A stretch of 28,581 bases of DNA from a virus. The stretch is taken from positions 1-28,581 of IMG/VR virus record IMGVR_UViG_3300045996_000357. One strand, 5' to 3'. Below, one piece after another: positions 1-28,581 of this stretch. The notes below the pieces were generated by a model that had not been told where the DNA came from, did no database searches, and saw only the letters and a list, made by a program, of their open reading frames with translations. The translations under genes were made by a program, and so were the position numbers. How positions within the stretch are numbered: position 1 is the stretch's first letter; the number at the start of each line of letters is the position of its first letter.

Positions 1-60
1 GTCAACTAGGAATACCCCTTGACATCTAGGGCATGATATGGCAAAGTAGGGCATAACAGG
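1..60 (+). promoter_or_regulatory. Putative promoter/operator with 20-bp phased repeats
   Basis: A perfect -35-like TTGACA lies at 19-24, but no good -10 box follows at 16-18 bp. TAGG occurs at 7-10, 27-30 and 47-50, exactly 20 bp (about two helical turns) apart. The last two copies extend to the 10-mer TAGGGCATRA at 27-36 and 47-56. A leader of this kind in front of a small ribbon-helix-helix-like gene suggests an operator bound by that protein. The repeats and -35 box are seen directly; the regulatory role is inferred. Confidence 0.35.
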
Positions 61-68
61 AGGAAGCA

Positions 69-221
69 ATGCCCACCAAATTGGCGCAAATCGTTGCCTA
101 CGTTAGCCCAGCCACGAAAGAGCGAATCAAGAAAGAAGTCGAGAAAGAGAAAGATAGCCGCATCACCATCAGTTCATACGTAGATACCGTCCTCCGCAAG
201 CACTTCAAGAAGTCAACCTAA
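69..221 (+). CDS. Small ribbon-helix-helix-like (Arc/CopG-type) protein
   Basis: This 50-residue basic protein starts at an ATG preceded by AGGAGGAAG. Residues 7-12 (QIVAYV) look like a short beta strand. They are followed by a charged helix (about 14-28) and a second helix (about 34-46, SSYVDTVLRKHF), the strand-helix-helix order of Arc/CopG DNA-binding proteins. It is the first gene after the phased repeats, so autoregulation is plausible. No family signature is strong enough to name it. The call rests on size, charge and predicted order of secondary structure. Confidence 0.45.
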   Translation: MPTKLAQIVAYVSPATKERIKKEVEKEKDSRITISSYVDTVLRKHFKKST

Positions 222-236
222 CCAAGGAGGCATCCC

Positions 237-344
237 ATGTCTCAATTCTGGTTTGACGTGCTGATAGTCGCCCCGCTGTTCTGGTTCGGTCTCATCGGGT
301 TCTTTAGCTACGTGATGATTAGCGGCATGAGGGGAGGGAGGTGA
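237..344 (+). CDS. Small membrane protein, 35 aa
   Basis: The gene starts 15 nt after the previous stop, with AAGGAGG at 224-230 as ribosome binding site. The product is short and hydrophobic, with one membrane-spanning segment (about residues 5-27, rich in F, L, I, V, G) and a Gly/Arg tail. Its stop overlaps the GTG start of the following endonuclease gene. Function is unknown. It is one of several single-pass micropeptides in the left half of the window. Confidence 0.5.
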   Translation: MSQFWFDVLIVAPLFWFGLIGFFSYVMISGMRGGR

Positions 345-826
345 AAGAGATACCGCTCAATAAGGGGTATGTAGCTCTGGTCGATGACTCCGACTACGAG
401 GAGTTGTCTAAGCGTAGATGGTTCGTTCATGGACCAAGCGACAACAATTACGCAGTAACAACTACTGGCACTGGCGGGAAGCACGTATACATGCACCGCT
501 TACTTCTGCCATGCGACGACCCAGGGCTTCAACCTGATCACATTAATGGCAATCGCTTAGATAACCGCCGCTCAAATCTTCGCTTGGCTACACGCTCACA
601 GAACAACATCAATAGAGGGCCAGGACGGAACTCAACAACGGGGATCAAGGGCGTTCATTTTTGTCGGGCCAGAAAGCGGTGGAGAGCGGCAATTAAGTGC
701 AATCGCAAGTTTCATCACATCGGTTACTTTTCCGACCCAATGCTAGCTGCGATGGCATACGACAAGGCTGCGCGAGAAATGTTCGGTGAGTTCGCATGGA
801 CCAACTTTCCCAAGGAGGCTATATGA
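341..826 (+). CDS. HNH homing endonuclease with C-terminal AP2 domain
   Basis: This 161-residue protein starts at a GTG with GGGGAGGGAG just upstream. The HNH (His-Me finger) core spans about residues 50-91: H52 in MHRLLLP, D66-H67 in the PDHING motif, and a conserved RLDNRRSNLR/QNNIN stretch ending in Asn. Residues about 101-157 form an AP2-type DNA-binding module (GIKGV, then a central RWRAAI, IGYF, and the AAMAYDKAAREMFG helix). This HNH-AP2 arrangement is typical of free-standing phage homing endonucleases, which nick or cut DNA to spread their own gene. It overlaps both neighbours by 4 nt, so it is built into the translational chain rather than lying in an intron. Target site is unknown. 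Confidence 0.92.
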   Translation: MKEIPLNKGYVALVDDSDYEELSKRRWFVHGPSDNNYAVTTTGTGGKHVYMHRLLLPCDDPGLQPDHINGNRLDNRRSNLRLATRSQNNINRGPGRNSTTGIKGVHFCRARKRWRAAIKCNRKFHHIGYFSDPMLAAMAYDKAAREMFGEFAWTNFPKEAI

Positions 827-966
827 ACGATTACGCGACGGACAAACGTACCCGTTGGGTGAGGGAAGCTCAGGAGATGGCCTGGGTGGATGTGATTGAG
901 GCTAGAGACTTCTTCTTAGTCTGGGTGCTCATCAATTTGATCTTGGCGATTCTAATACTGGCATGA
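823..966 (+). CDS. Small single-pass membrane protein, 47 aa
   Basis: The start overlaps the endonuclease stop (ATGA at 823-826), with AAGGAGG at 811-817. The first 30 residues are polar and charged. The C-terminal segment from about residue 29 (FFLVWVLINLILAILILA) is one strong transmembrane helix that runs to the stop. This is an N-in or N-out tail-anchored layout. Function is unknown. Confidence 0.55.
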   Translation: MNDYATDKRTRWVREAQEMAWVDVIEARDFFLVWVLINLILAILILA

Positions 967-1193
967 GTAATGGGATGGGCGGCGTGGTAGGACACGCACT
1001 GGTAGCGCCCCTAAGCAAGGTAGCGCCTTTCAAGCTGCTAGTCGGTGAGGTTGCCCCAAATCCGGCCCCATCCCTATTCCACGGTTGGTGCTTATCCGCT
1101 GAAAGCACCTCGCTGTCCGACAGCAGCGATCAGGAGAGGTCACGGCTTCTTAGTGTTACCTCACCCGGTCCATTAAGGAGCCGTACCTTCTAA
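963..1193 (+). CDS. Doubtful 76-aa hypothetical ORF
   Basis: The frame opens at an ATGA overlap with the previous stop and closes 10 nt before the next start, so it fills the gap the way real genes do here. Against it, there is no ribosome binding site, and the product is rich in Ser, Leu, Pro and Arg without visible domains. The same DNA also contains several inverted repeats that could fold as RNA (separate entry). I cannot decide between a small gene and a structured RNA. Confidence 0.35.
   Translation: MSNGMGGVVGHALVAPLSKVAPFKLLVGEVAPNPAPSLFHGWCLSAESTSLSDSSDQERSRLLSVTSPGPLRSRTF
1001..1027 (+). repeat. 9-bp direct repeat GGTAGCGCC
   Basis: GGTAGCGCC occurs at 1001-1009 and again at 1019-1027, 18 bp apart. 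It lies just 5' of the inverted-repeat region. Its role is unknown; it could be part of the same structured element or chance. Confidence 0.3.
1044..1184 (+). ncRNA. Possible structured RNA region
   Basis: GGTGAGGT at 1044-1051 can pair with ACCTCACC at 1158-1165. Inside that stem are hairpins GGTGCTT/AAGCACC (1087-1093 with 1103-1109, 9-nt loop) and TCGCTG/CAGCGA (1110-1115 with 1124-1129). ACGGCT at 1142-1147 can also pair with AGCCGT at 1179-1184, which would cross the outer stem like a pseudoknot. No known RNA family is recognised and there is no poly-U tail. It overlaps the doubtful ORF at 963-1193, so this is a competing reading of the same stretch. Confidence 0.25.
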
Positions 1194-1203
1194 GGGAGGA
1201 ACC

Positions 1204-1341
1204 ATGTGGGATCTCGAGGACATTGGATTCTTCTGCTTTAGCGTGGGGGTGGTTGTATTTTTCATCGGCCTGACACTGACAGCGGTGACGTTCTTCGCTG
1301 TGCTGTTCTGGAGCGCAATAAAGATGATCGTGGCTCTATGA
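1204..1341 (+). CDS. Small membrane protein, 45 aa
   Basis: A good ribosome binding site (AAGGGAGGA, 1192-1200) precedes the ATG. After an acidic start (MWDLED), residues about 8-40 are almost wholly hydrophobic (F, V, L, I, G), enough for one long or two short membrane helices. It ends with an ATGA overlap into the next gene. Function unknown. Confidence 0.55.
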   Translation: MWDLEDIGFFCFSVGVVVFFIGLTLTAVTFFAVLFWSAIKMIVAL

Positions 1342-1514
1342 GTGAGAAGCCTGTTACTGATCGCAAGTATCAGCAAGCGCGACGGCGTAGTGCTCGCAAG
1401 AATGCCATGAATAAGTTAGCCAGAAATGCAGTGAAGAAGCTGACAAAGATTCATGTCCCAGGGCTTGGAGTCCTGAAGGAGAGTCCAGAGGGCGAATTTA
1501 CAGATGAGGAGTAA
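1338..1514 (+). CDS. Basic hypothetical protein, 58 aa
   Basis: The start overlaps the previous stop (ATGA). The first 40 residues are strongly basic (many Arg and Lys, including ARRRSARK), and the last 12 are acidic, ending FTDEE. Such a split-charge small protein may bind nucleic acid, but no domain is recognised. It is followed 4 nt later by the next start. Confidence 0.45.
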   Translation: MSEKPVTDRKYQQARRRSARKNAMNKLARNAVKKLTKIHVPGLGVLKESPEGEFTDEE

Positions 1515-1518
1515 CGCC

Positions 1519-1686
1519 ATGAAACCCATACAGACCTATTACTTCAAGGACCGTGTTGCTCAGATATGGCCATCAGCGCACCTCTGCCGCTGCAAGACTA
1601 TGCATGTGATGTTTTACAACGTAGGCGGCGTTACCTACTGCCCGAACTGTATTAAGGAGGAGCATGATTCCGCAGCCAATAATTAG
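1519..1686 (+). CDS. Small putative zinc-binding protein, 55 aa
   Basis: I chose ATG 1519 because GAGGAG at 1506-1511 sits 7 nt upstream; an in-frame ATG at 1504 lies inside the previous gene. The protein has a CxC pair in the middle (LCRCK) and a CxxC near the C-terminus (YCPNC), which together could hold one zinc ion. Function unknown. The 3' end overlaps the next gene by 23 nt. Confidence 0.5.
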   Translation: MKPIQTYYFKDRVAQIWPSAHLCRCKTMHVMFYNVGGVTYCPNCIKEEHDSAANN

Positions 1687-1942
1687 GTTTGAGGTTGAGC
1701 ATCTAAAGCACTGCATCTTGCACGCCTTCTCTGAGTACGCCTTGTCTTTCGATAAAGATATTAAGGAGGCCATCAATAGGTTCTGCAAGCCAGAAAATAT
1801 CCAGCGGATTATGAACGAGGCGGTACGGGAAACGATGGAGCAGGCCATCAATGATGAGGTCCAATCGTTCTTCCGCTTCGGCAAGGGCCGTGAGGTTATC
1901 AAGAAAGTTATAACCAAGAACTTGGAGGAATCTTACCTATGA
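1664..1942 (+). CDS. Hypothetical helical protein, 92 aa
   Basis: ATG 1664 has AAGGAGG at 1653-1659. The product is predicted mostly alpha-helical, with charged amphipathic stretches (for example EYALSFDKDIKEAINRF and ETMEQAINDEVQSFF). No catalytic motif or known family is recognised. It overlaps the preceding zinc-motif gene and couples by ATGA to the next. Confidence 0.55.
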   Translation: MIPQPIIRFEVEHLKHCILHAFSEYALSFDKDIKEAINRFCKPENIQRIMNEAVRETMEQAINDEVQSFFRFGKGREVIKKVITKNLEESYL

Positions 1943-2037
1943 ATGCCTTGGCTAAGGCCCGTCTGTTAGTCATTCTATTGCTCCTCGGCTGGTTATTCTC
2001 GGTCTTATACGCCTTGCTCTACATGGGGGTGCGCTGA
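1939..2037 (+). CDS. Single-pass membrane micropeptide, 32 aa
   Basis: ATGA overlap with the previous stop and GGAGGAA at 1924-1930 support the start. Four polar or basic residues are followed by a near-continuous hydrophobic stretch (residues about 8-29), giving one transmembrane helix with a basic N-terminus. Function unknown. Confidence 0.45.
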   Translation: MNALAKARLLVILLLLGWLFSVLYALLYMGVR

Positions 2038-2264
2038 TGCCTAATGGTAGCAGATGGACGGATCATTGCCTGTCACAGTTCAGACGCTATTCAACAAACA
2101 TACGGGCTGAGTTATTAGCCGACGCTCGACTGGCAGCCAAGAAGAACCCGATTACCCCTGAGCATGTGGACTGGTTACGGGAACAGATGGTGATACAGAA
2201 CAGACTGCGATACGAGATTAAGTCACATCATGCGGAAGGGGGCTTCAATGGGACGGCCGACTGA
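2037..2264 (+). CDS. Hypothetical protein, 75 aa
   Basis: The ATG shares its first base with the previous stop (TGATG). The product is basic and helical, with several Arg/Lys-rich segments (for example RRYSTNIRAELLADARLAAK). No domain is recognised. It sits directly before the exonuclease halves and overlaps the first of them by 17 nt, so it may belong with the recombination genes, but nothing in its sequence shows a role. Confidence 0.5.
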   Translation: MPNGSRWTDHCLSQFRRYSTNIRAELLADARLAAKKNPITPEHVDWLREQMVIQNRLRYEIKSHHAEGGFNGTAD

Positions 2265-2475
2265 AGGCTACAAGATTGACGGTGAGCGGGTGCCGGGAGT
2301 GACCACTGTTATTAGCCGCTTCAAACCTTCCGGTGGTCTCATCCACTGGGCATGGTGTCAGGGTCGTGATGGGAAGGACTATCGGGAAACCCGTGATGCT
2401 GCGGCTGATGCTGGCACCATCGCGCATGACTTAGTTGAGACTGACATTTATGGAGCACAAATGCCATGGGACTAG
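2248..2475 (+). CDS. PD-(D/E)XK exonuclease, N-terminal part (split gene)
   Basis: ATG 2248 is chosen because GGAAGGGGG lies just upstream; an in-frame ATG at 2230 lacks such a site. The 75-residue product carries the N-terminal features of Cas4/RecB-like phage exonucleases: a VPGVTTVISRF start and the GTxxH motif (G56-T57-I58-A59-H60). It stops just where such proteins normally continue. The missing acidic and lysine residues are in the overlapping -1 frame gene at 2466-2939. Together the two give about the usual length of a single phage exonuclease. It could be a natural two-subunit enzyme, an unseen frameshift, or a sequencing error. Confidence 0.7.
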   Translation: MGRPTEGYKIDGERVPGVTTVISRFKPSGGLIHWAWCQGRDGKDYRETRDAAADAGTIAHDLVETDIYGAQMPWD

Positions 2476-2939
2476 ACAAGCGTATTGCCGGTGTCATGTC
2501 GAAGTACAAATGTTCTGAGCAGACTGCTATCCAAGCACTAGGAGCCTTTGATGCCTACAAAGAATGGAAAGCCCAAACTAGCCTTGACGTTGCGGAAGCT
2601 GAAATCAGTCTCGTCTCAAATGTCCATCGCTTTGGAGGGACGCTTGACGCTCTATTCGTGCGAGGCGCTCTGGCGCTCGGGGATTGGAAAACAAGTAACT
2701 CCGTCTATGCCGATTATCTCATTCAGCTTGGAGCCTACGCCATCCTCTGGGAAGAGAACTATCCAGATCGGCCAATTACGGGAGGCTTCCATCTCCTTAG
2801 ATTTAGTAAACAGGAACGTCAAGATGATCCTGTATCCTTCGCGCACCACTACTGGTCAAACCTCGACCTAGCCAAAGAACAGTTCCTACTGTACCGCCGT
2901 GCTTACGACATTGATAAACGATTGACCAAACTCGTCTAA
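2466..2939 (+). CDS. PD-(D/E)XK exonuclease, C-terminal catalytic part (split gene)
   Basis: This 157-residue product carries the catalytic core of a RecB/Cas4-family nuclease: acidic residues at E44/E46, D61 in GGTLDAL, D73-W74-K75 as the D-x-K motif, and Q87 in QLGAY as the helix that follows. Its own ATG lies inside the last codons of the N-terminal part, with a weak GGAG 10 nt upstream. Partnered with the ERF annealing protein just downstream, it would make 3' overhangs for phage recombination or for repair of replicated DNA. No canonical slippery heptamer is visible in the overlap (2445-2475). Confidence 0.75.
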   Translation: MGLDKRIAGVMSKYKCSEQTAIQALGAFDAYKEWKAQTSLDVAEAEISLVSNVHRFGGTLDALFVRGALALGDWKTSNSVYADYLIQLGAYAILWEENYPDRPITGGFHLLRFSKQERQDDPVSFAHHYWSNLDLAKEQFLLYRRAYDIDKRLTKLV

Positions 2940-2948
2940 GGAGGACGC

Positions 2949-3749
2949 ATGGAATTAGAAATGTGGCAGAGCAGTTCAATCAAGGAACTAGTGACAGCGA
3001 TAGTCAAGGCGCAGCTGGCCATGAAGCCAGCGAAGAGAGAATCAAATAATCCATTCTTCAAATCCAAGTATGCCGATCTGCATGAGTGCTGGGAGAAAAC
3101 CAATCCATTCAGAGAGAACGGTATCGCCATTATTCAATGCCCCATGCCTAGTGATGAAAAGACGATAGCCATTGATACAGTCATGGCGCATGGCCCGAGC
3201 GGGGAGTGGATGCGAAGCCGCTTGCTCATGCCGATTGCGAAGATTGATCCCCAAGGCGCAGGCAGTGCCATCACCTACGGCCGGCGCTATGCCTTGGGCT
3301 GCATGACTGGCTTAGTGACCGATGAGGATAACGACGGGAACATACTGAAACGGCAGGAGGACGGCGCTAGGGCGACGCTGGGAGAGGGGGCTAGCCTCTC
3401 CACGAAGCGGGGCTTTGGATACCAGAAAGCTAGCGATGCTCCTGCCCCAATAAAGCCAGAGAACGGACCTGTAACGCAGCTGCCTCCTGCTGCCGTTGCC
3501 CCTCCACAAGCACAGGATAGCTCTGGCCCCTATATCGTCAAGATTGGCCGGCAGAAGAATGAGCCGGTGAATGCGCTCTCTAATGAGAACTTAAACTGGG
3601 TGCTCAACTACTACCTCGACAAGATCAGAGACATGCCGAACAGCAAATACATGAGCGAATGGGAAGAAGCCGTGTTAGCCCTGCAAGCCGAGAAGGACGA
3701 GCGCACCGATTATAACCGGGAGGCCGAGGATGCGATGCCCCAAATGTAG
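2949..3749 (+). CDS. erf: ERF-family single-strand annealing protein
   Basis: The 266-residue protein starts after AAGGAGG at 2938-2944. The ERF domain covers about residues 8-130. Its signatures are NPFFKSKYADL (residues 34-44), and DPQGAGSAITYGRRYAL followed by GLVTDEDNDGN (about 99-127), both strongly conserved in this family. ERF proteins form rings on single-stranded DNA and anneal complementary strands in phage recombination and genome circularisation. The Pro/Ala-rich segment (about 150-195) is a linker to a short helical C-terminal tail. It follows the exonuclease halves, the usual nuclease-annealase pairing. Its last 20 nt overlap the next gene. Confidence 0.93.
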   Translation: MELEMWQSSSIKELVTAIVKAQLAMKPAKRESNNPFFKSKYADLHECWEKTNPFRENGIAIIQCPMPSDEKTIAIDTVMAHGPSGEWMRSRLLMPIAKIDPQGAGSAITYGRRYALGCMTGLVTDEDNDGNILKRQEDGARATLGEGASLSTKRGFGYQKASDAPAPIKPENGPVTQLPPAAVAPPQAQDSSGPYIVKIGRQKNEPVNALSNENLNWVLNYYLDKIRDMPNSKYMSEWEEAVLALQAEKDERTDYNREAEDAMPQM

Positions 3750-3966
3750 TGGCTTAATTGTCCTGAATCATGATGAATGGCTTTGCCTGAACTGCTCATA
3801 TCGGCCGGCCAATGACGTACGGCCGCAAGTCCGTGTGCGGCTCTCCTGCTACTACTGTGGGCATTACCCACCGGACCTCACCTTGAGCAATCTAGCCTGC
3901 ACGCTTTGTCACCATCGTCAGATGAACTACAAGCGCAAGAAATTGGTGTGGGTGGAATGTGAATGA
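3730..3966 (+). CDS. Double zinc-ribbon protein, 78 aa
   Basis: It starts inside the 3' end of the ERF gene, with GGGAGG at 3719-3724 upstream. Four CxxC pairs are visible: CPKC and CLNC in the first half, then CYYC and CTLC in the second, making two probable zinc ribbons. Basic residues near the C-terminus (YKRKK) would suit nucleic-acid contact. No exact family can be named; its position suggests an accessory role in recombination or replication. Confidence 0.7.
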   Translation: MRCPKCSGLIVLNHDEWLCLNCSYRPANDVRPQVRVRLSCYYCGHYPPDLTLSNLACTLCHHRQMNYKRKKLVWVECE

Positions 3967-4111
3967 ATACGACGCACTTAAGGAAGATACTCGTTGGGCG
4001 ATGGAGAAGTTTATTGCTGAGGCTATCGTGTTGAGCGTGGAGCGCGGCTACAACTTAGACGAGGACCAAGACTATCAACGTGCCCAAGCCTGGTTAGAGG
4101 CCAACAAATGA
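3959..4111 (+). CDS. Hypothetical acidic helical protein, 50 aa
   Basis: The GTG start overlaps the zinc-ribbon stop by 8 nt, and its stop overlaps the RusA-like start (ATGA). The ATG at 3963 opens a different, very short frame. This acidic, helical product (rich in Glu, Asp and Trp, ending AQAWLEANK) fits the gap exactly. No domain is recognised; it may be a small partner of the recombination genes. Confidence 0.55.
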   Translation: MNEYDALKEDTRWAMEKFIAEAIVLSVERGYNLDEDQDYQRAQAWLEANK

Positions 4112-4470
4112 CGTTTAAGCTCATGGGTCAGCTCCCCAGTGGGAAGAACCGTATCATTGTGACCCGCTCAGGCCACAGATTCCCCGATCCCAAGTCCCGA
4201 TTCCCTAAGTGGCGTGATGAGGCCATGAAACAGATATTCACGCAGATTGCTGACAAGCCAATGGTGGTTCATAAGTGCAAGCTCGTTGTTGATTATGTAC
4301 CTGGGGATGCTCGAGTCAGGGACTGCGCTGGAATGATTGATGCGCTTTGCCATGTGATGGAAAAGGCCAAGGTTATAGAGAACGATGGCCTGATCCGCGA
4401 TGTGGAATGGCATGAGTTCCCCATAGACCGTGAGCATCCTATGGCGGTGGTGACGGTGAAGAGGCTGTAA
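4108..4470 (+). CDS. rusA: RusA-like Holliday junction resolvase
   Basis: At 120 residues it matches the size of RusA. An N-terminal SGKNR segment (residues 11-15) is followed by the family's metal-binding region: R71-D72, D78 in MIDAL and D93 in ENDGLIRDVEW. RusA cuts four-way DNA junctions as a homodimer. In E. coli RusA the motif reads RDxDN; here the second acidic position is Ala (74) and the Asn is Gly (75), a weakened site. The overall pattern and neighbourhood still fit. The starting ATG overlaps the previous stop. Confidence 0.82.
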   Translation: MTFKLMGQLPSGKNRIIVTRSGHRFPDPKSRFPKWRDEAMKQIFTQIADKPMVVHKCKLVVDYVPGDARVRDCAGMIDALCHVMEKAKVIENDGLIRDVEWHEFPIDREHPMAVVTVKRL

Positions 4471-4637
4471 TGCCACTCATAGAGTTTAAAGGTTTTTATT
4501 TCGATTGCGATGATGAGCAAGTGGTGGAAGGCGTTGCGCTAGGCACCTACTACAGTTTCATTGATAAGAGGGCAACCTTCGCCATGTTCGATGTCAAGGA
4601 TGAGGATACGGTGTTGCTGCCGTTGGAGAACCTATGA
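4470..4637 (+). CDS. Hypothetical acidic protein, 55 aa
   Basis: Starts on the last base of the resolvase stop (TAATG) and ends with an ATGA overlap into the next gene. The product is acidic with a run of aromatics (FKGFYFDCDD) and looks like a small beta-rich domain. No function is recognised. Confidence 0.5.
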   Translation: MPLIEFKGFYFDCDDEQVVEGVALGTYYSFIDKRATFAMFDVKDEDTVLLPLENL

Positions 4638-4780
4638 CCGCTAACGCCTTTGTCTATCTGATGATGACGCTCAATGCCTGTGCCTCCATTGCCTATGTCT
4701 GGCAGGGGGACTGGGTGAAATCGCTGTATTGGGCCTGTGCCTTTGGATTGAACTTCTGCGTGGTCCAGATGAGGGGATGA
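4634..4780 (+). CDS. Small two-pass membrane protein, 48 aa
   Basis: ATGA overlap with the previous stop. Two hydrophobic stretches (about residues 4-20 and 29-44) are separated by a polar QGDWVK turn, suggesting a helical hairpin in the membrane. Size and topology would suit a holin-like or anti-host peptide, but its place among replication genes does not support a lysis role. Function unknown. Confidence 0.5.
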   Translation: MTANAFVYLMMTLNACASIAYVWQGDWVKSLYWACAFGLNFCVVQMRG

Positions 4781-5383
4781 ATGGCACAACGATTTCTGAT
4801 CGTAAAGAACTTTGAGAAGTACAATCCCGGCTCTACCCGTTCCTATCCATGGATCAAACTCTACCGGGACATGCTCCTTGATGTGGACTTCCTCCAGCTA
4901 GATGTGACCAGCCGTTACCTGTACGTTTGCCTGCTCATCCTTGCGTCAGACCATGCTAACAAGATACCCATGAATGTGTCTTACCTGTCTCACCGTTGTG
5001 CCATGGATGTGTCAGAAACTATGTTAAAGCCGCTATATCGCTCAGGGTTCCTGCAAGCATCTCGCAGTACAATTGCACGCCTAGATAAGAATAAGAGTAG
5101 AGAAGATCAAGATGTAGATATAGATGAGAGCTCGGCTACGCCGCCTAAGCCTCAACTGTCACGACGAGAGAAGTTGGAAGTATTCAGCCTCACTGATGAG
5201 GACCGAGAATGGGCAACCGATAAGCTCGGCATTACCAACCCTGATGACTACGTGGATGAGTTCAAGGACTACTGGCGAGCGGAGCATGACAAGAAACTCA
5301 AGGGCGATTGGCAAGCTACGTTTAGAAACCGGCTGCGATGGCTCAAGGATAATAACAAGCTCAAGGCGAACGTATGGGCATGA
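4781..5383 (+). CDS. Phage replication initiator with DnaT-like C-terminal domain
   Basis: This 200-residue protein has an N-terminal winged-helix-like region (about residues 22-95; WIKLYRDMLLDVDFLQLDVTSRYLYV is the recognisable start) of the kind in phage replisome organisers. A charged linker follows. The C-terminal region (about 135-190, SLTDEDREWA through FKDYWRAEHD to GDWQATFRNRLRW) matches the DnaT-like single-strand-binding domain found in lambda-O-like initiators. It would bind the phage origin and recruit the host helicase through a loader. The next gene may be that loader. Its start follows the previous stop directly, with GAGGGG upstream. Confidence 0.75.
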   Translation: MAQRFLIVKNFEKYNPGSTRSYPWIKLYRDMLLDVDFLQLDVTSRYLYVCLLILASDHANKIPMNVSYLSHRCAMDVSETMLKPLYRSGFLQASRSTIARLDKNKSREDQDVDIDESSATPPKPQLSRREKLEVFSLTDEDREWATDKLGITNPDDYVDEFKDYWRAEHDKKLKGDWQATFRNRLRWLKDNNKLKANVWA

Positions 5384-5721
5384 CGCAAGAGGTTTTCAAA
5401 GTTGAATTTAAGCGGCTCTGTGAGGGCTTTAGCTACCAACCTCGGCCGGCACAAGTTGCAGCGTTCTACGACCGCTTACAGCATGTCCATGAGGCTGATT
5501 GGCGGGAGGCTGTGACCGATTTACTCTGTGCACCGTACTTTCCAAAGACGATTGATGTGATGCTCGAGGCTGTAGAGAAGCGAGCAGATCAGCGTAGGAG
5601 AGGCGCTGTGCACCGTGAGCGTGTCCAGGCTGAGCGCATTGTCAATGCCGTATCATTACGCGAGGCCATGCAGGATAAGCCTGAACTCATGGCCCCACTG
5701 AAACGCATTCTAAACCTATAA
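5374..5721 (+). CDS. Possible helicase-loader-like protein
   Basis: The 115-residue product follows the initiator with a 10-nt overlap; AAGG 7 nt upstream favours ATG 5374, though ATG 5380 would give the ATGA overlap common here. It is helical, with an aromatic-rich N-terminal half (QEVFKVEFKRLCEGFSYQP, ADWREAVTDLL) and a basic coiled C-terminal half (KRADQRRRGAVHRERV). No ATP-binding motif is present, so it is not a DnaC-type ATPase. The loader assignment rests on position and general character only; it may be an unrelated replication accessory protein. Confidence 0.4.
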   Translation: MGMTQEVFKVEFKRLCEGFSYQPRPAQVAAFYDRLQHVHEADWREAVTDLLCAPYFPKTIDVMLEAVEKRADQRRRGAVHRERVQAERIVNAVSLREAMQDKPELMAPLKRILNL

Positions 5722-5751
5722 GCGATTAGGCATGACCAGCGTGGGGGAATT

Positions 5752-5919
5752 ATGAACGAAGAACAAGCTGAGAATATCATGAAGTATTTACAGGATGAGT
5801 CATGGAGTTACGTCGGTTTCCAGAAGAATGAAATGCTTGGTCAAGTGCTGATAGACGGCTACTTCACTGCTGAACAGCTTGAGGCGATTGCGTGGCGCTT
5901 ACGGAACCCTAAGCCATGA
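5752..5919 (+). CDS. Hypothetical protein, 55 aa
   Basis: A ribosome binding site (GGGGGAA, 5743-5749) precedes the ATG after a 30-nt gap in which nothing else is seen. The product is helical and mildly acidic, with a repeated helix pattern (EQAENIMKYLQD, then AEQLEAIAWRLR). No domain is recognised. Its stop overlaps the next start (ATGA). Confidence 0.5.
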   Translation: MNEEQAENIMKYLQDESWSYVGFQKNEMLGQVLIDGYFTAEQLEAIAWRLRNPKP

Positions 5920-6059
5920 ATCCCCGGCCCATCACCGCGTATATTATTCAGCACTGTGTGGTGTGTAAGAACGCCGCAGTACGAGTGCCAGTCAATGCCA
6001 CCATGAGCCGGCCGATCTGCAAGTGGTGCGAAGCCAAGGAGGGACGCGATGAGTTATAA
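5916..6059 (+). CDS. Small zinc-finger-like protein, 47 aa
   Basis: Coupled to the previous gene by ATGA. Two CxxC pairs (CVVC and CKWC) about 20 residues apart suggest one zinc-binding knuckle. The gene ends in a stretch (KEGRDEL) encoded by a ribosome binding site and start region shared as an exact 19-bp repeat with the next gene. Function unknown. Confidence 0.5.
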   Translation: MNPRPITAYIIQHCVVCKNAAVRVPVNATMSRPICKWCEAKEGRDEL

Positions 6060-6181
6060 ACAGTTCTTAGCGTTGTTACTGAATCAGCCGAAACGCATTG
6101 CGAATTGGCGGCGTATCAGCACTATGCTTGGGCATAAACCAGCAGCGGGGAATCCTGTCGGGAAGGAGGGACGCGATGAGT
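6036..6181 (+). repeat. 19-bp direct repeat covering a ribosome binding site and start codon
   Basis: The sequence AAGGAGGGACGCGATGAGT occurs exactly at 6036-6054 and at 6163-6181, 127 bp apart. Each copy supplies the ribosome binding site and ATG of a gene (6049 and 6176) and the last codons of the gene before it. It points to a local duplication or slip between homologous starts. Confidence 0.85.
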
Positions 6182-6183
6182 GA
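6049..6183 (+). CDS. Hypothetical basic protein, 44 aa
   Basis: A strong ribosome binding site (AAGGAGGG, 6036-6043) precedes the ATG, which lies 11 nt before the previous stop. The product is basic and helical (FLALLLNQPKRIANWRR) and ends in KEGRDE, the translation of the second copy of the 19-bp repeat. It may be a remnant produced by the duplication rather than a functional protein. Confidence 0.4.
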   Translation: MSYKQFLALLLNQPKRIANWRRISTMLGHKPAAGNPVGKEGRDE

Positions 6184-6655
6184 GATATTGAGCGATCAAC
6201 AACTGTGTGAAATAGAGTTTGAGAACGCTGGTAACTCAGACATGGAAGAACTGATCGCCTCACACCGCGCCCTGCACAGCCAGGCTCAGGAGTGGGAGCG
6301 GAAGTATCATAACGCCATCGCAGGGTATGAGACGTTCATGGCTGATGCGAACCGCGACCGAGACACACTCGAAGCCGTCTGCATGGAACAGCGCGGCATG
6401 ATTGAGAAGCTGCACAGCCAGGTGAGGGAGTTGGAGGCTGACCGTAACAAGTGGAAGCGTATTTGCGAAGGCAATATCCAAGACATTTGCGACTTTGAGA
6501 AGGAAATGGAAGAGAAGCATGGCATGGAATTTAGCGATGATTACGGTGGCGTGTGGCATGGCGATGCTGTGACGAAGAAGATCAACGAATTACAGGCCAG
6601 AATCACGGCTTTAGAGAATGAATTAAAAGAGAAGGACAAGCATGAATCTCGATGA
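6176..6655 (+). CDS. Coiled-coil protein, 159 aa
   Basis: ATG 6176 has a strong AAGGAGGG upstream; an in-frame ATG at 6098 lies within the previous gene and is not needed. The product is strongly helical and charged. Heptad-like stretches run from about residue 25 to 110 and again from about 133 to 156 (ELQARITALENELKEKDK). A short Gly/Trp-containing loop (DDYGGVWHGDA, about 121-131) breaks the coil. Such proteins usually oligomerise; no function is recognised. The 3' end overlaps the next gene by 14 nt. Confidence 0.6.
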   Translation: MSEILSDQQLCEIEFENAGNSDMEELIASHRALHSQAQEWERKYHNAIAGYETFMADANRDRDTLEAVCMEQRGMIEKLHSQVRELEADRNKWKRICEGNIQDICDFEKEMEEKHGMEFSDDYGGVWHGDAVTKKINELQARITALENELKEKDKHESR

Positions 6656-7070
6656 GTTGAAGAGATTTAAGGCTAAATACACGGTCCAGGGTGAATGCTG
6701 GATTTGGCACGGATCGAAAGTTGGTTCGAGGAATACGGACTGTTTTTATGGGCAATTCTGGGCATCAAAGAAAACTTGGCTTGCTCATCGCGTCTCTTAT
6801 GAACATTTCAATGGCCCAATTCCTGACGGATGGACCGTTGACCACTTATGCAGAACGACTCTCTGCGTGAATCCTGCCCATCTGCAAGCCGTGACATTGC
6901 GAGAAAACATTATGCGTGGCACTGGCCAAACAGCAATTGACTCACGGAAAACACATTGCCCGCAGGGTCATTTACTGGAGAGATTGAACGAGAAGCGCCG
7001 GTTCTGTCGGACTTGCCATCACGCTTCTGATGCTAGATGGAGAGCAAAGCAGAGAGGAAAACATGACTGA
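6642..7070 (+). CDS. HNH endonuclease (phage zinc-binding type)
   Basis: This 142-residue protein begins with a CWIWHG motif (C19, W20, W22). The HNH core spans about residues 47-92: AHRVSYEHFNG, then VDHLC (D67-H68-C70), then C75, N77 and H80 in CVNPAHL, and RENIMRG. A C-terminal zinc site follows (C106-PQGH, then C122 and C125). This architecture is typical of HNH nucleases scattered through phage genomes, where they act as mobile nicking or cutting enzymes. It overlaps both neighbours and differs in family from the proteins at 341 and 9121. Confidence 0.92.
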   Translation: MNLDELKRFKAKYTVQGECWIWHGSKVGSRNTDCFYGQFWASKKTWLAHRVSYEHFNGPIPDGWTVDHLCRTTLCVNPAHLQAVTLRENIMRGTGQTAIDSRKTHCPQGHLLERLNEKRRFCRTCHHASDARWRAKQRGKHD

Positions 7071-7458
7071 TAAAGAGCGAATAGCGCAACTAGAGGCTGA
7101 GTTGGGCCAACTGAAGTTGGCGCTATGGTGTCCGTTATCGCTGTCCTGCTTTCTGTGTGGGCAAGGGCCATTGTTGCCGGAACAGTTAGCTATTCGCTGG
7201 CGCGATTCATTGCTCGGTATTTGCTTTTCCTGTCGCCACGCCCAGCAGCGCATCACGCAGTTGGAAGGGGCGCTGAAGCTGTGTGTGAGTGAGATTATGC
7301 AGAACATGAGTCTGCGGAACGAATACCAAGACTTTGATGAAGCATTGAAGCACGCCCAGCACGCCCTGACGCCTGGTGACTACCGCGAATGGTGCCGTGA
7401 CCCGAAGCGGTGTGAGGATAAGAACTCATGCCCCAACGACCCAACGTGTGCGGATTAA
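7063..7458 (+). CDS. Coiled-coil protein with cysteine clusters, 131 aa
   Basis: ATG 7063 is preceded by GAGAGGAAA; an in-frame ATG at 7030 lies in the previous gene. The product opens with a short coiled coil (about residues 3-20, KERIAQLEAELGQLK). Next come cysteines spaced CxxC (CFLC) and another CxxC-like pair (CFSC), then a second coiled stretch and a Cys-rich tail (WCRDPKRCEDKNSC). A zinc-bound dimer is likely. Function unknown. It is the last gene before a possible promoter. Confidence 0.55.
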   Translation: MTDKERIAQLEAELGQLKLALWCPLSLSCFLCGQGPLLPEQLAIRWRDSLLGICFSCRHAQQRITQLEGALKLCVSEIMQNMSLRNEYQDFDEALKHAQHALTPGDYREWCRDPKRCEDKNSCPNDPTCAD

Positions 7459-7477
7459 CCCCTAGAGAAAATAATGC

Positions 7478-7505
7478 TTGACAATTCTGTATAAACCCGT
7501 ATGTC
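7478..7505 (+). promoter_or_regulatory. Possible sigma70-type promoter
   Basis: A perfect TTGACA (7478-7483) is followed after 16 bp by TATGTC (7500-7505), a weak -10 match. It lies in one of the few short gaps between genes and faces the tiny genes that follow. Transcription would begin near 7512, which favours the ATG at 7525. The poor -10 box keeps confidence low. Confidence 0.35.
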
Positions 7506-7524
7506 AGACGGGGTGAGTCACTTC

Positions 7525-7680
7525 ATGTCCTCTTCCGAACTCAACAGACATCAACTGAAACGCAGCCCACGAGTCTATTACAGCACAGCCTTAGACAACA
7601 GACGGAACGTGAAGCAGCAGAAGAACACGAAAGCTGCCAAGCGAGGACTGCAACGGCTGAAGGAGTTAGGCTTGTGCTAA
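7525..7680 (+). CDS. Small basic hypothetical protein, 51 aa
   Basis: ATG 7525 has GGTGAG 7 nt upstream and would follow the possible promoter; the in-frame ATG at 7501 overlaps its -10 box and lacks a ribosome binding site. The product is rich in Arg, Lys and Gln (RRNVKQQKNTKAAKRG) and may bind nucleic acid. No family recognised. Confidence 0.5.
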   Translation: MSSSELNRHQLKRSPRVYYSTALDNRRNVKQQKNTKAAKRGLQRLKELGLC

Positions 7681-7745
7681 TCCTTGGGACGATTGCCGGC
7701 ATCATCGCCATTGTCCTCTTCGCCCTCTGGCTTGGGGAGCCATGA
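7674..7745 (+). CDS. 23-aa membrane micropeptide, GTG start
   Basis: An AAGGAG at 7660-7665 lies 8 nt before a GTG start that overlaps the previous stop. The peptide is almost all hydrophobic (LILGTIAGIIAIVLFALWLG), one transmembrane helix. The stop couples by ATGA to another membrane peptide. The strong ribosome binding site argues that it is real in spite of its size. Confidence 0.45.
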   Translation: MLILGTIAGIIAIVLFALWLGEP

Positions 7746-7837
7746 CGCTGACTGATTACTTCATCACGGCGATGTGGTTCGTTATCAGTTTCGTCGCTAC
7801 TCTTGCCACGCTCTACACGATCTTTGGCAATCCATGA
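7742..7837 (+). CDS. 31-aa membrane micropeptide
   Basis: ATGA overlap with the previous micropeptide and again with the next gene. The peptide begins MTLTDYF and then forms one transmembrane helix (about residues 8-28). It is the second of two tandem single-helix peptides. Function unknown; holin, superinfection or regulatory peptides are possible. Confidence 0.45.
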   Translation: MTLTDYFITAMWFVISFVATLATLYTIFGNP

Positions 7838-8343
7838 GCACAGACATTATTACCAAACCTCTCGAGCCCGCGCATCTTAAAGACTCTTCTCTTTCTTCTC
7901 TTAATACTGTCTTAGAAGAAGAACCTCTTTCCGAAAGAGATAAAGAGACTTTTAGTCTTATTCAGCGTTGGAGAAACAGAGAGAAGTCATTACTAGAACT
8001 CTCCGAAGAGTTAGGAGTGACTAAGGAAGGATTGAGACGAAGAATAAAGAGTTGCTGTTATCGGTATAGCGGATCGAACTTAGTCTATAAAGAACTAGTC
8101 AGAGAAGTCGTTGTTGATAAGTTGATTGATGCTGAAGATAAAGTCATGGAAGCAGCAGAATCAGGGAACAACGTTGCTGCTACGTGTGCACATGTGATGC
8201 TGAAACATTCCGAATGGCTGGCAGAACGATTGGTGCCAGAGAAGTTCATTCCAAAGAAGCACATTGAGACAGATAATACCCTCAGACTGATCGTAGATAG
8301 GGGAGTAGAGCGTAAGCCCTTGATAGTCAACGACTCTCAGTGA
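7834..8343 (+). CDS. Candidate small terminase subunit
   Basis: ATG 7834 overlaps the previous stop; an in-frame ATG at 7774 is inside it and has no ribosome binding site. The 169-residue protein has a helix-turn-helix (about residues 52-72, LLELSEELGVTKEGLRRRI). A helical region follows (about 97-132, LIDAEDKVMEAAESGNNVAA through KHSEWLAERLVPEKF) resembling the region after the helix-turn-helix in phage small terminases, which recognise packaging sites. The large subunit lies 2.3 kb downstream, farther than usual. Base composition is notably AT-richer than its neighbours, suggesting recent transfer. It could instead be a transcription regulator. Confidence 0.5.
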   Translation: MSTDIITKPLEPAHLKDSSLSSLNTVLEEEPLSERDKETFSLIQRWRNREKSLLELSEELGVTKEGLRRRIKSCCYRYSGSNLVYKELVREVVVDKLIDAEDKVMEAAESGNNVAATCAHVMLKHSEWLAERLVPEKFIPKKHIETDNTLRLIVDRGVERKPLIVNDSQ

Positions 8344-8374
8344 ACAGTATGCACTACACTGTCCAGAAGGCAGC

Positions 8375-8614
8375 ATGAGTAAGAAGATCCTCAAGAAAAA
8401 ATCTCTAGGTCTCAAGTCTCAGGGAAAAGACCCCCGGGGTTCAAAGGCAGGACGGGGTAGGGTGTTGAGGACTCCGACGCCTACGGCTTTACATCCAGTA
8501 TATTCACCTCAGTTATTAGACTGGCTGGATCATACGTATCGCTTTTACCTTGGGGAGTATGGCTTACGGGAAGTCTCCCCCGGGGTCTTTGCGATTGTGG
8601 AGTCCCATGACTAA
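8375..8614 (+). CDS. Hypothetical basic protein, 79 aa
   Basis: Follows a 31-nt gap with AGAAGG upstream of the ATG. The N-terminal third is very basic (SKKILKKKSLGLKSQGK and GRGRVLR), and the C-terminal half is more folded-looking (PQLLDWLDHTYRFYLGEYG). The stop overlaps the next gene by 8 nt. No domain is recognised. Confidence 0.5.
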   Translation: MSKKILKKKSLGLKSQGKDPRGSKAGRGRVLRTPTPTALHPVYSPQLLDWLDHTYRFYLGEYGLREVSPGVFAIVESHD

Positions 8615-8783
8615 AGACACAGCCGAGGTGATGGAACCGAAGGTCTACACGTATCGGGGCCAAGTCATTTCAGAGATGTCCCGTGAGGAGTTAGTGGACG
8701 CCTTAACCGTGATGGCAAAAGCTGAGATTGACCGCCAGCTGAAGGAATCGGAGAAGTGGCTGCGGCTATGGAGTCTGGTGTAA
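8607..8783 (+). CDS. Hypothetical protein, 58 aa
   Basis: ATG 8607 overlaps the previous stop, with GTGGAG just upstream; an in-frame ATG at 8550 is inside the previous gene. A beta-like YTYRGQVI segment is followed by an amphipathic helix (SREELVDALTVMAKAEIDRQLKESEKW, about residues 24-50). No function recognised. It shares its last base with the next start (TAATG). Confidence 0.5.
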   Translation: MTKDTAEVMEPKVYTYRGQVISEMSREELVDALTVMAKAEIDRQLKESEKWLRLWSLV

Positions 8784-9124
8784 TGACCCCGATGCGAGCC
8801 ATACGGGAGAAGTGTTTGGATTGTTCAGGCGGGTCAGCCAAGTCCGTGAAGGAGTGTGTCATCTGGACCTGTGCCCTGTACCCATTTCGCTTAGGCCGTA
8901 ATCCGAATAGGGTTCCCCTCTCTGAGGAAAAACGTGCCCAGTTAGCTGGACGGTTTTCGGCAGGAAAGGCCATTGTTGGGGTAGTCCTCGGAGTGGTCCT
9001 GGCAGGCTGTGCCGGTCCCCAGATGCCGACTGAGCCCTTCCGCTGCTTTGATGCCTTAGGCAAGGAAGTTCCCTGTATCGAGGAGATGGACTGCCACGAG
9101 GAGTCGAAGGGGAAGGAGCTATGA
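8783..9124 (+). CDS. Phage four-Cys protein with a C-terminal lipobox
   Basis: I chose ATG 8783 from the TAATG overlap and because homologous phage proteins start (M)TPxxAIRxKCLDC. Residues 1-42 match that conserved phage family, with a probable zinc site at C11, C14, C25 and C30. After a polar linker, residues 63-76 form a hydrophobic stretch ending in a classic lipobox (L73-A74-G75-C76), followed by a short Pro/Cys-containing tail. The C-terminal half thus looks like an outer-membrane lipoprotein of Rz1-like size fused behind a cytoplasmic zinc domain. There is no in-frame ATG, GTG or TTG immediately before the hydrophobic stretch, only an ATT after AGGAAAGG. Whether the lipobox is used is unknown. 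Confidence 0.65.
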
Positions 9125-9657
9125 AGCGGCTGGATTTGACGGGGCAGAAGTTTGGGAGATTGACGGCGCTAGAGCCATCCCGCTTCGATTCAAGGGCAAA
9201 GAAGCTCGCATGGCGGTGCCAGTGTGAGTGTGGAGCCATCCAATTCGTACATACCAATTCCCTTACAAGCGGCAATACCAAGTCCTGCGGATGTTGGGAC
9301 CGTGATGTAGCCAGAGAGAGAATGAAAGGGAATACATTTACGCGGCGGCATGGTCATGGAACGCGAGCCGGAAAATCTCCCGAATACTACACATGGACAG
9401 GGATGAAGGCGCGTTGCCTCAATCCCAATGCACCCCGTTGGACCGATTACGGTGGGCGCGGCATTACGGTATGCGACAGGTGGATGACATTTGAGAACTT
9501 CCTAGCAGATATGGGGCCACGTAGATCCCTCGAGTACAGTCTTGACCGCATCGACAATAACGGCAATTACGAACCAGGAAACTGCCGCTGGGCGACTCGT
9601 TCAGAACAGCAACGCAATCGTCGGCGGACTCACAAGGAGGTGGCCATTGGCCATTAG
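9121..9657 (+). CDS. HNH-type endonuclease-like phage protein with N-terminal zinc domain
   Basis: This 178-residue protein has an N-terminal module (about residues 6-60) with FGRLTAL and cysteines C33, C35, C37, C56 and C58, in the WxCxCxCG...SCGC pattern. The C-terminal module (about 88-170) carries [35 protein letters not shown] and NCRWAT followed by QQRN. This is the signature of a large phage family placed with HNH/AP2 endonucleases. It is the third nuclease of this sort in the window and the third distinct subtype. The start overlaps the previous stop (ATGA), and the end overlaps the next gene by 11 nt. Confidence 0.88.
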
Positions 9658-9868
9658 CTCAAGTGATTTGCAAGCCCAATTAGGCACCAACCCCAATAAC
9701 CCACAAGTCATTCGGGATTATGGAGTATGCGGGTCTGAACAGCATTGGCTGATTGCGGGCGGGACGGTCTACCCCGGACGGACCAAGTTCTGTCAGACGA
9801 CAGCCAGTGATAATGCGGCGACCCAGAAAACCGCGATTCTGGCAGATTTAGCGGCAGGGCCGGCCTAG
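9647..9868 (+). CDS. Hypothetical protein with TTG start, 73 aa
   Basis: A perfect AAGGAGG (9634-9640) sits 6 nt before TTG 9647. An in-frame ATG at 9542 lies deep within the preceding gene, so TTG is the more likely start, giving (M)[15 protein letters not shown]. The product is small, with two Cys and a Gly-rich centre ([17 protein letters not shown]). No domain recognised. It couples to the next gene at TAGTG. Confidence 0.55.
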
Positions 9869-10023
9869 TGGAGTTTCAGTTCAATAGCGACAATCCCACC
9901 GAGGCTGAGATTGAGAAAGCCTTGGAGTCGATTACGCAGTTGGTGTTTCTGACGACCGATATGGCGCAAGCGATTCTGCGAGCGGCTGAAATCAGTGAAT
10001 TAGAAGCGATGTGGAAGCGATGA
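9868..10023 (+). CDS. Small acidic helical protein, 51 aa
   Basis: The GTG start shares its first base with the previous stop (TAGTG) and the stop overlaps the next start (ATGA). The product is acidic and helical (EAEIEKALESITQLVFLTTDMAQAIL as two helices). No family recognised. Confidence 0.5.
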   Translation: MEFQFNSDNPTEAEIEKALESITQLVFLTTDMAQAILRAAEISELEAMWKR

Positions 10024-10139
10024 ACCACCTAGCACTTGAGCAGTGGCTTTTGCGGAAACCGTATTTGATCGGGACTGTGCAGCATCATTGTATGAAGCTC
10101 TTAGTCGAAGCCGAGATGAGGAAGAAGAAAAAGCGCTAA
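10020..10139 (+). CDS. Small basic protein, 39 aa
   Basis: ATGA overlap with the previous stop. The peptide has a Trp/Leu-rich first half and ends with a strongly basic tail (RKKKKR). Function unknown. It is the last gene before the intrinsic terminator. Confidence 0.45.
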   Translation: MNHLALEQWLLRKPYLIGTVQHHCMKLLVEAEMRKKKKR

Positions 10140-10193
10140 CTACACACATCCCACGTCCGGGCTGATCCCCTGGGCGCGAGTTATCGAGAAGAG

Positions 10194-10235
10194 AACGGCG
10201 GTCTGGTTGCAACCCCAGGTCGCCGTTTTCTTTTT
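10194..10235 (+). terminator. Strong intrinsic terminator
   Basis: AACGGCG (10194-10200) pairs with CGCCGTT (10221-10227); two G-T wobbles and CTGG/CCAG (10203-10206 with 10215-10218) continue the stem to 13 pairs with an 8-nt loop. A TTCTTTTT run follows (10228-10235). This is the clearest terminator in the window and separates the left gene set from the late operon. An upstream CCTGGG (10169-10174) can pair with CCCAGG (10214-10219) in the stem, so an antiterminator form is possible. No promoter is apparent between the terminator and the gene at 10279. Confidence 0.88.
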
Positions 10236-10278
10236 GGGACACAACAACAGGATCAACCACAACCAAGGAGGGGAAGCC

Positions 10279-10626
10279 ATGGAAGTGCAAGTGTTTGCGA
10301 GTGATGAGGAGTATACGCCGTTGAACATTGAAGCCCTGACGCATGACGAAGCCTACGCCGTCTGTGAGCAGGTCGTCAGGATGGGGAAACGAGAACTGGT
10401 AAAGCGCATGGAGGTTGATGCCATTTGGCTCTCGCTACGGGCGAAGAATGTGCTGAAGCGGGCAGGGATCAAGGTTATTGGCGATCTCCTGCTGCCGATT
10501 GAGCAGATTCGCAAATTACGCGGTGCTGGGGAATTGGTGATGAACGAGATTGCCAAGGGATTGGAAGAATTGGGGTTGCCGTCAGCCAACTGGCGGCTCG
10601 CTTCAGTCGGGAAATACCAGAATTAA
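10279..10626 (+). CDS. RNA polymerase alpha C-terminal-domain-like protein
   Basis: ATG 10279 follows AAGGAGGGG; an in-frame ATG at 10207 lies in the terminator. The 115-residue protein matches the alpha-CTD of bacterial RNA polymerase over about residues 46-100 (SLRAKNVLKRAGI, IGDLL, then a helix-hairpin-helix ending EIAKGLEELGL). By alignment from memory, R54 and N57 match E. coli R265 and N268, which contact UP-element DNA, and G84 matches G296; K298 and S299 are replaced by L86 and V87. There is no N-terminal alpha domain, so it would not assemble into polymerase. It could bind DNA or compete with host alpha. It lies just after a terminator and before the packaging genes. Confidence 0.75.
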   Translation: MEVQVFASDEEYTPLNIEALTHDEAYAVCEQVVRMGKRELVKRMEVDAIWLSLRAKNVLKRAGIKVIGDLLLPIEQIRKLRGAGELVMNEIAKGLEELGLPSANWRLASVGKYQN

Positions 10627-12056
10627 TGGACATCAATCTCCCGAATAACTGGCAAGCCCGCTCCTATCAGAAACCCGCCTGGAACTATTTGTCCACGGGT
10701 GGGAAGCGAGCGGTTTTGGCATGGCCACGCCGGCATGGGAAGGACGATTTGTGCCTGACCCATATTGCCTGTGCCATGACTGAGCGAAAAGGCACCTACT
10801 GGTACCTCCTGCCGGAATACGCCCAAGCCAGAAAGTCCATGTGGGACGCCATTGATGAAGAACGGGGCTCACGCCGGATTGACCTCATTTTCCCTGAAGC
10901 CATCCGCACCCTCTACCGCGAACAAGAAATGATGCTGGGCTATTGCGGAAGCACGCTCCAATTCCTTGGCGCTGACAACTTTCACTCGTTGGTGGGCTCT
11001 CCTCCGGTGGGGGTGGGCTTTAGTGAATACGCCAGAACGGACCCATCGGCCTGGGCCTACATCATGCCCATCATTGAAAAAAACGGGGGGTTTGCCATGT
11101 TCAATAGCACCCCCTACGGCGACAACCACTTTAAGAAGTTTTGTGAGTACGCCGACAAGCAGATGACGGCCGGCAAAGATTGGTTCTACCAACGTCTGAC
11201 CGCCGATGATTGCAACGTCTACAGCCGCGCTCAACTGGATGAGATTAAGGACCAACTCTGCGCCACCCACGGCGATGACTATGGGATGGCGCTGTTCCTC
11301 CAAGAATACTACACCGCCTTCGATGCCGCCATCCCTGGCTCCATCTGGGGCGATTGTCTGGACAAGGCGCGACGGGAAGGACGGATCCATCCGTTCGTCG
11401 TGGACCGCAAGTTGCCTGTCTATACCGGCTGGGATATTGGGCGGGCTGATGATACCGCTATCTGGTTCTATCAAATCCTACACGGCGAACTGCTGATCTT
11501 CGATTTCCACGCCTCGAGCCTCAAAGACATCGCGTTTTACTGCGACCTGTTGGAAGCCAAGCGGGACGAGTACGGCATTACCTACGCACGGCATTGGTTG
11601 CCCCATGACGCGAGACCGCGTGTGTTGGCCTCGGGTGCTGGCTCCATGTTGCAGCAGATGAATGAAGCCGCACGGCGTAACCCCAAATTGGGACAGTTTG
11701 CGATTGCGAAGCGGTTGGATAAGCAGGAGCAGATTCAGGCGGGTCGCGCCACACTGCCCATCTGTCGCTTCCACGATACCCGCACGGCCGAAGGGGTGAA
11801 GGCCCTCCGTCACTATCACCGCGTCTGGGATGAAGAGTTACGCAAGTTTGCGGATGTGGCGGTCCACGATTGGGCCTCCCATCCGGCCGATGCCTTCATG
11901 ACCGTGGCAACCACCTGGAAACTCAGTCAACCGGAATCCTCAGAGTTGCCGATGGGCACCCGCCTGCTTGGTGGGAATCCTGTGAAGGAGCGCTGGGGGT
12001 CTTTCCTTAAGCGTCATCTGGACCGTAGGCGCAGCGAACGGGAGCTTGTGGCATGA
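10626..12056 (+). CDS. terL: Terminase large subunit
   Basis: This 476-residue protein is the packaging motor and headful or site nuclease. The N-terminal ATPase has a Walker-A-like AWPRRHGKDD (residues about 32-41; the Ser/Thr after GK is Asp, a known terminase variant) and a Walker-B-like GVGFSEYA (about 129-136). The C-terminal RNase-H-like nuclease has D in YTGWDIGRADDTA (about 265-277), HWLPHDA (about 322-328) and the closing HDWASHPADAF (about 414-424). Start overlaps the previous stop (TAATG); stop overlaps the portal start. Length is normal for the family. Confidence 0.95.
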   Translation: MDINLPNNWQARSYQKPAWNYLSTGGKRAVLAWPRRHGKDDLCLTHIACAMTERKGTYWYLLPEYAQARKSMWDAIDEERGSRRIDLIFPEAIRTLYREQEMMLGYCGSTLQFLGADNFHSLVGSPPVGVGFSEYARTDPSAWAYIMPIIEKNGGFAMFNSTPYGDNHFKKFCEYADKQMTAGKDWFYQRLTADDCNVYSRAQLDEIKDQLCATHGDDYGMALFLQEYYTAFDAAIPGSIWGDCLDKARREGRIHPFVVDRKLPVYTGWDIGRADDTAIWFYQILHGELLIFDFHASSLKDIAFYCDLLEAKRDEYGITYARHWLPHDARPRVLASGAGSMLQQMNEAARRNPKLGQFAIAKRLDKQEQIQAGRATLPICRFHDTRTAEGVKALRHYHRVWDEELRKFADVAVHDWASHPADAFMTVATTWKLSQPESSELPMGTRLLGGNPVKERWGSFLKRHLDRRRSERELVA

Positions 12057-14251
12057 GCGACGGGACAGACGAACGCAAACCGAATACCGACATCAAGTTT
12101 TGGCTGGAAGAGATTGCGGCGGCGAAAAAGCGCGAGAAGGACTACCGCAAAGGTGGGACTCGCGTGCTGGAAATCTATGACGGCACGAAAGCCAAAACCA
12201 CGCCGTTCAACATTCTCTTTAGCAACACCGAGACGATGACGCCCGCGCTGTATAGCGCGACTCCGCGTCCCGTGGTGCAGCGACGGTTCAAAGACGAAGA
12301 TCCATTAGGGAAGCACGCGGCCTTAGCCGGGAAGCGGGTGCTGGAGTTTCTCCTCGATACCAACCTCGAGGGCTACGACACGTATGACGCCTCCATGAAG
12401 CATGTGACGCTGGATGCCGGCCTGCCTGGTCGTGGCTGGGCCACCGTCAAGTATGACGCCGAGATGGGGGAGTACGAGCAGCAAGAAGGCGAGACCGAGC
12501 CCACACCCTATGTCAAGTCCGAGTTGGTGTGCACCGAGGCGAAGCAATGGGACCGCATCTATCACGGGTATGCCAAGAAATGGAACAAGGTGCCGTGGGT
12601 GGCCTATGAAGGCTACATCGACAAAGAGGAAGCGGTTGAGAAGTTTGGCAAGGACGTTGCCGGCAAACTTCGCTACTCCGACAACGATGAAGCGGAGTCC
12701 GACAAGGAATCCCCACGAACCAACGAGGAGAAAAGCCGTGGCGAAAAACGGATGGCCTGCTTCTATGAAATCTGGGACAAGGACGGCTGGGGCAATCAAG
12801 GTAAACGGAAAATCCTCTGGATCTCTCCCGGCTACAAAGACGGCTACCTCAAAGTTGCCGACGATGAACTTGGGCTCACCGGCTTCTTCAACTGTCCGAA
12901 GCCGCTCCAGTTCGTGGATAAGACGCATAGCCTCGTACCTACTGCACTCTACGCACTCTATGAAAATCAGGCTGAGGAACTAAACAAGATTCAACGGCGC
13001 ATCAATCGCCTGGTGGAAGCCTGTAAAGCCCGTGGGCTGTATGACGGTGCGTTAGGCGGGGACCTCTCCAAGCTCTTCGCCGCCGAAGAAAACGAACTCA
13101 TCCCAACTGAAAATTCTGCCTCACTCTCCGCTGAAAGGGGCATGAGTAACGCCATCTACTTCATGCCGCTTGACCAAATCCGGCAAGTGTTGATGGACCT
13201 CTACAACGCTCGGGAGTCCTGCAAACAAGTCATCTACGAAATCACCGGCATCAGCGACATTCTGCGCGGAGCCTCCAAAGCCTCTGAGACCCTCGGTGCC
13301 CAGGAAATCAAAACCCAGTGGGGGACGCTGCGACTCAAGAACAAGCAGAAGGAAGTGGCCCGTTACGCCCGTGACCTTTTGCGAATGATGCTCGAGTTGG
13401 CCGCCTCCAAGTTCAGTGAAGAGACCTGGGCCAAGATGACGGGCCTGCCGTTTATTACCTCGGCCAAGCTGAACGAACTCACCGCGATTCATCAGGCACT
13501 CAAAGCCCAACTGCAAGCGATGCCGGCTCCGACGCCTGGTCCGAATGGGGAGCCTCCACAACCGCCCCAAGAAGTCATGCAGCTGCAACAGATTGAGCAG
13601 CAACTTCAAGCGCCGAAGTGGGCTGAGGTCATTGGCCTCCTGCGCGATGACATGCAGCGGGCCTACCGCGTGGATATCGAGACAAATTCTACGGTGGAAC
13701 CGGAAGCGGCTGAGGACCACAAGCACATTCAAGAAATGATGATGACGTTGGGCCAAGTGCTCCAAGGGCTCACGCCGTTAGTCGTCTCAGGCACCATGCC
13801 ATTCCAAATCGTGCAAGACCTCTTGCTGGTGATTGCCCGCCGCTACCGCTTCGGGAACGAAATCGAGGACCACATCAAGGCCATGCAGCCGCCGAAGCCA
13901 CCGGATGAGAACGGCGCAGAGCAAGTGAAGAAGGAAAAAGAGTTTGCCCAAAAAGAAATCCAGATGAAGCAGAAGGAAGCGGAGGGGGCCATCAAGTCCA
14001 AAGACCTGGATCACCAGATGAACGTGAAGCATCGGGAGATGCAGTTAGCCATGAAGGAAATGCAACTGCAAATCCGTGAACTCCAGGCGCAACACGACAA
14101 GAGCATGGCCGAGATGGATTTACGCATGAAGGAACAGATGGCCGGCAAGAACATTCAGATGAAGGGACAGGAAGCGGCCTTCAAAGTGAAGCAAGCGCAG
14201 CAGCAGTCCCAGCAGCAACGTCAGCAACAGTCACAGCGGAGGTCAGCATGA
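12053..14251 (+). CDS. Portal protein
   Basis: At 732 residues it is in the size range of large P22-like podovirus portals. The order large terminase then portal with an ATGA overlap is standard. The N-terminal half has recognisable portal features: early helical charged region, FNILFSNTETMTPALYSATPRPVV (in two parts, about residues 52-75), and a central ALYENQAEELNKIQRRINRLVE stem-like segment. From about residue 620 to the end the protein is a long Lys/Glu/Met/Gln-rich coiled coil ending in a Gln-rich tail, like a barrel extension. It forms the dodecameric ring through which DNA enters the head. Confidence 0.9.
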   Translation: MSDGTDERKPNTDIKFWLEEIAAAKKREKDYRKGGTRVLEIYDGTKAKTTPFNILFSNTETMTPALYSATPRPVVQRRFKDEDPLGKHAALAGKRVLEFLLDTNLEGYDTYDASMKHVTLDAGLPGRGWATVKYDAEMGEYEQQEGETEPTPYVKSELVCTEAKQWDRIYHGYAKKWNKVPWVAYEGYIDKEEAVEKFGKDVAGKLRYSDNDEAESDKESPRTNEEKSRGEKRMACFYEIWDKDGWGNQGKRKILWISPGYKDGYLKVADDELGLTGFFNCPKPLQFVDKTHSLVPTALYALYENQAEELNKIQRRINRLVEACKARGLYDGALGGDLSKLFAAEENELIPTENSASLSAERGMSNAIYFMPLDQIRQVLMDLYNARESCKQVIYEITGISDILRGASKASETLGAQEIKTQWGTLRLKNKQKEVARYARDLLRMMLELAASKFSEETWAKMTGLPFITSAKLNELTAIHQALKAQLQAMPAPTPGPNGEPPQPPQEVMQLQQIEQQLQAPKWAEVIGLLRDDMQRAYRVDIETNSTVEPEAAEDHKHIQEMMMTLGQVLQGLTPLVVSGTMPFQIVQDLLLVIARRYRFGNEIEDHIKAMQPPKPPDENGAEQVKKEKEFAQKEIQMKQKEAEGAIKSKDLDHQMNVKHREMQLAMKEMQLQIRELQAQHDKSMAEMDLRMKEQMAGKNIQMKGQEAAFKVKQAQQQSQQQRQQQSQRRSA

Positions 14252-15615
14252 GGTGTCGATGGGTTCTACTAGGTATTGTTCTGTGCCTCTGGCCGGCGCT
14301 GTCGTTTGGCCAGCAATTGCAGTCGCAGCCTGTCCATACGTTTCAGAGTGCAGCCACGGCAACTGGCAATGGCGAATCACTTGCGGTGCAAGGATGGGCC
14401 ACAGTCGGCCTCCAGGTGGTGATTTCCGATACCGCAACCATCACTTTCGAGGCAACTACCGATGGATCGAATTGGGTCAGCCGAACCTGCGTCTCGATTG
14501 CGAGCACGTCAGCGGCACTCGTCACGACTGCCTCAGCGAGTGGGTTATTTTCCTGCGATGTCGCAGGCATGTCCAGCTTCAGGGCCAGGATTTCTTCCTA
14601 TACGGGCGGGACGGTCACAGTAAAAGGGTTGGCGACCCTCGCAAAGAAAGGCGGGGGCGGCGGTGGATCAACCGGCACCGCCTCAGCAGTCACCAGCAGT
14701 GGCACGCTACCAGCGGCCTGCACCATTGGTGATGTGTACGTTGATAACGATCTAGTGGCGCTCTATCTGTGCACCGCAACAGATACATGGACGGCTGTTC
14801 TCACCAGCGAAACGCAAACACTCCAACTCGCCTTCGCTCAGGGCAAGGCCATTACCGGCGCAAACTCTGAAGCCAACTGCTTTCGAGCGGGTACGTCAAC
14901 CAATTATTACTGCATCTATTCCGATGCTGGCACTGGGCTTTATGTGAAGCCTGAACCGCTGGCTGACACCACGTTAAGAGCCTGGACGAATTTCAATTTG
15001 GTTTTTCGGGATGAGGAATCGGCCGCAGCCATAGAGACGATAGACCCTGACGCAGCTTCCACCTTGGCGATGTGGACCTACGGCACGGCCTATCGTCCCA
15101 AGAAAAGCATCTGGTTTGACGCGGGGTCCATCTCGACCAACTCAACAGCAACAGACGGCCAGCGCTGCGAAGCTCCTGCGGAAGTCACGCTCAACAGCGG
15201 GCCGATTACGTGGACGATTATCTGCGACGACCATGATTCGGCTTCCATGTACGGGAAAGTACGCATGCCTGATGCATGGGACGGCGGGACCCTCACATTC
15301 ACTCACGTATACCTCCAGACCGCTGCCGATACTTCAGCCTTAAACGGTGACATTGCGGCTCAGTGCCGAGGCAATGGCGAGGCTCCTTCAAGCACCTGGG
15401 GCACTGAAGTCGCCATCGATGACGCCGGTGTAACTGGCAGTAACCAGAATGATGAAACCACGTCGGCGGCGGTGACGCCAGCCGGGACCTGTGCGGCTGG
15501 TGACATGCTGTATTGGCGTTATCAGTTAGATGCGACAGGCACGACCACCGCAGTAGCCACGCTGCATCACCTCGGTTTCAAGATGGAGTACAGCATTACC
15601 TCACGGAGTGACTAG
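14248..15615 (+). CDS. Exported beta-rich protein, signal peptide plus phage-type sandwich domain
   Basis: The 455-residue product starts with a Sec signal peptide (basic MRCRW, hydrophobic core, likely cut near SFG/QQ, residue 21). Residues about 30-130 hold a beta-sandwich pattern common in phage structural proteins (ITFEATTDGSNW, FRARISSYTGGTVTVKG). A Gly6 run (135-140) then joins a second beta-rich region, and the last third (about 290-450) resembles head- or tail-fibre-type domains. It is the first of four consecutive signal-peptide genes between portal and scaffold. ATGA overlap with the portal stop. Role is unknown: exported virion part, or envelope protein made in the infected cell. 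Confidence 0.65.
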   Translation: MRCRWVLLGIVLCLWPALSFGQQLQSQPVHTFQSAATATGNGESLAVQGWATVGLQVVISDTATITFEATTDGSNWVSRTCVSIASTSAALVTTASASGLFSCDVAGMSSFRARISSYTGGTVTVKGLATLAKKGGGGGGSTGTASAVTSSGTLPAACTIGDVYVDNDLVALYLCTATDTWTAVLTSETQTLQLAFAQGKAITGANSEANCFRAGTSTNYYCIYSDAGTGLYVKPEPLADTTLRAWTNFNLVFRDEESAAAIETIDPDAASTLAMWTYGTAYRPKKSIWFDAGSISTNSTATDGQRCEAPAEVTLNSGPITWTIICDDHDSASMYGKVRMPDAWDGGTLTFTHVYLQTAADTSALNGDIAAQCRGNGEAPSSTWGTEVAIDDAGVTGSNQNDETTSAAVTPAGTCAAGDMLYWRYQLDATGTTTAVATLHHLGFKMEYSITSRSD

Positions 15616-15620
15616 CCATT

Positions 15621-16409
15621 ATGATGATGCACCTGATTCTTGTCATCGCGTTTCTTCTCTGCATGGCCGCGCCAGGTCGGGCCGCAGTGTCCTGTAGTTT
15701 ACTAACTTCAGGACAGGACACTACGGACAGAACTTCTGCGGGAAATCCCTACGTCACGGCATCCATTTCTCCAGGCGCGAATAAATTGATTTTGTTTGCG
15801 ATTCTTGTGAACAGGGGCACAGCAAGCGATACGGCCAGTGTGACACTGACTCCTACCGGAAACAGTCTCACCTACACATTGATTGACCAACAAAACTTTT
15901 CGCTGGCTGGCAACCCTGGCGACAAACTCGCACTTTTTCGGGCTATGGGATCGTCACCGACATCTGGGGCGATTTCTATAGAATGGTCACCAGGACACTT
16001 CATGTCTGGGGCAGCATGGGCGGTGGTGGAGTGTTCTGGCGTTAATACCTCTGGAACCCATGGATCTGGCGCTGTCGTCCAAAGCGATAAGGACGAACAA
16101 AACCCCGGAACAGGACTCACCTTATCCCTGGCCGCGTTTGAGAAAGCCTCTAATGCTACGTTTGCCACCTTTGCCAACGACAGTACCACGGCAGCGACGG
16201 TAGCAATGACCCCCGAAGGCGGGTGGACTGAGCTAGCTGAACAGAATTGTACGTGTGGAGCGAGCCAGAATTATTCCATCAATGCTCAGTGGATTGCCTC
16301 GAACGATACCACTCCATCCGCTACGTGGTCGAGCGTTGACGCGGCTGGAATCGCGATTGAGATTAAAGCAGTCCCAACAGCGAGGGCTGGGGCAATGGTG
16401 ATGCCGTGA
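15621..16409 (+). CDS. Exported beta-rich protein with signal peptide
   Basis: 262 residues. The start is MMMHLILVIAFLLCMAA with likely cleavage after about residue 21 (GRA/AV). The mature part is Ser/Thr/Ala-rich and beta-predicted, with alternating hydrophobic strands (NKLILFAILVN, GAAWAVVECSGV, GIAIEIKAV) like a jelly-roll or sandwich; two Cys near NCTCG suggest a disulphide. No named family is recognised. The stop overlaps the next GTG start (GTGA). Second of the four signal-peptide genes. Confidence 0.6.
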   Translation: MMMHLILVIAFLLCMAAPGRAAVSCSLLTSGQDTTDRTSAGNPYVTASISPGANKLILFAILVNRGTASDTASVTLTPTGNSLTYTLIDQQNFSLAGNPGDKLALFRAMGSSPTSGAISIEWSPGHFMSGAAWAVVECSGVNTSGTHGSGAVVQSDKDEQNPGTGLTLSLAAFEKASNATFATFANDSTTAATVAMTPEGGWTELAEQNCTCGASQNYSINAQWIASNDTTPSATWSSVDAAGIAIEIKAVPTARAGAMVMP

Positions 16410-19153
16410 CCATACTTATACTTGTCATGTTTCTTGTGCTGCCGCAGTTGGCTCACGCAGCGACGTATTATGTGGATCGGTCTATTGGCAGCGACAGTAA
16501 CAGCTCTGTGCAGGCGCAATCGGAGGACACGCCGTGGTTGACGATTCAGAAATGTGCCGATGCCATGACGACATCCGGCAATACGTGTCTCATTAAGAAT
16601 GGCACCTATCCCGAGCATGTGTGGATCAAATTTAGTGGGGCTTCTGGCTCTCCCAATGTCTACAAGGCGTATCCTGGGCACTTTCCCGTCATAGATTTCG
16701 TGCAGCCAAGTGACTCCTTGACGAGCCGTATCCGTCTCCAGCCCACAGCAGGCGGCGTGATTTCGTACATTACCGTTGAAGGCTTGCAAGTCAAGGATGC
16801 AAGTACGGCGTTTCAGTTTGCAAACGGCGAAGCCCTGATTTTCCGCAATAACTACGTCAATACCACCAATGCACAGGGCTTCCTCGGTGGCTGCTACAAC
16901 TGCGTGATCGAGGGGAACAAAATCTATTTTGCTGGCGGGCATAACGCCGACCAAAGCACGTCAAATAGTCAATATCACGGGATGTACCTGAGCGGGCAGA
17001 ATTGGGTGATTCGGCGCAATCTCGTCGTGGGGTCGCTAGGGTGGGGCCTTCAGATCAACGCGGCCACACAAAGCAACTGCGGGTGTACCACGGCAAATCA
17101 GGCTGGGTTTAGCGGCTATGTCGGCAATAACACCTTTGCGTATGGCATCAATCAGGGCGGGATTGTGGTGTGGAAGGCGACGACAGCGCTCCGCATTGAA
17201 AATAACCTCTTCTACGAGAACGCGCAAGCCAGGACTGGCACGGCGGTAGGCATCAACTGGGTTGCCCCTTACGGGACACAGACGACGGTCAAGAACAATT
17301 ATTCCTATTCCACTGGCAATTCCACGGGGTTTATTACGGATTCTGGCGCAGCAGAGAATACGAACTATACGCAAAGTGGGAACCGCTGTAATGCCGGTGG
17401 AGATGTAACATGCTCGGCCACAGCCACGAACCCGCTCTTTGTCAACGGTCCCTCCACGTACTCGGCCACTATTGACCTCACGCTGACCTCTACAAGTCCG
17501 GTCATTGGAGTCGGGCTGGTGAACGAATACGCTGACAATGGGGCGGCACCGGAGGCGGGAGCGCATGAAACGCTTGGCGGCTATTCCTCTGCGACGGCGA
17601 ATGAAAGCCATATTGATGTCACGATTGCGATGGACTTAAACGTGCCGCTCTTGCCAGCGTCAGGCATGACAGGGTGGACCGTGAAAGTCAATGCGGTTTC
17701 TCGCACGGTACTTTCAGCCGCAAAGCTCACAGGCACAGATAGCGTAGTGAGGATCACGTTTGACGGGGCTGTGTGTGCTGGAGGGGAAACCTGGACGGTT
17801 TCATACAGTGGGAGCGGGAATGTGACGGATAGTGCGCTGATAGGCGGGACTTCGAATCAACCGATGTTCGCGTTTACCGACCAAGCCGTGACGAATAACT
17901 GTGGCTCGGCTCCACCGCCCGACCCAGAAACGCCCTATTTCCATCTCACGTTGGACGATGGGTCAAGCGGGACGACGCCAACAACCGCCGAAGATGAAAG
18001 CGCAAACAATGAGGATGGCACGCTCACGAATGGTCCGACATGGGTCACTGGCAAACTGGGCTCGGCAGTGCAATTTGCCGATCAGGGCGATGACTATATC
18101 GCCGTGGCGCATGGCAGCGGGGTGAACCCATCTACACAGTCAATCACCGTCTGCATGGGCGTGAAAATGGACGCGGGATTGGAGGCGGCGACACGGACAT
18201 TCTTCGGTGCCTCGCTGGGCACGAATCAGCGGTTTTACCTGTCGAATATCACGGGAACATGGTCGATGGCGATTCAGTCCAGCCAAGCGACAAGTAATAG
18301 CGATTTCCCCGTCACGGCAGGCTGGCACTATCTCTGTCTGGTGATGAATAGTGGAACTGATGTCGCCACGCTGTACGTCGATGGGGTCGCTGGTACGGGA
18401 GCGCAGTCTGTCAAATCATATACGAGTTACACCTTTGCGAGCGACGTGACATTCGGGCGTGCTAATAGCTTTGGCGATTCGGTGTCTGGTGGCGTCACGA
18501 TTGACGAGCCGCGCTGGTACAACGCGGCACTGTCGCAAGCCAACATTGACGATTTAATTGAAATTTGGGAGCAAACATCACCGACGCCAACCGGCACGTA
18601 TGAGCAGAAAACGCATAAGTGGCAACGCTTACGAAAAACAGGGGCCGGTGCAGCGGAAGATTTTACGATTAGCGGGACAGCCAATGGCATCACCATTTCG
18701 GTCGTCCCTGGTGGGGCTGTGGAATTGGTGACGCAGATTGATTGCACAGCCGCAGATTGCGATCCAAGCGGTCTGAAGCTCTATTACAACGTGAATAGCG
18801 GAACATTCATTCCGCTCCCAGACGAATTTGCAACCGACAATGTAGCGTTTTATGGCACGACCAGCGACCCTGACGTGGTGAGCGGAACGGTGACGTGCTG
18901 CCTCACGGGGGCCTTAACTGCCAATGACGGTTCGACACAATTAACCGCATCAGCCGTGCCAGTATTTGACATTGCTCAGAACGCCTCGTTTGTTCGCCGC
19001 AGTGTGATTAAGTTCGATACCGATGTGACGGTTGGGAATACCTACTGTTTTAAGGAATATCACCAGACGGACGTAGCCCTCAACGGGGGGTACACCCCAA
19101 GTGCAGGAGCCTGTCTCACGATTGGTGGCCATAACGCAGGAGTCGGTTTCTAA
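16406..19153 (+). CDS. Large exported protein: beta-helix, SwmB-like and LamG-like domains
   Basis: 915 residues from a GTG start overlapping the previous stop. A signal peptide (about 1-18, cut AHA/AT) is followed by a right-handed parallel beta-helix region (about 20-390: TYYVDRSIGSDSN, then many G-N-x-hydrophobic repeats such as IEGNKIYF, IRRNLVVG, IENNLFYEN) like pectate-lyase-fold proteins. Next is an SwmB-like domain (about 400-490), then a LamG-like carbohydrate-binding region (about 505-715, HLTLDD, SAVQF, HYLCLVMN, ATLYVDG) and a Cys-rich tail. Such proteins bind or cut polysaccharides. It may act on host surface sugars; catalytic residues were not identified. Confidence 0.72.
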   Translation: MTILILVMFLVLPQLAHAATYYVDRSIGSDSNSSVQAQSEDTPWLTIQKCADAMTTSGNTCLIKNGTYPEHVWIKFSGASGSPNVYKAYPGHFPVIDFVQPSDSLTSRIRLQPTAGGVISYITVEGLQVKDASTAFQFANGEALIFRNNYVNTTNAQGFLGGCYNCVIEGNKIYFAGGHNADQSTSNSQYHGMYLSGQNWVIRRNLVVGSLGWGLQINAATQSNCGCTTANQAGFSGYVGNNTFAYGINQGGIVVWKATTALRIENNLFYENAQARTGTAVGINWVAPYGTQTTVKNNYSYSTGNSTGFITDSGAAENTNYTQSGNRCNAGGDVTCSATATNPLFVNGPSTYSATIDLTLTSTSPVIGVGLVNEYADNGAAPEAGAHETLGGYSSATANESHIDVTIAMDLNVPLLPASGMTGWTVKVNAVSRTVLSAAKLTGTDSVVRITFDGAVCAGGETWTVSYSGSGNVTDSALIGGTSNQPMFAFTDQAVTNNCGSAPPPDPETPYFHLTLDDGSSGTTPTTAEDESANNEDGTLTNGPTWVTGKLGSAVQFADQGDDYIAVAHGSGVNPSTQSITVCMGVKMDAGLEAATRTFFGASLGTNQRFYLSNITGTWSMAIQSSQATSNSDFPVTAGWHYLCLVMNSGTDVATLYVDGVAGTGAQSVKSYTSYTFASDVTFGRANSFGDSVSGGVTIDEPRWYNAALSQANIDDLIEIWEQTSPTPTGTYEQKTHKWQRLRKTGAGAAEDFTISGTANGITISVVPGGAVELVTQIDCTAADCDPSGLKLYYNVNSGTFIPLPDEFATDNVAFYGTTSDPDVVSGTVTCCLTGALTANDGSTQLTASAVPVFDIAQNASFVRRSVIKFDTDVTVGNTYCFKEYHQTDVALNGGYTPSAGACLTIGGHNAGVGF

Positions 19154-19587
19154 TGCTCATTCTATTCTTTCTGCTATTGTTTGCGACCCCAGTCCATGCG
19201 GCTTCAATCATCTGGGACCCTACGGCTGATGGGTTCCTGCTGCTGGAATACAGTGCGGCTGAAGGCGGTCCGTTTACCGTCATTAAGGAGATTCCAGCCT
19301 ATCCACCGAAATATCCCATTACGGAGTTTGGCTATTACAAACTCACGGTGCCGAACGGTGGGCCATCCTCCAACGTGGTGCGGTACTTTGCCGATGTGGA
19401 TACAGGCTGGCAGGACGTAGTAGCGGCACTCGATACGAGGGTGAAGATATTAGAAAGCCCTGTCTCAGTTACGAACATGACGGCCAAGCAGATTGACGCT
19501 GATCATATTGAGATTATCGGCAATGCCTGTACGTCACTCAGCACCAGTGGCACAGGCTTAAAACGTATCATTACGTGTAAGCACTAA
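19153..19587 (+). CDS. Small exported protein with FnIII-like segment
   Basis: 144 residues. Signal peptide MLILFFLLLFATPVHA with cleavage near residue 16. Residues about 20-76 resemble a fibronectin-type-III-like strand pattern (IIWDPTADGFLLLEYS, GYYKLTV, SSNVVRYF). A short helical segment (about 82-97) and a C-terminal region with two Cys (ACTSLS, IITCKH) follow. TAATG coupling on both sides. Fourth of the signal-peptide genes. Function unknown. Confidence 0.58.
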   Translation: MLILFFLLLFATPVHAASIIWDPTADGFLLLEYSAAEGGPFTVIKEIPAYPPKYPITEFGYYKLTVPNGGPSSNVVRYFADVDTGWQDVVAALDTRVKILESPVSVTNMTAKQIDADHIEIIGNACTSLSTSGTGLKRIITCKH

Positions 19588-20387
19588 TGGCCTATCGTCC
19601 ACTCAAGGTGTTCATCGGTTGGGACTCCAGGGAAGTCGTGGCCTACCACGTCTTAGTGAACTCCATTATCCGTCATGCCTCTGGGCCGGTCAGCATTACG
19701 CCGTTGGTGCAATCGCAGCTGCGTCAAGCGGGTATCTACACCAGAGAGAGAGGGAAGCTCGAGAGCACGGAGTTTTCCTTAACCCGCTTTCTCGTTCCCT
19801 ATCTCTGTGACTACGGGGACTATGCGGTGTTCATGGATTGCGACCAGCTGGTGCGAGGCGATGTCTACGACCTGGTGAAGATTGCGAAGGCTGATGACCA
19901 CCGCTGCGTATGGTGTGTGCAACATGACTATACGCCGACCACTGAGACGAAGATGGATGGCTGTGTGCAAACCAAGTATGAGCGGAAAAACTGGTCCTCA
20001 GTCATGGTGTTCAGAAACAAGTTCTGCGACAAGCTGACGCCTGGTTATGTGAACACGGCGACTGGGTTGGAACTCCACCGGATGCACTGGGCCGGCGCTC
20101 CCGAGAACATCGGCAAGTTGCCGGCCGAATGGAATCATCTCGTAGGGGAGTTTCCGAAACGTGAGGACGCGAAGCTGTACCACTACACGATTGGCGGGCC
20201 GTGGTTCCGCGACCATCAATTCTGTGACCATCACGACCTCTGGTATGAGGAACTCGATTACGCCTTCCCAAGTTTGAATGTGCCTAGACCGAAGGAGATG
20301 GGAGGTAGCCAAGCGGTACGGCAGCAGACTGTTAATCTGCCCATCGCAGGTTCGACCCCTGCCCTCCCAGCCAAGGTGGTGGCCTGA
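19587..20387 (+). CDS. GT8-like glycosyltransferase; 3' end overlaps a tRNA gene
   Basis: 266 residues. The N-terminal VFIGWDSREVVAYHV resembles GT-A transferases. A DxD metal/nucleotide-sugar motif is at D84-C-D86 in AVFMDCDQLVRGDV, and W/H-rich acceptor-side segments (for example HRMHWAGAPENIGKLPAEWNHL) follow. It would transfer a sugar from a nucleotide-sugar donor, target unknown. The last 30 codons, from about 20299, are the translation of a complete tRNA-Asn gene and look nothing like the family, so the ancestral stop was probably near residue 237. RNase P cutting at the tRNA would remove the present stop codon from this mRNA. It starts at TAATG. Confidence 0.8.
   Translation: MAYRPLKVFIGWDSREVVAYHVLVNSIIRHASGPVSITPLVQSQLRQAGIYTRERGKLESTEFSLTRFLVPYLCDYGDYAVFMDCDQLVRGDVYDLVKIAKADDHRCVWCVQHDYTPTTETKMDGCVQTKYERKNWSSVMVFRNKFCDKLTPGYVNTATGLELHRMHWAGAPENIGKLPAEWNHLVGEFPKREDAKLYHYTIGGPWFRDHQFCDHHDLWYEELDYAFPSLNVPRPKEMGGSQAVRQQTVNLPIAGSTPALPAKVVA
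20299..20373 (+). tRNA. tRNA-Asn (anticodon GTT), embedded in a coding sequence
   Basis: A full cloverleaf is visible: acceptor TGGGAGG/CCTCCCA (20299-20305 with 20363-20369), D-arm GCC/GGC, anticodon stem GCAGA/TCTGC with loop CTGTTAA (anticodon GTT at 20331-20333), variable loop CCATC, T-arm GCAGG/CCTGC with loop TTCGACC, discriminator G and encoded CCA (20371-20373). All stems are perfectly paired. It lies on the same strand inside the 3' end of the glycosyltransferase gene, and the following gene starts 13 nt after it. It could serve codon supply in the late phase and also act as a processing site in the mRNA. The encoded CCA supports a functional tRNA. Confidence 0.96.
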
Positions 20388-20818
20388 TGCCTCAATATAT
20401 CTACTTATGTCAGAACGGACATAGTTTCTCCGTATTCAACAGCGTGTCCAACCATTCGCCCATGGAACTCTGTACGCATTGCGGGGAGTTGGCGAACCAA
20501 GTGATTACCGCGCCACTGATTGTCAAGGTGGCACAGGATGTCTGCTACGACTCGCCCATCACTGGGGAGCCGATTACTTCATGGGACAGGCACCGCGAAG
20601 ATTTGAAGCGCCATGACTGTGTGCCCTATGACCCTGAAATGAAAACCGATCAGGAACGGCGGTTCAAAGAGAAAGACGAAGCACTGGACAAGTCTATCGG
20701 TGAAACTGTCGAGAAGGCGATTGAACAGATGCCGACATGGAAACGCGCCAAGCTCCATAGTGAGCTAGTGGATCAAGGGGTGACGGCCGAGGTCGCTCGG
20801 ACCGTTCCAACAACCTAG
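20387..20818 (+). CDS. FmdB-like zinc-ribbon protein
   Basis: 143 residues. The N-terminus (MPQYIYLCQNGHSFS, then a CTHC pair and QVITAP) matches the short zinc-ribbon proteins of the FmdB/CxxC regulatory type, with Cys8, His12 and Cys31/Cys34 as likely ligands. The rest is helical and charged. Phages often keep such a gene just before scaffold and capsid genes. The start overlaps the glycosyltransferase stop (TGATG) and would be the first gene 3' of a processed tRNA. Confidence 0.65.
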   Translation: MPQYIYLCQNGHSFSVFNSVSNHSPMELCTHCGELANQVITAPLIVKVAQDVCYDSPITGEPITSWDRHREDLKRHDCVPYDPEMKTDQERRFKEKDEALDKSIGETVEKAIEQMPTWKRAKLHSELVDQGVTAEVARTVPTT

Positions 20819-20829
20819 CAGGAGAGACA

Positions 20830-21813
20830 ATGGAACCAGTAGCGGAAGAAGTCAGTGGCGGTCTGGATGTCAGTGCAATGGCTGAGACGTTAGGCAAGGA
20901 ACTGTTCCCATCGTCTGGGGCAGAACCCAAGGATGACGCACCGGCTGAAACGCCCGTGCCTTCCCCCACGGAGGCCGCTGTGCCATCCCCTCAGCCAACA
21001 GTGCGCCAAGCGCCAGCCTCCTGGCCGAAAGACATGCATGACTACTGGGGCAAGACGGACCCGAAAGTACAGGAGTATTGGGAGACCCGCGAAAAGCAAA
21101 TGATGGAAGGGTTGAACCAGTACAAGACGGATGCCGATTTCACCAAGCAGTTCAGGAACGCCGTTGCCCCCTACAGCCAAACGCTGAAGCAGTTAGGCGT
21201 AGATGAAATCACAGCGGCTCGGCACCTGTTCAACGCTGACCATCAACTACGCTACTCGCCAGCCGAGAAGAAACTTGAGTACTTCAGGTCATTAGCGAAG
21301 GAATATGGCATCAGCTTGGACGGCGTGAATCAACAGGCCGCACCGATAGACCCCAATGTGAAAGCAATGCAGGAGAAGATTGAGCGGCTTGAGCAAGGGT
21401 TGACAGCCCGCGAGCAAGCCGAGCAGCAGGCGGCCTTTAATCAAGCCGCCAAAGAAGTCGAGGCATTCGCAGCGGATAAGGACAAACATCCCTACTTTGA
21501 GGAGGTGCAGGATCACATCACGCTCCTTCTCCATGGGATGCGTGCAGCCGGGAAGCAGCCCTCTCTACAGGAGGCGTATGACCAGGCTGTATGGGCCAAC
21601 CCCGTGACGCGAGCCAAAGAGATCGCTAAGGCGCAAACAGCGCATGAGGCGAAGCTCAAAGAGAACGCACGGCTGGAATCGTTACCGAAGAAGAAAGCCG
21701 CTGCGTTGAACGTCAATGGTCGTGACACCAAACGGACTCCAACAGAGCCATTGGGAACGATGGAAGAGACGCTCAAGAAAACGTATCGAGAGATTCAAGA
21801 GCGTGCCCACTAA
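20830..21813 (+). CDS. Scaffolding protein
   Basis: 327 residues: an acidic, Pro/Ala-rich disordered start (about 1-60), then a helical body with APASWPKDMHDYWGK and VQEYWETREKQMMEGLN (about 63-95), typical of scaffold genes next to P22-like and T7-like capsid genes. A long coiled-coil centre (about 175-225) and a basic C-terminus follow. Scaffold proteins guide capsid assembly and then leave the head. It sits directly upstream of the major capsid gene. Confidence 0.75.
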   Translation: MEPVAEEVSGGLDVSAMAETLGKELFPSSGAEPKDDAPAETPVPSPTEAAVPSPQPTVRQAPASWPKDMHDYWGKTDPKVQEYWETREKQMMEGLNQYKTDADFTKQFRNAVAPYSQTLKQLGVDEITAARHLFNADHQLRYSPAEKKLEYFRSLAKEYGISLDGVNQQAAPIDPNVKAMQEKIERLEQGLTAREQAEQQAAFNQAAKEVEAFAADKDKHPYFEEVQDHITLLLHGMRAAGKQPSLQEAYDQAVWANPVTRAKEIAKAQTAHEAKLKENARLESLPKKKAAALNVNGRDTKRTPTEPLGTMEETLKKTYREIQERAH

Positions 21814-21832
21814 ACTCTAGAAGGAGACGAAC

Positions 21833-22798
21833 ATGGCATCAGCCAATTCGACATTTACGGAGCTGGTTACGACCACGCTCCGCAATCATCGTGCAGAAAT
21901 TAAAGACAACGTGTCCGAGCGGGTGGCCCTCCTGCGTTACATGAAGAAGAAGGGGAACTATCGGACGGAAGATGGTGGTCTGACCATCGTCGCTCCGCTG
22001 GATTATGCGGAGAACGGCACCTACCAGCGCTATAGCGACTGGGATGTGCTGGATATCAGCCAGTCCGATGTGCTGAGTGCAGCGGAATATCCCTGGAAGC
22101 AGATTGCCATTAACGTGGTCGCTTCCGGTCGTGATATTCGCATCAACAGCGGTGAGTCCAAAATCATGAACTTGGCGAAGTCGCGCATCAACAACGCCAA
22201 GCGCACGTTCATGAACAACTTCTCTGAGGATATGTATTCCGCAGGGTCGTTGACGAACCAAGTGAACGGTATCCAGGCGATTATCGCCGATACCAATACG
22301 AATACCGTTGGGGGTATCTCAGCCAACACTTGGAGTTTCTGGAGAAACACCGTATTCGATCTGTCTGCCAATTCCGTGACCATCTCCGCAACCACGATTG
22401 AGAATAGTGCGATGCTCCCGCTGTGGCTGTCGATTGACCGTGGCCCCGGCGACCATCCAGACCTCATCGTGATGGATAGCGTCTACTACAAGCATTTCGA
22501 GGGCTCACAGACATCGCTCAAGCGGTATGCCGATAGTCAGGCTGCCAATGGCGGGTTTGTGGCGTTGAAGTACAAGAATGCCGATGTGGTGTTCGATGGC
22601 ACAGCAAGCGGGATCCCCGCTTCGCACGCCTACTTCATCAACACCAACTATTTCGAGTTGGTGGCGCATAAGGATGCGGATATGGAAGTGCTCGAGGAAA
22701 TCCGGCCGGTCAACCAGGATGGATCCGTCACGACAATGGTGTGGATGGGTAACCTGGTCTGCTCGAACCGGAAATTACAGGGTGTGATTATCGAATAA
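21833..22798 (+). CDS. Major capsid protein
   Basis: 321 residues, start after AGAAGGAGA. It follows the scaffold and is the best candidate for the abundant HK97-fold coat protein. The N-terminal TTTLRNHRAEIKDNVSERVALLRYMKKKGNY is a typical coat start, followed by QRYSDWDVLDISQSDVLSAAEYPWKQ and ALKYKNADVVFDG-type strands in the second half. No Cys-rich or catalytic motif. The size fits the family. A 50-nt gap with no clear signal separates it from the next gene. Confidence 0.85.
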   Translation: MASANSTFTELVTTTLRNHRAEIKDNVSERVALLRYMKKKGNYRTEDGGLTIVAPLDYAENGTYQRYSDWDVLDISQSDVLSAAEYPWKQIAINVVASGRDIRINSGESKIMNLAKSRINNAKRTFMNNFSEDMYSAGSLTNQVNGIQAIIADTNTNTVGGISANTWSFWRNTVFDLSANSVTISATTIENSAMLPLWLSIDRGPGDHPDLIVMDSVYYKHFEGSQTSLKRYADSQAANGGFVALKYKNADVVFDGTASGIPASHAYFINTNYFELVAHKDADMEVLEEIRPVNQDGSVTTMVWMGNLVCSNRKLQGVIIE

Positions 22799-22848
22799 GC
22801 GCATCACATGGCTTACACGACAACCAACCCTTCTAAAGGAGAATAACC

Positions 22849-23346
22849 ATGGCAGTAGCTTCCAAAATCATTTCCCCGCTGGTGACGCAAAAGCTCACGT
22901 CAGCCAGCGACACCCAGAAGCATGAACTGGGCTTGATCGTGCATACCGACTGCGGCGGGGTGGCCGAGTATGGCTTGGCCCTCTCAGCCATTTCGCAGTA
23001 TGCGTTTTGTGCCATCTACGAGCAGGGTTCAGCAGAAATGCTGACCACCACGATTGGGGCCGATGCCGGCACCAGTAAGAAAGTGGGTTGCCCGCAGGCG
23101 TCCATAGCCTCCGCGTATTACGGATGGTTTATGCGCCAAGGGGTGTTCGTCGGGCGGTTTGCAGATGACTGTGCGGATCAGGTGCCGCTGTTTACCACAG
23201 CCACCGCTGGCGAGTTGGACGATGCAACAGTCTCCAACTGCTTAGTGGCTGGTGTGTACCTGAACGTCACCGCGTCGTTGGCAACAGCATTGACCTGCTA
23301 TGCCAGCACACCGATGTACGTGCATCCGTACACGAACCCAGCGTAA
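22849..23346 (+). CDS. Putative capsid decoration or head-stabilising protein
   Basis: 165 residues, start after AAAGGAGAA. The product is beta-rich and Ala/Thr/Val-rich (GLIVHTDCGGVAEYGLA, YYGWFMRQGVFVGRF, DDATVSNCLVAGVYLNVTA), resembling proteins encoded right after capsid genes. Position immediately after the coat gene supports a decoration role, but it was not matched to a named family. Confidence 0.6.
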   Translation: MAVASKIISPLVTQKLTSASDTQKHELGLIVHTDCGGVAEYGLALSAISQYAFCAIYEQGSAEMLTTTIGADAGTSKKVGCPQASIASAYYGWFMRQGVFVGRFADDCADQVPLFTTATAGELDDATVSNCLVAGVYLNVTASLATALTCYASTPMYVHPYTNPA

Positions 23347-23354
23347 GGAGTGAC

Positions 23355-24179
23355 ATGACGGGAACCGACATCCAGGCAACGAAGATTGTGAAGATTGATG
23401 TGTCGCAGTTTGGCGCGGCTGGGCAACATATCGCCGCCATTCAGCGCAACAGTCAACGCGGTCTGCCTGAGTTGGCCCCGTCAGTCATTGCCCACGATGG
23501 AACCATGGTGTTGGTGGGGAGTGGTCATTCGCTCCCCACCTTCATCGAAGAAATCAGGGAACAGCAGGCGAAGGGCCGGACGATTTGTGCCATTAAAGGC
23601 TCACATGATTTGCTCTGTGAGCACGGCATTATTCCAGATCTATTCGTCTCAATCGAGCCACGGGATAGGCGAGGGAACCTCAAGCATAAAAATGAGCATA
23701 CGGTTTACCTGCTCGCCTCCCGTGTCTCTCCTGAAGTCTTTGACCATCTCGATGGCTGCAAGGTGATGATTTGGCACTCAGCGGGGCATCAGTCAGAGAA
23801 TGAAGTCACGCTGAAAACGGCTGGGAAAAATCTCATTCTTGGCGGCGGGTCTACTAGCGGCCTTCGCGCCATTGCGCTCGGGTACTGCTATTTCGGCTTT
23901 CGGAATTTCATTCTCTACGGCTACGACTCCTGCAATGCAGCCGATGGCACCAAACGATTTGACGGCTCCATGACGGGCATCACCCATCCCCCTATCTTCG
24001 TTGGCGAGGGTGAACACCGGAAGGGACCATTTATCTGCAACATGGCCATGGCCGCACAAGCTGAGGAGTTTCAACTCTGTACCTACGGCCTCTTTCCAGA
24101 CATTCACATTGAAGCCAGAGGCAACGGCTTGATTGCCGCGATTATTGAGGAAAGGAAACGCCTTGGGAAGCGAACATAA
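23355..24179 (+). CDS. MptE-like/DUF115 Rossmann-type protein
   Basis: 274 residues. Features match MptE-like (DUF115) proteins: MVLVGSGHSLPTFIEE (about residues 50-66), a following LLCEHGIIPDLFVSIEP segment and GGGSTSGLRAIALGYCYFG with LYGYDSCN further on. In bacteria and phages this family often lies beside glycosyltransferases, and relatives take part in flagellin glycosylation or pterin chemistry. Here it begins the sugar-modification cassette. Start with AAGGAG upstream. The actual substrate is unknown. Confidence 0.65.
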   Translation: MTGTDIQATKIVKIDVSQFGAAGQHIAAIQRNSQRGLPELAPSVIAHDGTMVLVGSGHSLPTFIEEIREQQAKGRTICAIKGSHDLLCEHGIIPDLFVSIEPRDRRGNLKHKNEHTVYLLASRVSPEVFDHLDGCKVMIWHSAGHQSENEVTLKTAGKNLILGGGSTSGLRAIALGYCYFGFRNFILYGYDSCNAADGTKRFDGSMTGITHPPIFVGEGEHRKGPFICNMAMAAQAEEFQLCTYGLFPDIHIEARGNGLIAAIIEERKRLGKRT

Positions 24180-25020
24180 AGCCGTCTTTATTCATCGTTC
24201 CGGTCCTGAGTTAGCCAGTTACCGCTATCGGGCCGAGATTCCAGCCAAAGCCATTGGAGCCTGTGTCAACGGTGGGGAACCAGGCCATGTCTACATCTTC
24301 AATAAGCCGATTCATGCCGATGTGGAGTTAGCCAAGGAATGTAAGGCTGAAGGCGTCAAGGTGGTGGTGGATATTGGGGACGACCACTTTAACCACGCTG
24401 TCTGGGGTCCGGTCTATCGGGAGATGGTGGGACTCGCTGATTTCCTAGTCGCTCCTACGGAAAATATGTCCAATAGGCTGGTCAAGTATTTCGGGAAGCC
24501 TGCCGATGCCATCATTCCCGACCCCTACGAGGAAGCTCTGCAATCCCCCCATGCAGCTGGGCAGAAATTGCTCTGGTACGGCCATCCAGTGAACCTCAAG
24601 GATTTGAAAGAGTGGTTGCCGTCAATCAAGGACTTTGATGTGACCATTGTCACAGGCAAAAACCACGGCCTCCCACATGACTACCTGCAATGGTCGCCTG
24701 AAGTCCAGACCCGTGAACTCCAAAGGGCCAACATTGTGATTCTCCCTACCCGTAAAGGGGTGGAGTTCAAGAGTGCTAATCGGCTAGTCAATGCCTTACG
24801 TGCCGGCTGTTTCCCAGTCTGTGGGGGGCATATTCCATCCTATCAGGAGTTCCGTAAGGTCGCCTGGGTAGGCAACTTTAGTACAGGGCTCCGGTGGGCA
24901 ACCGCCTACCCGCAGGACTTGAATGCGTTAGTAGCCGAAGGGCAGCAGTATATAGAGAAGTTCTCCCCTGAGAATATCGGGAAACTCTGGCAGCAAGTAG
25001 TGGATTCGCTATGCGTTTGA
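24163..25020 (+). CDS. GT-B type glycosyltransferase
   Basis: 285 residues from TTG 24163 with an AGGA 6 nt upstream; an in-frame TTG at 24133 is the alternative. It overlaps the previous gene by 17 nt. The C-terminal half has the GT-B nucleotide-sugar pattern (RANIVILPTRKGVEFKSANRL, then NALRAGCFPVCGG), and a VVVDIGDDHF segment lies in the N-terminal half. It likely transfers a sugar from a nucleotide donor in a glycan or virion modification pathway. Acceptor and sugar are unknown. Confidence 0.75.
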   Translation: MGSEHKAVFIHRSGPELASYRYRAEIPAKAIGACVNGGEPGHVYIFNKPIHADVELAKECKAEGVKVVVDIGDDHFNHAVWGPVYREMVGLADFLVAPTENMSNRLVKYFGKPADAIIPDPYEEALQSPHAAGQKLLWYGHPVNLKDLKEWLPSIKDFDVTIVTGKNHGLPHDYLQWSPEVQTRELQRANIVILPTRKGVEFKSANRLVNALRAGCFPVCGGHIPSYQEFRKVAWVGNFSTGLRWATAYPQDLNALVAEGQQYIEKFSPENIGKLWQQVVDSLCV

Positions 25021-25484
25021 ATGTTGGTTGCGGCGACAAGCTGATACCTGGCTTCACCAATGTAGACCGCAACGGCTCTGCCGATGTGAAGTCTGACGCA
25101 TGGCCGCTCCCGTTCGATACGGACTCCGTTGCTGAACTCTGGGCCATCCATCTCTTTGAACACATCCACCGCAGTAAGGCGAGTGAATGCCTCACTGAAT
25201 GGTTCAGAGTGCTCAAGCCTGGTGGGAAGTTGGTCCTAGAACTGCCCTGTTTGGACAAGATTGCTCATCTGTTAGTGGCTGGTGAAACGAATATCAGGCT
25301 GACGCTGTTGGGCCTCTTTGGGGATCCAAGAGACCCAAAGCCTGACATGATGCACCAATGGTGCTGGGGACAGAAGGAACTGACGGAAGCGCTCACCAGC
25401 GTAGGCTATGAACAGATTACGTTTATGGAGCCGGTGTTCCACATTGCGAAGCGGGATATGAGGGTGGAGGCACGTAAGCCGTAA
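25011..25484 (+). CDS. SAM-dependent methyltransferase (class I)
   Basis: 157 residues, overlapping the glycosyltransferase stop by 10 nt. Motif I is RLNVGCGDKLIPGFTNVDR (about residues 2-20), with the acidic residue at its end. Motifs LPFDTDSVAELWAIHLFEHI (about 33-52) and WFRVLKPGGKLVLELP (about 64-79) follow. This is the compact Methyltransf_11-like fold. By context it probably methylates a sugar or small carbohydrate intermediate rather than DNA; no DNA methylase motifs are present. Confidence 0.85.
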   Translation: MRLNVGCGDKLIPGFTNVDRNGSADVKSDAWPLPFDTDSVAELWAIHLFEHIHRSKASECLTEWFRVLKPGGKLVLELPCLDKIAHLLVAGETNIRLTLLGLFGDPRDPKPDMMHQWCWGQKELTEALTSVGYEQITFMEPVFHIAKRDMRVEARKP

Positions 25485-26596
25485 TGGGCACCACTGACGT
25501 AAAAGACGGTTACGCCTGTCGCCTTTGCTTTGGGGCCTGTCGTGTCATGCTGGAATTAACGCCGACCCCGATAGCGAACAGCTTTCCTGACTATCCCGAT
25601 AGCTACGCCAAACGCTACCCCTTAGCCGTACAGGAATGTTTGGAGTGCGGCCATGTGCAACTCAAGCATCAGGTGTCAGTGGATTGGGTGGATTACCGCT
25701 ATCAGACACCGGAAGCGAGCCGACCCCATTTAGCCGATGCGGCCGATGCCATCAGAACCGCCTTCCCGTTTTTCAAAACGGCCATAGAGATTGGCAGTAA
25801 TAACGGCATCTACCTGGAGGAGCTACGCCGAGTGGGATTTGAAGTCATCGGCATTGACCCGAACGCCAAGGTAGGGATTGCCGCACCATTTACCCATGAC
25901 CTCGCCAAGAAGCTCGAGCCGGTTGACTTGATTGTAGCCAACAACGTCTTGGCCCATGTAGACGATATGTACGATGTGTTCAACGGCATTGACCGCGTAT
26001 TGACGGACGATGGAGCCCTGATATTTGAAGTCCAGTACTTCCCAGACATGATGGCGTCCGGTGCGTTTGACATGATTTACCATGAACACCGTGACTACCA
26101 CACCATGAAGCCGCTGCCACGCTTCCTGAAACGCTTTGGTCTGGTCATTGAACAAGTGGATTTCATCGAGACGCATGGCGGGTCTCTGCGGGTGTGGTGT
26201 CGCCGTCCCGGTCTCGGCCTGGATGTCGATGACATGGACATGGACTGGCGAGCCTTCAAGCACAAGATTGATGAGGCACGGCGGGTACTCATCGCACAGT
26301 TAGACCAAGCGAAGTCCCACATTGTAGCACTTGGAGCGACAGCCAAAGCCTGTACGCTCATTCATCACTTTGGCCTCACCGACTATATTGACTATGCCGT
26401 GGATAGTACGCCGCAGAAACAAGGCCGCTACATTCCCGGCACAGATATAGAGATTCACCGACCCGATGTCCTCAAGAACGATCCTGATGCTGTTGTCCTG
26501 CTGACTGCGTGGAACTTTGCGGATGTCATTGTGCCGCAATTTCCCGATAAGCAGTTCATCATTCCCTTTGCCAAACCCGTGGAGGTTCTCGCATGA
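25484..26596 (+). CDS. Sugar C-methyltransferase-like protein (TylC3/NovU type)
   Basis: 370 residues. An N-terminal zinc site (C12, C15, C52, C55; CRLC and CLEC) precedes a class I SAM domain with IEIGSNNGIYLEEL (about 101-114) and IGIDPNAKVG, a YHEHRDYHT active-site segment typical of this family, and a C-terminal helical/Rossmann region with GATAKACTLIHHFGL. Three-part architecture and motifs match C-methyltransferases that act on deoxysugar nucleotides. Starts on the last base of the previous stop (TAATG). Confirms a sugar role for the cassette. Confidence 0.85.
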   Translation: MGTTDVKDGYACRLCFGACRVMLELTPTPIANSFPDYPDSYAKRYPLAVQECLECGHVQLKHQVSVDWVDYRYQTPEASRPHLADAADAIRTAFPFFKTAIEIGSNNGIYLEELRRVGFEVIGIDPNAKVGIAAPFTHDLAKKLEPVDLIVANNVLAHVDDMYDVFNGIDRVLTDDGALIFEVQYFPDMMASGAFDMIYHEHRDYHTMKPLPRFLKRFGLVIEQVDFIETHGGSLRVWCRRPGLGLDVDDMDMDWRAFKHKIDEARRVLIAQLDQAKSHIVALGATAKACTLIHHFGLTDYIDYAVDSTPQKQGRYIPGTDIEIHRPDVLKNDPDAVVLLTAWNFADVIVPQFPDKQFIIPFAKPVEVLA

Positions 26597-27222
26597 GTGC
26601 TGTGGTCTCTGAACTACGTGAGCGGTCTGAACGTCCTGCCTATGTGCGCTTTGAAACGCGCCCGCTGGAAGATAAGAAAGCCTCGGAAGAGGCGGGTCAT
26701 TATGTCGCCAAGGATGTGGAGTTTGCCATCATCACCCCCTGCTATAGCAAGGACGAACTGCATTTCAGGGTGGATAAGTGGATGGTCCAGATGGATGACC
26801 AAGTACGGAATGGCCGGATGCCAGCGGAATGGGCGAAGCAGTACAAGCAAGCGTATCAGGCGTGGAAGGAAGGGCTGGAACTGCCGCTGAACGGCACCCC
26901 CATTAAAGGCTGGCCGATTCTCTCGCCCGCCATGCAGGAGAATTTGATCCGGCTCAACATCAAGACCGTGGAAGATTTGGCCGGCATTAACGATGACGCG
27001 GCCAAGATGATTGGCATGGGCGCTATCAATCTCAAGAATAAGGCGAATGCGTGGTTGTCCCAGGCGAAGGATAAAGGGCCTGCCACGATGGAGATTGCAC
27101 GGCTCAAGCAGCAGACGGAAAACCAGAGCTCACAGATTGAAAAGCTGACCGCACAACTGGAGGAGTTCAGGCAAGCGCTGAAGTCCAAGCGGAAGAAGGC
27201 CGAACCGTCCGATGAGGAGTAA
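26593..27222 (+). CDS. Helix-hairpin-helix plus coiled-coil phage protein
   Basis: 209 residues, ATGA overlap with the previous stop. The first half is beta/helical, with YVRFETRPL and AKDVEFAIITPCYSKDELHFRV. Residues about 102-149 (GWPILSPAMQENLIRLNIKTVEDLAGI and a second hairpin AAKMIGMGA) are a helix-hairpin-helix pair, followed by a coiled coil (about 160-195). Similar proteins occur in other phages next to head or adaptor genes, with no agreed function. DNA or virion binding is an inference. Confidence 0.55.
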   Translation: MSAVVSELRERSERPAYVRFETRPLEDKKASEEAGHYVAKDVEFAIITPCYSKDELHFRVDKWMVQMDDQVRNGRMPAEWAKQYKQAYQAWKEGLELPLNGTPIKGWPILSPAMQENLIRLNIKTVEDLAGINDDAAKMIGMGAINLKNKANAWLSQAKDKGPATMEIARLKQQTENQSSQIEKLTAQLEEFRQALKSKRKKAEPSDEE

Positions 27223-27225
27223 GCC

Positions 27226-27939
27226 ATGAGTCTGTTGACCATTATTCAGTACCACGCTGGCCGGACCAATATCCCGGTGCCTTCTGCGGTCATGGCGAAC
27301 ATTGCCGACACGCAGATACTCCAAATGGTGCGGCTCCTCGAGGAGGAAGGCACGGATTTATCGAAGCGTGGCGACTGGGAAGGCATTACCTTTGAAACAA
27401 CGCACACGACAACGGCGGCTGAGGATCAAGGGGCAATGACAACGCTTTCAACCAACGGCTTCCGCTCTATCAAGAACAAGACGTTTTGGGACAGAAGCAG
27501 CAACCTTCCAGTAAAAGGCCCACTATCGCCAACACAGTGGCAGCGCGTCAAGGGCATGAGTTCCTCGCTTTCTCGTTACCATTACCGGATTCGCGCTGGA
27601 AAACTCTTAATTACTCCAACTCCGCCAGCAGACCTCACCTTCGCCTGGGAATACCGCTCTAAAAACTGGATTCTCGGGGCAGATGGGAGCACCTACAAGC
27701 AGTATTTCACGCTCGACACGGACACCATCTTACTGCCGGAAGATTTGGTTATCCTGGGTCTCCGGTGGCGATGGAAAAAAGAGAAGGGCCTTGAGTATAG
27801 CGAGGATTTCAATAGCTATGAGGCCCAAGTGAAGCAAGCGTTAGGCGAGGATGGAGGGAAGCCTGATTTACACATGGATAGCGATACTGAACGGGCCTCG
27901 TTCGGTATTGTCGTTCCCGAAATGAGCTGGGATCTCTAG
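27226..27939 (+). CDS. Head-tail adaptor protein
   Basis: 237 residues. Typical phage adaptor features: N-terminal helical region with MVRLLEEEGTDLSKRGDWEG, then FWDRSSNLPVKGPLSPTQWQ and RYHYRIRAGKLLITPTPPADLTFAWEYRS, and a C-terminal EDLVILGLRWRWKKEKGLEYSEDFNSYEAQ. This sequence layout is that of the portal-ring adaptor in podovirus-like phages. It would bind under the portal and join the tail. Start after GAGGAGTAAGCC. Confidence 0.8.
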   Translation: MSLLTIIQYHAGRTNIPVPSAVMANIADTQILQMVRLLEEEGTDLSKRGDWEGITFETTHTTTAAEDQGAMTTLSTNGFRSIKNKTFWDRSSNLPVKGPLSPTQWQRVKGMSSSLSRYHYRIRAGKLLITPTPPADLTFAWEYRSKNWILGADGSTYKQYFTLDTDTILLPEDLVILGLRWRWKKEKGLEYSEDFNSYEAQVKQALGEDGGKPDLHMDSDTERASFGIVVPEMSWDL

Positions 27940-27950
27940 GGAGGTATTTT

Positions 27951-28148
27951 ATGTGGGGATTCATTAAGCGAGTATTCACCAACCCGACTCCTTCAGTTGG
28001 CATCCAGGCCAATCCACTGGTGATTGGGTCAGCCAAGCATCAACGCAATCTCGAGCGGATTTCACGCATTAAACAGGCGATTGCAGCCGGTGATAAGCGC
28101 AGGGAACTGAAGCAGGAATTAGCGAGACGTGAAAAGGAGGCCACCTAA
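27951..28148 (+). CDS. Small basic protein, 65 aa
   Basis: Start after GGAGG. Basic and helical, with SAKHQRNLERISRIKQAIAAGDKRRELKQELARREK as a long charged helix. No domain recognised; probably a small structural or assembly partner of the adaptor. Couples to the next gene at TAATG. Confidence 0.5.
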   Translation: MWGFIKRVFTNPTPSVGIQANPLVIGSAKHQRNLERISRIKQAIAAGDKRRELKQELARREKEAT

Positions 28149-28581
28149 TGCCAGCCGTCACACTCAACCTCTATGACATTTTTCGGCGTAAGCAATCCAG
28201 CGGCAACGGGGCGGTCAATCTGTCCTCCGTCACCGTCAAGTGCATGATTGTGACCGGCACCTATACGCCGAACCAGAACACGCACGATTTCAGAGATGAC
28301 CTGGGAGCCAACGAAGTCTCGGGATCTAACTACACTGCTGGGGGCAATGCGATGATAAATCCAGTGGTGAGCTTGAGTGGCGCTGGACTCGTCACGGTTG
28401 ACTTTGATGACCCAGCGACCTGGGCGCAACATGCCACAGGATTTAGTAACGGACGGAGAGCGGTGGTCTATGTCGCACGCGGAGGTCTTTCAAGTGCTGA
28501 TGAATTGATAGGCTACACCGATGATTTCGGTGCAGACAAAGGCAACGTGGATGGAGACTTCAGCGTAGCGGTCAACGCGAG
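28148..28581 (+). CDS. Phage structural protein, partial at right edge
   Basis: The frame is open to the end of the window (144 complete codons), so the C-terminus is missing. The start overlaps the previous stop, with AAAAGGAGG upstream. The pattern SSVTVKCMIVTGTYTPNQNTHDFRDD, EVSGSNYTAGG and VTVDFDDPATW matches a widespread beta-rich phage structural protein near adaptor and tail genes. Role is probably a virion component; exact position in the particle is unknown. Confidence 0.75.
   Translation, partial: MPAVTLNLYDIFRRKQSSGNGAVNLSSVTVKCMIVTGTYTPNQNTHDFRDDLGANEVSGSNYTAGGNAMINPVVSLSGAGLVTVDFDDPATWAQHATGFSNGRRAVVYVARGGLSSADELIGYTDDFGADKGNVDGDFSVAVNA

Follow-up and report, generated by a model that had tools for sequence, protein, structure and literature searches.

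The window analysed here is positions 1 to 28,581 of virus record IMGVR_UViG_3300045996_000357, and between its terminase genes lies a small gene whose 115 amino acid product (hereafter the window protein) resembles the C-terminal domain of the bacterial RNA polymerase alpha subunit (alphaCTD). The features of this region are as follows:

7774-8343, + strand: probable terminase small subunit gene (terS), upstream of the hairpin; matches in L006 and L179
10180-10240, + strand: terminator-like hairpin with a 23-pair stem, an 8-nt loop and a T-rich 3′ side, forming the upstream edge of the alphaCTD-terL unit
10265-10273, + strand: Shine-Dalgarno-like AAGGAGGGG ahead of the alphaCTD gene ATG, from the sequence
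10279-10626, + strand: free-standing alphaCTD-like protein gene, 115 aa, ATG start
10342-10380, + strand: predicted extra N-terminal helix, residues 22-34 (model, pLDDT about 80)
10405-10569, + strand: alphaCTD domain, residues 43-97 (Pfam, model and alignment)
10624-10628, + strand: TAATG, one-base overlap of the alphaCTD gene stop and the terL start, from the sequence
10626-12056, + strand: terminase large subunit gene (terL; phrog_2, E 1.5e-18)
12053-14251, + strand: portal protein gene, in the same operon as terL (phrog_12082, E 6e-151)

The sole Pfam family above cut-off in the window protein is RNA_pol_A_CTD (PF03118), which covers residues 43-97 with 35.2 bits against a gathering cut-off of 23.8 (E 1e-8). 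Pfam finds the CTD only, and the N-terminal assembly domain of alpha is absent from the 115 residues, just as the sequence-only reading of this DNA had described it. The NCBIfam RpoA equivalog models likewise match by the CTD alone (20-35 bits against cut-offs of 228-523), and a PDB sequence search to E 10 gives 48 matches, 46 to RpoA and two to designed TIM barrels with no counted stretch. The protein matches no PHROG family at E ≤ 1, the late activators of the phrog_36 and phrog_248 types included; nor does it match a TerS family profile (PHROG; the only Pfam family above cut-off is alphaCTD). As a control for chance, an HMM was built from other alphaCTDs with the window protein left out; the window ORF scores 35.3 bits against it, whereas 20,000 shuffled versions of its product reach 13.3 at most, and of the 271 window ORFs (stop to stop, at least 50 aa) it alone rises above the inclusion threshold. 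Codon usage over 10279-10626 gives +0.30 bits per codon in frame and negative values in the other five frames, and the GC content of the gene (53.6%) is that of the window (53.5%). The leave-out HMM, shuffle, profile and codon results show that the domain is real and beyond chance, and its identity as an alphaCTD is nearly certain.

An AlphaFold model was made from the window protein together with seven phage alphaCTDs. It has a mean pLDDT of 73, with 79-89 across residues 21-100, and its best match in a structural aligner is 1z3e_B, the alphaCTD of B. subtilis (Z 10.8, rmsd 1.5, 66 residues); the best match outside RpoA is the helix-hairpin-helix (HhH) domain of a Rad51 paralogue (Z 7.3). The top PDB matches of the model in Foldseek are also RpoA, yet none is at E 0.001 or better. 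The closest structure is thus an RpoA CTD and not an HhH protein unrelated to polymerase, the outcome that the sequence-only reading had named as the one that would count against it. The extra helix predicted at residues 22-34 is possibly a partner surface or a dimerisation element.

The window domain was aligned with 31 RpoA domains and 17 phage-borne alphaCTDs. Among the RpoAs, 24 come either from a search of the phylum around a Nitrospirae MAG or from that MAG itself (20) or from other terL-bearing genomes (four), and the remaining seven are of the Firmicutes type, from other records; most were chosen through their similarity to the window protein, so that bias, if any, is toward agreement. 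We take the DNA contacts of alphaCTD, beyond R265 and N268, to include C269, N294, G296, K298, S299 and E302, and a literature search for numbered alphaCTD determinants found nothing; each of the eight residues is invariant in all 31 RpoAs. The window protein retains four of these positions (R54 for R265, N57 for N268, G84 for G296 and E90 for E302) and has V58 for C269, G82 for N294, L86 for K298 and V87 for S299; in addition, E85 replaces K297. The alignment thereby bears out the earlier proposal that the equivalents of R265 and N268 are kept while K298 and S299 have become L and V. The 17 phage alphaCTDs are also uneven in what they retain: R265 is present in 17/17, N268 in 13/17, G296 in 10/17, K298 in 7/17 and S299 in 6/17. 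The acidic residues at 259 and 261, which presumably face sigma region 4, are A48 and W50 in the window protein, whereas the RpoAs have E at 259 in 31/31 and E (27) or D (four) at 261. Since acidic residues are lacking at both positions, it is unlikely that the protein would act as a simple stand-in for the host alphaCTD next to sigma.

AlphaCTDs of the R265 type bind minor-groove DNA, and because this arginine is retained in the window protein and in every one of the 17 phage alphaCTDs, the window protein is likely to bind DNA; its affinity may be low, since C269, N294, K298 and S299 are lost and K297 is replaced by a glutamate. R265 and N268 are given as DNA-binding residues, with R265 critical, in the accessible text of PMC11434276.

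The hairpin ends ∼40 bp 5′ of the alphaCTD gene ATG. The fold of 10180-10243 has an energy of -34.6 kcal/mol (z -6.6), and the hairpin ranks first among the 104 T-tract sites of the window in our own scan, in agreement with the earlier statement that the gene directly follows the strongest terminator; it does not appear in the list from a second, tool-based terminator scan. On the other side of the gene, the TAATG overlap suggests that the alphaCTD gene and terL are probably co-transcribed and translationally coupled. The product of 7774-8343 matches the genes at the TerS position in L006 (E 4e-7) and L179 (24% over 127 aa, 5.5e-6), and has a weak Sigma70_r4 match (0.0058) that is below cut-off. 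The order is therefore the TerS-like gene, small genes, the hairpin, the alphaCTD gene and terL. The gene had been placed at the head of the late operon, and this holds for the terL-portal part; with a terS-like gene 5′ of the hairpin, it appears to head the terL operon and not the entire packaging region. A scan of the + strand over 7500-15956, including the stretch before the alphaCTD gene, found no sigma-70-like promoter, and no phrog_36-type partner gene is matched anywhere in the window.

Several other features of the window may be mentioned here. ORFs that look by eye like HNH endonucleases lie at 341-826, 6642-7070 and 9121-9657, one of them in the gap between terS and terL; the 9121-9657 ORF has no Pfam match at E 0.1. 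A tRNA-Asn gene (20299-20373) lies within the 3′ end of the ORF at 19587-20387. Downstream of the major head protein gene, 26593-27222 encodes a 209-aa protein of phrog_20268 (function unknown) with an HhH-like stretch seen by eye, and this product has no Pfam family above cut-off.

The sequence-only reading had also proposed a search for conservation of the gene beside terL in other phages, and none was found. PF03118 is present in 0 of 47 terL-related virus records (80 loci; many of the records are fragments) and in 0 of 18 further related records, many of them also fragments, which comprise ten portal relatives (50-58% identity), seven records reached through the gene stretch 9629-9865, and the circular phage MW202489. 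With the alphaCTD HMM, neither the 80 terL loci with their flanks nor 25 terL loci of bacterial genome records (again with many fragments) give a match above threshold, and there are no close homologues of the window protein among the viral contigs or genome contigs scanned. The alphaCTD gene is not a conserved neighbour of terL; the TerL proteins of the relatives that lack it are 46-55% identical to that of the window. Nor is the hairpin shared: 0 of 18 relatives have one of comparable strength within 600 bp upstream of terL, the next best being -21.8 (L179) compared with -27.7 in the window. A homologue of window 9542-9868 (47% over 60 aa) directly abuts terL in L005, and the gene abutting terL in L181 shows weak similarity to window 10020-10139; neither has a comparable hairpin or an alphaCTD. 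A synteny scan with the gene stretch 9629-9865 contributed little, as its matches were all short and local. From the genes that abut terL in L005 and L181 and the lack of such a hairpin in the 18 relatives, the hairpin and the alphaCTD gene look like an accessory unit in a variable slot before terL.

Genes for alphaCTDs without the N-terminal domain do occur elsewhere in phages. Two scans of virus contigs with conserved alphaCTD patterns gave seven loci and then 14 (six of them already found), with L108 and L109 representing opposite ends of a single record, that of Bacillus phage Goe8. Such genes are present in the uncultivated phages L087-L093, L107 and L110-L114. Grouped by sequence, L087, L088, L092, L093, L107, L110 and L113 appear to form a lineage of tandem pairs (or fragments of them); L111, L112 and L114 form a group in which the alphaCTD lies inside proteins of 443-711 aa; and L089, L090, L091, Goe8 (L108/L109) and gp26 of Microbacterium phage Mazun seem to represent further lineages. 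Tandem pairs are seen at L087 4421-5180, L092 4923-5706, L093 about 2231-2729 and L110 4428-5210, and the first copy of these pairs has H for N268 and lacks G296. The 443- and 711-aa proteins of L111 (4545-5876) and L114 (4203-6338) contain no other Pfam family at E 0.01. In the 223-aa protein of L089 (4527-5198), sigma-70 region 4 (E 2.4e-18) is fused with an alphaCTD (E 2e-22); sigma region 4 and alphaCTD meet at UP-element promoters.

Matches to phrog_36 or phrog_248 (transcription regulators) lie downstream of the alphaCTD genes in L087, L090, L092 and L093. A phrog_36 match is present in 12 of the 13 phage alphaCTD records, a count to be read beside the 12 of 14 control genomes in which phrog_36 also matches ordinary sigma factors. 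It lies about 0.3-1.2 kb from the alphaCTD in seven of the 13 records, six of which look like one lineage, and 3.3-5.2 kb away in three; in L089 the nearby match is the sigma-70 region 4 of the alphaCTD protein itself, and in Goe8, whose alphaCTD gene is in the terminal repeats, the nearest phrog_36 match is about 7 kb or more away. L091 is the one record that lacks a phrog_36 match; there, 610 bp separate the end of the alphaCTD gene from a downstream TerS-like gene, which is followed by terL. Four records contain terL (phrog_2), at about 8-9 kb from the alphaCTD in three (two of which are the same region) and at about 40 kb in L089. This association with late regulators was noticed post hoc in few lineages and is a lead rather than a test; the gene contexts favour a link between the other phage alphaCTDs and late transcription.

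Some database matches proved to be bacterial. A tblastn search of INPHARED with the window protein gave four matches, and the two examined are bacterial rpsK-rpsD-rpoA-rplQ fragments deposited as phage. Matches to alphaCTD in plasmids number 15 records; three that were examined are ordinary rpoA operons, and in a fourth, unannotated there, the match is an open frame of 319 codons, as long as a complete RpoA. MT835508 is an rpoA operon fragment, and L082, L083 and L119 (INPHARED) and L115, L116 and L120 (PLSDB) are ordinary bacterial rpoA operons, probably chromosomal fragments. A phage alphaCTD query matched 21 INPHARED records, and those examined were three fecal records, Mazun and one of the two Goe8 records. 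Recent capture from a host is unsupported: the best RpoA identity that the search tool gives for the window protein, among the phylum genomes of the Nitrospirae MAG (a terL relative), is 44%, and the best in the alignment of RpoA domains is 40% over 57 columns. In that phylum 171 of 245 genomes have a match, almost always in a frame of full RpoA length (three of the frames listed are shorter, at 117, 195 and 214 aa), and the Nitrospirae lead on the host is itself a 75-residue piece of terL at 57%. BREX PglW models match the alphaCTD region of the window protein (NCBIfam 3e-4, PADLOC 1e-5), and PglW may hold an alphaCTD-like HhH stretch; a defence-system reading, with this weak match only, was set aside.

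Many activators in bacteria, as well as UP elements, work through the alphaCTD of RNA polymerase. We tentatively prefer to see the window protein as an accessory, diverged minor-groove DNA-binding protein that modulates late transcription of the phage. The gene and its strong hairpin would sit as an accessory between the terS side and terL, and the protein would probably be made with TerL from one message. It would most likely bind AT-rich minor-groove DNA through R54, the alphaCTD arginine, and N57, and would modulate transcription of the late genes from sites like upstream promoter elements, whether together with a partner or in competition with the alphaCTD of the host; its action on late promoters would do without the usual sigma contact. 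Binding to DNA and an effect on late transcription, along with the direction of that effect and any partner, are inferred here. In favour of the reading are the alphaCTD identity, the R265 retained throughout the phage alphaCTDs, their packaging and late-regulation contexts, the terL overlap and the upstream hairpin. This reading is weakened by the lost DNA contacts and the changes at 259 and 261, by the relatives that do without the gene, by the failure to find a promoter or a phrog_36 partner in the stretches searched, and by the distances to phrog_36 in Goe8 and in the three records with 3.3-5.2 kb.

Among the alternatives, a moron-like cassette, in which hairpin and gene were inserted together at the variable slot before terL and have no role in late transcription, seems somewhat unlikely. 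It would account for the other genes that abut terL in L005 and L181, and for the finding of the alphaCTD gene in no relative searched and of a comparable hairpin in 0 of 18; however, base composition and codon usage are native, no direct repeats were found at the edges, and sharing one base with terL would be a tight fit for something inserted recently. A bolder form of the late-transcription reading, in which phages have repeatedly detached the alphaCTD and reused it, free-standing or linked to sigma region 4, to rewire late-promoter recognition by the host enzyme, is doubtful; the window protein would then be a member that has diverged far, given up its contact with sigma and become a dedicated regulator of the terL operon behind its own terminator. 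Its position between terS and terL, the TAATG overlap and the DNA-binding fold would also suit a packaging accessory, a DNA-binding helper of terminase that is made in step with TerL and marks or bends the packaging site. This is unlikely, as a TerS-like gene is already present in the window, the alphaCTD gene is missing from relatives whose TerL is 46-55% identical, and phage alphaCTDs elsewhere are mostly not beside terL. It is likewise improbable that the protein is directed at the host, covering host UP elements (e.g., those of rRNA genes) and so freeing polymerase for the phage: R265 and N268 are retained and the Goe8 alphaCTD gene is in terminal repeats, which in Goe8-like phages usually hold early host-takeover genes, but the window gene is among late genes behind a strong terminator-like hairpin, and several of the DNA contacts are lost. 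That it is a general HhH DNA-binding protein merely resembling an alphaCTD is largely refuted and very improbable, for although its second hairpin reads GAG, which we take to resemble common HhH motifs, and Rad51-paralogue HhH domains and, weakly, BREX PglW profiles match it, PF03118 stands alone above the Pfam cut-off and the top PDB sequence and fold matches are RpoA.

A virus-borne free-standing alphaCTD of the kind that we prefer here would offer a direct route to redirecting the host polymerase, without a new sigma factor; related phage genes are sparse but recurrent, with one sigma region 4 fusion, and the idea is testable with small proteins and standard transcription assays. No functional description of a free-standing phage alphaCTD was found in the literature searched, including the accessible text of PMC7824862, PMC4390567, PMC11434276 and PMC2801614. 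The claim of the sequence-only reading that such a protein was not described for this position stands to that extent, but Goe8 gp005 and Mazun gp26 are already annotated. Compared with the CTD of RpoA (PF03118), the window protein shares the fold, the domain length, R265, N268, G296 and E302; unlike RpoA, it has no N-terminal assembly domain and has lost K298, S299, C269, N294 and the acidic 259/261. The gp005 protein of Bacillus phage vB_BmeM-Goe8, which is annotated as “RNA polymerase subunit alpha,” is also phage-encoded with the CTD as its only Pfam family, but it is 210 aa long, retains most RpoA residues at the compared positions and is encoded in terminal repeats, away from terL. The 141-aa gp26 of Microbacterium phage Mazun, which carries the annotation “DNA binding protein,” is similarly a small free-standing diverged alphaCTD; its residue losses are different, N294 and S299 being retained, and the 8 kb examined contain no annotated terminase gene. 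The uncultivated phages L087-L093, L107 and L110-L114 resemble the window in having an alphaCTD that stands alone or is fused, in many cases close to genes for late activators or terminase, but their identity to the window protein is 27-40% and some are in tandem pairs or parts of larger proteins. The 95-aa hypothetical protein PRK07758 (NF005841) is also small and is matched to the window protein over 50 residues; at E 0.069 and 13.5 bits against a cut-off of 115, the window protein is not a member of that family. It is a new, strongly diverged variant of the phage alphaCTD, and no other was found at such a place.

Follow-up and report, generated by a model that had tools for sequence, protein, structure and literature searches.

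The locus described here raises the question of what a set of sugar-modification genes does inside a phage head operon. The window, by which we mean the whole 28,581-nucleotide stretch analysed (IMG/VR record IMGVR_UViG_3300045996_000357), carries four overlapping plus-strand genes at 23355-26596, behind the genes for the major capsid protein and a 165-amino-acid putative decoration protein. The relevant features are as follows.

19587-20387, plus strand: GT8-like putative glycosyltransferase of GT-A type, with a DxD motif in VFMDCD
21833-22798, plus strand: major capsid protein, flanking the exchange slot on its 5' side (PHROG 9953, major head protein; E 1.4e-78)
22849-23346, plus strand: 165-amino-acid putative decoration/outer capsid protein (PHROG 29386 virion structural protein, E 1e-3)
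23355-24179, plus strand: Maf-like glycosyltransferase, PF01973 MptE-like/Maf_flag10 domain only (Pfam E 1.4e-19)
24163-25020, plus strand: GT-B glycosyltransferase by predicted fold, with a TTG start behind GAGG
25011-25484, plus strand: small class I SAM methyltransferase (Methyltransf_11, 30.3 bits, cutoff 21.2)
25484-26596, plus strand: TylC3/NovU/TcaB9-type sugar C-methyltransferase (PF08421, PF13489 and PF08484, all above cutoff)
26593-27222, plus strand: p209, a conserved late protein that flanks the slot on its 3' side and is outside the block (PHROG 20268)
27226-27939, plus strand: adaptor/tail protein (PHROG 6013 tail protein, E 3.7e-43)

An earlier sequence-only reading had placed the four-gene set at these positions, and all four genes were located there on the plus strand. 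Its description of the set as lying between capsid and adaptor genes is right in that the genes are inside the head operon, but the immediate upstream neighbour is the 165-amino-acid gene and the next gene downstream is p209, the adaptor/tail gene being one further along. A search of the cassette region for promoters and terminators gave none above chance. Megablast of positions 9000-28581 against 50,697 phage records returned no match; tblastn with the MptE-like and GT-B proteins as queries gave none in that collection either, and these searches thus turned up no cultured phage that carries the cassette. The cassette is not a chance assembly, since independent contigs carry complete cassettes at this position with identical gene order and 43-73% identity.

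What kind of enzymes are these? The first had been called MptE-like, and the PF01973 domain is indeed present (71 bits against a cutoff of 34.6); however, its fold is nearer to that of the Maf flagellin glycosyltransferases, and the name misleads as to function. The best PDB match is Maf 5mu5 by sequence profile (E 2.7e-9), and the predicted fold scores Z 20.2 against 5mu5 (220 residues, rmsd 3.2) versus Z 15.1 against archaeal MptE. MptE has a DxDGD motif (SDLDGD in the M. jannaschii enzyme, 8sd5), where the window protein reads SIEPRD. We reject a role as an MptE pterin kinase on this missing motif together with the better Maf match. Maf flagellin glycosyltransferases have three domains, including an N-terminal Rossmann-like and a C-terminal helical-bundle domain (PMC11339370); both of these are absent from the 274-amino-acid phage protein, whose model covers only residues 247-504 of 5mu5. 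On profile and predicted fold we class the 23355-24179 product as Maf-like and not as a Maf; no flagellin gene was recognised in the window. We find it scarcely credible that DNA or nucleotides are the target, through DNA hypermodification or pterin metabolism. Phage glycosyltransferases do modify DNA elsewhere (Pyle et al. 2024, as cited in PMC12619734), and the Pfam domain bears the name 6-hydroxymethylpterin diphosphokinase MptE-like; but DxD[GS]D, the archaeal-kinase motif, is found in none of 30 slot proteins, Maf is the closer match in both fold and sequence, the annotated window proteins included no recognisable base-hypermodification gene, and sugar C-methyltransferases of the TylC3/NovU/TcaB9 type act on NDP-sugars.

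The GT-B gene is listed as starting at 24133, but its homologues begin at the equivalent of the TTG at 24163, which follows the GAGG box and is most likely the true start. Its product has no Pfam match above cutoff and is matched by PHROG 7162 glycosyltransferase (E 6e-4). Comparison of its sequence with the PDB gave only a chance match, and the fold was assigned by structure comparison instead: the AlphaFold2 model (pLDDT 88) has two Rossmann-like domains in a GT-B fold, with Gtf3/SenB at E 8e-10, MshA at Z 24.4 over 274 residues, and Z values of about 24 for MshA, PimA and BshA. Gtf3/GtfC and SenB-type enzymes share this fold at an identity of only about 15%, and Gtf3 acts in the glycosylation of serine-rich surface proteins. 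The GT8-like protein encoded upstream matches PHROG 28018 (E 1.5e-45; function unknown) and lies below the Pfam GT8 cutoff (11.1 bits against 24.3, E 0.28); its homologue in locus L043, where the gene is inside the slot, matches Pfam GT8 at E 3.6e-4 (20.6 bits). The profile of the window protein matches the WbbM glycosyltransferase 6u4b (E 2e-5) over a region that covers the DxD motif (VFMDCDQLV), in which D84 and D86 are invariant across six homologues. As the sequence-only reading had proposed, this gene is tied to the cassette: it was found only with the GT-B cassette, in 4 of 6 such loci versus 0 of 105 others. In the window it is placed between secreted-type ORFs, which encode secreted-type beta-helix proteins at 14248-19587, and a zinc-ribbon gene.

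Both methyltransferase calls stood up, with Pfam domains above cutoff in each and family residues in the second. The small enzyme is also matched by PHROG 6636 methyltransferase, and its gene is present in every GT-B cassette tabulated. The sugar C-methyltransferase has a Zn domain, a SAM domain and a C-terminal Methyltransf_14 domain in that order, matches MtmC (4rv9) at E 7e-51 and TcaB9-type C-3'-methyltransferases in the PDB at E 1e-41 to 7e-48, and Cys 12, 15, 52 and 55 are invariant among its homologues. Its YxEH and H motifs line up with those of TcaB9 (E about 1e-43): the active-site residues Tyr222/Glu224/His225 and His181 of TcaB9 correspond to Y199/E201/H202 and H158 here, which are invariant in A2. 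The TylC3/NovU/EvaC/TcaB9/MtmC 3-C-methyltransferases have the same three-domain architecture, Zn cysteines and aligned active-site motifs; known members serve antibiotic sugars and have complete NDP-sugar pathways adjoining, whereas the phage cassette contains no NDP-sugar synthesis genes.

Which molecule, then, receives the sugar? We take the 165-amino-acid protein as a putative surface decoration protein from its position, a weak PHROG match and an Mx8 database label, its position being that of Mx8 AAK94384, annotated 'major virion structural protein'. The capsid protein has Mx8/Mx9 homologues, and Mx8/Mx9-like modules (Myxococcus phages, ppBjS10J-1, BUCT555) share its family; Mx8 and Mx9 also have the same gene order of portal, scaffold-type gene, capsid, decoration-type protein, p50 and tail protein. 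In the isolated members looked at, the slot has no Maf-like gene or cassette. The decoration protein is 69-81% conserved in close carriers of the cassette, and p209 is present in relatives both with and without it.

The sequence-only reading had suggested surveying related phages for the cassette at this place. Between the capsid gene and p209, a decoration-protein gene occupies the slot in 214 distinct relatives and a Maf-like gene in 52. Slot content differs strongly from one relative to another, as might be expected if unrelated accessory genes, without joint action, had gathered at a recombination-tolerant spot. We nevertheless regard such a gathering as very improbable: the varying content falls mostly within one functional theme, the Maf-like genes often encode native fusions that add a methyltransferase or glycosyltransferase domain (Methyltransf_24/23 and GT2), complete four-gene cassettes persist in distant phages, and FdtA, a dTDP-sugar isomerase in the slot of L040, serves the same NDP-4-keto-6-deoxy sugar class. 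The Maf-like and GT-B folds, the C-methyltransferase with its family residues, the fusions and FdtA together give good support to the proposal of sugar modification.

That proposal had left the target as the virion or host surface glycans, and of these we favour the virion, from the travelling decoration gene (below) and the lack of membrane segments in the cassette proteins and of visible O-antigen machinery in the slot. Bacterial surface polysaccharides also contain C-methylated sugars, which counts for late alteration of host glycans, for instance against re-adsorption of progeny to debris or infected cells. Phage glycosyltransferases also alter host serotype during lysogeny (as cited in PMC12619734); however, no transmembrane segment was found in the cassette proteins, the slot showed no flippase, bactoprenol-linked transferase, membrane acyltransferase or membrane-bound O-antigen machinery, the genes lie inside the head operon and are expressed with head genes, and joint travel with the decoration gene would be left unexplained. 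We consider this alternative improbable.

Between the capsid gene and p209, the decoration-protein gene and the enzyme genes are swapped as a single block. In a pooled comparison of pairs with capsid protein identity of at least 95%, decoration identity was 0.50 or less in 11 of 11 pairs discordant for the Maf-like gene (about five events), at least 0.8 in 13 of 13 in which both have it, and at least 0.8 in 56 of 76 without it. At the DNA level, L050 and L056 are 97% identical until 9 nt into the decoration gene, then show no similarity, and are 92% identical from the p209 start; L234 and L233 are 95% identical through the end of the capsid gene, with 93% identity resuming near the p209 start; and the flanks of L049 and L055 are 81-85% identical. 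The L277/L282 crossover lies about 150 nt into the decoration gene, so the rest of that gene moves with the Maf-like gene. In L024 and L082 the capsid proteins are 92% and the decoration proteins 23% identical, and a window-type four-enzyme block stands opposite a Maf-methyltransferase fusion block. Compared with the window, terminase, portal, capsid, p209 and adaptor of L026 are 29-34% identical (p209 30%), its decoration gene 43% and its cassette genes 45-55%, a case of distant transfer.

Over the 30 loci of set 1, decoration-protein distance correlates with Maf-like distance after capsid distance is removed (partial r 0.64, p <=0.0005; 0.22 for p209). The correlation is absent over all 22 loci of set 2 (r 0.01) and weak in a subset, chosen afterwards, of 15 loci with decoration proteins of at least 150 amino acids (r 0.27, p 0.012). 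A tree-based independent-pairs test on set 1 gave about 4 of 8 pairs for and 0 against (p 0.125, not significant).

Because recombination in conserved flanks moves all content between them, block exchange does not by itself identify the decoration protein as the substrate. The modified protein might be another virion protein (capsid, tail or a secreted-type beta-helix protein of 14248-19587) and the decoration gene a mere passenger, carried along regardless by exchange borders in the flanks; the failed correlation across the whole second set and the mycobacteriophage glycans on capsid and tail-tube subunits (as cited in PMC12619734) are in keeping with this. We think it unlikely, since the capsid gene is unchanged (99% identical capsid pairs differ in cassette), the adaptor does not track the cassette, and p209, equally near on the other side, tracks it weakly or not at all. 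In addition, with L246 set aside for its broken Maf-like frame, in no pair was the Maf-like gene gained or lost while the decoration protein kept an identity of 0.7 or more.

We think it probable that the cassette is a cytosolic protein O-glycosylation and methylation module dedicated to the 22849-23346 decoration protein. This protein would sit on the capsid surface, and in the cytoplasm the Maf-like enzyme would place a first sugar onto Ser/Thr of the folded protein, in the manner of Maf with flagellin. The GT-B and GT8-like enzymes would extend the glycan, the TylC3/TcaB9-type enzyme would make a branched-chain C-methyl sugar from host NDP-4-keto-6-deoxyhexose, and the small methyltransferase would methylate the glycan; late co-expression with head genes would have the glycoprotein ready at assembly, and a block swap would change the sugar coat of the virion. 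Maf enzymes modify their cognate flagellins but not non-cognate ones (PMC11339370), which fits the joint swap of a cognate pair of decoration protein and enzyme. More tentatively, and with a little less than even confidence, we suggest that a large phage family may exchange 'coat-pattern' blocks at one fixed spot in the head operon, a serotype-like switching of the virion surface. Each block would comprise a capsid decoration protein, its cognate Maf-type O-glycosyltransferase and glycan-tailoring enzymes, and the swap would resemble bacterial swapping of O-antigen or flagellin-glycosylation islands.

Maf flagellin glycosyltransferases (Campylobacter, Aeromonas, Magnetospirillum, Clostridium; 5mu5) have the PF01973 domain in common with the phage protein, and are alike in that the gene adjoins the proposed substrate gene, the enzyme is cytosolic and the acceptor is a repeated surface protein. 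In contrast, the phage protein is the central domain only, often fused to methyltransferases, its acceptor would be a capsid protein, and its donor is probably not nonulosonic acid from neighbouring genes. Phage virion glycosylation is already known, and the cassette would be a variant of it; glycosyltransferases encoded with or near structural genes, which mark such systems, are found here. In mycobacteriophages it reportedly also uses phage-encoded methyltransferases. Phage-encoded glycosyltransferases glycosylate mycobacteriophage virion proteins according to papers citing Freeman et al. 2023, where here we infer it; in those phages capsid and tail-tube C-termini are modified and the genes may be at the far end of the genome, as in Maravista. 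Unlike these, the present genes lie in the head operon of a different phage family, include a Maf-like enzyme and swap with the decoration gene. If our reading is true, it names a substrate and a mode of sugar coating for a common environmental phage family, gives a concrete function to uncultured-phage MptE-like proteins labelled pterin kinases in databases, extends flagellin-type O-glycosylation to virus capsids and makes virion glycans exchangeable as modules. Phage glycan coats affect immune recognition in mycobacteriophages, and may affect surface binding or environmental persistence.

Some minor observations concern decoration-protein length and composition. In set 1 the Maf-like gene accompanies a decoration protein of 159-173 amino acids in 31 of 31 cases, two of them called as 193 amino acids, probably with the start placed too far upstream. 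A rule that it occurs only with that size was dropped, as set 2 has 91-95-amino-acid forms and one of 265. Decoration proteins of similar length occur without enzymes in many relatives, and some Maf-like genes accompany a 95-amino-acid form. The Ser/Thr content of decoration proteins is 0.209 with a Maf-like gene versus 0.167 in length-matched ones, a difference that ignores kinship and is given no weight. Decoration proteins of at least 225 amino acids are seldom found with a Maf-like gene (1 of 22, versus 57 of 111; Fisher p 3e-5, kinship ignored). By their labels, the genomes or MAGs that contain the relatives are Alpha-, Beta- and Gammaproteobacteria.

The window record is linear (28,581 bases) and is probably a fragment. 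Beginning at position 10626 its genes read as a single late operon: first the large terminase and the portal (the latter PHROG 12082, E 6e-151), next four ORFs whose N-termini are hydrophobic, then GT8-like, zinc-ribbon and scaffold-like ORFs, the major capsid gene (PHROG 9953), the 165-aa ORF, the cassette of four genes, p209 and finally a tail/adaptor gene (PHROG 6013). The features discussed here are:

19587-20387, GT8-like ORF
22849-23346, 165-aa ORF, a putative decoration protein (below, the small capsid protein)
23355-26596, + strand, cassette: MptE-like (Maf-like) protein, GT-B glycosyltransferase, small SAM methyltransferase and sugar C-methyltransferase
26593-27222, p209

The sequence-only reading had proposed a tandem four-enzyme set inside the head operon, and such a set is indeed present, with domain or fold matches and overlapping or abutting junctions. 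Eight bases separate the 165-aa gene from the MptE-like gene, the latter overlaps the GT-B gene by 17 bases, the GT-B and small methyltransferase genes overlap by 10, and TAATG and ATGA junctions join the small methyltransferase to the C-methyltransferase gene and the C-methyltransferase gene to p209; in this closely packed region no promoter- or terminator-like sites rose above shuffles. Between the portal and GT8-like genes (14248-19587) lie four successive ORFs with signal-peptide-like hydrophobic starts, one of which (915 aa) looks by eye like a right-handed beta-helix and has a weak pentraxin-like part; secreted proteins are unusual within a head operon.

PF01973 scores 71 bits in the MptE-like protein (cutoff 34.6). 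A profile built from ten homologues puts Maf of Magnetospirillum (5mu5, E 2.7e-9) first among PDB sequences, above the archaeal pterin kinase 8sd5 (E 4.5e-5), and the AlphaFold2 model of the protein (pLDDT 82.5) gives the same ranking by fold, with Z scores of 20.2 over 220 residues for Maf, 15.1 for MptE and about 9 for sialyltransferases. The kinase DxDGD motif is present in none of 30 homologues tested from the slot, the stretch from the major capsid gene to p209; MptE-like proteins of uncultured phages are filed under the pterin-kinase name in the structure library. Natural fusions are frequent among the Maf-like proteins of relatives' slots, joining the domain to Methyltransf_24 (loci L028, L065, L091 and L012), to Methyltransf_23/25 (L035) or to an N-terminal GT2 domain (L040). 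In L040 an FdtA-type dTDP-4-keto-6-deoxyhexose isomerase (7688-8110) lies between the small capsid gene and the fusion gene, and L002 encodes, in addition to the cassette in its slot, an 893-aa protein (83-2764) that combines MptE-like, Methyltransf_23 and FkbM methyltransferase domains and whose gene precedes the GT8-like gene.

The second cassette protein has a GT-B fold (model pLDDT 88) and the third belongs to the small class I methyltransferases. The fourth contains the complete three-domain set of sugar C-methyltransferases and matches MtmC (7e-51) and TcaB9-type structures; it retains four cysteines, the Tyr-x-Glu-His motif and the His motif. The GT8-like protein falls under the Pfam cutoff, has a DxD motif and, searched as a profile, matches WbbM (2e-5); its gene was found in 4 of the 6 GT-B-cassette loci that hold the complete portal-to-p209 stretch, in 0 of 20 with the Maf-like gene alone and in 0 of 85 with neither. 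The 3' end of this ORF contains a tRNA-Asn gene (20299-20373, + strand, anticodon gtt), and the last ~30 residues of the ORF are tRNA read-through; a close homologue in L005 stops ahead of the tRNA position.

Relatives were gathered by capsid-protein searches of viral and genome contigs. The survey for presence or absence that had been suggested, as run on the capsid-to-p209 slot, found a Maf-like gene in a minority, 52 of 214 pooled loci after removal of duplicates. Nearly all slots hold a member of a single family of small capsid-type proteins, and the Maf-like gene follows directly behind it or a few small ORFs further on. The theme of the slot, glycan transfer plus methylation, is kept and the precise enzyme set varies: the C-methyltransferase is missing from L060, L225 and L234, whose slots encode the Maf-like, GT-B and small methyltransferase proteins, and also from L043, where a GT8-like gene and an additional methyltransferase lie inside the slot. 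Some relatives without the Maf-like gene (L061, L074, L104, L044, L054) have a family of ORFs of 216-232 aa between the capsid and small capsid genes.

Close pairs show that the unit of exchange is the small capsid gene together with the Maf-like gene. L050 and L056 have capsid proteins 99.4% identical, and their DNAs are 97% identical until nine bases into the small capsid gene, have no similarity across the slot, and are 92% identical again where p209 begins; a Maf-like gene accompanies the small capsid gene in one of the two, and the other has an unlike small capsid protein and no Maf-like gene. Borders in L049/L055 and L233/L234 are about the same. The L277/L282 crossover lies ~150 bases into the small capsid gene, so the N-terminal part is common and the remainder travels with the Maf-like gene. 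The capsid proteins of L024 and L082 are 92% identical. In L024 the four-enzyme block is of the window type, and the small capsid protein shares 72% identity with that of the window; L082 encodes a long Maf-like protein, and the small capsid proteins of the two loci are 23% identical.

Pairs whose capsid proteins share 95% identity or more were pooled. Where just one partner has the Maf-like gene (11 pairs), the identity of the small capsid proteins never exceeded 50%, and where both have it (13 pairs) it was always 80% or more; among 76 pairs in which both lack it, 56 were at least 80% and 11 less than 60% identical. The 11 differing pairs represent about five independent events (L277 vs L281/L282/L285; L050/L056; L225/L234 vs L221/L233; L104/L272; L049 vs L051/L055). 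L246 was scored as a carrier, as its slot can be aligned to the L277 slot at 78% and has only short frames at the Maf-like position; scored as a non-carrier it is the sole exception, with a small capsid protein 78% identical. Its Maf-like gene, downstream of 4646-5140, is apparently broken while the DNA still aligns at 78% to the intact L277 gene, and seems to be a decaying copy or a sequencing error.

Maf enzymes attach glycans to Ser/Thr residues of flagellin; in a single study they did not take non-cognate flagellin as a substrate (PMC11339370). The observations are best explained if the Maf-like enzyme modifies the small capsid protein, because its gene lies directly behind that protein's gene and appears or vanishes with a change of the protein. 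One weak point of this reading is that recombination in the conserved flanks would move the small capsid gene with the rest, regardless of its function. Another is the location of the 165-aa protein in the virion, which is suggested by a weak PHROG match and by the annotation of the Mx8 counterpart as "major virion structural protein".

If the Maf-like enzyme does modify this protein, the glycan would be lengthened by the GT-B and GT8-like enzymes, with the C-methyltransferase providing a branched sugar made from a host NDP-4-keto-6-deoxyhexose and the small methyltransferase capping the glycan. No membrane segments were found in the cassette proteins, which fits a cytosolic protein substrate and counts against O-antigen modification.

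L026, from a distant phage, is 29-34% identical to the window in terminase, portal, capsid, p209 and adaptor, 43% in the small capsid protein and 45-55% in the four cassette proteins. With capsid distance removed from both, small capsid and Maf-like domain distances in a first set of 30 carriers gave a partial r of 0.64 (p <=0.0005), compared with 0.22 for p209, the block's neighbour at its opposite end, and 0.14 for the adaptor. In a second set of 22 carriers the value was 0.01, and 0.27 (p 0.012) in the 15 with small capsid proteins of at least 150 aa, a subset picked after the lengths were seen. Thus, the correlation is strong within the clade to which the window belongs, and uncertain outside it.

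Virion glycosylation by phage-encoded enzymes is described for mycobacteriophages (Freeman et al. 2023, as relayed in PMC11256854 and PMC12619734), and the likeness lies in phage-encoded enzymes glycosylating virions, which here is presumed from the genes. Since a full-text literature search for phage plus MptE returned zero papers on such a system, we judge this to be a variant of virion glycosylation; what would be new is a Maf-like enzyme presumed to serve it, in an exchangeable block with its presumed substrate.

Capsid-gene relatives occur in genomes and MAGs labelled Alpha-, Beta- and Gammaproteobacteria (Herminiimonas, Candidimonas, Thalassospira, Mesorhizobium, Chromobacterium and others). 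Among genome contigs, the Maf-like carriers are MAG contigs only, one of them labelled Euryarchaeota, a binning that we do not trust. The cassette of L114, on a contig binned as Euryarchaeota, has an extra radical SAM/SPASM protein (4377-5327), and its genes are arranged differently, in the order Maf-like, radical SAM, C-methyltransferase, GT-B, small methyltransferase.
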